Origin: Asticcacaulis endophyticus
Lineage (GTDB): Bacteria; Pseudomonadota; Alphaproteobacteria; Caulobacterales; Caulobacteraceae
Assembly: GCF_014652575.1 (NCBI RefSeq)
Contig: NZ_BMZB01000001.1
Span: 1,541,722 to 1,605,721, forward strand
Reading direction: 5' to 3'
DNA length: 64,000 bases
Shown here: positions 1 through 64,000 of the stretch, piece after piece
Numbering within the stretch: position 1 is the first letter of the stretch
How the letters are laid out: every line of letters starts with the position of its first letter
Notes under the pieces: model-generated
Told to the model about the DNA's origin: nothing
What the model saw: only the letters and a program-made list of their open reading frames with translations
Databases searched by the model: none
Position numbers and translations under genes: made by a program

Positions 1-1
1 T

Positions 2-391
2 GAACTGACGGAAAATTTCGTCCGGTCATCGGGCGCGGGCGGGCAAAACGTCAATAAGGTCTCGACCGCCGTGGAACTGCGGTTTTCGATTTTTGAGAAC
101 CTGACCATCCCCTATGACGTCAAGATGCGACTGATCAAGCTGGGCGGTCGGCGCGTCACACAGGAAGGCGTGCTGGTGCTGTTTGTGCAGACCCACCGTA
201 CGCAGGACATGAACCGCAAAGCCGCCCGCGAGCGGTTTGTCGAACTGCTGCAAAAGGCCGCCGCACCCCCGCCACCGCCCCGCATCGCCACCAAACCGAC
301 TTATGGCGCCAAACAGCGCCGTCTGGTCGGAAAATCCATTCGCGCCACCGTCAAATCCAACCGCCAGCGACCGCAAGATGAAGATGAGTGA
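2..391 (+). CDS. arfB: Peptidyl-tRNA hydrolase / ribosome-rescue factor ArfB (5' end outside window)
   Basis: The 3' part of a class I release-factor-like protein; about 129 residues are visible and the first ten or so lie before the window. The frame read from base 2 contains the GGQ motif (SSGAGGQNVNKVST), which places the catalytic glutamine in the ribosomal peptidyl-transferase centre to hydrolyse peptidyl-tRNA on stalled ribosomes. No codon-recognition domains are present, and the C-terminus is the basic tail typical of ArfB/YaeJ (RRLVGKSIRATVKSNRQR), which in the family enters the empty mRNA channel. Length and tail separate it from PrfA/PrfB. A GNAT gene follows 9 bp downstream and is probably co-transcribed. 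The visible ATG/GTG codons are internal, because homology continues to the left edge. Confidence 0.9.
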   Translation, partial: ELTENFVRSSGAGGQNVNKVSTAVELRFSIFENLTIPYDVKMRLIKLGGRRVTQEGVLVLFVQTHRTQDMNRKAARERFVELLQKAAAPPPPPRIATKPTYGAKQRRLVGKSIRATVKSNRQRPQDEDE

Positions 392-400
392 TACACGAAG

Positions 401-901
401 ATGACTGATATCCGCCCCGCCACCTCAGCCGACATCGACAGCCTTTATGATCTCTACCGGCAGGTGGCTCGTCAAGGTGAGGGCCTTGCGCGGACCGAGG
501 CCGAGATTTCGCGCGCCTATATCGTGGGCTTTGTCGCGCAGGCGCTTGAGCGTGGCCTGATCATGGTGGTTGAGGGGGAGGCTGGCCTTATCGGATCGCT
601 GCACGCCTATGCGCCGCAGCCCGCCCAGTTTGGTCATTGTCTATCTGATCTGACGATTGCCTTAAGCCCGGATGCGCAAGGCATGGGGCTGGGGCAGCAA
701 TTATTCGAGGCCTATATTGCGCGGGTGCGCGGCCAACTTTCGCACATTAACCGCATTGAGTTGATGTGCCGCGAAAGCAATATCCGCGCGCTGAAACTCT
801 ATGATCGTCTGGGATTCGTCACAGAAGGCCGCCTCAAAAACCGGGTGCGCAGACCCGATGGCAGCTTTGAAGATGACCTGATCTTAGGCCTTTGCCTCTA
901 A
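401..901 (+). CDS. GNAT family N-acetyltransferase
   Basis: A 166-residue single-domain acetyltransferase of the GCN5-related fold. The acetyl-CoA pyrophosphate loop is seen near residues 96-103 as QGMGLGQQLF (Q-x-x-G-x-G pattern), followed by the usual late motif NIRALKLYDRLGF near residues 127-139. The ATG at 401 comes 9 bp after the arfB stop, so the two genes probably share a transcript. The late Leu-Tyr-Asp-x-x-Gly-Phe motif is common in amino-acid or protein N-acetyltransferases, but the substrate cannot be read from sequence. Placement in the superfamily is secure; any role in translation is only suggested by the neighbour. Confidence 0.85.
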   Translation: MTDIRPATSADIDSLYDLYRQVARQGEGLARTEAEISRAYIVGFVAQALERGLIMVVEGEAGLIGSLHAYAPQPAQFGHCLSDLTIALSPDAQGMGLGQQLFEAYIARVRGQLSHINRIELMCRESNIRALKLYDRLGFVTEGRLKNRVRRPDGSFEDDLILGLCL

Positions 902-945
902 GTGTATCACCAGATTTTCATTAATATTACAATACCTTGGGTGTA

Positions 946-974
946 TTGACACCTTATCCACATCTGTCATTGTT
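946..974 (+). promoter_or_regulatory. Probable sigma70-type promoter of the xylanase gene
   Basis: TTGACA at 946-951 matches the -35 consensus exactly and is followed after 17 bp by ATTGTT at 969-974, an acceptable -10. The start codon lies about 45 bp downstream of the predicted transcript start. The -10 overlaps the inverted repeat at 971-984. Confidence 0.55.
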
Positions 975-984
975 ACCGCTAACA
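971..984 (+). promoter_or_regulatory. LacI-family (XylR-like) operator overlapping the xylanase promoter
   Basis: TGTTACCGCTAACA is an inverted repeat around a central CG, with six of seven base pairs matched. From memory, the Caulobacter crescentus XylR operator is TGTTAGCGCTACCA-like; this site differs at two positions. It covers the predicted -10, so bound repressor would block transcription until an inducer such as xylose is present. The regulator itself is not in the window. Confidence 0.55.
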
Positions 985-1026
985 GCGCCCGATCCAAACA
1001 GAGGTGCTAACAACGGGAGAAATACA

Positions 1027-2262
1027 ATGACAAAGACAACGGCACAAAATCGCCGTCGCTTCCTCATGGGTGCGGTCGGCAGCGGTGCGATCCTGGCTAC
1101 GGCTGCCTGCGGTGGTGGAGGAGGTGGAGGGGGCGGGTCCTCTGGCAGCGGCGGGGAATCGTCATCCAGTTCGTCCTCCTCCAGTTCATCGTCGTCATCC
1201 AGCGCGGGGAGTTTGCCCGATCCGGCGACAGCCCCGGCGCTGAAAACCTTTTTCAACGGTAAGTTCAAGGTCGGCTTTACCGCTGATCCTGCGTGGATCA
1301 ATGATGCCCCCAGTCAGGCCATACTGATCAAGCACGCCGGTTCAATCACCGCTGAGAACGTCATGAAGGCCCAGACGATTGGCACCAGTGCCGGTGTCTA
1401 TAACTACGGTCCCGCCGATCAGGTGGTGAACTTTGCGCAGGCCAACAACATCGCCGTGCGCGGTCATGCTCTGGTCTGGCATTCGTCGACACCAGCATGG
1501 TTTTTTGCCGGTGACCGCAGCGATATGACGGCGTTTCGGGCCATCGTGCGGCAACGGCTTGAGACCTATATCACCGATGTCGTCACCCATTTTAAGGGCA
1601 AGATCTACGCCTGGGATGTGGTCAATGAACCGACCAGCGATGACGCCGGATCAACCTACCGCAATTCTGAATGGTATCAGATTTTTTGCGACAGCTATCT
1701 TGATATCGCGTTCCGCGCGGCACGGGCCGCTGATCCCGATGTCGAGCTGTTCATCAATGATTACAGCACCGAAGACCCCGGCAAGCGCGCCCGCTATATG
1801 ACGGTTATTCAGACCCTTCTCGACCGCGGTGTACCGATTGACGGGGTGGGGCACCAGTTCCATATCTCCACGACCTACCCCAGCGCCGCACAGGTCGAGC
1901 AGGCCCTGATTGAGGTTGAGGCCAAGGGGCTGATCAACCATGTGACGGAGCTTGATATTTCCTTCTATACCGATCCGGGCTCATGCTTTGCCAATCAGAC
2001 GGGGTGCGTGACGGGCCTTGTCGCAGGCTCTGCGGCAGTGACCACAACCTTACGCACGCAGGCCCTGCAATACCGAGCGATGTATAATATCTTTGCCAGC
2101 CGGGCCAGTGTCGAGTCGGTCACCACCTGGGGCGTGGCCGATAATCATACGTGGCTTTCGACCTTTCCGGTGACGCGCCTGAACCTGCCGCTGCTATTTG
2201 ATACGGCAGGTAATCCGAAATCAGCCTTCTGGGCGGTGGTCGATCCGGCGTTTGTGCCGTAA
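1027..2262 (+). CDS. GH10 endo-1,4-beta-xylanase, Tat-exported lipoprotein
   Basis: 411 residues. It hydrolyses internal beta-1,4 bonds in xylan at the cell surface or in the periplasm. The N-terminus carries a twin-arginine motif (NRRRFLMG), a hydrophobic stretch and a lipobox ending in TAAC, then a Gly run and a Ser-rich linker (about residues 28-62) before the catalytic TIM barrel. The acid/base Glu lies in WDVVNEP (about E201) and the nucleophile in HVTELDIS (about E308). An upstream in-frame TTG at 937 exists, but the ATG at 1027 is chosen because it follows a GGGAG site and begins the Tat signal directly. It ends before a bidirectional terminator shared with trxB. A XylR-like operator upstream fits xylose control. 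Confidence 0.95.
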   Translation: MTKTTAQNRRRFLMGAVGSGAILATAACGGGGGGGGGSSGSGGESSSSSSSSSSSSSSSAGSLPDPATAPALKTFFNGKFKVGFTADPAWINDAPSQAILIKHAGSITAENVMKAQTIGTSAGVYNYGPADQVVNFAQANNIAVRGHALVWHSSTPAWFFAGDRSDMTAFRAIVRQRLETYITDVVTHFKGKIYAWDVVNEPTSDDAGSTYRNSEWYQIFCDSYLDIAFRAARAADPDVELFINDYSTEDPGKRARYMTVIQTLLDRGVPIDGVGHQFHISTTYPSAAQVEQALIEVEAKGLINHVTELDISFYTDPGSCFANQTGCVTGLVAGSAAVTTTLRTQALQYRAMYNIFASRASVESVTTWGVADNHTWLSTFPVTRLNLPLLFDTAGNPKSAFWAVVDPAFVP

Positions 2263-2270
2263 GAAGATAA

Positions 2271-2302
2271 AGTAAAGGGCCTGTTTTCATAGGCCCTTTA
2301 CT
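2271..2302. terminator. Bidirectional terminator between xylanase and trxB
   Basis: A perfect 12-bp stem (AGTAAAGGGCCT paired with AGGCCCTTTACT) with an 8-nt loop and A/T-rich edges on both sides. It serves the convergent xylanase and trxB genes and ends just before the trxB stop codon. Confidence 0.85.
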
Positions 2303-2303
2303 T

Positions 2304-3305
2304 TTAGTACGCCCCTATCTTGGCTGTGTTTTCGGTGTTGTGGCCTTTGTGATGGTCTTCTTCGGCCAGCAGGCGCACGGCCTCCAGCGCCGCCATGCAG
2401 CCCATACCGGCGGCGGTCACCGCCTGACGGTAGACATCGTCGGTCACATCGCCAGCGGCAAATACGCCCTCAATAGCTGTTTTGGGCGTGCCCGGTGTCA
2501 CGCGCAGGTAGCCGCCGGAATTGGTCTCAAGCTGACCGGCAAACAGTTGTGAGGACGGCGCATGGCCGATGGCGATGAACACACCATCGAGCGGGATTTC
2601 GTACTTTTCGCCGGTCTGAACGTGTTTCAGGCGCACGCCGGTAACCCCCATTGCGCCGAATTCATTGGTATCGCCCAGGATTTCGTCAATGCCGACATTC
2701 CAGATCGGCTCAATCTTGGGGTCGGCCAGCAAACGTTCACTGAGGATTTTTTCTGAACGCAGTTCTTCGCGGCGGTGGATCAGATAAACTTTTGAGGCAA
2801 ACTTGGTCAGGAACAGCGCTTCTTCGACGGCGGTATTGCCGCCGCCGACCACAGCCACGACCTTATTGCGATAGAAAAAACCGTCGCAGGTAGCGCACGC
2901 CGACACACCAAACCCCTGATAGGTTTTTTCCGACTCCAGCCCCAACCACTTGGCCTGCGCGCCGGTCGAAATGATGACGGTTTCGGCAAGGTAAGTCGCG
3001 CCGGTTTCGGTTTCCAGCAGGAATGGACGCTTAGACAGGTCAGCCTTGACGACGATATCATTGATGACTTCGGTGCCCATGTGGACGGCTTGAGCCTGCA
3101 TCTGATCCATCAGCCACGGCCCCTGGATCACCTCCGAAAAACCAGGATAGTTTTCAACATCGGTGGTGATGGTTAGCTGGCCACCGGCTTGCGGGCCCGT
3201 GAAGACGACCGGATGCAGAAGGCCGCGCGCGGCATAGATGGCGGCAGTCCAGCCGGCGGGGCCGGAACCGATGATGGCGCAACGAAGCGGGCGGGGTAAG
3301 GACAT
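2304..3305 (-). CDS. trxB: Thioredoxin-disulfide reductase
   Basis: 333 residues, normal for the low-molecular-weight bacterial enzyme, which passes electrons from NADPH through FAD to thioredoxin in the cytoplasm. The FAD-binding GSGPAGWTAA lies near residues 13-22, the redox pair is C137-A-T-C140 in SACATCDGFF, the NADPH-binding motif is GGGNTAVEEA, and the late FAD contact is GVFAAGDVTD. The start at 3305 is the only ATG giving the complete first FAD motif. It faces the xylanase gene across a shared terminator. All catalytic residues are present. Confidence 0.97.
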   Translation of the reverse strand: MSLPRPLRCAIIGSGPAGWTAAIYAARGLLHPVVFTGPQAGGQLTITTDVENYPGFSEVIQGPWLMDQMQAQAVHMGTEVINDIVVKADLSKRPFLLETETGATYLAETVIISTGAQAKWLGLESEKTYQGFGVSACATCDGFFYRNKVVAVVGGGNTAVEEALFLTKFASKVYLIHRREELRSEKILSERLLADPKIEPIWNVGIDEILGDTNEFGAMGVTGVRLKHVQTGEKYEIPLDGVFIAIGHAPSSQLFAGQLETNSGGYLRVTPGTPKTAIEGVFAAGDVTDDVYRQAVTAAGMGCMAALEAVRLLAEEDHHKGHNTENTAKIGAY

Positions 3306-3394
3306 GAGGCTAACTTCTGATCAGATGTGAAATGGATTCGCCAACCGTGGGCGATGGTTCTTTAGATAGGTATCAGGGCTGCGATTGTCATCCG

Positions 3395-4420
3395 TTAAGA
3401 TGATGTAGCTCGTGATTTTAGTCGCGCAATTACCGCCTCGGCGGCGCGGGCGGTCTCATTCAAGGGCGTGTACGACCATGAGCGCAATTCGCCGTTAAAC
3501 GGCCGCGCCGCGCCATAGTCCTGCAAAGTGCGGTGGAACGCATCGAACTTGCGCGTTGATTTCAGGGCAGAGCGACGATCCATGCTGAGGATATGAACGG
3601 GTTTGCCCGTAGCCGCCGCTTCGACCGCCATATTGATAGAATCTTCGGTGACTAAGATGTGGTCGGCTTTATGCAGGAACGCGAAATAGGGATTGTCGCC
3701 TTCGCCGGTGTAGATAATTCCGGGCAAGTCTTTTAGGGCGTTCACCAATATATCGCGGGCGACAGCGGGGGTGCGGCGGGAAATCGTCAGCAGCAGCGTG
3801 GCGCCTGCGGCCATAACCGCGCGGCGGATATCGGCCGCCATGCTCTCGGCGCGGGCGGCACTCAGGTCATGGGACTTGGATTTGCCGCCGATCAGGACAG
3901 CAATGAACGGGCCTTTGAAGGCTTTGAACCGTTCCGCCCACGGTTTAAATTCGGTGGCCAGTCGATCTTGGGTGATGCGGTGGGGTGCGCCCAGGATAGA
4001 CAGGACATTATCGCCTAAGACCTCATCGTGCTGAGGGGCGATGACCAGATCAAAGGCGCTCAGGTTTTCGCGCGGGTCCTGAAGCTGCACCACCAAAGTC
4101 TTGCCCTGCGAGGCCGCTTTCATACGCAGACTGTGGGGCAGGGTGGCGCGACCGGCAGCGATCCAGATATCCGGCCACGGCGGGCCGACGGGATCGGAAT
4201 CGCGTTTCAGCATACGGTCGGGCCACAGCTTCAAAAACGTCGGCCAGCGATCAAACAGGCGGCGATAACGGATATGACGGGTGACGATCTGCGCGTGGGT
4301 TTTGCGCTCAATCGCCTGCGCCAGCCCCAGTACCTGATTTTCGATGCCCGCACGCCCGTCCGACACCGCCCAGATGGTCAGTGGCCGCCCTTCGGGAATA
4401 TGCAGGGTATCGTCAGGCAT
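3395..4420 (-). CDS. ELM1-family protein (mitochondrial fission ELM1-like, glycosyltransferase-like fold)
   Basis: 341 residues with the opening motif AVSDGRAGIENQVLGLAQAI, the hallmark of the ELM1/DUF1022 family. Members resemble GT-B glycosyltransferases; the late motif VTEDSINMAVEAAATGKPV looks like their nucleotide-sugar site. The bacterial function is not established; cell-envelope sugar transfer is possible. An ATG 69 bp upstream at 4489 would add 23 residues (starting MDKSWLGAALRQ), but those codons are made almost entirely from the palindromic repeat at 4449-4483, so the ATG at 4420 is preferred. It lies downstream of greA, with two hairpin repeats in the gap. Confidence 0.8.
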   Translation of the reverse strand: MPDDTLHIPEGRPLTIWAVSDGRAGIENQVLGLAQAIERKTHAQIVTRHIRYRRLFDRWPTFLKLWPDRMLKRDSDPVGPPWPDIWIAAGRATLPHSLRMKAASQGKTLVVQLQDPRENLSAFDLVIAPQHDEVLGDNVLSILGAPHRITQDRLATEFKPWAERFKAFKGPFIAVLIGGKSKSHDLSAARAESMAADIRRAVMAAGATLLLTISRRTPAVARDILVNALKDLPGIIYTGEGDNPYFAFLHKADHILVTEDSINMAVEAAATGKPVHILSMDRRSALKSTRKFDAFHRTLQDYGAARPFNGELRSWSYTPLNETARAAEAVIARLKSRATSS

Positions 4421-4448
4421 TGCCGTAAATCGCTCAAATAAAAACGTC

Positions 4449-4483
4449 AAAAGCTGGCGAAGGGCCGCCCCTAGCCAGCTTTT
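4449..4483. repeat. Variable-arm hairpin, family 1 (copy A)
   Basis: Perfect 10-bp inverted arms AAAAGCTGGC / GCCAGCTTTT around the 15-nt core GAAGGGCCGCCCCTA. The same core with different arms occurs at 22329-22363 and, inverted, at 34854-34888. The A and T tails make it terminator-like in both directions. Confidence 0.8.
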
Positions 4484-4497
4484 GTCCATATCGTCAC

Positions 4498-4537
4498 CAC
4501 GAAAAAGTATTTTGCGTCAGCAAAAACTTTTGTCGTG
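4498..4537. repeat. Variable-arm hairpin, family 2 (short copy)
   Basis: Nearly complementary arms CACGAAAAA / CTTTTGTCGTG enclose GTATTTTGCGTCAGCAAAAAC. The core edges GTATTT and AAAC match the family 2 hairpins at 34797-34841 and 36388-36432, with the inner GGCGGC...GCCGCC stem shortened to TGC...GCA. It lies between greA and the ELM1-like gene. Confidence 0.6.
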
Positions 4538-4543
4538 AGGCCC

Positions 4544-5017
4544 CTAGATCCATTCGACCTTGAGGATCTCATAGGCCTTGACGCCACTGGGGGTCGGGAC
4601 TTCGACGACATCGCCGACTTCCTTACCCATCATGGCGCGCGACAGCGGTGAGGTCAGCGAAATCTTGCCCGATTTGACATCGGCCTCGTGCTCGCCCACC
4701 ACCTGATAGCGGCCTTCTTCTTCGGTGTCTTCGTCAACGACGGTCACGGTCGCGCCGAATTTGATATTCTCACCCGACAGCTTGGTCACGTCGATGACCT
4801 GAGCGCGGCTGATCTTATCTTCGATCTCAGCGATTCGGCCTTCGATCCAGCCCTGACGCTCCTTGGCGGCGTGGTATTCGGCGTTTTCAGACAGGTCGCC
4901 GTGCTCGCGCGCCTCAGAGATCGCCGCAATTACCGTCGGACGCTCAATAGACTTCAAACGCTTCAATTCTTCGTCGAGGGCGCGATAGCCTTCGCCCGTC
5001 ATCGGCACTTTTTCCAT
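4544..5017 (-). CDS. greA: Transcription elongation factor GreA
   Basis: 157 residues. GreA enters the secondary channel of RNA polymerase and stimulates cleavage of backtracked RNA. The N-terminal coiled coil carries the conserved [18 protein letters not shown] stretch, with the acidic tip residues D and E, followed by the FKBP-like C-terminal domain ([14 protein letters not shown], then the VPTPSG loop). The start at 5017 gives [14 protein letters not shown], which aligns with known GreA N-termini; an in-frame ATG 39 bp upstream would add an unmatched leader. It is followed by two hairpin repeats and the ELM1-like gene. Confidence 0.96.
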
Positions 5018-5247
5018 GTGCGATTGATTTCTTAAATGCACCCAGAGGAATAACAAAAAATTTCACGTCCGGTCGAGGGTGCCTACGACCGAAGTGAAAA
5101 GATAGATACGGTTTATGCCGGTTGCAAGCGATCTTCGTGCCGAAAACTCGATAAAGCACAAAGGGTGTTTTGATCCGGGGCGGCGTTATATCGTGTTTTG
5201 CCGGAAGGTTAAACCCCTTAAATTGCGGGGGCCTTAAGGCTATGATT

Positions 5248-7317
5248 TCAGGTGGTTTTGAGGGTGAGACTTGAAATGTTAAGCCGCAAATGTTCGGGTT
5301 TCAGGTCTTTCTGAGGGGCTTTTGGCGGGGTTACCACAAAACGGATATTCAGGGTTTGAGACTGGGCCGCTACGGCTTGCGGGATCGTGACCGAATAGTC
5401 GGCGTCCTTTTTCAGCATTTCGAATCGGCCGACCGGCACACCATTGGCAAAGACGTCGACCTGAGCGGCTTTCATGGCGCGGGCGTTGATATCCAGGGTC
5501 ATGGCGGTGAGGGCGGGGGTCGGCAGTGCCAGATTCACCTCAGCGCGCGCGCCTTCGGTCCACACGCCGACACGCTCAGGCAACCGCCAGCCCTGACCAA
5601 ACAGGCACGCCGCCGGACTGTCCCAGGTTATGGGGTGGGGTTTATTGATCTCAAATGTCGGCACCTGCGGAATGGTCTTGAGCCCGGTTTCAAGTCCGAG
5701 CGGTGGGATGATCCAGATGCCGTCCAATGCGCGCAGGCGATGCTCGGCCCCTTTGGGTGCCGGGCATTTATTCAGCATGACATATAGGTGGCGCGGATTA
5801 AGTTGACCGCTCTGGTAGCGCTTATATTCCTCATATTCCAGGGCAGATTGTTTGAGGTTATCACGGGCGGCGTACATGGTGTTGACCGGCACTTTGTTGG
5901 ATACGGCGTGCATGGTCACTTCGTAGAACAGCGGCTGATTACTATGTACCGAAGGGGCCTGAAACGACACCAGATCGCTGTCTTTGATAAGTTTGTCCCA
6001 CTCCGGGCTTTTGGCGATGGTAAAGACGGTCCGGTCAGAGGCGCGCGCGGTCAGGCCTTTGATCTGGGTGGCAAAACCGGCAAGGTCCATGAACTGCAAG
6101 ACGACCGCTACGGACAGGACGATGGTCATGGTCTTTGGCCGCGACCGGTACAGCGTCAGCAGCGCCAGAAACACCATAAGATAGGCGATCGGCCAGAATA
6201 GGCGGCCGGATGCGCGCACGATGTTGAAGAGGTCTTCGAGAAAATCCGGCAGAGGCAGTTTGAGGATCAGAATGTCATAGATCTGGATCTTGTTCGATAT
6301 GGCCAGAACCAGCAGCGCGATCATTGGCCATTTCAACGGGCGGGCCTTAATCAATACCTCTTTGACGGTGCGGGAGTCTTCCGATTTGCGGTAGAGCCAG
6401 ATGGCCGCCCCGATCAGGAACAGCAGTCCAAGACCCAGATACTGAAACCCCTCAAAGGCCTGACCTTCGTCCTGCTGCACCGACAGGAACGGCAGCATAA
6501 AGGATTTATTGGACGGATTGAACGGCGCATCCAGTCCCATGGAATAGAGGCCAAAGCCGCCGCTTTTGGCGCTGGAGCCGGAAAAGGCGCCTGAAATGGC
6601 AAGGGCTATAATTGGGGCCAGCAGGGTCAAGGTCATTTTGAGGCCGGAGACCCCAAGGCCCTTAATGTCTTTGGCCTGCCATTGCGGGCCAAGTACGCGC
6701 AACCAGTCCGCACCCCAGATGGCCAGAACCATGACCAGAATATAGGGATGGATGAACCCGCACAGAGCCAGCAGAACGCTGTAAGCGATCCATTTGCGCT
6801 TTTCATCGCCAATCTCAAAGAAAATATAGATCGCGGCCAATATTAGCCAATGCGCGACCAGCGTATCGTGGCCGATACGCCCGTAAAGCGTCGGCAGCAG
6901 GGTCAGCAGCACGGCACCGGCCAGTGCTGACCACGGCCCCGGCGCGTGGCGCGACACCAGCCTACAGGCAATAAAATAATGCAGGCAAATGCACAATAAA
7001 AACCACGGGCCGATATACTGAAAATAGTCCGGCAAAAGCGGTGAGATCAGCTTGAACGGGAAAGCCAGAAACGGATTTGAGTCGGTGTAGATAACGCTTT
7101 GACCCGTCGGGTAACCGAGCAGGTTCTGATGGTTAAAGCCATCGGCGCCGTTACGATAGGCATGCCAGCCCAGAAAATGCTGTGCCCAGTCCCCGCGCAT
7201 CAACCAGCCGACATTGGTCGGATCAAGCATGTCAGGGGTGAAGAACAGTAGAAACAACAGGATAGGTGCAGCGAATTTCAGAACTGTATGGTAGGGCGCA
7301 GAGCTATTATCGGGCAT
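5248..7317 (-). CDS. Polytopic membrane protein, DUF6311-like (copy 1)
   Basis: 689 residues: a first membrane segment at about 13-27, roughly ten more up to about residue 420, then a soluble C-terminal half. Near the N-terminus the motif DWAQHFLGWHAYR is followed by GADGFNHQNLLGYPTG and VIYTDSNP. These strings resemble the DUF6311 family, which looks like the GT-C class of lipid-linked-sugar glycosyltransferases; the aspartates in the first loop would be the metal or donor site. The next gene upstream (7472-9637) is a clear paralogue with the same motifs. The role is unproven; transfer of a sugar to an envelope polymer is the likeliest guess. Confidence 0.7.
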   Translation of the reverse strand: MPDNSSAPYHTVLKFAAPILLFLLFFTPDMLDPTNVGWLMRGDWAQHFLGWHAYRNGADGFNHQNLLGYPTGQSVIYTDSNPFLAFPFKLISPLLPDYFQYIGPWFLLCICLHYFIACRLVSRHAPGPWSALAGAVLLTLLPTLYGRIGHDTLVAHWLILAAIYIFFEIGDEKRKWIAYSVLLALCGFIHPYILVMVLAIWGADWLRVLGPQWQAKDIKGLGVSGLKMTLTLLAPIIALAISGAFSGSSAKSGGFGLYSMGLDAPFNPSNKSFMLPFLSVQQDEGQAFEGFQYLGLGLLFLIGAAIWLYRKSEDSRTVKEVLIKARPLKWPMIALLVLAISNKIQIYDILILKLPLPDFLEDLFNIVRASGRLFWPIAYLMVFLALLTLYRSRPKTMTIVLSVAVVLQFMDLAGFATQIKGLTARASDRTVFTIAKSPEWDKLIKDSDLVSFQAPSVHSNQPLFYEVTMHAVSNKVPVNTMYAARDNLKQSALEYEEYKRYQSGQLNPRHLYVMLNKCPAPKGAEHRLRALDGIWIIPPLGLETGLKTIPQVPTFEINKPHPITWDSPAACLFGQGWRLPERVGVWTEGARAEVNLALPTPALTAMTLDINARAMKAAQVDVFANGVPVGRFEMLKKDADYSVTIPQAVAAQSQTLNIRFVVTPPKAPQKDLKPEHLRLNISSLTLKTT

Positions 7318-7471
7318 GACATCAGACTTAAAAAAACAGCGAACAGTTGCAGGGGCGCAAACACAGGTTCGCTGGTTCTAATCCGGAAATGCTACGGTAA
7401 TTTAAACCCGCCCCCAATGCGCGGTGAATATAGCCGGGTCGCCTGAAAATTCAAGCGATTGCGACCTATTT

Positions 7472-9637
7472 TCAGCCCTTGGTCTCACTCAGACGAAGGT
7501 CATAAAGCCGGATGCCGAGCTTACGGGCGCTGGCAGACGCTTTGGGCGACGGCTTAAGCGAGGCCTCAAGATCGGGTTCCAGTCGGATGTTCAGGGATTT
7601 GCCCTTGATCCAGCGGCGCGGAATGACGATTTCATGGTCGGTGATCTGAGTCGTCAGATCTAGGTGCGTCAGCAGGCGGTCATTGACATAGACCTTGGTC
7701 TTATTGCCGCTTAGGAAGCTGAGCAGGCTTAAGGACAGGCTGATGTCATGGCGGGGTCGGTCGGCCAGTGGCAGGTTCAGTTCCGCCGGTTGTCCTGCGC
7801 GGCTCCACACGCCTTTTGAATCCGGCGACAACCAGTTGTCTTCAAGGAAGCAGGAGCCGAGCGCATTCCAGGTGAAGTTATAGTCTTCGTCGTATTCGAT
7901 ACCCGGCACTTGCGGTACTTGCGGCAGCTTATCCAGCATCTTTACCGGCGGCAGGATGAATAGGCCGTCCAGTTCGCGCAGGCGGTGTTGAGCCCCGGCC
8001 GGGGCCTGACACTTATTGAAAAAGACATAGAGGGTATCGGGGTCGAGCTTGCCCTCATTGAAATTGGCGTGGGCGATGCGCTCAAGCTGGGTCTGACGCG
8101 GGTGCGGACGGGCGGCATACATGGTGTTGACCGGCACGGCATGGGACACCGAGCGCCAGGTTAGCTCATAAAACAGGCGCTTATTGATATGGGCATTGGC
8201 GGGCTGAAACGACACCAGATCAGCATTGGTGATCAGGTCGTCCCACAGCTTTGACGGCACTTTCTGATAGACGGTGCGGTTGGCGGCCATCGCCGTTTCG
8301 GAATGGACCGATTTGGCAAACGGGGCGATGTCGATAACCTGTATGACCAGAGCCAGCGGCAGGATAATCGCCACGGTCTTGAGGCGTGTGCGATAGACGG
8401 TCAGGATCGCCAGCAGCACCATGAAATAGGCCATCGGCCAGAACATCCGCCCGGACGCGCGCATGATGCCTAGCACGCCGTCTAGGGCCTTGGGTGTCTC
8501 ATACTTAAAGATTTCGATATTGTAGAATTGCACCTTGCTCGACAGGGCGATAACGAACAAAACCACGAATGGCCCGATCAGCCAGACGGATTTCGACAGG
8601 GTGTCGCGGATGGTGCGCGCGCCTTCGGAGCGGTAAAATAGTACGATGGCGGCAACGATCAGGAACAAAAGCCCTGCGCCCATATACATGAAGCCTTCCA
8701 TCGACTGCCCGCCGTCTTGCGGGACTGAGACAAGGCCGCCGAAAGTGAAATCCTTACGTGACGGATTGAACAGGGCGTCAAGGCCCATCGAGTAAAAGCC
8801 GTAGCCGAAGCTGCCCGCGCTCTGACCGGGGGCATAGGCCCCTGACAGGCCAAGGGTGATGATCGGTGCCAGCAGGGTCAGGATCGCCACGCCGACCGTG
8901 CGGGCGACCTGAATGAACTCACGCGCCATAAGCTGCGGCCAGACGCGGCGCAGTTGTTCCGCCCCCCACAGGGCCAGCACCATGATCAGGATATAGGGGT
9001 GGATAAAGCCGGTAATGCCCAGCATGATGGCCCAGTGAATGGCCTTGCCGCGCGGCGAAGTGATCTCGAAATAGATGTAAAACGCCCACAGGATCAGGAA
9101 CTGCGCCACCAGCGTATCGTGCATGATGCGGTTGAACAAAGTCGGCACCAGCGTCAGCAGAACGGCCCCCACAAGGGCGGCCCAAAACGACGGGGCATGA
9201 CGTTGCAACAGCTTATAGGCCAGATAAAAATGGGCGCAGATGCAGAACAGGAACCACGGGCCGATATACTGAAAATTGGCGGGTAAAAGCGGGGATATCG
9301 GCTTGAGCGGCAGGGCAAATAAGGGGTTCGAGTCGGTATAGATGACGCTTAAGCCGGTCGGGTGGGCCAGCAAATTCTGATGGTTAAAGCCGTCGGCGCC
9401 ATATCGAAAGGCGTGCCAGCCGAGTACATGCTGGCCCCAGTCTTTCTGGAACAGCCAGCTTACATTGGTCGGATCAAGCACGGCCGGATGAAAAAACCAC
9501 AGGAAAATCAAAATAGGCGCGGCGACCAGCGCGATTTGTTTCGCCAGCTCTTTTTTGTCGCCCAACAGAGTGTCCACGCGTTCAGACAGGGTCATGAAAC
9601 CGAATATGCCTTTTGAATAATAATAGCGGTCCGACAT
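7472..9637 (-). CDS. Polytopic membrane protein, DUF6311-like (copy 2)
   Basis: 721 residues, paralogous to the gene at 5248-7317: it has DWGQHVLGWHAFR, GADGFNHQNLLAHPTG and VIYTDSNP in the same order, many transmembrane segments and a soluble C-terminal region of about 250 residues. The frame stays open upstream into carB, but the ATG at 9637 (MSDRYYYSKG) avoids that overlap; a second candidate is the ATG at 9595 (MTLSERVDTL). The 154-bp gap to copy 1 suggests a tandem duplication, possibly transcribed together. Function is unproven; GT-C-type glycosyl transfer is inferred from topology and the N-terminal acidic loop. Confidence 0.7.
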   Translation of the reverse strand: MSDRYYYSKGIFGFMTLSERVDTLLGDKKELAKQIALVAAPILIFLWFFHPAVLDPTNVSWLFQKDWGQHVLGWHAFRYGADGFNHQNLLAHPTGLSVIYTDSNPLFALPLKPISPLLPANFQYIGPWFLFCICAHFYLAYKLLQRHAPSFWAALVGAVLLTLVPTLFNRIMHDTLVAQFLILWAFYIYFEITSPRGKAIHWAIMLGITGFIHPYILIMVLALWGAEQLRRVWPQLMAREFIQVARTVGVAILTLLAPIITLGLSGAYAPGQSAGSFGYGFYSMGLDALFNPSRKDFTFGGLVSVPQDGGQSMEGFMYMGAGLLFLIVAAIVLFYRSEGARTIRDTLSKSVWLIGPFVVLFVIALSSKVQFYNIEIFKYETPKALDGVLGIMRASGRMFWPMAYFMVLLAILTVYRTRLKTVAIILPLALVIQVIDIAPFAKSVHSETAMAANRTVYQKVPSKLWDDLITNADLVSFQPANAHINKRLFYELTWRSVSHAVPVNTMYAARPHPRQTQLERIAHANFNEGKLDPDTLYVFFNKCQAPAGAQHRLRELDGLFILPPVKMLDKLPQVPQVPGIEYDEDYNFTWNALGSCFLEDNWLSPDSKGVWSRAGQPAELNLPLADRPRHDISLSLSLLSFLSGNKTKVYVNDRLLTHLDLTTQITDHEIVIPRRWIKGKSLNIRLEPDLEASLKPSPKASASARKLGIRLYDLRLSETKG

Positions 9638-9744
9638 AGCAAAGCCGATCGCTGCCGTGAAATTACGTTTTGTAAGTGCGAAATAAACGCCCTGCCGATC
9701 ACGCAACCATACACGAAATCGTGAAGACAGGGAAGCGGTGTAAA

Positions 9745-9778
9745 AAAACCTCCTGCGACCGGGATCACAGGAGGTTTT
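9745..9778 (-). terminator. Rho-independent terminator of carB
   Basis: Stem AAAACCTCCTG / CAGGAGGTTTT (11 bp) with a 12-nt loop. On the minus strand it is followed by a run of T (the A run at 9742-9748). It lies 22 bp after the carB stop. Confidence 0.85.
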
Positions 9779-9800
9779 AAATTTTAAACGCCAATAAGGA

Positions 9801-12800
9801 CTAGGCGTATTCCTGAATGGATCGCACGTCGAGGTCCTCTTTACGGCCGGACGCGATGGCGCGGGCGGCCGCCACAGCACCAGACGCCGTGGTGTAGTAA
9901 GGAATCTTCATCATCAAAGCCGTGCGGCGGATTGAGAACGAATCGGCCAGAGACTGCTTGCCTTCGGTGGTGTTGAACAGAAGCTGGATCTCACCGTTTT
10001 TCATGGCATCCAGAATGTTTGGACGGCCTTCCAGCACCTTTTTGATGCGCTCAACCGCCACACCCTGTTCGGCCAGATAGTCGCAGGTGCCACCGGTCGA
10101 GACGACCTTAAAGCCCTGAGCCAGCAGGGTTTTTACGGGTTCAATAATGGTTGGCTTATCCTGATCCTTGACGGAGACAAACACGGTGCCACCGGTCGGC
10201 AGAACCGTGCCGCCACCCAGTTGCGACTTGGCAAAGGCGCGCGAGAACGCGTCAATCATCTCTTCGCCGTCGCGCACCCAATCTAAGCCCATGACTTCGC
10301 CGGTCGAGCGCATCTCAGGGCCAAGCACCGTATCGACATTGGCGAAGCGCGCGAACGGGAACACGGCCTCTTTCACCGCAACGTGCCGATAATCTCTGGG
10401 CTTAAGACCAAAGCCCGACAGCGGCTTACCGGCCATGACCTTGGCGGCGATTCCGGCCAGTGGCTGACCCAGAGTCTTGGCGACGAATGGCACGGTCCGT
10501 GAGGCGCGGGGGTTGACTTCAAGGACGTAAATCTTCGGATCGGTATAGGGGTTTTCGATCGCAAACTGCACGTTCATCAGGCCGCGCACCTTGAGCGCCT
10601 TGGCCAGTTCGACGGTTTGGCGCTCAAGCTCTTTGACGGTTTCGGGTTTGAGCGAAAATGGCGGCAGCGAACAGGCGGAGTCGCCGGAATGGACGCCGGC
10701 TTCTTCGATATGTTCCATGATGCCGGCCACAAACACCGTGTCGCCATCGGCCAGAGCGTCGGCATCGACTTCGATCGCAGCCGACAGGTACTGGTCGATC
10801 AGGACAGGCGATGAGCCGGACACCTTAACGGCCTCAGTAACATAGCGGGTCAGTTGCTCGTCGTCGCGGATGATTTCCATGGCGCGGCCACCCAATACAT
10901 AGGACGGGCGGATGACGATGGGATAGCCGACCTGATGACAGGCCTTGAAGGCTTCTTCGGGGCTGCGGGCGATGGCGTTGATCGGCTGACGCAGGCCGAT
11001 TTCGGTCAGCAATTGCTGAAAGCGCTCACGGTCTTCGGCCAGGTCAATCGCATCCGGCGTGGTGCCAAGGATGGGGATGCCTTCATCTTCGAGGGCTTGC
11101 GCGAGCTTGAGCGGGGTCTGGCCGCCGAACTGCACGACCACACCGGCCAGTTCGCCTTTTGACATTTCAACGCTGATCAGTTCCAGCACGTCTTCGGCGG
11201 TCAGCGGCTCGAAATAAAGGCGGTCGGACGTGTCATAGTCGGTCGATACGGTTTCGGGGTTGCAGTTGACCATGATGGCTTCAAGGTCGATGTCCTTGAA
11301 CGCGAAGGCGGCATGGCAGCAGCAGTAATCGAACTCAATGCCTTGCCCAATTCTGTTGGGCCCACCGCCGAGGATGATGGCCTTCTTGCGATCGGTCGGT
11401 GCGGCTTCACATTCGGGCACCTGACCGAGCGCGCCGGTCTCATAGGTCGAATACATATAGGCGGTCGAGGACGCAAATTCGGCGGCACAGGTGTCGATGC
11501 GCTTATAGACCGGACGCACACCTAAGCCGCGGCGGGCGTTACGCACTTCGGCTTCGGTCTGCTGGGTCAGGGCCGCCAGACGAGCGTCCGAGAAACCGAG
11601 ACCTTTCAAGAGGCGCATGGCATGGGCATCGGCGGGTAGGCCCTGTTCTGCGATTTTGGCTTCTTCAGCGACTATGGTTTCGATCTGGCGCAGGAACCAC
11701 GGCTCATAGAAACAGGCGGCGTTGATGTCTTCGACGCTCAAACCATGGCGGAAAGCCTGAGCAATGACACGCAGGCGGTCAGGGGTGGGGCGGCCCAGCT
11801 CGCGCACCACGGCTTCGCGGATGGCGTGCGGGCTTTCGGCGGTTTTGATGCCGGGGATATCGACCTCATCAAAGCCCGACAGGCCGGTTTCCAGCCCGCG
11901 CAGGGCCTTTTGCACCGATTCGGCAAAGGTCCGGCCAATGGCCATGACTTCACCGACCGACTTCATCGAGGTGCCGAGCAGGGGCTCAGAGCCCGGATAT
12001 TTCTCAAACGCAAAGCGCGGAATCTTTGTGACGACATAGTCAATCGACGGCTCAAATGAGGCCGGTGTGACCTTAGTGATGTCGTTCGATAGTTCATCCA
12101 GCGTATAGCCGACCGCCAGCTTGGCCGCGATCTTGGCAATCGGGAAGCCGGTCGCTTTTGAAGCCAGCGCGGAGGAGCGCGACACGCGCGGGTTCATCTC
12201 GATCACGATCATGCGGCCATCGGCGGGATTGAGCGCGAACTGCACGTTCGATCCGCCGGTCTCCACCCCGATTTCGCGCAGGACGGCGATCGAGGCCGAA
12301 CGCATGATCTGATATTCTTTGTCGGTCAGGGTCAGGGCTGGGGCGACGGTGATGGAATCGCCGGTATGCACGCCCATCGGATCGACGTTTTCGATCGAAC
12401 AGACGATGATGCAGTTGTCGGCGCGGTCACGCACGACTTCCATCTCATATTCTTTCCAGCCGACGATGGATTCCTCGATCAGGACTTCGGTGGTGGGCGA
12501 AAGATCAAGGCCGTTCAGGACGATCTCTTTGAACTCTTCCTGATTGTAGGCAATGCCACCGCCGGTGCCCGCCAGCGTAAAGGATGGGCGGATCACGGCG
12601 GGCAGACCACCAATGGCCTCCAAACCGGCCACAGCTTCTTCCCAGGTGTGGGCGACGGCGGACTTGGCCGATTCGAGGCCGAGCTTATCCATCGCATCGC
12701 GGAACTTTTGACGGTCTTCGGCTTTGTCGATCACCTCGGCCTTGGCGCCGATCATTTCGACATTGTACTTGGTAAGGACGCCCGAAGCATCCAGTGCCAG

Positions 12801-13097
12801 CGCGCAGTTCAGCGCCGTTTGACCGCCCATGGTGGGCAGGAGCGCGTCCGGGCGCTCTTTGGCGATGATTTTTTCAACGAAATCAGGGGTGATCGGTTCG
12901 ATATAGGTCGCATCGGCGATGTTCGGATCGGTCATGATCGTCGCCGGATTGGAGTTGACCAGAATGATCCGGTAGCCTTCTTCGCGTAGTGCCTTACAGG
13001 CCTGAACGCCGGAATAGTCAAACTCGCAGGCCTGACCAATGACGATCGGACCCGCGCCGATAATGAGGATGGATTTAATATCGGTACGTTTGGGCAT
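9801..13097 (-). CDS. carB: Carbamoyl-phosphate synthase large subunit
   Basis: 1098 residues, the usual size. It makes carbamoyl phosphate from bicarbonate, ATP and ammonia delivered by CarA, feeding arginine and pyrimidine synthesis. Two homologous ATP-grasp halves are visible, opening with [22 protein letters not shown] at the N-terminus and with [20 protein letters not shown] in the middle; each contains a [10 protein letters not shown] or [10 protein letters not shown] metal-binding motif. The last 150 residues or so form the MGS-like allosteric domain ([14 protein letters not shown]). carA lies upstream with a 291-bp gap full of palindromes, an unusually long spacing for carAB. Confidence 0.98.
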
Positions 13098-13262
13098 AGG
13101 TATTCAAGTCTCTCGTACGAAAACAGCGGGCGGCGCTATGGGCGCAGTCCGTTGATCTGTAGGGGCCCTTTAACGGGCGGTTTAATATGTAGGCTAAGCG
13201 GGTGCTTTAGAGGCTTAAGACCCCAAGCGCAACCCTTTATGTTTGGTTAATCTCACTTAGAA

Positions 13263-13380
13263 CCTCCCCTCTTGGAGGGGAGGGGGACCGCGCCGATTTA
13301 TCGGCGGGGTGGTGGGGTAAATACCCCCTCTTTCTTTTAAGCGAGGCCTAAAAGAAAGTTCCCCCTGCAACAGGGGAATC
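13263..13380. repeat. Cluster of four palindromes between carA and carB
   Basis: Consecutive hairpins: CCTCCCCTC / GAGGGGAGG at 13263-13283; GGGGTA-AA-TACCCC at 13314-13327; 10-bp perfect arms CTTTCTTTTA / TAAAAGAAAG around AGCGAGGCC at 13330-13358; and a CCCCTG / CAGGGG stem at 13362-13376. The first belongs to the GC-rich palindrome class also seen at 34899-34950 and 44701-44845. Confidence 0.7.
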
Positions 13381-13388
13381 TTAAGGGG

Positions 13389-14579
13389 TTACGCCACCAC
13401 CGCCTTCGCGTCTTTCATATATCCGGCAAAGCGTTCAAACAGATAGAGCGAATCGACCGGGCCGGGGGAGGCTTCGGGGTGGTGCTGAACCGAAAATACG
13501 GGCTTGTTCGCCAGCGCGATGCCGCAGTTGGTGTTGTCAAACAACGACACATGGGTTTCAACCACTCCAGCGGGCAAGCTATCCCGATCCACCGCAAAGC
13601 CGTGGTTCATCGACACGATCTCAACCTTATTGGTGGTGATATCCTTGACCGGATGGTTGGCGCCGTGGTGCCCCTGATCCATCTTGACGGTCTTGGCACC
13701 CAGCGCCAGAGCCAGCATCTGATGGCCCAGACAAATACCGAAAACGGGCGTACCCGACGCCACCAGCTTTTGGATTTCAGGCACGGCGTAGGCGCCGGTC
13801 GCGGCCGGATCGCCGGGGCCGTTCGACAACAGCACGCCATCGGGCTTCAGCGCCAGAATGTCTTCGGCCTTGGTTTCGGCCGGCACGATCTTCACCTTCG
13901 CGCCGATGTCAACCAGGGCGCGCAGGATGTTTTGCTTAACACCATAGTCGATGACCACGACATTATGCTCATGTTTCGTGCCGTCGCTATAGCCTTCCGG
14001 CCAGACCCACAGGTTGGTATTATAATCCGATGATTGCGCCGAGGTGGCTTTGATAGCGAGGTCGAGGCCGACCAGACCGGCCCACTCGGCGGCCTGTTTT
14101 TGCAACGCCGCGATATCGAACTTGCCTTCGGGATCATGGGCGATGACGCCGTGCGGCATACCGTGTTCACGGATGCGCTTGGTCAGGGCGCGAGTATCAA
14201 TCCCCGACAGAGCGACCACGCCGCGCGAGGTCAGCCAGTCGTTAAAGCTCATGGTCGAGCGCCAATTGGCCGGCGGGGTCGGGGCGTCGCGGAATATCGC
14301 ACCCTTGGCGGCGCGGGTCGGATCGTTGCCCAGTTGCTCAACATCGTCAGGGTTGACGCCGACATTGCCAACGTGCGGGAAGGTGAAGGCGACGATCTGA
14401 TCCATGTAGGATGGATCGGTCAGAATTTCCTGATAGCCGGTCATGGCGGTGTTGAAGCACACTTCGCCGAGGGCCGAGCCGGCAGCACCGTGGCCATAGC
14501 CCTGATAGACGGTGCCGTCCGCCAGAACCAGAACCCCCGTAACACCATTAAGTAACACGTCTTGGTTTCTTGGGGTCAT
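13389..14579 (-). CDS. carA: Carbamoyl-phosphate synthase small subunit (glutaminase)
   Basis: 396 residues. It hydrolyses glutamine and channels ammonia to CarB. The N-terminal CPSase domain begins with GVLVLADGTVYQGYG and contains NTAMTGYQEILTDPSY. The C-terminal class I glutamine amidotransferase has its nucleophilic Cys in GICLGHQM and the catalytic His and Glu in VQHHPEASPGP. The start at 14579 (MTPRNQDVLL) is preferred over an ATG 54 bp upstream, since the promoter at 14631-14659 would start transcription near the upstream codon. It is transcribed ahead of carB. No pyrimidine-attenuation hairpin is evident in the short leader. Confidence 0.97.
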   Translation of the reverse strand: MTPRNQDVLLNGVTGVLVLADGTVYQGYGHGAAGSALGEVCFNTAMTGYQEILTDPSYMDQIVAFTFPHVGNVGVNPDDVEQLGNDPTRAAKGAIFRDAPTPPANWRSTMSFNDWLTSRGVVALSGIDTRALTKRIREHGMPHGVIAHDPEGKFDIAALQKQAAEWAGLVGLDLAIKATSAQSSDYNTNLWVWPEGYSDGTKHEHNVVVIDYGVKQNILRALVDIGAKVKIVPAETKAEDILALKPDGVLLSNGPGDPAATGAYAVPEIQKLVASGTPVFGICLGHQMLALALGAKTVKMDQGHHGANHPVKDITTNKVEIVSMNHGFAVDRDSLPAGVVETHVSLFDNTNCGIALANKPVFSVQHHPEASPGPVDSLYLFERFAGYMKDAKAVVA

Positions 14580-14630
14580 GGGCTTTGGGACTCCGTATCT
14601 AATGGTCAGGGCTGCGGGTAAACGGCGGCA

Positions 14631-14659
14631 CACATAGGGGCCACGGGCGGCGGGGTCAA
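14631..14659 (-). promoter_or_regulatory. Predicted promoter of carA
   Basis: On the minus strand TTGACC (14659-14654) is followed after 17 bp by TATGTG (14636-14631). The predicted transcript start near 14624 leaves a leader of about 45 nt. Confidence 0.5.
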
Positions 14660-14722
14660 TGAATTTTCGGCATTAAGGATGAATTAACAGATCACGTTGG
14701 TTTGCCAAGTGTGAGCCGCGCC

Positions 14723-14751
14723 TTGACTTGGCCGCAATTGAAGGGTAGTTT
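14723..14751 (+). promoter_or_regulatory. Predicted promoter of the 48-residue protein gene
   Basis: TTGACT (14723-14728), 17 bp, then TAGTTT (14746-14751). Transcription from about 14758 would give a leader of about 147 nt containing a hairpin at 14830-14856 (ACGCCAAAGC paired with GCTTGGCGT, one bulge) ahead of an A/T-rich stretch. This accounts for most of the 325 bp between carA and the small gene. Confidence 0.4.
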
Positions 14752-14904
14752 CGGTGTTAACGATGATGTTCGGCAACTCTCTAAGCTCGTGATCGAGTGC
14801 CGAGCCCGTTTTCCCTTCTCTTACCGTTTAGACGCCAAAGCGCTTTTGCTTGGCGTTATTTATTATTTGGCCGCGCAGGACTTTGCGAGGCTTTAAGGAC
14901 TATT

Positions 14905-15051
14905 ATGCAAACGACCTATACCTTCTCACACGCCCCGCGCAGTCACTATATGACGCGCCCCACCCACAAATCGACCTCGACACGGATGCTCAAGGCCTGC
15001 GGTTTCAGCCGTCAGGAACTGCGGGCTATGGTTGCTGATATGCTCGGTTAA
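14905..15051 (+). CDS. Small uncharacterised protein (48 aa)
   Basis: The ATG at 14905 follows a clear TAAGGA site and opens a 48-codon frame. The product is basic, with a Ser/Thr/His-rich first half and a helical end (RMLKACGFSRQELRAMVADMLG) that looks like a short interaction or regulator helix. The frame remains open further upstream to 14797, but without a ribosome binding site. The stop overlaps the stop of the convergent serine hydrolase gene (TTAA, 15048-15051). I do not recognise a family. Expression is supported only by the binding site and the promoter 150 bp upstream. Confidence 0.55.
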   Translation: MQTTYTFSHAPRSHYMTRPTHKSTSTRMLKACGFSRQELRAMVADMLG

Positions 15052-16295
15052 GCGGTCAGGTTTTCAAGGCCTAGCCTTGACGCTTCCTTGCGCAGTTTCT
15101 TCTGCATCGGCATGAACTGCGCGGCCCCCGATCCATCGCAATTATAAAGGATGGCCAGCGTCAACTGGTCATCGTGATAGCTGCGCAGGTGGCCGGTAAA
15201 GCCATTTATCCGCCCGCCGTGGGTGGCAAAGCGGCGCTCATCTTCAAATCCCAGCCCCAGACCAAAGCCGTATTCCAGTGGCTCGGCGCCTCGCCGCTCA
15301 AAAGCCGGCTGGCCATTTTTCAGCAGGGCCGGGGTCATCATGGCGGCCACGCTGTCGGGCTTTAGCACCTTGCCGTTCATAAGGCCATGATGCCACAGGA
15401 TCAGGTCTTCGGTGGTTGACCGGATCGCGCCCGCGCCGGCGATGAACGTCGCCGACAGGGGCTTATTTTCCACAAAGCCGTGCGGCGCACGGAACTCAGG
15501 GCGATAGCCGTTAGACCCACCGGTGATGACCGTATCCACCGTATCAATCGACGACTGCGTCATGCCCGCAGGATGGAACAGCCGCTCAGCGCAGAACTGC
15601 GCGAACGACATGCCCGATAGCTGCTCAACAATGATGCTCAACAGCGTAAAGGCCGAGTTGGAATAGAGCCATGCCGCTCCGGGTTGGGCGCGGTACAGCG
15701 GCTGACGGGCGCGGATGATCGACAGCAGTTCCGTGCCATTAAAATCGCGGTCGCGGGCGTTATCGAGCACCACATGGCTCTGGCCGTTGACATAATCGCC
15801 CATGCCGGAGGTGTGGCTCATCAACTGGGCCAGAGTGATCTTATCGGCCTTGGGGAAGTCTGGCAGGAACCTTGCCAGCGGATCATGGACGCTCAGCTTA
15901 CCGTCTTCGGCCAGGGCCATGATGGCGGCAGCGGTAAATTGCTTGGTGATTGACGCAATCCGAAACGTGGTTTGCGGCGTGACTTCGCGCCCCGCCTCGA
16001 CATCAGCCAGGCCGAACCCTTTGGAAAACAGCACAACGCCTTGATGGGCGACCGTCAGCGACAGGCCGGGCGTCAGCTTATCGTCGATCATCTTTTGGGC
16101 GATGTTCGTCAGCGACGGCCAGTCTTTTAGGGCGGCGCGTTTCAGTGTCGGCGCTTTAGGGGTGGCGGGTTTCGGCTGAGGCTTGGCGGTAAGATAGGGC
16201 ACGGCCGCACTACCGCCAAGTGCCGCTAGCGCCATCAGCACAGTGCCGCGGCGGGTAAAGCTTTTAGGCGGTGTACGGGGATCAAACATAGGCAC
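15048..16295 (-). CDS. Serine hydrolase, beta-lactamase class C / PBP4* family
   Basis: 415 residues. The beta-lactamase fold is shown by S115-I-T-K118 (ASITKQFT), the Tyr-x-Asn motif in LYSNSAF and a late HGGR in place of the KTG triad. The N-terminus (RRGTVLMALAALGGSA) is a twin-arginine-like signal or membrane anchor with a Pro/Lys-rich spacer, so it probably acts in the periplasm. Family members include esterases, D-aminopeptidases and penicillin-binding proteins; the substrate cannot be assigned. Either the first ATG or the one 6 bp later could be the start. The gene converges on the 48-residue protein gene with overlapping stop codons. Confidence 0.88.
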   Translation of the reverse strand: MPMFDPRTPPKSFTRRGTVLMALAALGGSAAVPYLTAKPQPKPATPKAPTLKRAALKDWPSLTNIAQKMIDDKLTPGLSLTVAHQGVVLFSKGFGLADVEAGREVTPQTTFRIASITKQFTAAAIMALAEDGKLSVHDPLARFLPDFPKADKITLAQLMSHTSGMGDYVNGQSHVVLDNARDRDFNGTELLSIIRARQPLYRAQPGAAWLYSNSAFTLLSIIVEQLSGMSFAQFCAERLFHPAGMTQSSIDTVDTVITGGSNGYRPEFRAPHGFVENKPLSATFIAGAGAIRSTTEDLILWHHGLMNGKVLKPDSVAAMMTPALLKNGQPAFERRGAEPLEYGFGLGLGFEDERRFATHGGRINGFTGHLRSYHDDQLTLAILYNCDGSGAAQFMPMQKKLRKEASRLGLENLTA

Positions 16296-16590
16296 TGCAC
16301 TCTACCAAACGATATGCCATGCGCCGGTGTTGCGGCACATATCAGATAGCGAATCCGGGATAAGGTTAAGTTTACCCTAATAAGGAAATGGTTTCCAAAT
16401 GGTTTCACAGTTGAAACGCGGATATACCGATGCGCGATTTACCACTGAATTGTGCTCAAAACATGATTGCGGCGCAAAACCGTCAAAAAACCCATAATGT
16501 GACAGCGTTTACCGGCTTGCATGGTGCGTCAAAATCGTATCAATAAATTTCAACGTCCTATTTTAACCGCACATTTCATAAGTGATTTTC

Positions 16591-17565
16591 ATGCGCCCGA
16601 CCTTAAGCCAATTTCTCGATGCCTTGCCGGCAACTGTGCCGTCTAATCTGAAAGCGCTGGTGCTTGATATGGCGGCCGCTTGCCGCGATATCGGCCAGAC
16701 GGTCAACAACAGCGCCATTACCGGCAAACAGGGCGCACTGGCTCAGGAAAATGTGCAGGGCGAGGTGCAAAAGGAACTGGATGTCATCGCCAATGACATG
16801 ATGCTGGAGCCTGAGCGCTGGCATGGCCGGGTGGCGGCAGTGGCGTCTGAGGAAATGGATACCCTGCATCCGATTGCTGATGGCGGTGAGTATCTGCTGG
16901 TGTTTGACCCGATCGACGGGTCGTCCAATCTGGATGTCAACGGTGTGGTCGGCACGATCTTTTCGATCCTTGACGCGCCCAAGGGGCGGGCGGTGACCGA
17001 AGCCGATTTCCTTAAACCCGGTAAGGAACAGGTCGCCGCCGGTTACACGGCTTACGGCCCGCAGACGACGATGATGCTGACGCTGGGGGCGGGGACTTTT
17101 GCTTTTTCCATCGACCATGACCGCGGCGAATGGGTGCTGATCCGCGATCAGGTCGCTATCCCGGAATCGACGCGTGAGTTTGCCATCAACATGTCCAATC
17201 ACCGTCATTGGGAAGCGCCGGTGCGCCGTTATATTGATGAGTGTGTGGCCGGCAAGGATGGCCCGCGCGGGGTTGATTTCAACATGCGCTGGCTGGCGTC
17301 CATGGTCGGGGATATTCACCGCATTCTGACGCGCGGCGGGGTGTTTATCTATCCGGTCGATCAGCGCGCCAGTGGTAAAAATGGCAAGCTGCGGCTGCTG
17401 TATGAGTGCAACCCGATTGCGATGGTGATCGAGCAGGCGGGCGGGACGGCGACCGATGGCCATCAGCGTATTCTGGATATCGCACCGACCGCCTTGCATC
17501 AGCGCACGGGTGTTGTGCTGGGTTCAAAAGAAGAGGTCGCGCGGGTCACGCAGTATCACGGCTGA
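16591..17565 (+). CDS. fbp: Fructose-1,6-bisphosphatase class 1
   Basis: 324 residues from the ATG at 16591 (an in-frame GTG at 16582 would add three). It removes the 1-phosphate from fructose-1,6-bisphosphate in gluconeogenesis. The metal site is VFDPIDGSSNLDVN, preceded by the acidic SEEMD; later NMSNHRHWE and the substrate-binding IYPVDQRASGKNGKLRLLYECNPI region match class 1 enzymes. It lies alone on the plus strand about 2 kb from the minus-strand fba-pgk-gap group, so the pathway is locally clustered though not one operon. The 295 bp upstream contain no gene or strong promoter; TGACAGCGTTTACC at 16500-16513 is only half symmetric. Confidence 0.96.
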   Translation: MRPTLSQFLDALPATVPSNLKALVLDMAAACRDIGQTVNNSAITGKQGALAQENVQGEVQKELDVIANDMMLEPERWHGRVAAVASEEMDTLHPIADGGEYLLVFDPIDGSSNLDVNGVVGTIFSILDAPKGRAVTEADFLKPGKEQVAAGYTAYGPQTTMMLTLGAGTFAFSIDHDRGEWVLIRDQVAIPESTREFAINMSNHRHWEAPVRRYIDECVAGKDGPRGVDFNMRWLASMVGDIHRILTRGGVFIYPVDQRASGKNGKLRLLYECNPIAMVIEQAGGTATDGHQRILDIAPTALHQRTGVVLGSKEEVARVTQYHG

Positions 17566-17581
17566 GGTCAAGTCACCATTC

Positions 17582-17962
17582 ATGCTAAAGCCCAGTCTGC
17601 CCAAAGATAGTCTTGAACGACCTGTGCCCTTGGTGTGGAAAGGCATATTTGTCGAGATCGTAAGCAGGTTTATATCCGGCGACTATGCTTTGAGCTCTAG
17701 GCCCGTTGGAGTGTGTGAAATCACACCAGATCGGGCAGAGTTTATAGCCGCCCAAATAGCCTCATACGGCGATGACTTAATTGAACTGTCAGACGAGACT
17801 TGGAGCAGATCCGTATATGTATGGATGGATGGATATTGGGAAGTTATCATCGATCTTTGCATGAAAGACCAAGGGGTAAGTGATCTGGCTTTGCTCGCAA
17901 AAATATACGAAGGCGAAGACGAGAAATTCATCTTTAAAGTTGAGTCTGTTTACGTTCCCTGA
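17582..17962 (+). CDS. DUF7668-like hypothetical protein
   Basis: 126 residues from the ATG at 17582, 17 bp after fbp. The string VWKGIFVEIVSRFISGDYAL, a central ETWSRSVYVWMDGYWEVIIDL and the acidic end resemble small cytoplasmic proteins grouped as DUF7668; the match is from memory and moderate. No signal peptide, membrane segment or known catalytic motif is seen. The frame is open upstream inside fbp, but that part is a shadow of fbp. Base composition is clearly more A/T-rich than fbp and the TerC gene, which suggests acquisition by transfer. Some related families act as immunity proteins, but no toxin gene lies beside it. Confidence 0.6.
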   Translation: MLKPSLPKDSLERPVPLVWKGIFVEIVSRFISGDYALSSRPVGVCEITPDRAEFIAAQIASYGDDLIELSDETWSRSVYVWMDGYWEVIIDLCMKDQGVSDLALLAKIYEGEDEKFIFKVESVYVP

Positions 17963-18018
17963 GCCCTATCAAAGCCATACTCATAGGCGAAATCTGACCT
18001 AATGTATGGAGGTGAGCT

Positions 18019-18525
18019 TTGCGTGCTGTAAGTTTGCTGATGGTGGCGGCGTTATGGGGAGGTCTGGCTCAGGTTGGGCCGGTAGTGGCGCAAGGTCATG
18101 ATGACAATGGCAATGTCGCCTATGTCTTTGATCTGATTAATGCCGAGCGCGAGGATCGCGGCTGTGATCCCCTGAACTTCGATCCGCGTTTAGCTCGCGC
18201 CGCCCAGCGCCATGCCGATGCGATGGCCAGACAAAACTTCTTTGCGCACAAAGGCCCGGATGGCACGTCGGCGGGCCAGCGGGCGATATCCTCCGGCTAT
18301 CGCTGGATCATGGTGGCGGAAAATATCGCCGCCGGTCATATGCGGCCGGATGATGTGGTGGAGGGCTGGATGAACAGTCCCGGCCACCGCGCTAATATTT
18401 TAAGCTGCACCCTGACCGATACCGGCATTGCCCTCAGTTACCAGCCCGATGACCGGCCCTTACCGGGGCAAAGGCAGGCCTATCGCTGGTACTGGGTGCA
18501 GGTGTTCGCAAGGCCTGCACGCTAA
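18019..18525 (+). CDS. CAP (SCP/PR1) domain protein, secreted
   Basis: 168 residues. A signal peptide (about residues 1-24, ending VVAQG) precedes a CAP domain with NAEREDRGCDPL, RHADAMARQNFFAHKGPDG, AENIAAG and GWMNSPGHRANILS; the His and Glu residues of the CAP cavity are present. Bacterial CAP proteins are extracytoplasmic and mostly uncharacterised. The start is the TTG at 18019: a strong GGAGGTGA lies five bases upstream, and this start gives the complete signal peptide. The last 4 bp overlap the convergent TerC gene. The two Cys (one in RGCDP, one in LSCTL) could form a disulfide. Confidence 0.88.
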   Translation: MRAVSLLMVAALWGGLAQVGPVVAQGHDDNGNVAYVFDLINAEREDRGCDPLNFDPRLARAAQRHADAMARQNFFAHKGPDGTSAGQRAISSGYRWIMVAENIAAGHMRPDDVVEGWMNSPGHRANILSCTLTDTGIALSYQPDDRPLPGQRQAYRWYWVQVFARPAR

Positions 18526-19538
18526 TCCTCCGGGTCTTTTTCCTTTTTGGAATCGAACGGGAATGCGCCATGCACGGCATCGCTTTTGGGCTTGATCATC
18601 ACCGACAGCAGCATGGTCACGGTCAGGATCGCCGCCGTACCGCCCAGTGACCACTCGATCGGGATCTTATAGATATCGATCAGCAGCATCTTGGAACCGA
18701 TAAACACCAGAACCAGCGCCAGACCGTAGGGCAGGAGGTGGAATTTCTCATGCAGGCCCGCCAGCAGGAAGTACATGGCGCGCAGACCCAAAATCGCGAA
18801 CACATTCGAGGTCAGGATGATAAACGGGTCAGTGGTGATGGCAAAAATCGCCGGTATGGAATCGACCGCAAATACCACATCGATAATGCCGATCAGGATG
18901 ACCACGACCAGCATCGGCGTCGCCATTTTAAGGCCATTGACCTTAGTGAAGAACTTTTCGCCATCAAAATTAGGGGCAATGGTGAAATGTTTACGCACCC
19001 ATTTCAGGGCCGGATTGGCCTCAAGGTCCGGCTCGTCGCCCGCCGCCAGCCACATCTTGATGCCGGTGAACACCAGAAACGCGCCGAACAGATAGAGTAT
19101 CCAGTGGAACTGCGCGATCAGCCAGGCACCAACCAGAATTAGCGCCCCGCGTAACACCAGCGCCACCAGGATTCCGATCATCAGGGCGCGTTTTTGATAT
19201 TCCGCAGGGACTGCGAAATAGGTGAACAGCATCAAAAAGACGAAGATATTATCGACCGCCAGCGCCTTTTCGACCACATAGCCGGTCACGAACTCCAGCG
19301 CCTTGGTGTCGGCTAACTGTTTGGCGGAGGCATCGGTGCCGGTGCCACCCATATACCACCACAGGAAGCCCACGAACACAAAGCTGACGCCCACCCAGAT
19401 CAACGACCATATGGTGGCTTCTTTCATGGACACCTTATGGGCCCCCTGTTTGTTCATGGCGAAGAAGTCGATCAACAGAGCGACAACGACAAAGGCCGCA
19501 AACAGTGACCATAATAACGGCGTACCGACAGACATCAT
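18522..19538 (-). CDS. TerC/Alx-family membrane protein, putative manganese exporter
   Basis: 338 residues with about eight or nine transmembrane segments. The paired acidic motifs typical of TerC proteins are seen: VEKALAVDNIFVFLM and DVVFAVDSIPAIFAIT, whose Asp residues would bind metal in the membrane. Relatives such as E. coli Alx and MntP-linked TerC proteins export or metallate with manganese. A yybP-ykoY riboswitch directly upstream strongly supports a manganese role. The ATG at 19538 is chosen over an in-frame TTG at 19553, which has no binding site. The 3' end overlaps the CAP gene by 4 bp. Confidence 0.9.
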   Translation of the reverse strand: MMSVGTPLLWSLFAAFVVVALLIDFFAMNKQGAHKVSMKEATIWSLIWVGVSFVFVGFLWWYMGGTGTDASAKQLADTKALEFVTGYVVEKALAVDNIFVFLMLFTYFAVPAEYQKRALMIGILVALVLRGALILVGAWLIAQFHWILYLFGAFLVFTGIKMWLAAGDEPDLEANPALKWVRKHFTIAPNFDGEKFFTKVNGLKMATPMLVVVILIGIIDVVFAVDSIPAIFAITTDPFIILTSNVFAILGLRAMYFLLAGLHEKFHLLPYGLALVLVFIGSKMLLIDIYKIPIEWSLGGTAAILTVTMLLSVMIKPKSDAVHGAFPFDSKKEKDPED

Positions 19539-19563
19539 GATAGGTGCTCTCAAAAGGACAGAC

Positions 19564-19704
19564 GGGTGGTGTGAACCAGTCCCGGTCTTGCCGTCCGCGC
19601 ATTGAAACTTAAGCGCGGTTACCGTGCCGGAAGTCCTGTGCAGGACTACGTGCTGACGACACGGCGGGAACCTGATACGCGGCTCCGGCTACTCCCCGAG
19701 GGAT
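19564..19704 (-). ncRNA. yybP-ykoY manganese riboswitch
   Basis: On the minus strand, in order: GGGGAGTAGCC (19697-19687), GTCGTCAGCACG, CCGGCACGGTAACCGC and GGCAAGACCGGGACTGG, ending about 30 nt before the TerC start. These are the conserved segments of the yybP-ykoY aptamer, including the loop sequence that binds Mn2+. In the family the ligand turns expression on, by freeing the ribosome binding site or by antitermination. The leader begins almost at the predicted transcript start. Confidence 0.9.
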
Positions 19705-19710
19705 GCGATT

Positions 19711-19739
19711 ATTAATCAGAAAGCCCTCCGGTGTGTCAA
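19711..19739 (-). promoter_or_regulatory. Promoter of the riboswitch-terC transcript
   Basis: TTGACA (19739-19734), exactly 17 bp, then ATTAAT (19716-19711), both on the minus strand. The predicted start near 19704 is a few bases before the aptamer. Confidence 0.65.
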
Positions 19740-19760
19740 CGGGGCTTTGCGCTCATGCAC

Positions 19761-19795
19761 AAAAAAGCCCTGCCGGTGAGGGCAGGGCTTTTTAA
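19761..19795 (-). terminator. Terminator of fba
   Basis: AAAAAAGCCCTGCC / GGCAGGGCTTTTT with a 7-nt loop (GGTGAGG region), followed on the minus strand by six T. It lies 19 bp after the fba stop and isolates fba from the riboswitch promoter. Confidence 0.85.
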
Positions 19796-19813
19796 ATCTA
19801 TAAGGCAGTTGCC

Positions 19814-20851
19814 TTACGAATAATACTTCGCCATCGAGGCCAGAGAGCGGGCCTTGATTTTGGAGGCATTGCCGGCGGTGCCAAATTCTACGAAGCGGTC
19901 GTGACAGACCTTTTGCATCGCTTCCTTGGCGGGTTTCAGGTAGCCGCGAGGATCAAAACCTTCAGGGTTTTCCATCAGGTATTTGCGGATCACGCCGGTG
20001 ATAGCCATGCGGCAGTCGGTGTCGATATTGATCTTACGCACGCCGATCTTGATGGCCTTTTGCAGTTCTTCGACCGGCACACCATAGGTTTGCGGCATCT
20101 TGCCGCCATAGGCGTTGATGACGTCCTGAAGCTCCTGCGGCACCGACGACGACCCGTGCATGACAAGGTGGGTGTTGGGCAGGCGCTTATGGATTTCTTC
20201 GATCACGTTCATGGCCAGCACTTCACCGTCGGGCTTACGCGAGAATTTGTATGCGCCGTGCGAGGTGCCCATCGCGATCGCCAAAGCATCAACGCCGGTT
20301 TGAGCGACGAAATCGACGGCCTGATCCGGGTCGGTCAAAAGCTGCGAGTGGTCGAGCACGCCTTCGGCGCCGTGACCGTCTTCAGCTTCGCCCATGCCGG
20401 TTTCAAGTGATCCCAGCACGCCCAGTTCGCCTTCGACCGACACGCCGCAGGCATGGGCGAAATCGACGACGGTCTTGGTGACATTGACGTTATATTCAAA
20501 ATCCGCCGGGGTCTTGGCATCGGCCTTGAGTGAGCCGTCCATCATGACCGACGAAAACCCGTTCTGAATGGCGGTGGCGCAGGTCGCCGGTGAGTTACCG
20601 TGGTCCTGGTGCATCACCAGCGGAATTTCAGGATAGATTTCAATCAGCGCCTCGATCATCTTGGATAGCATGATGTCGTGGGCGTAGTTGCGGGCCCCGC
20701 GGGAGGCCTGAATGATCACGGGTGATTCCGTGGCGCGGGCAGCGTCAAGGACGGCCAGCCCCTGTTCCATATTATTGATATTAAAGGCCGGTACGCCGTA
20801 ATTATTCTCGGCCGCGTGGTCGAGAAGCTGGCGTAAACTGATACGAGCCAT
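19814..20851 (-). CDS. fba: Fructose-bisphosphate aldolase, class II (Calvin-cycle subtype)
   Basis: 345 residues. A zinc-dependent aldolase that joins or splits dihydroxyacetone phosphate and glyceraldehyde-3-phosphate. The zinc ligands are in [10 protein letters not shown], with the substrate-binding [12 protein letters not shown] region and a late [12 protein letters not shown] phosphate loop. The length and the opening [24 protein letters not shown] fit the longer Calvin-cycle-type subgroup; this subtype name does not by itself imply carbon fixation, and no RuBisCO or phosphoribulokinase is in the window. It lies downstream of pgk and gap on the same strand, after a 198-bp gap with hairpins, and ends in its own terminator. 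Confidence 0.97.
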
Positions 20852-20945
20852 GGAATTTTCCCTCTTTCATGCTTCGTGTTTACAAATGGCCGCCGCGTCA
20901 AAATATGCCAGCGCGGCGAAGGTTATGGTCTTTGTTTCAAGTTTC

Positions 20946-20972
20946 GGCTGCCTGTTAACAGCCCTTTTTTTG
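20946..20972 (+). terminator. Plus-strand hairpin with T run between fba and pgk
   Basis: GGCTG / CAGCC stem with an 8-nt loop, followed by CTTTTTTTG, which is terminator-like only on the plus strand although both flanking genes are on the minus strand. Either it is chance or it ends a short plus-strand transcript. Confidence 0.35.
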
Positions 20973-20994
20973 TTATGGTATTGATCATTATAGG

Positions 20995-21026
20995 CCTCAA
21001 AGGATTAAAAACTCAATCCTTTGAGG
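20995..21026. terminator. Stem-loop after pgk
   Basis: A perfect 12-bp stem (CCTCAAAGGATT / AATCCTTTGAGG) with an 8-nt loop, 24 bp beyond the pgk stop. There is no T run on the minus strand, so it may stabilise the mRNA end or attenuate read-through into fba rather than terminate fully. Confidence 0.5.
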
Positions 21027-21049
21027 TGGTTAACTGTATGACCTGCGTT

Positions 21050-22246
21050 TTAGCCGTTCAAAGCTGCCACACCGGGTAATTCTTTGCCTTCCATCCATTC
21101 AAGAAACGCGCCACCGGCGGTCGAGACAAACGTCATGTCGTCGGAAACACCGGCGTGGTTGAGGGCTGCGACCGTATCACCGCCACCGGCAACGGCGGTC
21201 AGAAGCTTGGCCTTGGTTTGCGCTGCCGCAAAATGCGCGGCCTCAACGGTAGCTTTATCAAATGGTGGCAATTCAAATACGCCCAAAGGGCCATTCCAAA
21301 TAAGGGTTTTAGATTTAGAAATCGCGTCTTTCAGAATATCCACGGTCTTCGCACCTGCGTCAAATATTTTATCGTCAGGGGTGAGCGCCTCATCAATCGA
21401 GATTTCGCGCGACGGGGCGTGGGCCTTGAATTCCTGGGCCACGACGACATCTACCGGCAGCAGGATCTCGCAGTGGTTTTCATCGGCCAGCTTCATGATT
21501 TCGCGCGCGGTGTCGGCCATGTCTTTTTCACACAAGGACCCGCCGATGTCGTAGCCGAGGGCATAGAGGAAGGTGTTGGCCATGCCGCCGCCGATCGACA
21601 GGGTATCAAGACGGGTGACGAGGTTTTTCAGCAGATCAAGCTTGGTCGAAACCTTTGAGCCGCCGACAATGCCGATAACCGGACGCACCGGCGTGCCAAG
21701 GGCGGCATCAAGTGCTTCCAACTCACGGCGCATGGACTCACCCGCATAGGCCGGGATCAGGTGGGCCACGCCTTCGGTCGAGGCGTGGGCGCGGTGGGCG
21801 GCGGAAAAGGCGTCATTGACATAGATGTCGCCCATAGCGGCCAACTGTGCGGCAAACTCAGGATCGTTTGTCTCTTCGCCGGCATGGAAGCGGACATTTT
21901 CCAGCAGGATCACGCCGCCATTGGCCATATTGGTGATCAGGGCCTTGGTGGCATCGCCCACGCAGTCATCGCTGAGCGATACGGGCGCACCGATCAGGTT
22001 CGACAGGGCCGGGGCCACAAACGCCAGGCTCATTTCCGGCACGACCTTGCCCTTGGGCCGGTCAAAGTGAGCCAATAGGGCGACCTTCATGCCTTTGGCG
22101 GTCAGTTTCTGGATGGTCGGTAAGGCCACGCGAAGGCGGGTGTCGTCGGTGATTGTGCCGCCATCGACGGGTACGTTGAAATCAACCCGCACCAGCGCGG
22201 TCTTACCGGCTACGTCTTTGAGGCTGTCTAGGGTTTTGAAAGGCAT
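21050..22246 (-). CDS. pgk: Phosphoglycerate kinase
   Basis: 398 residues. It transfers phosphate between 1,3-bisphosphoglycerate and ADP. The N-terminal substrate motif RVDFNVP is followed by the basic-patch [20 protein letters not shown], and the C-terminal nucleotide-binding [13 protein letters not shown]. The ATG at 22246 gives MPFKTLDSL; one 12 bp upstream at 22258 adds only MRYS, and GAG lies at a better distance from the downstream codon. It lies between gap and fba; the 169-bp gap to gap holds a family 1 hairpin and a 28-bp palindrome, so some transcripts may end between the genes. Confidence 0.97.
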
Positions 22247-22328
22247 GGAATATCTCATTCAAATGGATTGGGCTGACCTGAGTGGCAAGCTAAATTCAGA
22301 AAGATTTGATGTATATCTCAATAAAGCT

Positions 22329-22363
22329 AAAAAGTTCCGAAGGGCCGCCCCAAGGAACTTTTT
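22329..22363. repeat. Variable-arm hairpin, family 1 (copy B)
   Basis: Perfect 10-bp arms AAAAAGTTCC / GGAACTTTTT around the core GAAGGGCCGCCCCAA. The core matches copy A (4449-4483) in 13 of 15 bases, whereas the arms are unrelated in sequence. It lies between gap and pgk. Confidence 0.8.
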
Positions 22364-22384
22364 CTCCGTATCGGCAAGGGGGTA

Positions 22385-22412
22385 CATGGGGGAAAACCGG
22401 TTTTCCCCCATG
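22385..22412. terminator. 28-bp perfect palindrome after gap
   Basis: A perfect self-complementary sequence running from CATGGGGG to CCCCCATG with AAAACCGGTTTT at its centre. It starts 3 bp after the gap stop codon and would form a strong hairpin; there is no T run, so attenuation or mRNA stabilisation is as likely as termination. Confidence 0.6.
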
Positions 22413-22415
22413 ATC

Positions 22416-23438
22416 TTACAAGTATTTCCCAAACGCCACAGCCGTGTCGGCCATGCGGGTCGAAAAGCCCCATTCGTTGTCGTACCAGGTCAGGATGCGC
22501 ACGAACTGACCGTCGATCACCTGCGTCTGGTTAAGCGCAAAGGTCGAGGACGCCGGATTGTGGTTGAAATCCGAAGATACCAGCGGCTCATCCGTATAGG
22601 CCAGAACGCCCTTCATCGGGCCATCAGCGGCAGCGATGATGGCGGCGTTGACTTCTTCCTTGGTGACCGGGCGCGACGGCACGATCTTGAGGTCAACGAC
22701 CGACACGTTCGGGGTCGGCACGCGGATCGAAGACCCGTCGAGCTTGCCCTTAAGGTGCGGCAGCACCAGGCCAACAGCCTTGGCGGCACCGGTCGAGGTC
22801 GGGATCATGGAAAGGGCTGCGGCGCGGGCGCGGTACAGGTCCTTGTGCATGGTATCGAGCGTTGGCTGATCACCGGTATAGGAGTGGATGGTCGTCATGT
22901 AGCCGCGCTCAATGCCGCACAGGTCGGATAAGACTTTGGCGACCGGTGACAGGCAGTTGGTGGTGCAGGATGCGTTGGAGATCACCACATCATCAGCGCT
23001 TAAGGTGTCATGGTTGACCCCGTAGACGATGGTCTTGTCGGCATTGTCGCCGGGGGCGGAGATAATGACCTTCTTGGCGCCGGCTTCGATGTGGGCCAGA
23101 GCCTTGTCCTTGGACGTAAAGATGCCGGTGCACTCAAAAGCGATATCGACGTTCAGCGCTTTGTGCGGCAATTCAGCCGGGTTCTTGATGGCGGTGACCT
23201 TAATGGGCGCATAGGTGCGGCCATTGGCGTTGATCAGGATAGAGTCGCCTTCGACCTTGACCTCGGCCGGGAACTTACCGTGCACCGAATCGTAGCGCAG
23301 CAGGTGGGCATTGGTTTCCACCGGCCCCAGATCGTTGATCGCCACCACTTCGATATCCGTGCGGTTATTCTCGATGATCGAGCGCAGAACCAGACGGCCG
23401 ATGCGGCCAAACCCGTTAATCGCAACACGTAACGCCAT
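22416..23438 (-). CDS. gap: Glyceraldehyde-3-phosphate dehydrogenase, type I
   Basis: 340 residues. It oxidises glyceraldehyde-3-phosphate to 1,3-bisphosphoglycerate with NAD(P). The Rossmann motif is NGFGRIGRL at residues 8-16, the catalytic Cys is in [10 protein letters not shown], and the C-terminal WYDNEWGFS completes the active site. A glycine-rich acidic residue for NAD preference cannot be assigned confidently. Upstream on this strand is the two-component system; the 164-bp gap contains a LacI-type inverted repeat. The gene is followed by a 28-bp palindrome, a hairpin repeat and pgk. Confidence 0.97.
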
Positions 23439-23561
23439 ATTTAGCTTCCCTTATAGTAGATTTTGAAACCGTCCTGACGGGCGGAAGCGTAGATCAAATG
23501 CGGGTTTCGTTTTGGCCCAAACCCCTGACAAGTCAAGACCTAATCGGCCCTAACGGCTATA

Positions 23562-23575
23562 TGATAACGCTATCA
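23562..23575 (-). promoter_or_regulatory. Candidate LacI-family operator upstream of gap
   Basis: TGATAACGCTATCA, an inverted repeat about a central CG with six of seven pairs matched, 124 bp upstream of the gap start. It resembles the sites at 971-984 and 34530-34543. Regulator and function are inferred from symmetry only. Confidence 0.35.
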
Positions 23576-23602
23576 ATGGGTTTCAACAGGCGCGCTTGCG
23601 AC

Positions 23603-25141
23603 CTAAAGGCGCGGCAGGGTGAAGATGGCATCCAGACCGCTTAAAATCCCGCCTTCGTAGCGGTTCTCAAGGCGCAGACTACCGTGCATCGACAGGCTTA
23701 AGGATTGCGCGACCGATAGCCCCAGACCTGCGCCGCCGGTATCGCGGTTGCGGGAGGTCTCCAGCCGGTAGAACGGCTCAAAAACGGCCTCAAGCGCCTC
23801 AGTCGGCATGCCGGGGCCGTGGTCGCGGATAACGACCTCGGCCATGTTTTCACGCGCCCGCAGGATCACCTCACAACCGTCACCGTAGCGGCAGGCGTTT
23901 TCGATCAGATTGGTCACAATGCGACGAATGGCCATGTCATTACCCAGCACGGTGATGTTTTCAGCAATGTCACCGCAGGTGACGTCGTGAATGTCGGCAT
24001 TGTCTTCGCACACGATCTCGATCAGGGACGACAGGTCAAGCCGGGTCAGGGTTTGCGCCATTTTCTCAGCGCTGGCGAACCCAAGTGCTGAATTGATCAG
24101 GCTGTCCATGTGGGCGATGTCCTGATTGATCTTATCGCGGGCGGATTCCGGCAGGGTTTCAATCCGCAGACGCAGACGGGCCAGCGGTGTCTTCAGGTCG
24201 TGGGCAATGGCGGCGATCAGGGCGGTACGCGATTCGACCTGTTTTTTCAGCCGGATCTGCATGTCGTTCAGTACATGGGTCGCGGCGCGCACTTCCTTGG
24301 GGCCGCGGGCTTTCAGGGGGGCGGCATCTGCGTCAAAGCCCAGTGTGCGCGCCCCTTCGGCCAGAGCGCGGATCGGGCGCGTCAGGCGGCGCGACATGAA
24401 AAAGGCCAGCGGCGTGACCGCCAGCGCGGTCAGCAAAAACCCGACCAGCAGGTTTTTCTGCCACGGCTCAATCAACGGGCGCGGCGGGATCAGGACGCGC
24501 CAAGTACCATCGGTTTGCTTCCATGCGGCCCGAAAGGCCGGGAAGGTCACCTGAGTGTTCAGACTTTCCGGCAGTTCCGATGCGCGGAAATCAGGGCCGA
24601 TCATTCTGAGATTATCACGCGGGCCATCGGAACCCATATTACGCGGCGGCCCATCCGGCCTCGCAAATTTTGGCCCGCCTTCCGGGCCTCTGTTTTGCGG
24701 CCCTTCCGGGCCGGGCGCCATCCAGCGCTGGGGGCCAGGACCACCGAAGCCGTTACGACCACGCTGACGGCCATCGATAAAGACATTCGTTACCGGCACG
24801 CCCAGAATTGTGGCCAGACGTTCGCGCAAGAAAGTTTCAAACGGATGAGACCGACCGGGGTCTGCCAACTGGCGGGCAACAAAGTCAGGCGTTTCAGCCA
24901 CCGTTTCCATGCGCAAGTTGCGTCCGGTTTTCAGCTTGACCTGCCCGGTTTTCAGGGCTTGCGCCGCTTCGGTCAGGGTATAGCCCTGCGGCGGTGGGGA
25001 CGGGGCTTTGAGCACAATCAGGGTGTTGATCGCCAGCGACAGGACAAGCACCGCCAATGCCATGCCCAGCACCTGCCAGAAAATCGGCAGATCCGGAAAA
25101 AAGCGTGAGGTTTTAGGCGGTGCAGCCTTAAGGTCGGACAT
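23603..25141 (-). CDS. Two-component sensor histidine kinase
   Basis: 512 residues. A first membrane segment (about 22-44), a periplasmic domain to about 228, a second membrane segment (about 230-250), HAMP (RRLTRPIRALAEGARTL), then the HisKA domain with H314 in AIAHDLKTPLARL and a HATPase_c domain (NLIENACRYG, DHGPGMP, GGAGLGLSVA). The periplasmic part has an unusual Gly/Pro-rich insert (about 124-175) of repeated GPEG-like units. It overlaps nothing and follows the response regulator by 9 bp, so the two form an operon. HK and regulator resemble EnvZ/OmpR-type pairs, but the signal is unknown. Confidence 0.93.
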   Translation of the reverse strand: MSDLKAAPPKTSRFFPDLPIFWQVLGMALAVLVLSLAINTLIVLKAPSPPPQGYTLTEAAQALKTGQVKLKTGRNLRMETVAETPDFVARQLADPGRSHPFETFLRERLATILGVPVTNVFIDGRQRGRNGFGGPGPQRWMAPGPEGPQNRGPEGGPKFARPDGPPRNMGSDGPRDNLRMIGPDFRASELPESLNTQVTFPAFRAAWKQTDGTWRVLIPPRPLIEPWQKNLLVGFLLTALAVTPLAFFMSRRLTRPIRALAEGARTLGFDADAAPLKARGPKEVRAATHVLNDMQIRLKKQVESRTALIAAIAHDLKTPLARLRLRIETLPESARDKINQDIAHMDSLINSALGFASAEKMAQTLTRLDLSSLIEIVCEDNADIHDVTCGDIAENITVLGNDMAIRRIVTNLIENACRYGDGCEVILRARENMAEVVIRDHGPGMPTEALEAVFEPFYRLETSRNRDTGGAGLGLSVAQSLSLSMHGSLRLENRYEGGILSGLDAIFTLPRL

Positions 25142-25150
25142 ATTTAAGGG

Positions 25151-25894
25151 TTACTTCAAGGGCCTGAACATATAGCCAATGCCGCGAATGGTGCGGATGA
25201 TCTCATCCTGCGTGTCGTCGTTGAGCTTGCGACGCAAACGGCTGATCTGGACATCGATGGCGCGGTCAAAGCTTTCGGAGTTGGGGCCGTGCAGGTAGTC
25301 AAGGATCTGGTCGCGGCTCAAGGCGCGGCCCGGACGGTCGAGGAACACCCGCAACAATTCAAACTCGGCATTGCTAAGCGCCACCTGCACGCCATCGGGG
25401 CGGATCAGAATGCGCTTGATATTATCAAGCTGCCAGCCAAAAAAATGTGTGATGGGTGAGGTGCCGTCCTGGCGCGGACCCTGCTCACCACGGCGCAGGA
25501 TGGCACGGATGCGCGCCAGCAGTTCACGCGGATGGAACGGTTTGGCCAGATAATCATCGGCCCCCAGTTCCAGCCCCACGATCCGGTCGACCTCTTCGGC
25601 GCGGGCGCTGAGCATGATCACTGGCGGGCCCTTGGCGGCATTCAGGCGTCTGCAGATCGACAGGCCGTCTTCGCCCGGCATCATAAAATCAAGCACCACC
25701 AAATCAATATCGCCGCGCATCAATACACGATCCATTTCGCGCGCGCCGGACGCGGTATGTATTTCAAAACCATGCTGACCCAGAAAGTCGGATATCAGGT
25801 CGCGCAGTTCCCGGTCATCATCGACCACCAGCAGGCGTGACGTCTTGATCGACGGGGTGGCGGTAGAGGCGGATGCCGAAGCGGTCTGGGTCAT
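25151..25894 (-). CDS. OmpR-family response regulator
   Basis: 247 residues. The receiver domain has the acidic pocket VVDDD, phospho-acceptor D69 in VVLDFMMPG, a conserved Ser in MLSARAE and Lys in YLAKPF. The C-terminal winged helix carries LSNAEFELLRVFLDRPGRALSRDQIL and the recognition region FDRAIDVQISRLRRKL. A Ser/Thr/Ala-rich N-terminal extension of about 18 residues precedes the receiver. It is transcribed ahead of the cognate histidine kinase with a 9-bp gap. Targets cannot be told from sequence. Confidence 0.95.
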   Translation of the reverse strand: MTQTASASASTATPSIKTSRLLVVDDDRELRDLISDFLGQHGFEIHTASGAREMDRVLMRGDIDLVVLDFMMPGEDGLSICRRLNAAKGPPVIMLSARAEEVDRIVGLELGADDYLAKPFHPRELLARIRAILRRGEQGPRQDGTSPITHFFGWQLDNIKRILIRPDGVQVALSNAEFELLRVFLDRPGRALSRDQILDYLHGPNSESFDRAIDVQISRLRRKLNDDTQDEIIRTIRGIGYMFRPLK

Positions 25895-25993
25895 GTGCTT
25901 GCCGTGGGTTCGCGGTCGTTGGGAGTATATCCGCTTATGACCGTCATGTGGGGCAATAAGATTTCACGATTGTAACATAACCGATGCCACGGG

Positions 25994-26704
25994 TCAGGAT
26001 ACACTTCGCGCCAGCAGTTTCTGGATATCCTCCGGCGTCAGTATCCGCCACTGACCGGGTTTGAGGTCACCTAGGGTCAACTCACCCATGCGGGCGCGGT
26101 GCAGGGTCTCAACATGGTTGCCTACGGCGGCAAACATCCGGCGCACCTGATGATAGCGGCCTTCATAGAGCGTAAGACGAGCTGTGGTCTCACCGGTGAC
26201 CTCAAGAAATGCCGGTTTAAGCGGCTCTTTTTCGGCTTCCAGCAACAGGGTGCCGGATTCAAATATCGCCCCTTCATGACCGTTCAGCGGACGGGCCAGC
26301 GTCACCTCATAGACCTTGGGGACATGGTTTTTGGGAGAGATGATCCGGTGCAGGAAATCGCCGTCATCGGTAAACAGCAGCAGCCCCGACGTATTGGCGT
26401 CCAGCCGTCCGATGGTCGACAAAACCGGCTTACGATCCCTGAAACGGGCGGGCAAAAGCTCATAAACCAACTGGCCGGTGTCCTTGGTCGAGCAGACATA
26501 GCCCACGGGTTTGTGCATCAAAAGCACCACGCCATGATCGGGATCGAGCGGGCGGCCCTTGTAGCGGACATCGTCATGGGCGATTTTGGCGTCGTCGCTC
26601 AGCCGCTCACCGTCGGTATCGGCGAACACGCCCATGCGGATCAGTTTCTGCACATCCTTGCGCGAGCCATAGCCGAGATTGGCGAGGTGTTTCACGAGGC
26701 GCAT
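25994..26704 (-). CDS. rRNA pseudouridine synthase, RsuA family
   Basis: 236 residues. It isomerises a uridine in rRNA; members of this family modify U516 of 16S rRNA or sites in 23S rRNA. A shortened S4 RNA-binding domain (RLVKHLANLGYGSRKDVQKLI) precedes the catalytic domain, with the catalytic D102 in GRLDANTSGLLLF and the late GRYHQVRRMFAAVGNHV motif. The start overlaps the stop of the upstream methyltransferase gene by one base (TGATG), so the pair is translationally coupled. The exact target position is not determinable here, hence no symbol. Confidence 0.92.
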   Translation of the reverse strand: MRLVKHLANLGYGSRKDVQKLIRMGVFADTDGERLSDDAKIAHDDVRYKGRPLDPDHGVVLLMHKPVGYVCSTKDTGQLVYELLPARFRDRKPVLSTIGRLDANTSGLLLFTDDGDFLHRIISPKNHVPKVYEVTLARPLNGHEGAIFESGTLLLEAEKEPLKPAFLEVTGETTARLTLYEGRYHQVRRMFAAVGNHVETLHRARMGELTLGDLKPGQWRILTPEDIQKLLARSVS

Positions 26705-27840
26705 CAGGATCTGCGCCTTAAGGTTTCGCCTTGTGAGACCTTTTTATTGTCTGGCACATCGCGCTTTGAGAATTTTTTATCCTCGGACGCCTCATGTTTC
26801 CGGGGTTTTTTCTTTACCGGAGCCTCACTCATTGAGGATGCTTCAAACACCTTGTAGGCCCCATCATCGGCCAGTATTTTGACGACCTTGAACACGGTTT
26901 TGAGCGTGTCTTCGTAAGGTAAATGCCGGTTGGCGACCATGTAGAACGCGCCCTTGGGCTTAAGGGCCGCCGCCGCAGAACGAATGAAGGCCTTGCCCAG
27001 ATCGTGCTTATCGGCGCGGTCGATATGGAACGGCGGGTTGGAGACGATAAAATCGAAATCGCCGCCGATCCCAGAGGTGACATCCTGCCAGTGGTAATCG
27101 ACGGCCAAGCCTGTGAGGTTCTGACGGGCCAAGTCTAGCGCGCGCTGTTCGGCTTCAAACACCTCCATTTTGGTGACCGCCGCATTGCGGGCCATGATCT
27201 CAGCCGTCAGATAGCCAAATCCGGCACCCAAATCCGCGCCGTGGCCGCTCAATGGCGGCAGGTTTTGCACCAACAGTTTTGAGCCCGCATCGATCCGATC
27301 CCAGGCAAACAGGCCGGGGCGGCTTAGGAACCGACCGCCCTCAATCGGGCGCACGGCGTCCAGTTTTGACCAGGCGTCAATCAGATCGCGATTGAGTTTA
27401 CCGGCGTTTATGCGCGCCCAGAATACGCGGCATTTGTGTTTCGACAGGTTGGAGATATCACCGGTTAAGGCCTTGAGGTCGCCCTCAACCGTCTTGGCGC
27501 CTTCAAGGTTCGACACTGATGCCATGACAATGCCACCGTCAGCCGTGGATAAAACCGCGCGGGCCAGCAGGGCTCGATATTCGTCACGCTGACGCGGCGG
27601 CAGGACGAGGGTGAGGGGGTAGAGTGCATCATCCTCTTCGGGACGGGCGCTAAAGCCCTGTTGCGTCAGGGCTTCCAGCGCCGGTTTGAAGCTCTGCTCG
27701 CACACTAATTTCTCGCGGTAATCGCGCAGGGCCAAACCAGCCCGCGCCCGCAGGAACAAAGCTTTGCCATCCGCAGGCAGATCAACAAGGCCATCATTAA
27801 GCGGCAGGACGAGGGTATCTAAAACAGGATCATTCATCAT
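26704..27840 (-). CDS. Class I SAM-dependent methyltransferase, RsmC-like
   Basis: 378 residues. The C-terminal Rossmann domain has the SAM-binding GADLGAGFGYLTAEI and the N-methyltransferase signature NPPFH (IVSNPPFHIDR), as in RsmC/RlmG enzymes that methylate a guanine N2 in rRNA. The N-terminal half is a degenerate second copy of the fold, as in RsmC. The last 40 or so residues (KKKPRKHEASEDKKFSKRDV) are a Lys-rich tail not typical of the family, perhaps an RNA-binding addition. It is coupled to the pseudouridine synthase gene by a one-base stop/start overlap, which supports an rRNA-modification role. Confidence 0.85.
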   Translation of the reverse strand: MMNDPVLDTLVLPLNDGLVDLPADGKALFLRARAGLALRDYREKLVCEQSFKPALEALTQQGFSARPEEDDALYPLTLVLPPRQRDEYRALLARAVLSTADGGIVMASVSNLEGAKTVEGDLKALTGDISNLSKHKCRVFWARINAGKLNRDLIDAWSKLDAVRPIEGGRFLSRPGLFAWDRIDAGSKLLVQNLPPLSGHGADLGAGFGYLTAEIMARNAAVTKMEVFEAEQRALDLARQNLTGLAVDYHWQDVTSGIGGDFDFIVSNPPFHIDRADKHDLGKAFIRSAAAALKPKGAFYMVANRHLPYEDTLKTVFKVVKILADDGAYKVFEASSMSEAPVKKKPRKHEASEDKKFSKRDVPDNKKVSQGETLRRRS

Positions 27841-27882
27841 GCGCGCCCTATGGCATAGGGGGCTGGAAATTAATAGCCCGGA

Positions 27883-28557
27883 TTAGTGACCAAGATAGCG
27901 CTGGGGCTTATGGTAAGTCATCATGACGGTGCTCATGGCCGCGGCACTGATGACCGAATAGAGCAGGTTCATGGGGCTGACCACAAAGACCGAAGCCGTC
28001 ATGATCAGGGCGTCGCACACCGCTTGAGTCTTACCGGCGTTAATCCCGCGCGTCTTTTGCAGATAGAGCGACAATACGCCGGTGCCGCCCGCCCCGGCAC
28101 CATGCCGGGCCAGCGCTAAAATCCCCATGCCGATAATTGTCCCACCAAAAATGGAGGCAAAAACCGGATTAAGGTGCGCGGGCGTAAACAGGTGCGGAAA
28201 CAGGGCGGCCATCGCCATGATAGCGATATTGACCACGATCGTCTTGACCGTAAACCGCCAGCCCATGCTCAGCAGGGCAAATATAAAGAACGGCACATTG
28301 ATCAGCGTAAACAAAAGTCCCACCGGTGCCGGGATCAGATAGGACACCAAAAGCGCAATGCCGGCCACGCCGCCGGTCACAAGCCCCGCCGTCTTAAGCA
28401 GCACCAGCCCCAGCGCTATGAACGAGCAACCAATGGCGAAGGCATAGATGTCTTCAAACAGGGTGTGTTTGGCCTGCGCTTTAAGCCCCTGATCGTCCAG
28501 GATGGCCGATGATCGGGATAAATCTTTCGGCAAAAGGGAGCGAAGGCTGAAGGTCAT
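27883..28557 (-). CDS. YitT family (DUF161) membrane protein
   Basis: 224 residues with five or six transmembrane segments between about 36 and 210. The signature GLVTGGVAGIALLVSY near residue 60 and the glycine-rich GGTIIGMGILALARHGAGAGGTGVL stretch identify the YitT/DUF161 family, whose transport function is not known. The N-terminus (about 30 residues) is cytoplasmic and charged. It is 42 bp downstream of nothing on its strand except cspA beyond a strong terminator, so it likely has its own promoter in the 150-bp gap. Confidence 0.85.
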   Translation of the reverse strand: MTFSLRSLLPKDLSRSSAILDDQGLKAQAKHTLFEDIYAFAIGCSFIALGLVLLKTAGLVTGGVAGIALLVSYLIPAPVGLLFTLINVPFFIFALLSMGWRFTVKTIVVNIAIMAMAALFPHLFTPAHLNPVFASIFGGTIIGMGILALARHGAGAGGTGVLSLYLQKTRGINAGKTQAVCDALIMTASVFVVSPMNLLYSVISAAAMSTVMMTYHKPQRYLGH

Positions 28558-28650
28558 ATCGTGGCGCGCTTATATTCGGGTGAGTTGTTGCGCGGAATGA
28601 TAGTTTCAAACGATATTTTTTCAAGCGCCATAACCGTCAGCATGGCAATA

Positions 28651-28682
28651 AAAAAGGCCGCTCCCGAAGGGGCGGCCTTTTT
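28651..28682. terminator. Terminator downstream of cspA
   Basis: Stem AAAAAGGCCGC / GCGGCCTTTTT (11 bp) with a 9-10 nt loop. It ends the minus-strand cspA transcript; the A/T flanks make it usable on both strands. Confidence 0.85.
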
Positions 28683-28706
28683 CGAAACATCTAAGCTTTT
28701 AAAAGC

Positions 28707-28916
28707 TTATGCGTTTTCCAGCTTCTCAGCCGACATCTTGCCGGACTTAGGATCGCGAGCCAGCTCGTAAGACAGCTTTTGACCTTCGTTAAGGCTGCGG
28801 AAACCCGCGCGCTCAACGGCCGAGATGTGAACGAAGATGTCGTTCGAACCGTCTTCAGGGGCGATAAAACCGTAACCCTTGGTGGCGTTGAACCATTTTA
28901 CTGTGCCTGTGCTCAT
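28707..28916 (-). CDS. cspA: Cold-shock protein, CspA family
   Basis: 69 residues forming one cold-shock domain. RNP1 is KGYGFIAPE and RNP2 is DIFVHISAV; the protein melts secondary structure in mRNA as a chaperone. The ATG at 28916 (MSTGTVKWFN) follows AAAGGG at a normal distance; an upstream in-frame codon at 28931 adds only MKGFV. The transcript appears to have a leader of about 145 nt from the promoter at 29069-29095, as in thermoregulated csp genes. An 18-bp palindrome (28692-28709) overlaps the stop codon. Confidence 0.95.
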   Translation of the reverse strand: MSTGTVKWFNATKGYGFIAPEDGSNDIFVHISAVERAGFRSLNEGQKLSYELARDPKSGKMSAEKLENA

Positions 28917-29068
28917 GACGAACCCTTTCAATGACAGTGTTTATACGCACATCCGCAAAATCGCGTCGTGCCTCGCTCGTTTCGATAATTGAATGGAAGT
29001 TCGCCGATACGGTTTTTAGTGAAACCGCAAAAACAAATTAGCAGACAAGTTATAGATCGAAGGCCCCT

Positions 29069-29095
29069 TGTATAGCTTTAAATCCATAAGGTCAA
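29069..29095 (-). promoter_or_regulatory. Predicted promoter of cspA
   Basis: On the minus strand TTGACC (29095-29090), 15 bp, then TATACA (29074-29069). The spacing is short by 2 bp, which often marks regulated promoters. It implies a 5' leader of about 145 nt. Confidence 0.5.
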
Positions 29096-29136
29096 ATTAA
29101 TAAGCCATGTGGTTTTTTATCTATTTGTCATCGGCC

Positions 29137-29176
29137 AAAAAAAAGCGCGAACGGTAAAGACCGTCTGCGCTTTTTT
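29137..29176 (-). terminator. Terminator of tkt
   Basis: AAAAAAGCGC...ACGGT / ACCGT...GCGCTTTTTT stem with a 4-nt loop, 21 bp after the tkt stop; T-rich edges on both strands. Confidence 0.8.
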
Positions 29177-29196
29177 ATTCAACAGATTCAGTAGGC

Positions 29197-31191
29197 TTAT
29201 AAAGCGGCCAAGGCTTTTTCGACTACGGCCTCTTTGGTGATGCCAAATTGTTTATAGAGCACATCCTGCGGTGCGGAGGCCCCAAACGAGGTCATGCCGA
29301 CAAAAATACCGTCCTTACCGATAAATTTTTCCCAGCCCAAGGACACCGCCGCTTCGACCGCGACATTGACCGGTGTGGTGCCGATGACCGAGGCTTTGTA
29401 GGCAGCATCTTGCGCATCAAACAGTTCCCAGCACGGGGTCGATACGACGCGGGTCGCAACACCTTGGGCCTCAAGCTCTTTCTGGGCGGCAATGGCGACC
29501 GAGACTTCGGTGCCGGACGCGAAGATCGAGACCTTAGCCTCAGAAGAGGCAGAACGGATCTCATAAGCGCCCTTGGCCGACAGGTTGTCGCCACTTTCGC
29601 GGGCGGCAGGCACTTTTTGACGCGACAGCACCATCAGCGACGGTGTGGTTGTCGATTTCAGCGCGGCCTTCCAGCATTCGGCGGCTTCGACGACATCGGC
29701 GGGGCGGAACACCAGAAGGTTCGGCATGGCGCGGAACGACGCCAGATGCTCGACGGGTTGGTGGGTCGGGCCGTCTTCGCCGACGCCGATGGAATCATGG
29801 GTCAGGACGTTGATGGTGCGGATGCCCATCAGCGCGCCCAGACGAATGGCAGGGCGGCTATAATCCGAAAACACAAAGAAGGTGCCGGAATAGGGGATGA
29901 CCCCGCCGTGCAGCGCCATGCCGTTCATGGCGGCCGACATGCCGAATTCACGCACACCGTAGTGGACGTAACGACCACCGTAGTTTTCGGTGTCGTAAGC
30001 CGTCATACCCTTGACGAAGGTGTTGTTGGAGCCGGTAAGATCGGCCGAGCCGCCCACCATGTCATCGATATGGGGCACCAGTTGCGCTAACGCCGCGCCC
30101 GAAGCCGAGCGGGTGGCATCAGCGGGCTTGATCTCTAACGCTTGCGCAATGTGGGCATCAAGCGCGTCAAAGGCATTGGCCGGCAGTTCGCCGTTCATGG
30201 CGCGTTTGAAGTCAGCGGCGTGGGCGTGGCTTTTCAGTTTGGCGTCCCAGTCCTTGTGCGGGCGGGCTTGTCTGCGGGCCGCAGCTTCCCAGGCCTTTTT
30301 GATTGGCGACGGCACGGTGAAGGATTCGGCTTCCCAGCCCATCGCCTTGCGCGCCAGTTCGATGTCGGAATCAAACAGAGTATAGCCGTGGGAATGCGGA
30401 TCGCCTTCCTTGGGGCCAGCACCCTTGGAAATCTTGGTTTTGCAGGCGATCATGACCGGCTTTGATTGCTGCGTCGCCCAGCGCAGGGCGGCGGCGATCT
30501 TACCGTGATCATGACCATCAACGGCCTTGACGGCCCAGCCAGCGGCCTTAAAGCGCGCCAGTTGGTCGCCGGTCTCAGCGATGGTGGCCACGCCGTCGAT
30601 GGTGACATTGTTGTCGTCCCACAGCACGATCAGCTTATTGAGCTTTAACCGTCCGGCCAGCGAGATGGCTTCGTGCGACACGCCTTCCATCAGGCAGCCG
30701 TCACCGGCAATCACCCAGGTCTTATGGTCAACCAGATCGTCGCCAAAACGGGCGTTCAGATGACGCTCAGCCATCGCCATGCCGACCGCGGTCGCCAGAC
30801 CTTGACCCAGTGGGCCGGTTGTGCATTCGATGCCCGCCGTGTGGCCATATTCCGGGTGGCCGGGCGTGGCTGAGCCCCACTGGCGGAAGTTTTTGATGTC
30901 GTCCATCGACACCGACTTAAAGCCGGTCAGGTGCAGCAGCGAATAGATCAGCATCGAGCCGTGACCTGCTGACAGAACAAAGCGGTCGCGGTCAGCCCAA
31001 TCCGGGGCCTTGGGGTCATATTTAAGAAACTTGGTCCACAAAACGGTCGCCACATCGGCCATGCCCATCGGCATACCCTGATGGCCCGACTTGGCGCGGT
31101 GCACCGCTTCCATCGACAGGACCCGCACGGCATCGGCCATGACGGTCGGTGAAGGCTTGGCGGTCAGGGTGCTGAGTATATCTGAAGACAT
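29197..31191 (-). CDS. tkt: Transketolase
   Basis: 664 residues. It moves two-carbon units between sugar phosphates in the non-oxidative pentose-phosphate pathway, using thiamine diphosphate and a divalent metal. Seen are the substrate His region RAKSGHQGMPMG, the TPP/metal motif GDGCLMEGVSHEA, and the second-domain GVREFGMSAAMNGMALHGG with the catalytic Glu. It heads the sugar-phosphate block (tkt, then gap, pgk and fba downstream after intervening genes on the same strand). The start at 31191 is an ATG followed by SSDILSTL and matches family length. Confidence 0.97.
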   Translation of the reverse strand: MSSDILSTLTAKPSPTVMADAVRVLSMEAVHRAKSGHQGMPMGMADVATVLWTKFLKYDPKAPDWADRDRFVLSAGHGSMLIYSLLHLTGFKSVSMDDIKNFRQWGSATPGHPEYGHTAGIECTTGPLGQGLATAVGMAMAERHLNARFGDDLVDHKTWVIAGDGCLMEGVSHEAISLAGRLKLNKLIVLWDDNNVTIDGVATIAETGDQLARFKAAGWAVKAVDGHDHGKIAAALRWATQQSKPVMIACKTKISKGAGPKEGDPHSHGYTLFDSDIELARKAMGWEAESFTVPSPIKKAWEAAARRQARPHKDWDAKLKSHAHAADFKRAMNGELPANAFDALDAHIAQALEIKPADATRSASGAALAQLVPHIDDMVGGSADLTGSNNTFVKGMTAYDTENYGGRYVHYGVREFGMSAAMNGMALHGGVIPYSGTFFVFSDYSRPAIRLGALMGIRTINVLTHDSIGVGEDGPTHQPVEHLASFRAMPNLLVFRPADVVEAAECWKAALKSTTTPSLMVLSRQKVPAARESGDNLSAKGAYEIRSASSEAKVSIFASGTEVSVAIAAQKELEAQGVATRVVSTPCWELFDAQDAAYKASVIGTTPVNVAVEAAVSLGWEKFIGKDGIFVGMTSFGASAPQDVLYKQFGITKEAVVEKALAAL

Positions 31192-31407
31192 GGGCGGGTC
31201 TCGAAAAACGTGTAAAAGCGGGAATCCGCAAGCGGATTAATGAATTTGTCGCTGCCTTTAACGCATGCGCGCGGGTAAGGGTATAGCTTCTTTTGAAAAA
31301 ATACGTCTTTTCGTTTAGACTCTTTAGGTCATTATCGGTTATGTAAAGTGTTTTCAGAGGCATATGGCCCCAAAGTTCAGTCAAGACTTCAGACGAGAGT
31401 TCAGGTG

Positions 31408-31704
31408 ATGGATAATCCTCTTACCCCCCCACAGGCTGGACAGCCCGGTTCGATGCTAACCGGTGCGGTTGAGCGGCTGGATAAGGCCCTGCTGGCGGTG
31501 GAACACCGTTTGAGTATGCTGCAACACGGTGATGTGTCGTTTCCGGCGGATGGAGTTTTGCCCGATGCCATGCTGTCAAAAGAACTGGAAGAGACCAAGG
31601 CGCGCGAAAAGGCTGTGACCGATGCCGCCAATGGCGCATTCGAGGCGCTGGGCGAAGCGGCGGCCTCTATCCGTAAAATTCTCAAAGACGGGGAGGCTGC
31701 CTGA
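31408..31704 (+). CDS. zauP: ZapA-upstream coiled-coil protein ZauP
   Basis: 98 residues, acidic, with a continuous helical heptad pattern (GAVERLDKALLAVEHRLSML near 26-45, then LSKELEETKAREKAV near 65-80) that predicts a coiled coil. In Caulobacter crescentus the short coiled-coil protein encoded just upstream of zapA, ZauP, is needed with ZapA to focus the Z-ring; position, size and coiled coil all match, so the symbol is assigned by synteny. The ATG at 31408 follows an AGGTG site; an upstream in-frame ATG lacks one. The stop overlaps the zapA start by one base (TGATG). Confidence 0.8.
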   Translation: MDNPLTPPQAGQPGSMLTGAVERLDKALLAVEHRLSMLQHGDVSFPADGVLPDAMLSKELEETKAREKAVTDAANGAFEALGEAAASIRKILKDGEAA

Positions 31705-32036
31705 TGGCTGAGGTCACGGTTCGCGTCAACAATAAGCCCTATACGGTTGGCTGCGCTGATGGTCAGGAAGGCCGCGTGCAGGAACTGGCCCGCCTGTTTG
31801 ATGAGCATGTCGAAATGGTTGTGGGCGATGTCGGCTCGATCGGGGAGGTGCGCCTGTTTTTGATGGCGGCGTTGCTGATGATCGATGAGATGCAGGACCT
31901 TAAGGTTCAGCTTGAGGAACAGCAATCGGCCACAGCGCGCATGTCGGCGGGAGCCCATGAAATGGAACGCCGCGCCGCCTTTGCGATTACCGACGCGGCC
32001 GAACGGTTGGAAAAACTGGTCGCAGATAAAGCTTAA
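31704..32036 (+). CDS. zapA: Cell division protein ZapA
   Basis: 110 residues. ZapA binds FtsZ and cross-links protofilaments in the Z-ring. The N-terminal beta-rich domain (VTVRVNNKPYTVGCADGQEGRVQELARLFDEHV) is the family signature; the C-terminal helix from about residue 50 forms the tetrameric coiled coil. It is translationally coupled to zauP by a one-base overlap. It ends in a strong terminator shared with the convergent GH3 gene. The usual order zapA-6S RNA-cyclo-ligase is interrupted here by that GH3 gene. Confidence 0.93.
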   Translation: MAEVTVRVNNKPYTVGCADGQEGRVQELARLFDEHVEMVVGDVGSIGEVRLFLMAALLMIDEMQDLKVQLEEQQSATARMSAGAHEMERRAAFAITDAAERLEKLVADKA

Positions 32037-32038
32037 AA

Positions 32039-32077
32039 ACAAAGGAACTCCCCCTAATGTAGGGGGAGTTCCTTTGT
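32039..32077. terminator. Bidirectional terminator between zapA and the GH3 gene
   Basis: A perfect 18-bp stem from ACAAAGGAAC to GTTCCTTTGT with a 3-nt ATG loop and CCCCC/GGGGG at its upper half. It begins 3 bp after the zapA stop and ends 2 bp before the GH3 stop, serving both convergent genes. Confidence 0.85.
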
Positions 32078-32078
32078 C

Positions 32079-34367
32079 TTACTTGCCCTGCACGTTTAGC
32101 GTCCGTTCCGGCAAGGTGACGGTGACCGATTGTCCGGCATCGGTGGCGGATTTTGCCAGCGAGACCTTGTAATCCCCCGCCGCGATCTTCCAGGTCTTAG
32201 ACGGCGTATCGTATGACCCCAATAGACGCGGATCGACCGTCACGGTCAGGGTTTTTGACGACCCCGGCGTCAGATTGACCTTATCCCAGCCGCCGAGGCG
32301 TTTCGGTGCTTCCCACTTAGCGGTCGTGGGCGAGACATAGACCTGCGGCACATCGGCGGCCTCGACCTTACCGGTATTGGTTACCGTGAACGACACGCTC
32401 AGTTTGCCGTTCGCGTTCGAAGCCTTCAAATCCGAATAGGCAAAGGTCGAATAGCTCAGACCGTGCCCAAAGGCGAACAGCGGCTTATGGCCTTTGAGGT
32501 CGAACCACTTATAGCCAATGGCCGCCCCTTCGATGTCATAGTTCACATCGACACGCAGGTCAGGCTTTGAGTTGTCGCCATCAAGCTTGGGGCGGGGCAA
32601 CTGGCTAAGCGACGCCGGGAAGGTGACCGGCAGGCGGCCCGACGGTGAGATTTCGCCGGTCAGGACGCGCGCAAGGGCGGTGCCGCCGCTGGAGCCGGGA
32701 TACCAGGCCTCAACCACCGCGCCGACCTTAGGCAGCCACGGCATGAACACTGGCCCGCCGGTTTGCAGCACGACCACGGTTTTGCTGTTGGCGCGGGCAA
32801 CGGCATCGATCAGGGCATCGCCACCGTGATCGAGCTTTAGCTCGGCATCAAAGGACTCGCCCGTCCACTGGGAGCCGAACACGATGACCACATCAGCCCC
32901 GCGCGCAGCTTTGGCGGCAGCCTTTACGTCCTTGCCGTCGTGGAAAACAACCTCGGCCTTGGTGCGGGCCCTGATCCCGGCCAGAGGGGCATCGGGGTAA
33001 TAGGTGATCGGGCCGGGGAACTCATTGGCGTATTTTGAGGTATCGGGCACAGCGTTTCCGCCGAGACCGTAAACCTGCGACGAGCCACCGCCCGACAGCA
33101 CGCCCTTATCGGCATGGCCACCGATGACCACGACTTTCTTGGCCGTGGCGGCGATCGGCAGCAGGTTGCGTTCATTCTTCAGCAGCACGATCCCACCTTC
33201 GGCATCGGCCTGAGTGACCTTGGCATTCGCGGCAAAGTCGATATTGGCGTCGCTAACGGTGGTCTGATCAATCGGCTTATCAAACAGACCCGTGTTAAAC
33301 ATAGCCCACAGGATGCGGCGCGCCATATCATCGAGGCGTTCAGGCTTTACAAAGCCATTATCGACAGCTTCTTTGAGCGGACCCGCGAAATAGTTGGATT
33401 TGTCGAACGGATAGCCAGACTGCTGATCCATGCCGGCATTGGCGGCGGGGATAGTGGAGTGGGTGGCGCCCCAGTCCGACATGACATAGCCTTTATAGTT
33501 CCAGTCGGTTTTCAGAACTTCGGTCAGGAGGTACGGGTGTTCGCAGGCATAGACGCCGTTGTAGCGGTTATAGGCGCACATGACCGAGGCCGGGTTGCCA
33601 ACCTCAATCGCAAACTGGAACGCCAGCAGGTCGGACTCGCGCGCGGCCTTATCAGACATATTGGCCGACAGGGTGAAGCGGTTGGTTTCCTGAGCGTTGG
33701 CGGAATAGTGCTTGACGGTCGAGATGATGTTGTTGGATTGGATGCCGCGGATCTGTTCCCCGACCATGATCCCGGCCAGCAGCGGGTCTTCGCCGCCATA
33801 TTCGAAATTGCGGCCGTTACGCGGTTCACGCACCAGATTAACGCCGCCCGCCAGTTGGACGTTAAAGCCCGACAGGCGCGCTTCCTTACCGATCATCGCC
33901 CCGCCTTTGAAGGCCAGATCGCGGTCCCACGTCGCGGCGGTCAGCATCCCTGACGGTAAAACGGTGCGCAGGCGCGGATTTGGCCCGCGCTGAGAGGCGA
34001 CGCCTACACCGGCGTCGGTCAGCCACTGATGGGGTATCCCCAGACGCGGCACGCCATACACAAACCCGGCGGATTGATGCAGGCTTTCCTTCGGCGGGCT
34101 CCAGTTCAGGCCATTGATATCGCCGCGGGTATTAAGCCAGGCGCCGTCCGATGCGAAATGTCCGAACACCAGGGTAAACTTTTCACTTTGCGTCATTTCT
34201 TTGAGCAATTGCTCGACGCGGGCGTCGGCGCTTTGGTTGGCATTCAGCCACGGCTTTTGCGCCGGTTCGGCCAGTGCGGCGGGGGCGGGCGTCTGTGCCT
34301 GCGCGGGCAGGGTAAAGCTTAAGGTCGCCGCTGAGGCCAGCAGGGCCAGTTTGATGGAAATTCGCAT
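32079..34367 (-). CDS. GH3 beta-glycosidase (beta-glucosidase or beta-xylosidase), periplasmic
   Basis: 762 residues from the ATG at 34367, which opens a signal peptide (MRISIKLALLASAATLSFTL, cut after AQA) and follows AAGGGACG. The GH3 N-terminal barrel has the KHY substrate motif (STVKHYSANAQE) and the nucleophile about D298 in GYVMSDWGATHS; the C-terminal domain (GGHADKGVLSGGGSSQV) and a terminal fibronectin III-like domain (FTVTNTG...ADVPQVYV) complete the usual three-domain form. It removes single beta-linked sugars from oligosaccharides. The upstream operator resembles the xylanase one, so xylo-oligosaccharides are plausible. It stands between zapA and 6S RNA, where a gene is not usually found. 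Confidence 0.93.
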   Translation of the reverse strand: MRISIKLALLASAATLSFTLPAQAQTPAPAALAEPAQKPWLNANQSADARVEQLLKEMTQSEKFTLVFGHFASDGAWLNTRGDINGLNWSPPKESLHQSAGFVYGVPRLGIPHQWLTDAGVGVASQRGPNPRLRTVLPSGMLTAATWDRDLAFKGGAMIGKEARLSGFNVQLAGGVNLVREPRNGRNFEYGGEDPLLAGIMVGEQIRGIQSNNIISTVKHYSANAQETNRFTLSANMSDKAARESDLLAFQFAIEVGNPASVMCAYNRYNGVYACEHPYLLTEVLKTDWNYKGYVMSDWGATHSTIPAANAGMDQQSGYPFDKSNYFAGPLKEAVDNGFVKPERLDDMARRILWAMFNTGLFDKPIDQTTVSDANIDFAANAKVTQADAEGGIVLLKNERNLLPIAATAKKVVVIGGHADKGVLSGGGSSQVYGLGGNAVPDTSKYANEFPGPITYYPDAPLAGIRARTKAEVVFHDGKDVKAAAKAARGADVVIVFGSQWTGESFDAELKLDHGGDALIDAVARANSKTVVVLQTGGPVFMPWLPKVGAVVEAWYPGSSGGTALARVLTGEISPSGRLPVTFPASLSQLPRPKLDGDNSKPDLRVDVNYDIEGAAIGYKWFDLKGHKPLFAFGHGLSYSTFAYSDLKASNANGKLSVSFTVTNTGKVEAADVPQVYVSPTTAKWEAPKRLGGWDKVNLTPGSSKTLTVTVDPRLLGSYDTPSKTWKIAAGDYKVSLAKSATDAGQSVTVTLPERTLNVQGK

Positions 34368-34463
34368 GTGTTTCGCGTCCCTTGGTAGATCGTTAGGTTG
34401 ATCAGTGTCGGCATTATTATTTTGGTTGGTGAAAGTCATAAAACGGGATTTCGTGTCTGTGAA

Positions 34464-34478
34464 GTCATAATTTATGAC
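34464..34478. promoter_or_regulatory. 15-bp palindrome in the GH3 upstream region
   Basis: GTCATAA-T-TTATGAC, perfect arms of 7 bp around one base, 97 bp before the GH3 start. It may be a second operator; nothing else supports a function. Confidence 0.3.
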
Positions 34479-34529
34479 ATCGATGTCTTTTTTATTGACT
34501 TGCGGCTCCACGGTTTGTCTCTGACGGGA

Positions 34530-34543
34530 CGTTATCGCTACCA
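34530..34543 (-). promoter_or_regulatory. LacI-family (XylR-like) operator upstream of the GH3 gene
   Basis: CGTTATCGCTACCA, two mismatches from the remembered Caulobacter XylR site TGTTAGCGCTACCA, 163 bp upstream of the GH3 start. Similar sites precede the xylanase (971-984) and gap (23562-23575). Confidence 0.45.
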
Positions 34544-34575
34544 TTTCGGGACATGAAATAATAAAATCCACACTC

Positions 34576-34604
34576 TTGCCGATGTGGGCCCAAGGCCTTA
34601 CATT
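34576..34604 (+). promoter_or_regulatory. Promoter of 6S RNA
   Basis: TTGCCG (34576-34581), exactly 17 bp, then TACATT (34599-34604). Transcription would begin near 34610, at the first base of the closing stem of the RNA. Confidence 0.6.
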
Positions 34605-34608
34605 AATC

Positions 34609-34784
34609 GGTGGCGGGTCTTGCTGCGGTTCACGTCAGTGATCACCTAATCCTTCTGACCTTAATCTCTTAGAACGGGGGCTGTCCCTGACTGAGACCGT
34701 GGTCTCTATCACATGGCTCCCACCTGACTAGTCAGGTCCTGAGTGGATTTAAACGCTTCGCAACGGATCTCGCGGCGCCGCCAC
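34609..34784 (+). ncRNA. ssrS: 6S RNA
   Basis: About 176 nt directly upstream of 5-formyltetrahydrofolate cyclo-ligase, the conserved proteobacterial position of 6S RNA. The ends pair: GTGGCGG near 34610-34616 with CCGCCAC at 34778-34784, then GCTGCG with CGCGGC across a small internal loop. The interior leaves a large open region flanking a G/C-rich terminal arm (GGGGGCTGTCCC to GGCTCCC), as expected for the open-promoter mimic that sequesters sigma70 RNA polymerase. A well-placed promoter sits upstream. No covariance search was possible, so the family call rests on synteny, size and the closing stem. Confidence 0.7.
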
Positions 34785-34796
34785 AGAATACTTACT

Positions 34797-34841
34797 CAGG
34801 AAAAAGTTTCGGCGGCAAAGCCGCCAAATACGTTTTTCCTG
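34797..34841. repeat. Variable-arm hairpin, family 2 (copy after 6S RNA)
   Basis: Arms CAGGAAAAA / TTTTTCCTG (9 bp) around a core that reads, on the minus strand, GTATTT-GGCGGC-TTT-GCCGCC-GAAAC. The T run after the stem could terminate 6S RNA. Confidence 0.75.
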
Positions 34842-34853
34842 TTTCAACATGGA

Positions 34854-34888
34854 GAAAATTTTCTAAGGGCGGCCCTTCGAAAATTTTC
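34854..34888. repeat. Variable-arm hairpin, family 1 (copy C, inverted)
   Basis: Arms GAAAATTTTC on both sides (a self-complementary decamer) around a core that reads GAAGGGCCGCCCTTA on the minus strand. It lies 12 bp from a family 2 member, repeating the pairing seen at 4449-4537. Confidence 0.8.
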
Positions 34889-34898
34889 ACTTTTTATA

Positions 34899-34950
34899 CT
34901 CCCCCAGCACGCTGGGGGAGGTGGCAGCCGTAAGGCTGACGGTGGGGGGG
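34899..34950. repeat. GC-rich palindromic element before the cyclo-ligase gene
   Basis: CTCCCCCAGC-AC-GCTGGGGGAG (34899-34920), then GTGGCAGCC-GTAA-GGCTGAC and GGTGGGGGGG. The pattern (GGGGAGGTGGCA...GACGG-GGGG) is shared with 44701-44845 and loosely with 13263-13320. Its last G run serves as ribosome binding site for the GTG at 34953. Confidence 0.65.
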
Positions 34951-34952
34951 CA

Positions 34953-35513
34953 GTGACAGCCGATAAATCCCTATTACGCGCGGAGATGAAATCCCACCGG
35001 GCGGTGCTGGCTCAGGCCGATCCGACCGCAGGCGACCGGCTGACCCACATGGCTGATATTGATGCCGTGGGCGTTGTTGCCGGTTACTGGCCCATTCAGT
35101 CCGAATTATCGCCCCTGCCATTGATGCAAAAGCTATCGGAGCAGGGCTGCGCGCTGGCCCTGCCGTGCCTGATCCCGGCGGAGGGTGGCGGCTATGTCAT
35201 GGCCTTTCGCCGCTTTGAGCTGGGGGATCATCTGGAACTCGGCCCCTATGGCATCAGCCAGCCCGACGCCGATAAGTCCATGATTCTGCCGGATGTCGTG
35301 CTGGTGCCGCTGTTGGCTTTTGATCGTAAGGGCGGCCGGCTGGGCTATGGCGGCGGGTTTTACGATCGCGCTTTGGACTTTCTTAAATCGCAAAAAGAGA
35401 TTAAAGCGTGGGGCATTGGCTTTGCGGGGCAGGAACTCGACGAAGTGCCGTTAGAACCCCACGATCAGCGCCTTGACCTTATCCTGACGGAAGCGGGTGC
35501 TATCCATATATAA
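34953..35513 (+). CDS. 5-formyltetrahydrofolate cyclo-ligase
   Basis: 186 residues. It converts 5-formyl-THF to 5,10-methenyl-THF with ATP, salvaging folate. The signature GGRLGYGGGFYDRAL near residue 130 and the preceding DVVLVPLLAFDRKGGR identify the family, and the N-terminal LLRAEMKSHRA matches its Lys/Arg nucleotide site. The start is taken as the GTG at 34953, which gives the normal family length; the frame runs open upstream to 34743 only because it crosses repeats and the end of 6S RNA. Its ribosome binding site is supplied by a repeat element. ymdB-like and yebC follow. Confidence 0.9.
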   Translation: MTADKSLLRAEMKSHRAVLAQADPTAGDRLTHMADIDAVGVVAGYWPIQSELSPLPLMQKLSEQGCALALPCLIPAEGGGYVMAFRRFELGDHLELGPYGISQPDADKSMILPDVVLVPLLAFDRKGGRLGYGGGFYDRALDFLKSQKEIKAWGIGFAGQELDEVPLEPHDQRLDLILTEAGAIHI

Positions 35514-35522
35514 GGTAGTCTT

Positions 35523-36344
35523 ATGCGCTTTGCGTTTTTCGGTGATGTCGTTGGTAAATCCGGCCGGGATGGCCTGACGCAACACCTGCCGATGATCCGC
35601 AAAAAGCTGGGGCTGGAGTTTGTCATCGTCAATGCCGAAAACGCCGCCTCTGGCTTTGGGATTACCGAAAATACCGCCCGCGAACTGTTCGAAGCCGGGG
35701 CCGATTGTCTGACACTGGGCAACCATTCCTGGGATCAGAAAGAAGCCCTGACCTATATTGTGCGTGAGCCGCGCCTGATCCGGCCCAATAACTATCCGCG
35801 TCTGGCCGATGCACCGGGGCGAGGGGCCAACCTGTTTCAGACCGAAAGCGGCAAATCGATTCTGGTGGTCAATCTGCTTGGCCTTGTTCACATGGCGTCG
35901 ATGGATGACCCGTTCGCCAGCGCTGACAAAGAGCTTGAGGCCTGTCCGCTCGGCGTGGCCGCCGATGCCATCGTTATCGACATGCACTGCGAAGCCACGT
36001 CTGAGAAAATGGCGATGGGCCATTTCTGCGATGGCCGCGCGTCGCTGGTGGTCGGCACCCATACCCATGTCCCGACAGCGGACGCGCAAATCCTGCCCGG
36101 CGGCACGGCCTATCAGACCGATGCCGGGGCCTGCGCCGACTACGACAGCGTGATCGGCAACGATAAGGAGGAACCCCTGCGCCGGTTCACCACCCGGATT
36201 TCGCGCGATCGCTACCGTCCGGCCTCAGGCCCTGCGACCGTATGCGGCGTGTTTGTCGAAACCGACGACAAGACCGGCCTTGCTGTGCGTGTAGAACCTA
36301 TCCGTTTCGGCGGACGCCTCAAGCCGACCTTGCCAGAGGTTTAG
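35523..36344 (+). CDS. YmdB-type metallophosphoesterase (TIGR00282 family)
   Basis: 273 residues. The di-metal phosphoesterase motifs are FFGDVVGKSGRDG at the N-terminus (Asp ligand), NAENAASGFGIT, TLGNHSWDQKE (Asn-His) and the late GTHTHVPTAD. In Bacillus the orthologue YmdB is a 2',3'-cAMP phosphodiesterase; the proteobacterial role is not settled. It begins 9 bp after the cyclo-ligase stop and so probably belongs to one operon with it. No signal peptide is present, so it acts in the cytoplasm. Confidence 0.92.
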   Translation: MRFAFFGDVVGKSGRDGLTQHLPMIRKKLGLEFVIVNAENAASGFGITENTARELFEAGADCLTLGNHSWDQKEALTYIVREPRLIRPNNYPRLADAPGRGANLFQTESGKSILVVNLLGLVHMASMDDPFASADKELEACPLGVAADAIVIDMHCEATSEKMAMGHFCDGRASLVVGTHTHVPTADAQILPGGTAYQTDAGACADYDSVIGNDKEEPLRRFTTRISRDRYRPASGPATVCGVFVETDDKTGLAVRVEPIRFGGRLKPTLPEV

Positions 36345-36387
36345 GTTTTGGTTTAGAAGCGACACAAACCAACTTTGATACTGAAAA

Positions 36388-36432
36388 CACAAAAAATGTA
36401 TTTGGCGGCTGTGCCGCCGAAACTTTTTTGTG
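36388..36432. repeat. Variable-arm hairpin, family 2 (copy before yebC)
   Basis: Arms CACAAAAAA / TTTTTTGTG (9 bp) around GTATTT-GGCGGC-TGT-GCCGCC-GAAAC. The core equals that of 34797-34841 except for the central triplet, but the arms differ. It lies 11 bp before the yebC start, between it and ymdB-like. Confidence 0.8.
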
Positions 36433-36443
36433 AGTGAGGACTA

Positions 36444-37202
36444 ATGGCCGGCCATAGTAAATACAAAAACATCATGCACAAAAAAGGGCGCGCCGATTCT
36501 GTGCGCTCAAAGCTGTTTTCCAAGCTGTCGCGCGACATTACCGTGGCCGCGAAATCAGGTATGCCGGACCCGGCCATGAACCCGCGCCTTAGACTGGCGG
36601 TCAATAACGCCAAGGCCGAGTCCATGCCCAAGGACAATATCGACCGCGCCATCAAAAAGGGTGCGGCCGGTGATGCGGATACCTTAGAAGACGTGCGCTA
36701 CGAAGGCTTTGGCCCGGCCGGTATCGGCATTATCGTTGAGGCTCTGACCGATAACCGCAACCGCACCGGCGGCAATGTCCGCTCGTTCTTCAGCAAATAC
36801 GGCGGAAACTTAGGCGAATCCAATTCGGTCAGCTTCATGTGGGATCGCCTGGGCCAGATCGAATATCCGCTCAAGGCCGGAACGGCTGACGCCATTATGG
36901 AAGCCGCCATCGAAGCCGGGGCCGCTGATGTCGAAACCGACGAAGACCCCGAAGAGGGCGGTCACCTGATCTATACCGCTTACGAAGACCTCAACGCAGT
37001 AACTGAGGCCATGTCAAAGGTTCTGGGCGATCCGAAGTCGACCAAGTTTATCTGGAAGCCGCAAACCCTGTCGCCGATTTCGGGCGATCAGGCGCGTACC
37101 CTGATGAAGCTGCTCGATGCGCTTAATGATGATGATGACGTGCAAAACGTCTACGCCAACTTTGATATTTCTGACGAAGAGATGGAGGCGCTGGGCCTTT
37201 AA
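36444..37202 (+). CDS. YebC/PmpR family protein
   Basis: 252 residues. The N-terminus [31 protein letters not shown] is the family signature, and the length is normal. Members were called transcription regulators and more recently implicated in translation of difficult motifs such as polyproline; the present name should be kept neutral. A hairpin repeat (36388-36432) precedes the ATG and ACTAATG carries only a weak binding site (GAGGA at 36436). In many bacteria yebC lies beside ruvC; here ruvCAB is 15 kb away. Confidence 0.95.
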
Positions 37203-37224
37203 GGGCTTAAGCGTATAAAATGGC

Positions 37225-37258
37225 AAAGGGCGCGAGGGGGAACTTTCGCGCCCTTTTA
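37225..37258 (+). terminator. Terminator of yebC
   Basis: AAAGGGCGCGA / TCGCGCCCTTTT stem (11 bp, loop of about 10 nt) with a T run, 22 bp after the yebC stop. Confidence 0.8.
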
Positions 37259-37325
37259 TTATTGAATCCTATCAGAAATTTATGGACGTTCGTTCACAAT
37301 GCCGTCTGCTTAAGGAGTCGACGTA

Positions 37326-37529
37326 ATGCGCATATGTATCGGAATGGTGGTTGTGGCGGCGGTTGGCCTGACTGGCTGTGTATCGACCTATTCTACAGAT
37401 CCGGTTATGGGCATGGGGGCCGCCGCTGTCGGTGAACCGCAGGCGTTTAGCGTCACGATGTTCGATCATCCCGATGAGACCGCACCTATGCCGACTGTTC
37501 ACCATAGCCCCGCCGTGGCGGGTAGGTAA
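37326..37529 (+). CDS. Small lipoprotein (67 aa)
   Basis: 67 residues with an AAGGAG binding site 10 bp upstream. The signal sequence ends in a lipobox LTGC, so Cys18 would be lipidated; the mature part is only about 50 residues (CVSTYSTDPVMGMG...). It shares GCVSTY with the next gene (37625-37939), suggesting a common origin. No domain is recognised; it is likely an outer-membrane lipoprotein of unknown function. Confidence 0.65.
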   Translation: MRICIGMVVVAAVGLTGCVSTYSTDPVMGMGAAAVGEPQAFSVTMFDHPDETAPMPTVHHSPAVAGR

Positions 37530-37624
37530 CGCCTGATGTCATTATAGTATTGTCAGGATTCAAGGCTTTGAATGGCTTGTGAAATGTGCAATTATGCGGC
37601 GTTAACCATATTTCGGGGGATGTT

Positions 37625-37939
37625 ATGCGTGTGAAGTTGATAATCGCGGTTTTGGGAGCGGGCGCTATGCTGTCGGGCTGCGTTAGCACCTACACGTCGC
37701 CGGTCGCTGTTTTGTCGACGGGCGAGCAAGCTGGTCGCTGCGTGCGTAAAACGGACGGCAAAAAGGCGCCGCAGATCATGACCTATGATTCCGATAGCCG
37801 CACAGAAACCCATGCCTCCAATGAGGGCGATGAGTACAAGTACTCGGTTCAGAACAAGCCACAGCGCACCGCTGTGGGCGTCAAAGGCGGCACCGATAAG
37901 GGCGCTGATTTCGACGTATGCCGCGAAGACGGCTATTAA
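37625..37939 (+). CDS. Small lipoprotein (104 aa)
   Basis: 104 residues from the ATG at 37625, which follows GGGGGA. The signal peptide ends in LSGC (lipidation at Cys19), followed by VSTYTSPVAV, the same opening as the neighbouring lipoprotein. The mature domain is charged, with a C-terminal Cys pair position (GRCVRK...FDVCRED) that could form a disulfide. TTAACCAT at 37600-37607 resembles a CtrA half-site, only suggestive of cell-cycle control. The upstream in-frame ATG at 37586 is not preceded by a binding site. Unrecognised family. Confidence 0.65.
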   Translation: MRVKLIIAVLGAGAMLSGCVSTYTSPVAVLSTGEQAGRCVRKTDGKKAPQIMTYDSDSRTETHASNEGDEYKYSVQNKPQRTAVGVKGGTDKGADFDVCREDGY

Positions 37940-37961
37940 GCCTTACCGGCTTTGATAATTT

Positions 37962-37993
37962 AAAAAGGCCCGAACCAAGGTTCGGGCCTTTTT
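37962..37993. terminator. Bidirectional terminator
   Basis: A perfect 15-bp stem (AAAAAGGCCCGAACC / GGTTCGGGCCTTTTT) with a 2-nt loop, between the small lipoprotein gene and the convergent beta-helix gene. Confidence 0.85.
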
Positions 37994-38009
37994 GTTATGG
38001 ATTTGCGAC

Positions 38010-39482
38010 CTAGTTCGTGGCGCGGATCGGGTCAGCCACATAGTTGGAGGGCGTGTAGCCGTTTTCGGCCAGCGATGCTGGAACCTTGGGCCAGAAATCA
38101 TCAAACAGTTGCAGTATGGCAGAGCGGCGGCTTTCGGCGACTTCTTCCGGACCTTCGGGGCCGGAGACGTAGACCGGGCCGCCGGGTACTTCGAACTCAG
38201 AGCCCTTATACCACGGCGTGCAGGTGCGCACCGACGGATCAAGATCGCCCCATTTTAGGTGGCGGCAACCTTCGGGATCGGCATCGATCATATTGTCAAC
38301 GGCGCGGATTTTCGCCCCGTCCTTGGCCAGCATACCGGCGGTACGCACCAGAGCGATCTTGTTGCCGCCGATAAAGGCTTCGCCGCGAGTGACATCGATG
38401 CCGATTTCACGCGCCATAATGAAGTTGTTCAAAATCCGCACACGATCCAGATCTGAGACAATGGCGTGTTCGGTATTTTCAAACAGCGAGTTTGAAATCA
38501 GACCTTCGCCCACCCCTTCGATGTGCAGCCCTTGCGCAAAGTTAAGTATCTGAAGGCGGTTAAGGCTGATGATGCTTTTGTAGGTCGATAAGGTAATGTC
38601 GATCGCCCGCGCATTCTGGCCGCGTTCAAAGCCATGCCAGTCGGCCAGTTGGATAAAGGTGATACCTTCCAGGCGGCTGTCGCCGACCAGATTGGCTTTC
38701 AGGCCGTGATAGGTGGTGGCGATATAGCTGTTTTGGCTGAACAGTTCGGCATTACGAATGCTCAGAGCTGCCGTCAGCGTGCGGGCCACCAATGTCGAAT
38801 CGACCAGGTTAAAGCGTCCGGCGTCGATATCGACCGCAGGCGCATCGCCATCATAGCGCACTTGCGACTGCTCAAGCGTCAGTTCCTTACCCGACGAAGA
38901 GATGCAGGAGGTGTTGTCGCCGCGTTGTGACGACAGGCTGATGTTGCGTAACACCACCAGATCGGCGCTCGGCTCAATGCGGATACAGGGTGAGCCGTGG
39001 CGGGCGACAATCGCCGGAATACGGTCGTTGGTCGAAACCCCTTCGAGGATGATTGATTTTTCCAGACGCAGCGACATCACGCACGAACGGGTTTTCGAGA
39101 TGAAGCGCACCTTGGAATAGGATGGCAGCTTTTCGATCTGGCGCTCGATCCACGCATCCGGGCGGTTCGGATCGGCGCGGTAGGTATCGCAATTGACCGT
39201 GATGGTGCGTGGGCTGCCGTAATAGCCATACTTGGAGCGATACGGATAATAGCCATGCCCATACCCCCCGCAGGAGCGCAGTCTCGGATCAAGCAGCACG
39301 CCAAAGCACGGACGGGTCAGGGCCTCGACCTTGGCGGCATTGTAACCCATCGGCATTTGCGCCGAAGCGACATCGCGTGTGACCGCGCCGGACGCCAGCC
39401 AGACGCAACCCAGCGCTAACGCCCCGGAGACAGCACCGAGCGCAGGTTTCGCCAGTTTGTTCATCGCTTTACGCATCCACAT
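38010..39482 (-). CDS. Secreted right-handed parallel beta-helix protein
   Basis: 490 residues. A signal peptide or anchor (about residues 4-40, ending ASAQ) leads into a region of about 300 residues built of beta-helix turns (repeated patterns such as LRNISLSSQ, LEQSQVRY, LVDSTLVA, ISLNRLQILN, ISNSLFEN, ILNNFIMA), typical of pectate-lyase-like or C5-epimerase proteins. No catalytic residues can be assigned. Of three clustered ATG codons, the one at 39482 has the best distance from AAGG. Upstream on the same strand, 29 bp away, is a Sel1-repeat lipoprotein; the pairing recalls AlgK/AlgG in exopolysaccharide systems but no polymerase is nearby. Confidence 0.75.
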   Translation of the reverse strand: MWMRKAMNKLAKPALGAVSGALALGCVWLASGAVTRDVASAQMPMGYNAAKVEALTRPCFGVLLDPRLRSCGGYGHGYYPYRSKYGYYGSPRTITVNCDTYRADPNRPDAWIERQIEKLPSYSKVRFISKTRSCVMSLRLEKSIILEGVSTNDRIPAIVARHGSPCIRIEPSADLVVLRNISLSSQRGDNTSCISSSGKELTLEQSQVRYDGDAPAVDIDAGRFNLVDSTLVARTLTAALSIRNAELFSQNSYIATTYHGLKANLVGDSRLEGITFIQLADWHGFERGQNARAIDITLSTYKSIISLNRLQILNFAQGLHIEGVGEGLISNSLFENTEHAIVSDLDRVRILNNFIMAREIGIDVTRGEAFIGGNKIALVRTAGMLAKDGAKIRAVDNMIDADPEGCRHLKWGDLDPSVRTCTPWYKGSEFEVPGGPVYVSGPEGPEEVAESRRSAILQLFDDFWPKVPASLAENGYTPSNYVADPIRATN

Positions 39483-39520
39483 GGTCATCATCCTTAAATG
39501 CCGCGGCGCTCCCTCAAAGT

Positions 39521-41011
39521 CTATCCGTTCGGATTTCGCGATACCTGCTCAAGTATGGCCCGCAGACGCTGGGCCGAGGGGCGGTAGCCACCCATGGCCG
39601 AGTCCAGCCGCAACACTACGGCTGAGGCTTTCGACTGATCGGCCACACCCGCCAGACCGAGCGCGAAATAGGTCGACATGGCAAACCTTGCCTCAGGCGA
39701 GCCCTGCTTTTCCGCCTGCTGATACCAGTAGAAGGCGCGCGCATAGTCAGCGGGCACGCCCACCCCTTCGGAATACATAACCGCCAGTGCCAGTTGCGCC
39801 TGCGATGAGCCATTAATCGCCGCCAACTGAATGGCGCGCAGTTTTTCAGCATTGGTCATGCGTACCATTTCGGCGCGTCCGGTCGTGGCCTTGCCCAGAA
39901 TGGCGCGAAGGCCGGTCAGGGTATCGGCGGGCACTTCGGACGGGCTGGAATAGAGCGTCTGGGTCAAGTCAAGATAGACGAGGGCGCGACCGACATGCAC
40001 GAACGGCAGCTCTTCCATACGGATCAGGGCATAATCCTGCGCGTCGGAACGAATGCTTTCATCCGAATGGGGCACGCCGCCGCCGGGGGCTTCGGGTGGA
40101 TAGAATTCATAGGGCGCCACCCAGCGTTTGGCCTTACCGACCACGAACGAGGCATAGTCCTTACGGTCACCGGCCGAGCGCTCAAAATCCTTCAGCAGGA
40201 CATAGGCACCGACATCGCCGGTTTCGGTGGCTTTGTAGTTATAGAGATATGCATCGACATCTGAACGCTGGAACAGGCTGCGGACATTGCGGCGGCCATC
40301 GTCAGAATTGCGCATCATGGCGCGCACGGCTTCGCGGTTGTCGGCAGGCTCACCCATCGGGCCGTACTGCACATCATAAAGGCGGCCCAGCGTACGGAAA
40401 CCATCGGCCCCCAGGGTCGATAATATATAGACGACACGGTCGCGAACCTTATCGCGCTCGCTCATGTCCATCATGGCCAGATTGCGATCCAGACGGCGAT
40501 AGGCGCGCGCCCGCTCAAACGCCCGGCATTTGTCGTAGCGGGAGGCCAGCTTCCCGTCATTGGTCAGGATGCGGTTCATCGGCGCGTAGCCTTCCTGATT
40601 GGCCAGAGCCATCACCAGCCACACAGAACCTTCGATCGGATCTTCGAGGTTTTTATCGGTCGATTTTTCAGCCGCATAGCGATCAGCCAGTTCAAGCTGG
40701 GCGAAGAAATCGTTCTTGAACGCCGCCCGGCGAAAGTAACGGATCTCAAATTCCTGATCGTTGAAGCCTGCGTTTTGCATCAGGGCCGGACGCGGGCAGC
40801 TATAGCCGCCTTCGTCACCGGGCCCGCCGCGCCCCCACTTCCACCACGGGCGGTCGCAGCCACTTAAGGTCAGGCTGACGCACACGGCCATAAGAGACAG
40901 CGCGCCGACGCGTGACACTTTGCGCCACGTCGGGGTCTTCGTCTCCCTGTGCCCGGAGTTTGGAGCGTGTTTTTCGCCCGTCTCCGGTTGTGTCCCGTCA
41001 AATTTTGACAT
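39521..41011 (-). CDS. Sel1-repeat lipoprotein
   Basis: 496 residues. A 30-residue hydrophilic lead precedes a signal sequence with lipobox LSGC (Cys52), so the mature protein should be an outer- or inner-membrane lipoprotein. The C-terminal third has Sel1/TPR-like repeats: NAEKLRAIQLAAINGSSQAQLALAVMYSEGVGVPADYARAFYW and the following EKQGSPEARFAMSTYFALG. The central part is helical and Arg-rich. It is probably the first gene of an operon with the beta-helix protein 29 bp downstream. Sel1 lipoproteins often scaffold polysaccharide export complexes; that role is inferred. Confidence 0.78.
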   Translation of the reverse strand: MSKFDGTQPETGEKHAPNSGHRETKTPTWRKVSRVGALSLMAVCVSLTLSGCDRPWWKWGRGGPGDEGGYSCPRPALMQNAGFNDQEFEIRYFRRAAFKNDFFAQLELADRYAAEKSTDKNLEDPIEGSVWLVMALANQEGYAPMNRILTNDGKLASRYDKCRAFERARAYRRLDRNLAMMDMSERDKVRDRVVYILSTLGADGFRTLGRLYDVQYGPMGEPADNREAVRAMMRNSDDGRRNVRSLFQRSDVDAYLYNYKATETGDVGAYVLLKDFERSAGDRKDYASFVVGKAKRWVAPYEFYPPEAPGGGVPHSDESIRSDAQDYALIRMEELPFVHVGRALVYLDLTQTLYSSPSEVPADTLTGLRAILGKATTGRAEMVRMTNAEKLRAIQLAAINGSSQAQLALAVMYSEGVGVPADYARAFYWYQQAEKQGSPEARFAMSTYFALGLAGVADQSKASAVVLRLDSAMGGYRPSAQRLRAILEQVSRNPNG

Positions 41012-41352
41012 TAAAAATCGCCCCGACAGCGTCGGCTTAAAACATGGTTAACGAAACTTGTCGTGAGGATTGCTAAAACTGTCAAGCTAAGTTCCCCCCG
41101 AACGTAAGCATTTACAACAGGCGTTGCCGGATTGTCGCGGCTAAGCCAAAAGATGGTTGCGCGCACTTAAAAACGCCACCCCGGCGCGCGTATCAACCCG
41201 GTAACAATCATGCTCTAATGCACGAGAAAAGGCTAGGGGTAAAGTAGAAAAGCTTTAAACAATCCGTAGGGTTTGTGGTTAATCGGCCCTGAAATTCCCC
41301 TCACCGTTGAGTGTGACTGGCGCGTGACATCCGAATTCTTATATGAGGGGAT
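41012..41352. other. 341-bp divergent intergenic region
   Basis: No reading frame with a ribosome binding site is seen. The region separates divergent promoters of the Sel1-repeat gene and fRMsr. Two GGTTAA motifs (41045 and 41278 areas) resemble half of a CtrA box but lack the second half. No strong hairpin or repeat is visible. Confidence 0.5.
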
Positions 41353-41907
41353 ATGTGTGAGTCGAGCGGGAGTTTAGTGACCATGACGACGGTTGTGTCA
41401 GGATTAAATGCGGCCAAAAAGGCTGCCATCTATGCCGAGGTTAAGCGCGATATTGAGGCTGTGCTTGACGGTGAACCTAACCTCACCGCGCGGATGGCGA
41501 CCGTCAGTTGTTTGTTGGCTCAGGCGTTTGACTATTATTTCTGGACCGGATTTTATGTGGTCGATGAGGTCAAAAAGGCGCAAGGGCTGAACGAACTGGT
41601 CATCGGGCCGTATCAGGGCACGTTGGGCTGCCTGCGTATCGCTTACACGCGGGGCGTGTGCGGGGCGGCGGCGATGCAGCGTCAAACCATCATTGTCGAC
41701 GATGTTCACGCCTTTCCGGGGCACATTGCCTGCGATTCGCGCTCCAATTCTGAAATCGTGGTGCCGGTGTTTGATGCGTCGGGCGAACTGATCGCGGTCT
41801 TTGATGTCGATTCGGAAGCGTATGCGTCGTTTGATGACACCGATAAGGCGGGACTTGAGGCCATTATGGCGTCGGTGTTTGCTGGTTTAAAGTTTTTAGC
41901 ACTTTGA
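41353..41907 (+). CDS. msrC: Free methionine-(R)-sulfoxide reductase (GAF domain)
   Basis: 184 residues. A GAF-fold enzyme that reduces free L-methionine-(R)-sulfoxide with thioredoxin. The three redox Cys are C93 (LGCLRIAYTRG), C103 (GVCGAA) and C127 (HIACDSRSNSE); their spacing of 10 and 24 matches E. coli fRMsr (84, 94, 118). The end IVVPVFDASGELIAVFDVDS is also diagnostic. The first ATG at 41353 gives an extra N-terminal stretch; GTG at 41377 after GGGAG is an alternative start. The 3' end overlaps the convergent lipoprotein gene by 12 bp. Confidence 0.92.
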   Translation: MCESSGSLVTMTTVVSGLNAAKKAAIYAEVKRDIEAVLDGEPNLTARMATVSCLLAQAFDYYFWTGFYVVDEVKKAQGLNELVIGPYQGTLGCLRIAYTRGVCGAAAMQRQTIIVDDVHAFPGHIACDSRSNSEIVVPVFDASGELIAVFDVDSEAYASFDDTDKAGLEAIMASVFAGLKFLAL

Positions 41908-42618
41908 CCAACCGGGGGACACGCCGCTGATACAGTAGCCCATAGCCTTTAATTTTGAGGCGATGACTTCTTTTTCGGCACAGGCGCTAATGGTGATTTC
42001 AGCACCATCAGCTCCACCTCTACAGTTTTCGTACTCTGGAAAATACGCCTTAATGAGCTCATCTGCTTTCTTGGCGTCAGCTTCTGATTGCTTTAAACGC
42101 GCAGTTTCTCTCGTTCGGTCAGCGGGAGTAAGAATGCGGTGTGCTGAATTTATCTCGGATGCTTCTTTTGGAATAAGAGCGTCTGGTGATGCCAAATAAC
42201 CCGCTTTGGCATCGTCAAAAGCGGCTCCGATAATTGTGTTGGGAGAATACTGAAGACGGTCTATTACCTTACCGTTGATCATTTGCTTTATTACAATGCA
42301 CTCTGTTTCGCAGGCCATTATATACCCGGCATTTTCAGGCTGAAGAATATGTAAACCGTCCCTGAAGCCCAAATATTTAAACCCGACAAAACCTGTTGAA
42401 GCTATCCCCGCTTTTTTATCTTCTTCTGTTAGAGCTTGCGGGTAAAGATATAATCCATTCTCTAGTGCTGCAAAATTATGCTCAGGGCTTTTTGTAGGTG
42501 AGGCGGTTGCCGCAGATTCATTGCTGTGTGTTGCGTTATCTTGGCTGCTTGGGGTTGATGAAGGCGAGCAAGCCGTCAGGAAGATAAAAGGTAATGCCCT
42601 TAAAAGCAGATGTTTCAT
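41896..42618 (-). CDS. Hypothetical lipoprotein
   Basis: 240 residues. The signal peptide ends in a lipobox LTAC (Cys17), followed by a Ser/Thr/Asn-rich linker and a domain starting near residue 46. Two Cys pairs are seen, one near ACETECIV and others in the C-terminal part (YENCRGG, SACAEK, GYCISG, WSKC). The C-terminal part has an amphipathic helix ADRTRETARLKQSEADAKKADELI. Base composition is markedly more A/T-rich than that of fRMsr and ettA, so it may be recently acquired. I recognise no family. It overlaps fRMsr by 12 bp at the 3' end. Confidence 0.65.
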   Translation of the reverse strand: MKHLLLRALPFIFLTACSPSSTPSSQDNATHSNESAATASPTKSPEHNFAALENGLYLYPQALTEEDKKAGIASTGFVGFKYLGFRDGLHILQPENAGYIMACETECIVIKQMINGKVIDRLQYSPNTIIGAAFDDAKAGYLASPDALIPKEASEINSAHRILTPADRTRETARLKQSEADAKKADELIKAYFPEYENCRGGADGAEITISACAEKEVIASKLKAMGYCISGVSPGWSKC

Positions 42619-42853
42619 CAGTCCTATATTTCCTAAATTGCAGATTCTTTATTTGATCTTTATCAACAATTTCATCCTATGCAATTGTCGAATGCAATTT
42701 TTACGTGAAGTGATTGAATGCGTTTAGTATGCTCTTGGTATGTTTTTGTTGGTTAACATTTCACGGTCTTGGGCATTAAGCCTTGAGATTTAACGGCCCC
42801 TCGGCTAAACCCGCCGCAATCATTCCTAACAGTTTTAAAAGGTGCCCATAGAC

Positions 42854-44521
42854 ATGGCGCAACAGTTCATTTTCCAGATGCAGGGGCTGACCAAGCACTT
42901 CCCCGGCGGCAAGAAAATCTTCGAGAACATCTGGCTGAGCTTCTATTCCGACGCCAAGATCGGCGTGGTCGGGGTCAACGGGTCGGGTAAGTCGACCCTG
43001 CTCAAGATCATGGCCGGTCTCGACAAAGAATTTTCCGGTGAGGCCAAGGCCGCCGACGGCACCAAGATGGGCTACCTGCAACAGGAACCGCATCTCGACG
43101 ATTCCAAGACCGTCTGGGAAAACGTCATCGACTGGTGCGAAGAAAAGAAGATCTTTGATCGCTTCAACAAAGTCGCCGAGCAGATGGGCGAAGAATATAC
43201 CGACGAACTTATGGAGGAAATGAACGCCCTTCAGGAAAAGATCGACGCCGGCGATCTGTGGGACATCGATTCGCGCATTGAAATGGCGATGGACGCCCTG
43301 CGTTGCCCGCCCAACGATTCGGGTGTGACCAAGCTGTCCGGCGGTGAAAAGCGCCGGGTAGCACTTGCCCGTCTGCTGCTGTCAAAGCCTGATATGCTTC
43401 TGCTGGACGAGCCTACCAACCACCTGGATGCGGAATCGGTCGCCTGGCTTCAGCACCACCTTGAGCAGTTTCCAGGCTGCGTGATCCTTGTCACCCACGA
43501 CCGTTACTTCCTCAATCAGGTCACCAAGTGGACGCTGGAACTCGACCGCGGCAAGGGCGTGCCCCACGAAGGCAACTATTCAAGCTGGCTTGAGGCCAAG
43601 CAAAAGCGCGTGGTTCAGGAGCAATCGGAATCCGAAGCCCGTCAACGCGCCCTCACCAAGGAACTGGACTGGGTGCGCTCCGGCGCCAAGGCCCGTCAGG
43701 CCAAGTCCAAGGCCCGTCTGGCCGCCTATGACGACATGGTCCGCGAACAGGAAAATTCGCGTCAGGCGCAGTCGTTTGCCACCATCCAAATCCCGCCCGG
43801 CCCGCGCCTCGGCAACCTCGTGCTCGAAGTCACCGGCCTTCAGAAAGAATACGGCGATAAACTGCTGTTCAAGGATCTGACCTTCCGTTTGCCGCCCAAC
43901 GGGATTGTTGGTGTTATCGGCCCGAACGGTGCCGGTAAATCGACCCTGTTCAAGCTGATCACCGGTGTTGAGCAACCCGATGCGGGTACGCTGAAACTCG
44001 GTGAAACCGTCAAACTGGCCTATGTCGATCAGAGCCGCGACGACCTCAATCCCGACCACACCGTCTGGCAGGCCATTTCCGGCGGCACCGATGTGATGAT
44101 TGTCGGCAAGCGCGAAATCAACAGCCGGTCCTATGTCGGCGGCTTTAACTTCAAGGGCGGCGACCAGCAAAAGAAGGTCGGCCTGCTGTCCGGTGGTGAG
44201 CGCAACCGCGTCCACCTGGCCAAGACCCTGGCGTCCGGCGGCAATGTCATCCTGCTCGATGAGCCGACCAACGATCTGGATATCGAAACCTTGCAGGCCC
44301 TCGAAGAGGCGCTGGAAGAGTTCGCCGGCTGCGCCGTGGTCATCTCCCACGATCGCTGGTTCCTCGACCGTCTGGCGACCCACATCCTCGCGTTCGAGGG
44401 CGATTCACACGTCGAATGGTTCGAAGGCAACTTTGAAATGTACGAAGAAGACAAAAAGCGTCGTCTGGGTACGGACAGTCTGATCCCGCATCGGATCAAG
44501 TTCCAGAAGTTCGCTCGTTAA
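42854..44521 (+). CDS. ettA: Energy-dependent translational throttle protein EttA (ABC-F)
   Basis: 555 residues, the same length as E. coli EttA. ABC-F proteins bind the ribosomal E site and gate entry into elongation according to ATP/ADP. Two ATPase cassettes are seen: Walker [10 protein letters not shown] and GPNGAGKST, signatures LSGGEKRR and LSGGERNR, Walker [12 protein letters not shown] and [11 protein letters not shown]. Between them lies the basic P-site-tRNA interacting linker ([23 protein letters not shown]). The ATG at 42854 gives [10 protein letters not shown]; the GTG at 42842 would add four residues. It is followed by a terminator and an inverted-repeat element. Confidence 0.97.
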
Positions 44522-44570
44522 CCCTACTGCGGCTGGCTGCAAAGAATCGTCTTTTTGCGCGCCTTTGCTC

Positions 44571-44589
44571 GTGTACCTAATGTACACGT
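44571..44589. repeat. Short hairpin downstream of ettA
   Basis: CGTGTAC-CTAAT-GTACACG, a perfect 7-bp stem with a 5-nt loop, 50 bp after the ettA stop. No T run follows. Confidence 0.5.
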
Positions 44590-44660
44590 AGCGTCAGGTG
44601 CTCAAAAGCCAGTCCTTTTCGCCACCCCGCAGCGGGTTACCGCGGACAGTGAATAATAGT

Positions 44661-44702
44661 CAAAACAGGCGGGGATGGCGACATCTTCGCCTGTTTTTGT
44701 TT
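44661..44702 (+). terminator. Terminator of ettA
   Basis: CAAAACAGGCG / CGCCTGTTTTTG stem with a 16-nt loop and a following T-rich run. It lies 140 bp after ettA, just before the inverted-repeat element. Confidence 0.75.
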
Positions 44703-44845
44703 CTCCTCCCTATCGAAGATGGGGAGGTGGCACGGAGCTTGGCGACGTGACGGAGGGGTAAGGTCAACTAATGTGTCTATCCCCCTCCGCCTCGACACGC
44801 GCAATGCGCGGCTCGGCACCTCCCCATCTTCGATAGGGAGGAGAA
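44701..44845. mobile_element. MITE-like element, 145 bp with 29-bp perfect terminal inverted repeats
   Basis: Bases 44701-44729 are the exact reverse complement of 44817-44845 (TTCTCCTCCCTATCG to CGATAGGGAGGAGAA). Inside are further G/C-rich complementary blocks (GACGGAGGGG with CCCCTCCGCC) and a GCGCAATGCGC hairpin. It has no reading frame and no obvious target duplication. The GGGGAGGTGGCACGGAG...GACGGAGGGG text belongs to the same class as 34899-34950 and resembles GC-rich intergenic repeats widespread in alphaproteobacteria. Confidence 0.6.
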
Positions 44846-44850
44846 GGGTA

Positions 44851-45525
44851 TCACACCGGCCTTAACACCGTCGCCGTCAATGCTGCCCGGTATGTGAAGC
44901 CCAGCGACTGATAAAGATCAATCGCCACCTGATTGTCGGCGTAGGTGTGCAGAAACGCGGTCTCTCCGCGCGCAAGGATACGGCGCGCGACAAGGCGCAT
45001 CAGGCCCGCCGCATAGCCGCGTCCGCGAAAATCGGGGTGGGTGCACACACCGCTGACCTCGGAAAAGCCGTCAATTTTCATACGCTCACCGGCCATAGCG
45101 ACCAGCCGCCCGTCATGCTTGATGCCGATGAAAGCCGACAGTTCGTGAGTGCGCTCAGCAAACGGGCCCGGTTGGGTGAGGCGCGCCAGAGCCAGCATCT
45201 CAGTGGCATCGGCGTGCGTTAGCTGACCCGCCTCAAAATCTTCCCCGCCCGGCGTGATGTGCGTGGCTATCATTTGGTGACACAAGGCGACCTTAACGAC
45301 CTCGAACCCGGCAGGCGCCGAAATCGCCGCCCTTTCCAACACCCAGAACCCGTCCGGCCCCGGTGTCAAATCTGCCAAAGGCTCAGGCGATCCGTCAAAG
45401 CTGTCCGCAAACGGCCCAAACGCCGGATCAAGCTGCCGCGCGCGGTCATCGCCGTGCGCCAGGTGCGCCCAACCAGAGGTGAGGGCGCTCCATACCGGCC
45501 GGTCGAGGGGATGGGAAATCGTCAT
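44851..45525 (-). CDS. GNAT family N-acetyltransferase (FR47-like)
   Basis: 224 residues. The acetyltransferase fold occupies the C-terminal half: EVSGVCTHPDFRGRGYAAGLMRLVARRIL carries the R-G-R-G-Y-A acetyl-CoA loop, followed by LHTYADNQVAIDLYQSLGF. The N-terminal 100 residues form a less conserved part that is degenerate for the same fold, as in FR47-type proteins. The substrate is unknown. It is transcribed away from ettA and lies 43 bp downstream of the esterase-like gene on the same strand, so the two may share a transcript. Confidence 0.88.
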   Translation of the reverse strand: MTISHPLDRPVWSALTSGWAHLAHGDDRARQLDPAFGPFADSFDGSPEPLADLTPGPDGFWVLERAAISAPAGFEVVKVALCHQMIATHITPGGEDFEAGQLTHADATEMLALARLTQPGPFAERTHELSAFIGIKHDGRLVAMAGERMKIDGFSEVSGVCTHPDFRGRGYAAGLMRLVARRILARGETAFLHTYADNQVAIDLYQSLGFTYRAALTATVLRPV

Positions 45526-45568
45526 GCTACGTCATGGCGCGGACGGATAAAGCTGTCAATCGATGCGG

Positions 45569-46636
45569 TCACACCTCAAGGCAGGACTTGAAGAACGGAA
45601 TAACATCACTCACGAACCGGCCGCGCGGGCCCCAGTGCTTATCTCCCCAGCCGCCGTTATATTCCTCGGCCTCATTGGGGATGCCGTATTCGTTGAGTTT
45701 TAAGGCGTAGGAATGATTGGAGTAGACATGGTCGATATTGCTGTCGGAGCGGCCCCAGTCCAGCTTAAAACCGCGCAGACCTTTAAGGTTTTGTGCCCCT
45801 GATGCGATTTGTCGTTCCAGGAAAAAGCTGTTCGTCAGCCGTTCGGTCAGGGCCGGGTCGATGATCAGTTCGCCGTTAACCCGACGCGCGGGCATGTCGA
45901 TATAGAGCGGGCCTTTGGTCGGGTTGGGCAGGTGGGCCTGATAGATGGCGGTGAATATCTGCGAAAACGGATCGGCCTTGACGTCATTTAAGGATTTGGC
46001 CTGAGCCAGCAGGTCCCAGTTCGGACGGCCCTGCATGATATAAACGCCGTGACCTGTGCCGACCGGATGCATGGCGTAGACGGACCCAAACACGCCGCCA
46101 TAACGGCCTGCGATACGAATGGCACCGTAACCGCCCATATGTGCGCCGGTCAGTCCGCGTGCGGAAGGCTCCGCTAATGTCCTGTAATTGGCGTCGATAT
46201 AGGGCACAAGTTCCTGAACCAGAAAGTCTTCCCAATTGCCAGTGACTGATGAGTTGGTATAGATCGAATGGACGACGGGCGTGGAAAAATCAGCGCTGAC
46301 CAGAATGACCTCGCCCATGTCACCGCGCTCAAAAGCGGTTTCCAAAAGGGTCTGAACGCCGTGCTGATCAAAGATGGTGCGGTGGTCTTCAAAAAAGGTA
46401 TGCAGATAATAGATAACCGGATAGCGCTTACGACCAGTGCCATAGGACGGCGGGAGATAGACGCTTATGCGGCGATCCGGGCTTATACCGATCCGGTTGT
46501 GGGCAAAGTGTGCGGACGGCAGAACCGCATCCACCACCCGGCCTGATGGCGCGGCGCGGGCGGGTAAGGCGGCGGTCGCCATGACCATAGCCAGAGCGGC
46601 CCGGCGGGAATAGGGGCGGCAGAAATATGAGCGCAT
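45569..46636 (-). CDS. Esterase-like alpha/beta hydrolase (CE1/esterase D type) lacking the nucleophilic Ser
   Basis: 355 residues. The N-terminus (SRRAALAMVMATAALPARAAP) is a twin-arginine-like signal, so the product is exported. RRISVYLPPSYGTGRKRYPVIYYLHT and the C-terminal GWGDKHWGPR follow the putative-esterase family. The nucleophile elbow, normally G-H-S-M-G-G, reads G-A-H-M-G-G (LTGAHMGGYGA), so His stands where Ser is expected. The reading on the nucleotide level is unambiguous (GGC GCA CAT ATG GGC). It may be a pseudo-enzyme or use another mechanism. Family relatives include feruloyl and acetyl xylan esterases. Confidence 0.82.
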   Translation of the reverse strand: MRSYFCRPYSRRAALAMVMATAALPARAAPSGRVVDAVLPSAHFAHNRIGISPDRRISVYLPPSYGTGRKRYPVIYYLHTFFEDHRTIFDQHGVQTLLETAFERGDMGEVILVSADFSTPVVHSIYTNSSVTGNWEDFLVQELVPYIDANYRTLAEPSARGLTGAHMGGYGAIRIAGRYGGVFGSVYAMHPVGTGHGVYIMQGRPNWDLLAQAKSLNDVKADPFSQIFTAIYQAHLPNPTKGPLYIDMPARRVNGELIIDPALTERLTNSFFLERQIASGAQNLKGLRGFKLDWGRSDSNIDHVYSNHSYALKLNEYGIPNEAEEYNGGWGDKHWGPRGRFVSDVIPFFKSCLEV

Positions 46637-46735
46637 AAGCGGGCTTTCTTTTCAAGCAAGGCTCAAACAGACCGGCGAACGCAAATTTACAGGGAACTGA
46701 CTACCTGTGGACGGTATGATCGGATTGGGGCGGCT

Positions 46736-47092
46736 TTAAGGCTTATAGAAGATAAACGCCGCGCCCGCCGCGATCAGGGTAAAGCCAATAACCGTCGTCC
46801 ATTTTAGCGGCTCCCCCAGATACCAGACCGAAAACGCCACAAACACTGTCAGGGTAACGACTTCCTGAATGGTCTTGAGCTGCACGGCACTGAACGTGCC
46901 GTAGCCGATGCGGTTGGCGGGCACCATCAGGCAGTATTCAAAAAACGCGATCCCCCAACTGACCAGAATAACCACCCACAGCTTTTCAGTCTTGAACTTC
47001 AGGTGTCCGTACCACGCGAATGTCATAAAGATGTTTGAGGCGATCAGAAGGCCGATCGTAGTGACGCTGACGGGCAGGTTCGGCATGGGCAA
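46736..47092 (-). CDS. DMT-family protein, DUF486
   Basis: 118 residues with four predicted transmembrane helices (near 12-30, 37-55, 70-88 and 96-115), like a small multidrug-resistance-type half transporter. The strings MTFAWYGHLKF, FFEYCLMVPANRIGYG and AVQLKTIQEVVTLTVF match the DUF486 family. It may form a dimer and transport a small molecule; no substrate is known. The ATG at 47092 gives MPMPNLP; a second ATG 6 bp later is equally possible. Confidence 0.87.
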   Translation of the reverse strand: MPMPNLPVSVTTIGLLIASNIFMTFAWYGHLKFKTEKLWVVILVSWGIAFFEYCLMVPANRIGYGTFSAVQLKTIQEVVTLTVFVAFSVWYLGEPLKWTTVIGFTLIAAGAAFIFYKP

Positions 47093-47182
47093 TCCTTTGG
47101 GTATATGGCGATGTTTGCCAATATCCGGCGGGGCCTGTCAATGATCGGTGATCCCGCGTAGGCGTGAAAGCGTAGGAAGTAT

Positions 47183-48418
47183 ATGCGACCAAACGCGTTC
47201 AATTTAATGACTTACGGTCTGCTGGCTCTGCCGGTGGCGTTTGCGGGTTTGCCGCTGTTTATCCATGCGCCGGACTACTACGCGACCGACCTTGGGGTGC
47301 CGCTGGCCGCGATGGGGGCAGTGTTGGTGGGGTTACGGCTGATCGATGCCGTGCAGGACCCGCTGATCGGGAGTTTAAGCGACCGGTTTCATGAGATGCG
47401 CCGGTTGATCGTCTTGGTCGGTGCGGTACTTTTGGGGGCGGGGTTCTGGATGCTGTTTCATCCCGTCGGTGAGCCGCTTTTGTGGATGGCCATTAGCATC
47501 CTGATCTGCACCACCGGCTTTTCGATGGTGGGCATCAATCTTCAGGCGATGGGCGGACTTTGGCAGGTTGACGGCTCTGAGCGCGTCAGGGTTGCCGGTG
47601 TGCGCGAAGGTTTGGGCCTGATTGGATTGTTGCTGGGGTCGGTGACGCCGACCGTGCTGGTGCGGTCGATGGACGCAGGCGCGGCGTTTCATTGGCTGTC
47701 AGTGCTGTGTCTGATCAGTTTGATCATCGGGGTTGCGGCGTTCTGGCAGTGGTCGGGTAGGGCGGCGATGGCGCGTCCAGCCAAGGTGGTGTCGCTCAAC
47801 TATCTGGCACTCATGCGCGAACCTTGGGTGCGGCGGTTCACCCTGACCTATGGCCTGAGCAGTCTGGCCTCAGCCATACCGGCGGTGCTGATCATATTTT
47901 ACGTCCGCGACCATTTGAATGCGCAAGACTTTACCGGCCTGTTTCTGATCCTTTATTTCATCAGCGGTGCCGCCACCATGCCGCTGTGGCAGCGCATTTC
48001 GACGCGGTTCGGTAAGGGACGAGCCTGGGGTCTGAGCATGGTTCTGGCCAGCCTGACCTTTGTGTGGGCGTTTTTTCTGCCGCCCGATGCGGTTATTATG
48101 TTTGCTGTGGTGTGCATATTGTCGGGGACTGCGTTCGGGGCTGATCTGGCCCTGCCGTCCGCCATCATTGCCGACCGGCTGGAGGCCAGCGGCCATGAAA
48201 CGGCCGCCAGCCGGTATTATGCGCTGCTGGCGTTTTTATCAAAGCTGGCCCTGTCGCTGGCCACGGGTTTAAGCCTCCCTGCATTAGCCGCGTTCGGCTA
48301 TCAGCCGGGCGTGGCCGACAGTGGTGGCTATCTGCCGCTATTTTACGCGCTCATACCCTGCGTCATCAAAGTCATGGCGGCCTTAAGTCTTCGCCTGAGC
48401 CCGCTATATCGACATTAG
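47183..48418 (+). CDS. MFS transporter, GPH-like (sugar:cation symporter type)
   Basis: 411 residues with 12 transmembrane segments. The loop 2-3 motif DPLIGSLSDRFHEMRR is that of the glycoside-pentoside-hexuronide (MFS_2) group, and the second half repeats it near LWQRISTRFGKGRAW. Such carriers import oligosaccharides or related solutes with Na+ or H+. The ATG at 47183 follows AGGAAG. No sugar gene is adjacent; the esterase-like and xylan-related genes in the window hint at glycan use, but this is weak. Confidence 0.85.
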   Translation: MRPNAFNLMTYGLLALPVAFAGLPLFIHAPDYYATDLGVPLAAMGAVLVGLRLIDAVQDPLIGSLSDRFHEMRRLIVLVGAVLLGAGFWMLFHPVGEPLLWMAISILICTTGFSMVGINLQAMGGLWQVDGSERVRVAGVREGLGLIGLLLGSVTPTVLVRSMDAGAAFHWLSVLCLISLIIGVAAFWQWSGRAAMARPAKVVSLNYLALMREPWVRRFTLTYGLSSLASAIPAVLIIFYVRDHLNAQDFTGLFLILYFISGAATMPLWQRISTRFGKGRAWGLSMVLASLTFVWAFFLPPDAVIMFAVVCILSGTAFGADLALPSAIIADRLEASGHETAASRYYALLAFLSKLALSLATGLSLPALAAFGYQPGVADSGGYLPLFYALIPCVIKVMAALSLRLSPLYRH

Positions 48419-48507
48419 TAAATTTATAAAGATTAACGCGTATACGATTTAAGCTCTGAGTATCGGGGCAGGTCGCGGGCGCGACATGCGTGGCAAAAGG
48501 CCTGCAC

Positions 48508-50151
48508 ATGAGTGAAAATTATAAGGCGCAGAGAGACAGCTATATTGCCTATTCTCTGGCGGCGGCAGATCTTTTGATTGAGGTCGGTCTGGATCTGACC
48601 ATCAAATCGGTCGTCGGTGCGGCCCGCACGCTTTTGGGGGCTGAGGGCGCTGCCCTCAAAGGCCGCTCGGTCATCGAACTGTTTCAGCCGCAGGATCAGG
48701 CTTTTCTGCAACGAAAACTGAAAGATACCACGAAAAAGGGTCGTATCGATCCGGTCGCGGTTTATCTGAGGGCCGACGGTAAGGCGGCTATGCTGGTCAA
48801 TGTCGGGGCGTGCTTTATCCCGTCACGAGCCGACGAAATCCATCTGACCTTAAGCATCCTCAACAATGTTCGCCCTGATGCGCCGGATCAGGATGAGACC
48901 GGACTGGTGACGGCTGAGCGTTTTAACGAACTGGCGCTCGATATCATTCGCGCCGGGGCGTCAAAAGCCGCTGATCTCGACATGACCCTGATCAAGCTCA
49001 AAGGGCTGACCAAGGTGCGCACGACCCTGAGTGCCGATCAGCAGGCCCTGCTGATGCAGGAAATCGCCGGGGTGTTGCGGGCAAACTCTGTAGCGGGCCA
49101 GGGCGGGGCCTTGCCTGACGACAGCTTTGGCGTGTTGCGACCGGCCAGTGATCAGCACGCTGAGGCGCGCCTGATGGCCGAAATTGATGCCGTGGGGCAG
49201 GCGGCTGGGCTGGCCAGCGGAGCCCTTGGGCCCAAGATGATGTCGATCCATCTTAAGACCGGCAATCTGGATCACGCGGCGATCAAAAAGGCGCTGGCCT
49301 ATATCACCCAAACCTTTGCCAAATCACCTGATCAGGTGCCGCCGACCATCGAAGCCAGTCTGGAAGCCGCCATGGAAGACACGGTGGCGGAGTTTTCATC
49401 GATTAAATCGGTGATCGACAATGGTGATTTTCAGATTTTCTATCAGCCGATTGTGCGGCTTTATGACCGCACGGTCCACCACCATGAGGCCCTGCTGCGC
49501 CTCAAGGATGGCCGTAATCTCTATGACACCATCAATTTTTCCGAACAGATTGGCCTGATCCACGATCTTGATCTGGCGGTGTGTCAAAAGGTGTTGTCGG
49601 CGGTGGGCGCGCAGGCTGACGCGGTTGTGGCGGTCAATATTTCCGGTCAGTCGATTGCCAGCCCGCAGTTCGGCCACGATTTCCGCAAACTGATCCAGCC
49701 GTACCGCAACCTTAACAAGCGCGTGATGTTTGAAATTACCGAAACCGGTGAGGTCAAGGATTTCGAGACGGCGCGCCGGTTCATTGCCTGGCTGCATCAG
49801 ATGTCGTTCCGGGTGTGTCTGGATGACTTCGGATCAGGCGCGGCGTCTTATAATTATCTGCGCCATTTTGAGGTTGATTTCGTCAAGATCGACGGGCCAT
49901 TTCTGCGCGAAGCGGTGAATGATAGCCGTCAGCGCGCCCTGATCCGCTCGATTGTGTCGCTCAGCCATGAACTGGGCTGTCAGGTTATCGGCGAAATGAT
50001 CGAAAACGCTGAAATGGACGAAATGGCCCGCCAGCTTAGCATCGAGTTTGGGCAAGGCTACCTGTTTGGCCGCCCCAGTCCGGATTTATCGAGTGCGGCG
50101 GTTTCCGCTGTCACGGCCCGCCGCAAGGGCGTCACCGAAAGCTGGAGTTAG
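48508..50151 (+). CDS. EAL-domain cyclic-di-GMP phosphodiesterase with degenerate GGDEF region
   Basis: 547 residues. The EAL domain (about 290-530) has all catalytic positions: HHEALLRLKD (EAL), VNISGQSI, EITETGEV, DDFGSGAASYNYL, VKIDGPFL, GEMIEN and GQGYLFGRP, so it should hydrolyse c-di-GMP. The N-terminal part includes a PAS-like segment (to about 125), and between 130 and 250 a fold resembling GGDEF in which the motif is lost (GALPDDSFGVL). The ATG at 48508 follows AAAGG; a GTG at 48490 would add six residues. It converges with the TPR gene. Confidence 0.92.
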   Translation: MSENYKAQRDSYIAYSLAAADLLIEVGLDLTIKSVVGAARTLLGAEGAALKGRSVIELFQPQDQAFLQRKLKDTTKKGRIDPVAVYLRADGKAAMLVNVGACFIPSRADEIHLTLSILNNVRPDAPDQDETGLVTAERFNELALDIIRAGASKAADLDMTLIKLKGLTKVRTTLSADQQALLMQEIAGVLRANSVAGQGGALPDDSFGVLRPASDQHAEARLMAEIDAVGQAAGLASGALGPKMMSIHLKTGNLDHAAIKKALAYITQTFAKSPDQVPPTIEASLEAAMEDTVAEFSSIKSVIDNGDFQIFYQPIVRLYDRTVHHHEALLRLKDGRNLYDTINFSEQIGLIHDLDLAVCQKVLSAVGAQADAVVAVNISGQSIASPQFGHDFRKLIQPYRNLNKRVMFEITETGEVKDFETARRFIAWLHQMSFRVCLDDFGSGAASYNYLRHFEVDFVKIDGPFLREAVNDSRQRALIRSIVSLSHELGCQVIGEMIENAEMDEMARQLSIEFGQGYLFGRPSPDLSSAAVSAVTARRKGVTESWS

Positions 50152-50153
50152 CC

Positions 50154-52139
50154 CTAGGACGGGTTGACGCTAAGGCGCTGAACATCGCGCAGGGCGTTGT
50201 CGGCCATGGCCTTGAGTCCGGCATGACCCGGCATTTGGGCGGATAACTCCGAAAAGACCTCATAGGCTTTGCGATACATCGGTGCGGCCTTATGGTGCTC
50301 GCCCTGAATTTCACGGATCTGCGCCAGACGGGCCAGAGCCATCGCCTGACCGGAACGCACCTGAATATTGCCCGGATCAAGATAGGCCAGGCTTTCGTTG
50401 ATCAGGCTCAGTTCCTCAAACGCCGTCGCCGCCGTCGTAAGGTCACCGACCTTGAACTTGATATCGGCATATTGGGTCAACAGGCCTGAGCGGGTTTGCG
50501 GGTCGCTGACCACGGCCAGTGCTCGGCCAATGACGGGGGCCAAGGCGTCGGTCCGGCCATCCATCTGATAGCGGCGGGCCAGATAGAGATGCACATTGGC
50601 ATCGGACGGATCAAGCTCGGACACCTGCTCATAGGCCAGCATGGCCTTGGGGTCGTCGCGGCCCATATGCAGGGCGCCGTAAATCCGCCACAGCTCCGCC
50701 GAATGGGCAAAGGCGCCGGCGTTCATCAGTTCATTGGCGATGGTCTGTAAGCGGCTGGCGGCGGCGGACAAATCTCCGCACGCAATCAGGTCAAAGACGT
50801 CGCGGGTCTTTGGGGATTTGTCATAATAGAGATAGCTGAGGCGCACCGACAATTCTTCGGCGGCGATCGGGCGGGTCGCGTCGGGCCACACGGACAGGGC
50901 GGTTGAGACCGCCTGACCGATTTCCTGCTCAGGCGTCAGCGCCGGGATGACGGGTGCCGGTTCCGGCGCGATTTCGGCTTCGACCGGCGCAAGCAAGGGG
51001 TGCGGTTCCACCATGATCGGCGCGGCGACGGCGGGTGCATAAGCATCATGGGCGGCGGGCGCAATGGGGGCCTGTGCAGGTGCCTCTGTCAATATCTCTG
51101 GGGCCGCAGGCGTTTCTATAAAGCGCATGGCCGAGGAAATGACCGCGTTGATATCGCTTTCGGGCAGTTCCCGCACTGAGGTTTCCGGCGTATCAGCCAG
51201 AAGGGCGGCTTCGATCGGGTCAGCAATTGTTTCAGCCATGGCCATAGGCGCGGCGGCTGGCTCTGGTTCGGTCAGGGGCTCACTGTAAACGGCGGCGGCA
51301 GGCTGAGGCTCTGCCGGACGCAGGGGAATGACCTCGGCCATCGGCGGGGCGGCCACCGCCACAGTCTCTGCGCTACGGTCGGATGACGACGGTGTGGAAA
51401 TTCTCAACCCATGCTCCGGCGACAGGACATCGGTAGTTGCGGGCGTGGCCGCAGGGCGCGGCACATCGGCCGGACGGCGCAGGGAGGTAGCGTCCAGATG
51501 GGGCTTGGGCAGGCCAAAGGCATCGGCGGCATTGTCACCATAATGCGGGATCAACTCATGGCTGGAAGGCGCGGTCTGAGGAGCCTGGGATTGCGACAGG
51601 CCCGCCTGTGTTGTGGCGGGCGGGGCTTCAAACCGCAATGAGGCGCGGTTGCGGTTCGTCTGTTCAGGCGTATCTGCACTCAGATAATGGACGCTGGCGG
51701 TCTTGAGCCCTTCGGCGTGAATTTGAAGCTGGTCTTCGGGGATGGCCAGATCAAAGTCATCACTGGCAATTGCGGACTGTGATGACGTGATTTTTGGGCG
51801 GCGGGATACCGGCGCGGTCAGACGAAACAGGCAGCCGATGATGCCGATCAGAATGATGACGGCACCGATAAGCAATACGCCCGACGGAACGGTTTCGATG
51901 CGGGCCCAGCTTATCCAGTCCTCAGCCGGGCCACCCAGAGGCGCGTCGGCAATGAACATGGCCCCGGCGCACATCAAAAGCCCGGTCAGTATCAAAACTA
52001 TAAAGCCGGTCAAAGGCTGGCGGTGGCGAGACTTTGAGGCCGTCATGACTTTGTCTGCGACCTTTGCTGAATCCGTCTCAGGCAGATGTTCGCCGTCTAA
52101 GGTTTCACCCATGTCCATATTGCTCACGTTTGCCCCCAT
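50154..52139 (-). CDS. Membrane-anchored TPR protein
   Basis: 661 residues. A cytoplasmic lead of about 40 residues is followed by two transmembrane helices (about 43-64 and 85-105), then a 300-residue low-complexity Pro/Ala/Glu-rich linker and a C-terminal TPR array (from about 430), e.g. GAFAHSAELWRIYGALHMG, KAMLAYEQVSELDPSDANVHLYLARRY and DLTTAATAFEELSLINESLAYLDP. It probably holds a protein complex at the inner membrane. No enzymatic motif is seen. It ends 2 bp from the convergent EAL gene. Which side the TPR array faces depends on the topology, predicted cytoplasmic. Confidence 0.75.
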   Translation of the reverse strand: MGANVSNMDMGETLDGEHLPETDSAKVADKVMTASKSRHRQPLTGFIVLILTGLLMCAGAMFIADAPLGGPAEDWISWARIETVPSGVLLIGAVIILIGIIGCLFRLTAPVSRRPKITSSQSAIASDDFDLAIPEDQLQIHAEGLKTASVHYLSADTPEQTNRNRASLRFEAPPATTQAGLSQSQAPQTAPSSHELIPHYGDNAADAFGLPKPHLDATSLRRPADVPRPAATPATTDVLSPEHGLRISTPSSSDRSAETVAVAAPPMAEVIPLRPAEPQPAAAVYSEPLTEPEPAAAPMAMAETIADPIEAALLADTPETSVRELPESDINAVISSAMRFIETPAAPEILTEAPAQAPIAPAAHDAYAPAVAAPIMVEPHPLLAPVEAEIAPEPAPVIPALTPEQEIGQAVSTALSVWPDATRPIAAEELSVRLSYLYYDKSPKTRDVFDLIACGDLSAAASRLQTIANELMNAGAFAHSAELWRIYGALHMGRDDPKAMLAYEQVSELDPSDANVHLYLARRYQMDGRTDALAPVIGRALAVVSDPQTRSGLLTQYADIKFKVGDLTTAATAFEELSLINESLAYLDPGNIQVRSGQAMALARLAQIREIQGEHHKAAPMYRKAYEVFSELSAQMPGHAGLKAMADNALRDVQRLSVNPS

Positions 52140-52307
52140 AACCGGCCGCTAGAACCTGATTACCCACAGCCTTGAGTTAAGCCTAAGCTTGGGCATCTGG
52201 CAATCGTATTGAAATCAATATGTCTCAAAAAGAAGCGCCATGACGCCCGTCGGGGCTAAATGTGCAACTTTTTGGCCACCCGCAGGCTGATCCCCTGCCG
52301 TGGCTTT

Positions 52308-52353
52308 CCCCGGCTTGCCTCCACCTGCTTGCCCCCGACTTGCCCCGACTTGC
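52308..52353. repeat. Degenerate 10-bp tandem repeat
   Basis: CCCGGCTTGC, CTGCTTGC and two adjacent CCCGACTTGC units in the 278-bp gap before the 87-residue gene. It may be a protein-binding array or simple slippage. Confidence 0.4.
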
Positions 52354-52417
52354 TATGTGTGTTTGTTAACTATAGCTTATAAAGGTTTTGCGACATCTTA
52401 AATGGGAAGGAGGGGGT

Positions 52418-52681
52418 GTGACCGTAACCGTTGATCAGTTTCTTAATGCCGCTCTTGACCGTGAGACGGATGCACAGACCGCAACACGGGCCTGCCGCAC
52501 CTATTTCGATCTGGTGCGCGATCATGCCTTTTTTCAGCGCACCTTGACCCAGCGCGAACGGGCCCGCGGCGATATGGCGGCTGAGGACGAAGCCTGGCTC
52601 AAAGCCAGGGCCGCACTGGCGCAGGTTGAGGTCAATCTGAGGGAAATTGAGCAGGCCTACGGGCTACCGCCTTCGGTTTAG
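52418..52681 (+). CDS. Hypothetical protein (87 aa) upstream of ruvC
   Basis: 87 residues from the GTG at 52418, chosen because GGAAGGAGGGG lies just upstream; the frame is open to a TTG at 52388 without a binding site. The product is mostly helical and charged, with a stretch TQRERARGDMAAEDEAWLKARAALAQVEVNLREIEQ that may form a coiled coil. No signal peptide or known domain is recognised. It is 61 bp upstream of ruvC and may be co-transcribed. TTAA-N7-TTAT at 52370-52384, close to a CtrA box, is only suggestive. Confidence 0.65.
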   Translation: MTVTVDQFLNAALDRETDAQTATRACRTYFDLVRDHAFFQRTLTQRERARGDMAAEDEAWLKARAALAQVEVNLREIEQAYGLPPSV

Positions 52682-52742
52682 GCGCTGGCGTTAACCATTG
52701 TTCGGTTGCGCGGGCGCAGAAGACCTGTTTTATATCGAACAT

Positions 52743-53306
52743 ATGAAGAACACGATTCGGATCATCGGACTTGATCCCGGTCTGCGCAGGCTGGGGTGGG
52801 GCGTTATCGACGTTGAGGGCGCGCGCCTGTCGTGGGTCGGGCACGGGGTTATTACGCCGGATGAAAAGCAGGCCTTGTCAGACCGCCTGCTGGATTTGTT
52901 TGAGGGGCTGACGCAGGTGATTGAAACCTATCACCCTGATGAAGCGGCGATCGAAGAAACCTTTGTGAATATGAACCCGGCCTCGACCCTTAAGCTGGGC
53001 CATGCGCGGGCGGCGGCGATGCTGGCCCCGGCAAAGCTGGGTTTGAGCGTGGCGGAATACGCAGCCCTTGATGTCAAAAAATCGGTGGTGGGGGCAGGGC
53101 GCGCCGATAAGGATCAGGTTCTGTTCATGGTCAAACGTCTGCTGCCGCGCGCCGGTGCTGAGGCAACGCTTACGGCCGACATGGCCGATGCGCTGGCGGT
53201 GGCGATCACCCATGCCCATAAGCGCAAGATGGCTATGCTGAAAAGGAACTCGCCCTCGAGGAGCGAAGCGTTAGGGCAAATAAAAGCGAAGCGGAGCGTA
53301 GCATGA
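52743..53306 (+). CDS. ruvC: Crossover junction endodeoxyribonuclease RuvC
   Basis: 187 residues. RuvC cuts Holliday junctions at symmetric sites. The catalytic acidic residues are D11 (IIGLDPGL), E71 (AAIEETFV) and the pair D-x-x-D in TADMADALAVAITHAH. The ATG at 52743 (MKNTIRIIGL) is chosen; an upstream frame to 52698 only extends open sequence. The last 25 or so residues (RNSPSRSEALGQIKAKRS) lie past the fold and are encoded by a palindromic-looking repeat. The stop overlaps the ruvA start (ATGA), giving translational coupling. Confidence 0.95.
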   Translation: MKNTIRIIGLDPGLRRLGWGVIDVEGARLSWVGHGVITPDEKQALSDRLLDLFEGLTQVIETYHPDEAAIEETFVNMNPASTLKLGHARAAAMLAPAKLGLSVAEYAALDVKKSVVGAGRADKDQVLFMVKRLLPRAGAEATLTADMADALAVAITHAHKRKMAMLKRNSPSRSEALGQIKAKRSVA

Positions 53307-53920
53307 TCGGGCGTTTGCGGGGCCTTGTTTTGGAGTTGAGCGACGAAGATGCGCTGATTGAGGTTGGCGGCGTCGGCTATATCGTCCGCTGCGGGGTGCG
53401 CACGCTGGCCAATATGCCAGAACTGGGGGCTGAGGTCATCGTCCACATCGAAAGCGTTACCCGCGAAGACGGTACGCGCCTGTTCGGGTTTCTCACCAAG
53501 GATGAACGGCAGGCCTTTGTTAGCTTACAAGGGGTGCAGGGCGTGGGGCCGAAAGCCGCTTTAGCGGTGCTTGATATCATGACGCCGATGGAACTGGCGC
53601 AGGCGGTGGCGTCCGATGATAAAACCAAGGTCGGTCGGGCGTCGGGTGTGGGTCCAAAATTGGCGCAACGCATTGTTATTGAACTTAAAGGTAAGCCGTT
53701 GACCGCCGCCGGCGTGTTTGAGCCGATTGGCTATAGTCCGGCGGCGGTGGTGACGACGGTTAAGCCGTCCGTGAATGGCGAAAGTGTTGCGGCCCTGATG
53801 GGACTCGGTATGTCTGAACAGCAGTCACGACAGGCGGTCGATGTGGCGCTAAAAGATCTGGGGCCGGAAGCGGAACTGGCGGCGGTGATCCGTGCCTCGC
53901 TTAAGGCGCTGGGGCGATAG
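53303..53920 (+). CDS. ruvA: Holliday junction branch-migration protein RuvA
   Basis: 205 residues. RuvA tetramers bind the four-way junction and load RuvB. The OB-fold N-terminal domain opens MIGRLRGLVLELSDEDALIEVGGVGYIV; the helix-hairpin-helix motifs are FVSLQGVQGVGPKAALAVLD and VGRASGVGPKLAQRIVIELKGK; the C-terminal UBA-like domain (ESVAALMGLGMSEQQSRQAVD) contacts RuvB. It overlaps ruvC by 4 bp and is followed by ruvB 12 bp downstream, a ruvCAB operon. Confidence 0.97.
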   Translation: MIGRLRGLVLELSDEDALIEVGGVGYIVRCGVRTLANMPELGAEVIVHIESVTREDGTRLFGFLTKDERQAFVSLQGVQGVGPKAALAVLDIMTPMELAQAVASDDKTKVGRASGVGPKLAQRIVIELKGKPLTAAGVFEPIGYSPAAVVTTVKPSVNGESVAALMGLGMSEQQSRQAVDVALKDLGPEAELAAVIRASLKALGR

Positions 53921-53932
53921 AGAGTATGCGAC

Positions 53933-54982
53933 ATGAGTAGATTGATCTCAGGCGAGCGGCAGGATGATGAGCACGGATCGCTGACCAGCGAACTGGGCAT
54001 TGATCGCGCCTTACGTCCGCAAACCTTTGATGATTTTGTGGGTCAGGCCCCGCTTAAGGCCAATCTCAAGGTGTTTGTGGCCGCCGCCGCCGCCCGCCGC
54101 GAATCCCTTGACCATGTGCTGTTTTATGGCCCGCCGGGGCTGGGCAAGACGACGCTAGCGCAAATCGTCGCCAAGGAACTGGGGGTTGGGTTTCGCGCCA
54201 CCTCCGGGCCAATGCTGGCGAAAGCGGGCGATCTGGCGGCGATCCTGTCCAATCTTGAACCCAATGATGTGCTGTTTATCGACGAAATCCACCGGCTCAA
54301 TCCGGCTGTCGAGGAAATCCTCTATCCCGCGATGGAAGACTATGTGCTCGATCTGATCATCGGGGATGGGCCCGCCGCGCGAACCGTGCGCATTGACCTG
54401 GCGCCCTTCACATTGGTCGGGGCCACCACACGGGCGGGATTGCTGTCGCAGCCTCTGCGCGACCGGTTTGGCATTCCCCTGCGTCTTGAGTTCTATACCC
54501 CCGAAGAACTGACGCGGGTGGTGATCGGGGCGGCGCGTAAACTGGGTACGCCCGTCAGCGAAGACGGCGCCACGGAAATCGCCTCACGCGCGCGGGGGAC
54601 GCCGCGGGTGGCGGGGCGGTTGCTGCGGCGGGTACGTGACTTTGCGACAGCAGACGGTGCGACCACAATCGACAAAAAAGCGGCGTCAAAAGCTCTGGCG
54701 CGGCTTGAGGTCGATCAGGTCGGTCTTGACCATTCCGACCGCCGTTATCTGCGGGCGCTGATTGAGAACTACTCCGGCGGGCCGGTGGGACTGGAGACCA
54801 TCGCCGCGGCCATTGCCGAAGCCCGCGATGCGGTTGAGGATATGATCGAGCCTTACCTGTTGCAGCAGGGCTTTATTCAGCGCACGCCGCGCGGACGTAT
54901 GGCCTGTGCGCGCGCCTATCTGCATCTGGGCCTTAATCCGCCAGCGGCAATACCCCCTACGGGCGATCTGTTTGACGGGTAA
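53933..54982 (+). CDS. ruvB: Holliday junction branch-migration helicase RuvB
   Basis: 349 residues. The AAA+ motor that drives branch migration with RuvA. Walker [10 protein letters not shown], Walker [10 protein letters not shown], sensor 1 VGATTRAG, arginine-finger region [14 protein letters not shown] and the C-terminal winged helix ([19 protein letters not shown]) are all in place. Starts at ATG 53933, 12 bp after ruvA; only a poor binding site is seen, consistent with coupling. The transcript probably ends in the 225-bp gap before ybgC, where no strong terminator was seen. Confidence 0.97.
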
Positions 54983-55207
54983 TATGTGCTTTACGGGCGC
55001 CGCAACTGTGCGTTGCTAATGACTACGTTGAATTTTGGGCGACAGCGCTTCCCTATAGTTAAATAAGTCTTTACGAATCGTGACCGGACGCGCAAGGTTT
55101 TCATATTGCGTTGCGGCAGAGGTAGCTTATTATTGGTATGGGCGGTGTGACCAGCGTGTCGGGCATAATTGTGTGTGTGACCTGAGCGCTTTTTGCGTAG
55201 GTGGGCT

Positions 55208-55747
55208 ATGAAAGATATCGATTTTCTGGTCGAGGGCGCGTTATCGGGCTTTATCGATGGCCGTACCCATAGCTTGCCGATTCGTGTCTATTACGAAGAC
55301 ACTGATTTTTCCGGCGTCGTTTACTATGCCAATTACCTGAAATATTTTGAGCGCGGCCGTTCCGACTTTATGCGCCTGTTGAATATTCCGCACTCTGATC
55401 TGGCCGCGCGCGAAGACCCGCTGGCCTTTGCGGTGGCGGAAATCAACGTCAAATACCATGCCCCGGCCAAGATCGACGATGTCCTGTGGGTGCGCAGTGA
55501 GATCGACGGCTCACAAGGGGCGCGCTTTAACCTGACCCAGCGCATTGAGTGTAAGGGTAAGGTTCTGTGCGTCGGCAAGCTGCAACTGGTGTGCATCGAC
55601 ATGGCGTCGCGTCCGCGCCGTCTGCCCAAGTCGCTGCTTGAGATCGTGCGTGAGAAGTTTCTGCCGGAAAATAAGCCGCAGACCCTAACGCCTGAAAAAG
55701 CGGTGACGGTTGAGGCGGCCCATCCCGGCAATAATCTGCTGGTATAG
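55208..55747 (+). CDS. ybgC: Tol-Pal-associated acyl-CoA thioesterase YbgC
   Basis: 179 residues. A hot-dog-fold thioesterase whose catalytic Asp is in YYEDTDFSGVVYYANYLKYFERGRSD. In E. coli it is the first gene of the tol-pal operon and acts on short acyl-CoA or acyl-ACP. The ATG at 55208 follows AGGTGG and gives the normal length; a start at 55193 adds five residues. A C-terminal tail of about 30 residues (ENKPQTLTPEKAVTVEAA) is longer than in E. coli. tolQ follows after 228 bp, so the operon may have its own second promoter there. Confidence 0.93.
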   Translation: MKDIDFLVEGALSGFIDGRTHSLPIRVYYEDTDFSGVVYYANYLKYFERGRSDFMRLLNIPHSDLAAREDPLAFAVAEINVKYHAPAKIDDVLWVRSEIDGSQGARFNLTQRIECKGKVLCVGKLQLVCIDMASRPRRLPKSLLEIVREKFLPENKPQTLTPEKAVTVEAAHPGNNLLV

Positions 55748-55975
55748 TTTGCGGCTAAAACAGGCTTTATCGGGGCACGTATTGACACCTGATGGCGAAC
55801 GCCAATAGCCGTGATCCGTTGCGGATAGTTGCGGCATCACTGCACTTTCCCCGAAAATTATAAACTTAATTAACCTTGCCATAGAATTGTCATCACTCTT
55901 GAGGCAAGGTGCCGAAACATTTTAATAACGTGCGAATGGCCGTTCGTGCGTCAGGTTACTTTTTAGGAGTCTTAT

Positions 55976-56695
55976 ATGGAAGCGGCGGCTGCCCCCGAAG
56001 CCCTCAGTTCAGGTTTGAATTTTGTTGAACTGTTTATGCAGGCCGATTGGGTCGTCAAATCGGTGATGATCGGACTGGTGCTGGCTTCACTGTGGTCGTG
56101 GGCGATCATTATTGACAAGACGATGAAGCTAAACCGCCTCAACAAAGAGGCCGATGGTTTCGAGGGTACCCTGGCGTCAGGGCGCCCGCTCGAAGATATT
56201 GGGGCCTCACTCGGCACCAACCCGACCCAGCCGTTTCAAAAGCTGCTGGTGGCCGTGACCGCCGCCTGGCGCGACTATAAGGGCAAGGTGATCACGCCGT
56301 CCCAGAGCGATTTGCTGGTCAACCAGATTGACCGTGAGCTTAATCACGTCATTTCCGCCGAAGCCGATCAGATCGAAGATGGCCTGAGTATTCTGGCCGT
56401 TATCGCCACCGCGTCGCCCTTCATAGGCCTGTTCGGGACGGTTTGGGGGATCATGAATGCCTTTGGGGCGATCGCGGCTCAGGGTGATACCAATCTGGCG
56501 ACCGTAGCCCCGGCGATTTCCGAAGCCTTGTTTGCCACGGCCATGGGGCTGGCGGCGGCTATTCCGGCCTATATCGGCTATAACCTGTTCAGCGCCAAGA
56601 CCGGTCGTTTCGTCGGGCGCATGGAAGGGTTTGCGGATGAACTGATGGTGTCGGTGACCCGTCGTCTGGCCGACAAGCTCGGCAGCCTGAAGTAG
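55976..56695 (+). CDS. tolQ: Tol-Pal system proton channel subunit TolQ
   Basis: 239 residues, three transmembrane helices (about 26-48, 136-160 and 182-205). With TolR it uses the proton motive force to energise TolA during outer-membrane constriction. The conserved ATASPFIGLFGTVWGIMNAF and the last helix EALFATAMGLAAAIPAYIGYN are diagnostic. The ATG at 55976 follows AGGAG at the right distance. tolR starts 10 bp downstream. An acidic N-terminal lead is short, as in other Alphaproteobacteria. Confidence 0.97.
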   Translation: MEAAAAPEALSSGLNFVELFMQADWVVKSVMIGLVLASLWSWAIIIDKTMKLNRLNKEADGFEGTLASGRPLEDIGASLGTNPTQPFQKLLVAVTAAWRDYKGKVITPSQSDLLVNQIDRELNHVISAEADQIEDGLSILAVIATASPFIGLFGTVWGIMNAFGAIAAQGDTNLATVAPAISEALFATAMGLAAAIPAYIGYNLFSAKTGRFVGRMEGFADELMVSVTRRLADKLGSLK

Positions 56696-56705
56696 GGAGA
56701 CCGGC

Positions 56706-57193
<488 letters not shown>

Positions 57194-57194
<1 letters not shown>

Positions 57195-58018
57195 TGAAAC
57201 GATCCGGTTCACTTTTATTATCGGTTCTGCTGCATGTCGGCGTGTTTGCGCTTGCCTTCATCACCTGGACGCATCAGACGCCCAGGACACTGACTTCGTC
57301 TGTGCCGGTGACGATCATCTCGGATATGCCGACGTTCGAGCAGGCGGCTGCTCCCGTTGATGAACTGGCGGTCAAGCCGCCGGAACCGGAGCCCGCCCCC
57401 GAAGTCGTGCCTGAACCGGCCCCGCCAACACCGGCCCCGAAGCAGCCGGTGCCTAAGCCGGAAGTGGCCAAGGCCCCGACGCCTCAGCCTAAACCGGCCC
57501 CCAAGACACCAGAAGTCTCCAAGGACGGCCTGAAAAAACCGCAGGACACGAAGAAGCCTGCGCAAAAGGTTCCGGCCAAACCGGCTCCAAAGGCGCTGGA
57601 CCTCGATGCCCTGACAAAAATGCAAAGCTCGCCGTCAAAAGCGCCGACGCGCGCCCCCGCACGGGCCAATACGCGCGCGACCGATGGGGCGTCAAATGCC
57701 GGATCATCACCGGCAGATACGGGGCCCGCTATGAATGCGCTTACCGCGCGGCTGCAAAAGCTATGGTCGCCGAATTGCGACGTGCCGGGGTCTAACCAGG
57801 TCGAAGTCGATATTGGGTTTACGCTGTCCCCCGGCGGTCGCGTCGTCAAAGGGCCGGAATGGCTGGATCGGCGCAGCGACCCTGTGTGGCAGGCCGGTGC
57901 GTCACGGGCTATTGCCGCCGTCAGTCGTGGCCAGCCCTACGGCGATTTGCCAGATGGACTATATAACCGGGCCCTGATTATTACGTTTGATGCCAAAACT
58001 TTCTGTGCGTCGCGATAA
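57194..58018 (+). CDS. tolA: Tol-Pal system spanning protein TolA
   Basis: 274 residues. TolA links TolQR to Pal and TolB. One N-terminal helix (about 5-24) anchors it, a Pro/Ala/Lys-rich second domain (about 45-165) spans the periplasm, and the C-terminal domain (MNALTARLQKLWSPNCDVPG to the terminal TFCASR) has two Cys in position for the disulfide seen in TolA domain III. The Pro-rich rather than Ala/Glu-helical linker is usual in Alphaproteobacteria. It is coupled to tolR by a one-base overlap; tolB follows after about 100 bp. Confidence 0.93.
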
Positions 58019-58114
58019 TCCTGCCCCATTGTTCTTTTATTTTCGTTACGACTATAGCGTTCTTAAAGGTTGGCTTGCCCCACGGGTGAGACGCCAGACC
58101 CCAGAGAGGCCCAG

Positions 58115-59464
58115 ATGATCCGGAATTCTACGCCCCACAGACCCTTTATGATCCGCAGCCTTATGGCCTTAGCGAGCGTGATCGCGTCCCTATCGTGTGC
58201 GGTAATGCCCGCGCAGGCGCAGGAGCCGTTGCGGGCCACCGTCAATCAGGGTGTGATCGAGCCTTTGCCGATCGCCATCAAGATTGATTCGGCGGCGACC
58301 AATGCGTCGGGCAATCTGGGGACACAGATTTCCAAGGTGGTCATGGCCGATCTGGAGCGTTCCGGCTTTTTCCGGCCGATCGATCCGAACGCGTTTATTC
58401 AATCTCAGCTTGATGTCAATGTGACGCCGAACTTTGAAAACTGGCGCACGATCAATGCTCAGGCTTTGTCGAACGGCATGGCCTTTATTGACGGGCAGGG
58501 GCGGTTGCAGGTTGATTTTCGCCTGTGGGATGTCTTCTCCGAAAAGCAGCTTTTGGGCATGTCGTTTACCGCCACGCCGGAAAATTATCGCCGTATTGCC
58601 CATAAGATTGCCGACGCCATCTATGAAAAACTGACCGGCGAAGAAGGCTATTTCGATACGCGCATTGTGTTTGTGGCCGAAAGCGGCGGGCGGGCCAAGC
58701 GCATCAAGCGTCTGGCGATTATGGATCAGGACGGCGCTAACCCGTCTTATCTGACCGATGGGTCCTATAAGGTCATGACGCCGCGCTTTAATGCCGACAG
58801 CCAGGAAATCACCTATATGGCGCTGCGTGATGACTCGGCGCGCATCTACATTTTCAATATTGAGACGGGCCGTCAGGAGACGGTCGGCCAGATCAAGGGC
58901 ATGGTGTTTGCGCCGCGCTTCTCACCCGATGGGTCCAAGCTGGCCTATAGCGTGGCTCAGGGCGGCAATACCGACATCTATGTCATGGATTTACGCTCTC
59001 GCTCCACGCGCCGGTTGACGACGGAATCATCGATTGAAACCTCACCGTCATTTTCGGCAGATGGATCAACGATTGTCTTTACCTCTGACCGTGGCGGCTC
59101 ACCCCAAATCTACGCCATGAATGCGGATGGATCGGGCATCCGGCGGATTACCTTTGGCGGCGGTTCCTATTCGACACCGGTCTATTCCCCCAAGGGCGAT
59201 CTTATCGCCTTTACCAAGCAATCGAGCGGTCGGTTCTCGATCGGGGTGATGGGCGCGGATGGGTCGGGTGAGCGTCTGCTGACCTCATCCTACCTTGAGG
59301 AAGGCCCGACCTGGGCGCCCAATGGCCGTTACATCATGTTCTTCCGTGAGCCTCCGGGCGGGATGCCGTCCCTGTGGACGGTGGATGTCACGGGGAGGGT
59401 GGAGCGAGCGGTTCCGTACCCCGGCGGGGCATCTGATCCGGCCTGGTCACCCCGTTTGAAATAG
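58115..59464 (+). CDS. tolB: Tol-Pal system protein TolB
   Basis: 449 residues. The periplasmic beta-propeller binds Pal and TolA. A signal peptide (to about AQAQ at residue 36) precedes the N-terminal domain ([32 protein letters not shown]), followed by six WD-like blades ([56 protein letters not shown]). The ATG at 58115 follows GAGAGG; an upstream frame to 58070 lacks a good start. pal lies 272 bp downstream, so it may have an extra promoter. Confidence 0.96.
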
Positions 59465-59736
59465 AGGCGCATATTTCCCACAGAGGAGAACTATCGCTTT
59501 TTTACAGTCAGCGGCGATAAACTTGATGTTTAGGACTGTATTAGGATCGTATTTGATGAATGTCTTTTGATTTGGCGGTATGTTTGTCAATCCTTGGGTT
59601 TGACAAAGCCCAAAAGCCAGACCATCGTAGCGATCAATGTTTATTCGCCTGATAAAGGCGTCACAATTTTCGGGTATCGGTCCTTAACGGGATTGAACCT
59701 AAACTTAAACCGGCGAATTAAAGGAATTTACGTCAC

Positions 59737-60291
59737 ATGATCATCACACCTAAATCCATTCTTAAACTCGCGCTCGTGACGTTTGTTTCGGCGTCTGTGG
59801 TTGCCTGTGCGTCCAAGCCGAAGGAAGAGCCTGTGGCGCCTATGCCTGAGCCTGTGCCGACGCCTGCCCCTATGCCTGAAGCGGCCCCGACCCCGGCCCC
59901 GACCGCTCCGGTCGGCGTCATCCCCGGCTCGCAGCAGGACTTTGTGGTCAATGTTGGCGACCGCGTTTATTTTGATCTGGATCAGTCCGGCTTGCGTGAA
60001 GACGCCAAGGCGCTTCTGGATGCTCAGGCCGCGTGGCTGGTGCGTTATCCGGCCGTCAAGATCCGTATCGAAGGCAATGCCGATGAACGCGGCACCCGTG
60101 AATACAACTTCGCTCTGGGTGCCCGCCGCGCCGAATCTGTGTCGCAGTACCTGACGCAAAAGGGTGTCGTTCCGGCCCGTATCTCGACCATCTCTTACGG
60201 TAAAGAAAACCCGCTCGACACGACCGCTTCGGAAGACGGCTGGGCCAAGAACCGTAACGCCAAGACGACCCTGACCGAAGGCGCTCAGTAA
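59737..60291 (+). CDS. pal: Peptidoglycan-associated lipoprotein Pal
   Basis: 184 residues. The lipobox VVAC (Cys24) is followed by a Pro-rich linker of about 40 residues, longer than in E. coli. The OmpA-like domain has YFDLDQSGLREDA and the peptidoglycan-binding NADERGTREYNFALGARRAESVSQYL with its Asp and Arg. It tethers the outer membrane to the wall and holds TolB. AAAGGAA lies nine bases before the ATG. A strong terminator follows, separating it from the CsgG-like gene. Confidence 0.97.
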   Translation: MIITPKSILKLALVTFVSASVVACASKPKEEPVAPMPEPVPTPAPMPEAAPTPAPTAPVGVIPGSQQDFVVNVGDRVYFDLDQSGLREDAKALLDAQAAWLVRYPAVKIRIEGNADERGTREYNFALGARRAESVSQYLTQKGVVPARISTISYGKENPLDTTASEDGWAKNRNAKTTLTEGAQ

Positions 60292-60312
60292 GCTTTAGGA
60301 TTTAAGTTATAA

Positions 60313-60350
60313 TCATCGGGCCTGCGGTTAAACGCGGGCCCGATTTTTTT
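60313..60350 (+). terminator. Terminator of pal
   Basis: ATCGGGCC...GCG / CGC...GGGCCCGAT stem with a six-base loop and seven T, 22 bp after the pal stop; a textbook rho-independent terminator. Confidence 0.9.
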
Positions 60351-60451
60351 GTGATCGTTCCCGATGATTGCATATGGTGGTTTCCATAAAGCCGTAGTAA
60401 ACCAGCGGTCAGTATATTGAACCATTCACTTATATTTTCAGGGGGCTGAAA

Positions 60452-61405
60452 ATGCTCAAATTTCGTCTTTTGGCCATGACGGCCGCCACGGTCTGCGCTC
60501 TGGGCGCAGCGCCTCAAGTGTTTGCGCAATCGACGATGGCGAAATCGTCGAAGGTTCAGCAGCATCAGAATAAGATGGTCGCTGAAATCCCGAAATGCTC
60601 CAAAAAGCTTGGGTCCATCACCATTGTCGATGGTGACAATTCTTATGGCTGGACGCAAAACAATCTGGCCCCTCCGGCCAAGTTGCTTAAGGTCGTCGTA
60701 CAAAAATCGGGTTGTTTCAGCCTGGTTGACCGCGGCGCGGGCATGGATGTGGCCCAGCGTGAGCGTGAACTCGGTAATTCCATGGGCCTGCAACGCGGCT
60801 CTAACATGGGTAAGGGCCAGATCAAGGCCGCTGACTTTGTGTTGGTGGCCGAAGTGTCTGCCGCTGATTCCAACACGGGTGGCGGCGGTGCTGCGGGCCT
60901 GATCGGTGGCCTGGTCGGCGGTCGCGCAGGTGCTGTGGTCGGCGGTTTCCGCACCAAGAAGATGGAAGCTGAAACCATTCTGTCGCTGACCGACGTGCGC
61001 ACATCTGAGTCCAACTCATTTTCGGGCAGTGCGGCCAAGAACGAACTGAGCTGGGGTGTCGGCGCTGGTGCCGGCTTTGCCGGGGCCGTCGGCGGCGGCT
61101 ATGAAAGCACGGAAATCGGCCGCATGGTCACGCAAGCCTTCATCATGGCCTATACGGACATGGTTCAAAATCTGGGCGGGATCGACATCGGCGGTGCGGC
61201 GGCAGCCCCAACCCGTAGCTTTGATGTGCTGACGGCCACGACTTTACGCAGCACTCCGGATGCTAAGGGTAAGGTGCTTCGCGCTTTACCTGTGGGCCTG
61301 ACGGTCTATCCGACCGGCGAAAAGAACGGCATGTGGTGGCAAGTGGCCGATGACAACGACAATATCGGCTGGGTCATGAACGACAAGCTGTCGGCGTCGA
61401 AATAA
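60452..61405 (+). CDS. CsgG-like secreted protein with C-terminal SH3 domain
   Basis: 317 residues. A signal peptide (cut after QVFAQ, residue 26) leads into a domain with CsgG/curli-assembly-like features: KLLKVVVQKSGCFSLVDRGAGMDVAQRERELG, then ADFVLVAEVS, a glycine-rich GGGGAAGLIGGLVGGRAGAVVGG loop and the EAETILSLTDVRTSES strand, ending in GRMVTQAFIMAY. The last 65 residues form an SH3b-like domain (TTLRSTPDAKGKVLRALPVGLTVYP...WWQV...GWVMNDKLS). No lipobox is seen, unlike true CsgG. It interrupts the usual pal-cpoB adjacency and has terminators on both sides, so it is a separate unit. Confidence 0.78.
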   Translation: MLKFRLLAMTAATVCALGAAPQVFAQSTMAKSSKVQQHQNKMVAEIPKCSKKLGSITIVDGDNSYGWTQNNLAPPAKLLKVVVQKSGCFSLVDRGAGMDVAQRERELGNSMGLQRGSNMGKGQIKAADFVLVAEVSAADSNTGGGGAAGLIGGLVGGRAGAVVGGFRTKKMEAETILSLTDVRTSESNSFSGSAAKNELSWGVGAGAGFAGAVGGGYESTEIGRMVTQAFIMAYTDMVQNLGGIDIGGAAAAPTRSFDVLTATTLRSTPDAKGKVLRALPVGLTVYPTGEKNGMWWQVADDNDNIGWVMNDKLSASK

Positions 61406-61423
61406 GCCTCAGAGCCAAACCTG

Positions 61424-61456
61424 AAAAACCCCTGTTCTCGCAGCAGGGGTTTTTTA
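61424..61456 (+). terminator. Terminator of the CsgG-like gene
   Basis: AAAAACCCCTG / CAGGGGTTTTTT stem (11 bp, loop of about nine bases) with a T run, 18 bp after the stop. Confidence 0.85.
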
Positions 61457-61623
61457 TTGGCAAGGGCCTGGGATTTGAGTTTCCTTAAGCTGGCGGGGAT
61501 TTGAGCTTGTCATATTTCGGCCCGTCTTTATGGTTAGTCTCCAGTTTCATAAAACTGTAACGCCTGACTCTTTATGTTATGGGCCTTATAGTGCAGTTTC
61601 TATTTACATGCGGGAGTGTTCAG

Positions 61624-62556
61624 GTGCGTTGGCAACAAACGGCAGCTAGAAAATGGACTTTGCGTCATTACGTCAGCGGTCTGGTTATGGCCTTGGCACT
61701 GACGGGCGGTATGTCGGTAATGTCCACCGCCGTCGCCCAGAACTATGCCATTTCCGATGAGGATGATGCCACACCCGCCGATCCGAATGCGCCGGCCGCG
61801 ATCGTTTGGGACAAGAAGCGCCTGGATCGTCTGGATCGTAACGTCCGTAAGCTGGAGCGTGCGGTTCAGAAAACCGAAAATAAAGCTGCTCCTCCCATTC
61901 TGGTGGAACCCGATCCAGAGGTTGTGGCCTTGCAGGCCACCGTTGACTTTCTGTCGCGCAAACTGGATGAGCAGGCCGCTGTACTGACGCGCCTGACCGG
62001 CCAACTGGAAGAAGCCAATTTTGCGGCCACCCAGGCTCAGTCTCAGGTCCAGGCTCTGACGGCGCGCACCGATACCCTGACCAAGCGCGTTGATCTGCTG
62101 GATGCCAAATCCAAAGACATGGAGGCGGCTCTCGCTGGCCCCCCGCCGCCACCGCCCACAACGGGCAGCGCTGAAACCGATTTCGATCAGGCCTATAGCC
62201 TGATGAGCAGCAATCAGCTTGATGAGGCCACAACCGCTTTTGAGGCCTTTACGACCCAGTGGCCGAAATCAGCCCAGGTAGCCGAAGCCTGGTTCCGTCT
62301 GGGCCAGATTCGCACTATGCGCGGCGATATTTCGGGATCGGTCGCGGCCTATGCGACCTCGCTCAAAGGTTGGCCCAAGGCGTCGTGGGCGCCGGAATCG
62401 ACTGTGAAACTGGCGACCGCTCTGGCGGATCTGAACCGTAAGGTTGAGACCTGCGCGGCCCTGACCGAGTTTGATAAACGCTATGCGGCGCAAGCCTCAG
62501 CACCGATGAAGTCTCAGGCCAAGGCGCTTAAGGGCAAGGCGCAATGTGCGGCGTAA
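61624..62556 (+). CDS. cpoB: Cell division coordinator CpoB (YbgF)
   Basis: 310 residues from the GTG at 61624, which follows GGGAG at seven bases; the frame is open to 61579 without a binding site. A signal peptide (about residues 1-39, ending STAVAQ) precedes a coiled coil (RLDRLDRNVRKLERAVQ, then VDFLSRKLDEQAAVLTRLTGQLEEA), a Pro linker and C-terminal TPR repeats (TDFDQAYSLMSSNQLDEATTAFEAF, EAWFRLGQIRTMRGD). CpoB connects Tol-Pal with peptidoglycan synthesis. tilS follows after 6 bp. The gap to pal holds the CsgG-like gene. Confidence 0.93.
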   Translation: MRWQQTAARKWTLRHYVSGLVMALALTGGMSVMSTAVAQNYAISDEDDATPADPNAPAAIVWDKKRLDRLDRNVRKLERAVQKTENKAAPPILVEPDPEVVALQATVDFLSRKLDEQAAVLTRLTGQLEEANFAATQAQSQVQALTARTDTLTKRVDLLDAKSKDMEAALAGPPPPPPTTGSAETDFDQAYSLMSSNQLDEATTAFEAFTTQWPKSAQVAEAWFRLGQIRTMRGDISGSVAAYATSLKGWPKASWAPESTVKLATALADLNRKVETCAALTEFDKRYAAQASAPMKSQAKALKGKAQCAA

Positions 62557-62562
62557 CCGCGA

Positions 62563-63879
62563 TTGGATGACCTTGACCCGTGGCGGAAGGCGCTTCAGCC
62601 ATTCGCTGAATTACGCGATATTTTCAAAAGCTTTGAGCGCTATCTGATCCCCGGTAGCGCTCAGCCTTTGGGGGTGGCGGTGTCCGGAGGTGGCGACAGT
62701 GTCGCCCTGCTGTGCCTGCTGCGTCTATGGGGTAAGCGTCCACTTGAGGTCTTTTGCGTCGATCATGGCCTTAATCCGCAGAGCGTAGGCTGGTGCGCGC
62801 AGGTGGAGGCTCTGGCCGAACGTCTTGGCCACAGCGTTACCCGGCTGGACTGGATTGGTGACAAACCGGCCACCGGCATTCAGGCGGCGGCCCGTCAGGC
62901 GCGTCATGGTTTGATGGCGGATGCCGCGCGGGGCAAGGACATTGAAGTGCTTTGTCTGGGCCACAATCGCGATGATATCCTTGAGGCCAGCCTCATGCGC
63001 GATATGGGCTCAAGCGTAGGTGCGCCGGAGATGTGGGCGCCGTCGCCGGTCTGGCCGCAGGGGCGGGGCGTGTTCATCTATCGCCCATTATTGAATGTGC
63101 CGCGGCAGAGCCTGCGTGACTGGCTGACTGCGATCGGTGTGGGCTGGGTCGATGATCCGGCCAATGAAAATCCTAAATATCTTAGGTCGCGAGCCCGTGC
63201 CGAACTGACCGGGTGTGAGCCTGCGGCATCTAAAGTGCCCGACATGCCGATTAACATTTCAGAACTTTTGAGCGTACCGCAAACGCTTGGCTGGGCAGGG
63301 GTTATAACGATTGATACCGGCTATTTCGAGAGCTTGCCGCAAGCGGCGGCACATAAGGTCGTGGCGGCGGCAATGGTCAGTGCCGGCGGTGGGGCGCGTC
63401 TGCCGCGTTCAGACAGTGTGGCGGCGATCATTACGGGGCTTAAACGCGGTGAGGTGGGGCCGTTTGTGCTGTCCGGGGCGCGGTTGATACGGCGCGGAAA
63501 CACGATCCTGATCGGGCGTGAACCGGGCGATATGACACGGCGGGCCGTATCGCCGCTTATGCTCGCGCCCGCCGCCGCTGCCATGTGGGATGGGCGGTTT
63601 GAGGTGCGTGCCGGAGCCTGTCCCGTGACCATCATGGCGGTTCAGGGCCATAAGGGGGCATTATCCGAGGCTGATCTGGCGCGATATTTGCAGGTTCCGG
63701 CAGGCTTGCGCGGGGCGCTGCCGGTCGTGAAAATGCGCAGTGAAACGGGCAACAGACTTGTGTTGTTATCCGAACCGGACAACAGTGATGGCGTGACCTT
63801 ACGGTCGTGGGTGGCTTTGCGTTTCTTATATGCGCTGGGGCAGGTGGCGAATGAATATGATCTGTTGCGCAGACTCTGA
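62563..63879 (+). CDS. tilS: tRNA(Ile) lysidine synthetase TilS
   Basis: 438 residues. It modifies the wobble C of the tRNA-Ile(CAU) anticodon with lysine, changing its identity. The PP-loop SGGGDSVALLCLLRLW binds ATP, followed by VDHGLNPQS and LGHNRDDILEASLMRDM. The C-terminal part is divergent but in place. The only plausible start near the domain is the TTG at 62563 (LDDLDPWRKA), 6 bp after cpoB and with no clear binding site, which points to translational coupling; a nearby ATG at 62567 is in another frame. In Caulobacterales ftsH commonly follows; it is not seen here. Confidence 0.9.
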   Translation: MDDLDPWRKALQPFAELRDIFKSFERYLIPGSAQPLGVAVSGGGDSVALLCLLRLWGKRPLEVFCVDHGLNPQSVGWCAQVEALAERLGHSVTRLDWIGDKPATGIQAAARQARHGLMADAARGKDIEVLCLGHNRDDILEASLMRDMGSSVGAPEMWAPSPVWPQGRGVFIYRPLLNVPRQSLRDWLTAIGVGWVDDPANENPKYLRSRARAELTGCEPAASKVPDMPINISELLSVPQTLGWAGVITIDTGYFESLPQAAAHKVVAAAMVSAGGGARLPRSDSVAAIITGLKRGEVGPFVLSGARLIRRGNTILIGREPGDMTRRAVSPLMLAPAAAAMWDGRFEVRAGACPVTIMAVQGHKGALSEADLARYLQVPAGLRGALPVVKMRSETGNRLVLLSEPDNSDGVTLRSWVALRFLYALGQVANEYDLLRRL

Positions 63880-63966
63880 CGGGGCAGACATAGCAAAGCG
63901 CAAATATCCACACTATATAGGTTGTCGAAGCTGGATTTGACCTGTGCGGGATGAACCTGCGCGGAT

Positions 63967-64000
63967 ATGATTATTGATTACGCCATGCTGGCGTTGGGAG
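63967..64000 (+). CDS. Possible start of a gene cut by the window edge
   Basis: The ATG at 63967 opens a frame of 11 codons to the window edge (MIIDYAMLALG), with a membrane-like hydrophobic opening. Only 34 bases are visible and there is a weak GCGCGG upstream, so this is a possibility only. The 87 bp between tilS and this ATG hold no other feature. Confidence 0.25.
   Translation, partial: MIIDYAMLALG

Follow-up and report, generated by a model that had tools for sequence, protein, structure and literature searches.

The hairpin at positions 22,329-22,363 of the window (the whole stretch of DNA analysed, 64,000 nt long) belongs to a family of intergenic elements that we read, with about even confidence, as clade-specific and terminator-like, marking transcript boundaries; the loop would be constrained in sequence, and the stem would need only to pair. 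This reading overlaps with one of RNA processing discussed below, and the probabilities assigned to the explanations do not sum to one.

Structure of the hairpin and its loop

The three hairpins (hp1) listed in the initial annotation were confirmed, both in their coordinates and in their arms; the third was found to sit on the opposite strand.

22329..22363, plus strand: hp1 at the gap/pgk junction, arms AAAAAGTTCC/GGAACTTTTT, loop GAAGGGCCGCCCCAA
4449..4483, plus strand: hp1 behind greA, arms AAAAGCTGGC/GCCAGCTTTT, loop GAAGGGCCGCCCCTA
34854..34888, minus strand: hp1 behind 6S RNA, arms GAAAATTTTC, loop GAAGGGCCGCCCTTA (minus strand)

The arms of the copy at 4449 extend to 11 bp; the folding z-scores of the three window elements, both strands considered, ranged from -3.1 to -6.8. 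The stretch between the arms had been described as a constant 15-nt core. It is indeed nearly invariant, but it is not a plain core: it folds further, and a second hairpin with variable arms then follows. The 15 nt form a structured loop composed of GNN, a 3-bp helix, a tetraloop (mostly CCGY) and NA, where core positions 4-6 pair with positions 11-13 and enclose the tetraloop. In a set of 90 copies the inner helix was GGG/CCC with tetraloop CCGC (75 copies) or CCGT (4 copies); the rarer inner helices were GAG/CTC (5), GAA/TTC (3) and other combinations (3). The inner helix is supported because the changes in it are two-sided.

Core position 1 was G in 78 of 80 elements, and position 15 was A at all 47 places picked by the 12-mer described below. 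CG was present at core positions 8-9 in 90 of 96 copies, a set that demanded G1, A15, inner pairing and arm pairing and whose loci were mostly fetched with the core. Several of the parsers accepted only elements with certain loop letters or with enough paired arm positions; the pattern used for the sets of 75 and 80 elements itself demanded A15 and, for the 80-element set, CG at positions 8-9 as well, so A15 and CG are uninformative in the sets parsed in this way. One arm survey parsed 75 of 112 loci; the 80-element survey left out eight loci without a parse.

Pairing and covariation of the arms

The window contains the 12-mer GAAGGGCCGCCC exactly three times; in the 3.95-Mb genome there are 11 copies, as compared with a single occurrence of the reversed control pattern. 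That the arms differ between copies and are complementary nonetheless was borne out for all 11 genomic copies: the inner 10 pairs are fully Watson-Crick in 10 of them, and the exception, L009/L022, contains one G.T and one T.T. In these 11 copies, for which the 12-mer was the sole criterion of choice, standard pairs filled 95.5% of the pair cells, against 67.0% in shuffles, and 42 cells were two-sided, against 11.4 in shuffles; none of 500 shuffles was as high on either measure. Shifting the partner by one column lowered the pairing to 57-62%. All 11 arm positions covary and the loop positions are fixed, which fits the earlier proposal that the arms are selected only for pairing around a constant core. 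In a larger set of 27 copies there were 130 two-sided cells against 36; entry into this set required 9 or more of 10 arm pairs, hence its 97.6% pairing is partly built in, and a measure of further pair types in it was no better than in shuffles (204 of 500 were as high). A covariance model (R2) detected 28 copies in the genome as a whole.

Non-complementary flanks at other copies had been proposed as a sign of chance or of ordinary repeats. Exact matches to the 12-mer were considered at 49 distinct places (complete for the own genome and, for the relatives, among the matches listed); 46 of them had at least 8 of 10 pairs, one had 7 pairs and two were unpaired, while only 76 of 20,000 random places reached 8 of 10. 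Relaxing the core to GNNGGGCCGCCCCNA gave 131 places, among which 100 were paired, 3 partly paired and 28 unpaired. The latter 28 places could be taken as a hint that unrelated hairpins happen to have a GC-rich word in common, and such words do recur (the window contains 23 matches to the 12-mer with up to two mismatches, where 13.3 are expected); this explanation, however, is already refuted by the counts of pairing and covariation given above, and its probability is negligible.

The two-hairpin unit

Inspection of 25 copies in the own genome revealed that hp1 is half of a two-hairpin element, about 110 nt long, the second hairpin being variable in its arms as well. In gene sense the order is as follows: stop codon or end of a stable RNA, second hairpin, a linker like GGTTCAATATCGA, hp1, a dinucleotide (e.g. 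GC) and a U-rich run; in the 25 copies the linker joining the two hairpins resembles TCGATATTGAACC. A second-hairpin stem score of at least 24 was reached in 62 of 80 elements as compared with 11 of 160 random windows. The majority of second hairpins have AAAARYGTAY...AACTTTT around an inner stem and make two classes; others have CATGGGGGAAA...TTTCCCCCATG, the query locus among them, and some are without a common motif. The second hairpins of the window copies are:

22385..22412, no strand given: second hairpin, class C, CATGGGGGAAAACC/GGTTTTCCCCCATG, between hp1 and the gap stop codon
4498..4537, plus strand: second hairpin, class B, AAAAGTATT...AAAACTTTT, between hp1 and the greA stop codon
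34797..34841, minus strand: second hairpin, class B, between the 6S RNA and hp1

On the outer side of hp1, read outward, T was found with frequencies 0.81, 0.96, 0.75, 0.65, 0.64 and 0.53 at six positions (80 elements); the other side is the linker, which is only partly conserved.

Second-type hairpins of class A also exist elsewhere without hp1 (L205-L209, L212); the class A motif AAAGTACNNTGAGCG has 16 exact genomic matches, eight of which were read. In the window, a second-type hairpin with no fixed loop upstream stands before yebC (36388-36432), and the same yebC place in relatives (L068, L170, L298) carries hp1 with the fixed loop.

Location at gene ends

The window copies follow gap (before pgk), greA and the 6S RNA gene (before the 5-formyltetrahydrofolate cyclo-ligase gene). 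The neighbouring genes are:

22416..23438, minus strand: gap, type I GAPDH (TIGR01534 above cut-off), 3 nt from the stop codon to the second hairpin
21050..22258, minus strand: phosphoglycerate kinase-like gene, next downstream of gap; sole match the Pgk/Tpi fusion model PRK13962, below cut-off
4544..5056, minus strand: greA, transcription elongation factor GreA, stop codon adjoining the element
34617..34782, plus strand: 6S RNA (RF00013, 44 bits, under the gathering score of 46.4), 3' end facing the element
34980..35513, plus strand: 5-formyltetrahydrofolate cyclo-ligase, after 6S RNA (TIGR02727; coordinates of the stretch translated)

The longest-ORF start of the pgk-like gene is 70 nt from hp1. 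The 6S RNA has a DNA match in all 25 genomes of the genus; its gene is flanked by a glycoside hydrolase-like gene and the cyclo-ligase gene. The longest version of the minus-strand ORF at 3395-4489 begins upstream of hp1; translation probably starts near 4421, past hp1, and 3395-4420 gave no NCBIfam match. Another dispersed repeat (CTCCCCCAGCACGCTGGGGGAGGTGGCAGCC...), with many matches in the genus, adjoins the element at 34900-34960. A long near-perfect palindrome with 21-nt arms (32036-32080), at the end of the 32079-34571 gene, is not of the hp1 family.

Twenty of the 28 copies in the own genome lie behind the stop of a protein gene, with the stop codon 60-84 nt from the core end; one copy lies behind 6S RNA, one behind tRNA-Val, five before a gene start, and one (L525) is without assignment. 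Four of the 20 protein-gene copies were assigned by hand; L504, L509 and L526, each with a competing ORF of greater length, were decided via codon-position GC and stop distance, and L031 and L037 were placed from sequence and orthologues. Of the five reversed copies, one precedes atpG, a name taken from its reading frame, one a ferredoxin-like gene, and two precede other genes; the fifth, identified by eye, stands before a tRNA-fMet-like start beside an rRNA operon. At L521 (1255-1635) the 5S gene of an rRNA operon is followed by an ordinary terminator-like hairpin, then by the element and, at the locus end, by what resembles a tRNA-fMet start. Gene names used for the remaining loci (atpA, atpD, purC, efp, cydB, ilvC, dnaJ etc.) were read from translated ends rather than taken from database calls. 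Raw automatic placement put 56 of 75 elements behind a gene end and 48 of 75 between co-directional genes; this automatic orientation has errors at short or RNA genes, and the 28 own-genome copies are preferred. Elements were also found between convergent genes.

Distribution and evolution across the genus

With model R1 (E ≤ 0.01) matches were found in 20 of 25 genomes of the genus, 0 to 23 copies each, and in none of 36 genomes outside it, of which 12 belong to the family and 24 to the order. Model R2 found one or two copies in G002, G014, G018 and G022, and none in G006, G009, G016 and G024 nor in nine genomes of other genera.

The 3' ends of gap and greA were fetched through the gene, without use of the core. 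Inspected by eye in the 25 genus genomes, the gap 3' end carries the element in 4 genomes, an ordinary GC-hairpin with A-/U-tracts in 17 and another hairpin in 3, with none noted in 1; hp1 forms were seen, also by eye, at the 6S RNA 3' end in 6 of 25 genomes. The standard loop is present behind greA in 10 of 25 genomes (G000, G001, G003, G005, G008, G010, G012, G013, G019, G020); G023 has an extended loop there, and G015, G024 and G002 have a paired hairpin with another 15-nt loop. The greA arms AAAGACTTGC of G024 and G002 are common to most of the standard-loop genomes. The second hairpin at greA is of another class in G001, G005 and G010.

In ten element-poor relatives the gaps at atpA/atpG, atpD/atpC and purC/purS are ∼0-25 nt, among the matches listed; the element lengthens the gap in these operons of the own genome. 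The distance between compared flanks at atpA/atpG is 30 nt in G004 versus 152 nt in G000. At the same junction hp1 and the second hairpin carry three different arm sets in G000, G008 and G017; G003, G012 and G013 are without hp1 and keep a hairpin in the second place. At efp, ilvC, dnaJ, cydB and other loci of the ten relatives other hairpins or repeats are often seen, among the matches listed; the efp site of G002 has an hp1-like hairpin with loop GAAGACGCGCTTCGA.

The initial annotation had also suggested that the arms are replaced as a unit, and comparison of orthologous copies supports this idea. Among 35 core-chosen comparisons with flanks at least 94% alike, 25 had no two-sided arm change, one had a single change and nine had three or four; in total, 32 two-sided changes were counted against 5 one-sided ones. 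The corresponding numbers for lower flank identity were 27 versus 11 (88-94%), 64 versus 5 (80-88%) and 30 versus 4 (70-80%); the comparisons overlap in loci and genomes. A wider set of 43 orthologous comparisons, where at least 8 of 10 pairs were demanded, had 48 two-sided and 7 one-sided changes. Judged from these alignments, arms change in blocks with pairing retained. In many such cases the linker and the U-rich side are altered as well; at efp (L008 versus L202) three arm pairs differ, with the linker and the second hairpin nearly unchanged.

The companion suggestion, a mobile core that targets local inverted repeats, was unsupported, since the linker, the second hairpin and the U-rich side are part of the unit and orthologous copies persist between species; the lack of near-identical copies at different loci among 127 elements, and of PF01797 (to which the transposase search was confined) in element-rich genomes, likewise speaks against it. 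It was rejected as the main story on account of the two-hairpin unit and the orthologous copies. One greA result does lean toward it, namely that G024 and G002 keep the arms with other 15-nt loops, and through this result it is retained as a minor possibility.

It is rather unlikely, in our view, that the element is a selfish or passive repeat, dispersed in the manner of REP/BIME/MITE sequences: a two-module mosaic inserting behind genes, in which pairing would be preserved by a mobilising enzyme that reads the folded strand. Such a repeat would explain why gene junctions that are narrow in relatives contain the element here (as at atpA/atpG), why the two modules vary separately (loss of hp1 at atpA/atpG, change of second-hairpin class at greA), how opposite orientations arose at the ferredoxin site in G000 and G003, and why distribution inside one genus is patchy. 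The comparison of sister sites proposed earlier, made at nine loci with up to five close relatives, did reveal filled and unfilled sites; the boundaries, however, were too diverged for a target duplication to be read. Moreover, near-identical copies at different loci were absent among 127 elements (nothing above 88% over at least 80 nt, the maximum being 93% over 54 nt), and both the persistence of orthologous copies between species and the strong bias to gene 3' ends speak against a repeat of this kind. PF01797 (Y1/RAYT transposase), to which the search was confined, had no match in the own genome and was absent from all eight genomes with at least 15 copies; it was present in 4 of 25 genus genomes (G007, G009, G014 and G020), with 0, 0, 1 and 8 R1 copies, the 8 being those of G020. 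A RAYT/REP system was rejected on the ground of this absence from element-rich genomes.

Block-wise changes of arms with few one-sided intermediates, together with the scarcity of G.U pairs (1 of 121 arm cells in the 11 copies; 14 of 1020 in the core-selected set), would also be expected if a single-stranded DNA hairpin were formed from the core strand in replication, recombination or an attC-like reaction, its arms being kept or rewritten by template switching from one arm to the other. If anything, wobble pairs lean to the mostly antisense strand, with G.T 12 versus A.C 1 at loci picked with a model of that same strand and 27 versus 13 in the second hairpin; this leaning is to the core strand though the genes are mostly on the other strand. 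It is weak in the core-picked set (14 versus 8). The DNA hairpin, which we regard as improbable, leaves unexplained why elements sit at gene ends and why the U-rich run has a polarity.

Possible roles in termination and RNA processing, and proposed recognition of the loop

Three features favour a terminator-like 3'-end element: most copies follow stop codons or stable RNAs, the U-rich run has a polarity, and there is exchange with ordinary terminators. The hairpin lies directly behind gene 3' ends, as an intrinsic terminator requires, in 20 of 28 copies plus those of 6S RNA and tRNA-Val; in the 5 of 28 reversed copies the U-rich side faces upstream, which counts against termination. Copies within operons that are tight in relatives count against full termination, as the next gene would lose transcription; insertion into operons therefore favours attenuation or RNA protection. 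A home-made U-tail score did not separate the two directions (of 124 elements, 55 scored better in gene sense, 14 the same and 55 worse), and hp1 was missing on both strands from the output of a simple terminator scan of 21,000-38,500 that admits loops of 3-8 nt. The frequency of G.U pairs given above is low for an RNA helix and counts against this reading, as does the weak leaning of wobble pairs to the mostly antisense strand.

We infer that the element is transcribed and that it acts in termination or RNA protection. It would end or attenuate transcription and protect the RNA made before it against 3' exonucleases, so that the gene in front of it (gap, atpD, purC, 6S RNA, tRNA-Val) would be expressed more than the next gene, or apart from it. 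The loop would be bound by a protein or RNA, the stem being free in sequence provided that pairing holds. As a plain terminator does not need a constraint on loop sequence, recognition by protein or RNA most likely holds the loop fixed; a fast-folding motif is a possible alternative cause.

One could also think of mRNA processing and stability with little true termination: RNase E would cut the AU-rich linker, after which the second hairpin would guard the 3' end of the upstream piece, and hp1 the 5' end of the downstream one. The succession of hairpin, linker and hairpin between co-directional genes (48 of 75 in the raw placement) is in line with this scheme, and so are the copies after atpA and atpD, which encode three-copy subunits, and at the gap/pgk junction; precedents are described in PMC5927463. 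On the other hand, elements occur at the ends of 6S RNA and tRNA and between convergent genes too, and the linker is only partly conserved. We consider processing of this kind possible, at clearly less than even confidence.

More tentatively, and as an unlikely extension of the terminator-like reading, an RNA-binding factor may read G-NN-[3 bp]-CCGY-[3 bp]-NA on any perfect stem and thereby set 3' ends and operon stoichiometry at ∼28 sites, with the genus swapping whole hairpins at fixed junctions and keeping the loop.

Relation to known systems and significance

No known RNA family could be assigned, as Rfam gave no match in the whole window at gathering threshold and, at ten element loci with E ≤ 5, eight matches none of which was on the element (one chance-level match, E 0.2, begins beside one). 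Among the papers listed for the core letters and related words, none described the element.

Like intrinsic terminators, the element is a hairpin with A-rich/U-rich sides behind stop codons and stable RNAs, and at gap it occupies the place that in most genomes of the genus belongs to an ordinary terminator-like hairpin; unlike them, it has a near-fixed structured 15-nt loop at ∼28 loci, is a two-hairpin unit, often resides inside operons and has its U-run a few nt off the stem. REP/BIME elements with RAYT resemble it in being dispersed intergenic hairpins of mosaic make-up, and the element was confined to one genus in our survey; its arm sequence, in contrast, is not conserved between copies, and PF01797 is missing from element-rich genomes. 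In integron attC sites, as in the element, structure is conserved rather than arm sequence. Copies of the Neisseria DNA-uptake sequence number hundreds or more, against ∼28 copies of the element; the repeated word makes the stem there and the loop here. That a repeated word can build terminator hairpins in Neisseria is described in PMC2267715. Intercistronic stabilising hairpins, of which papBA is an example, can set unequal expression between genes of an operon, according to PMC5927463, and we propose that the element may work like intrinsic terminators and such stabilisers. These hairpins are single loci, whereas the element is a family with a constant loop. The puf operon is another case of intercistronic stabilising hairpins.

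To our knowledge, hairpins of terminators and operon junctions are normally treated as sequence-free in both stem and loop. A family that keeps the loop and rewrites the stem at gap-pgk, ATP synthase, greA and 6S RNA would separate the roles of loop and stem. If the tentative idea of a loop-reading factor were true, control through the loop would operate at gap/pgk, atpA/atpG, atpD/atpC and 6S RNA; such a loop-keeping family also leads one to expect a factor that binds the loop and could be isolated directly.
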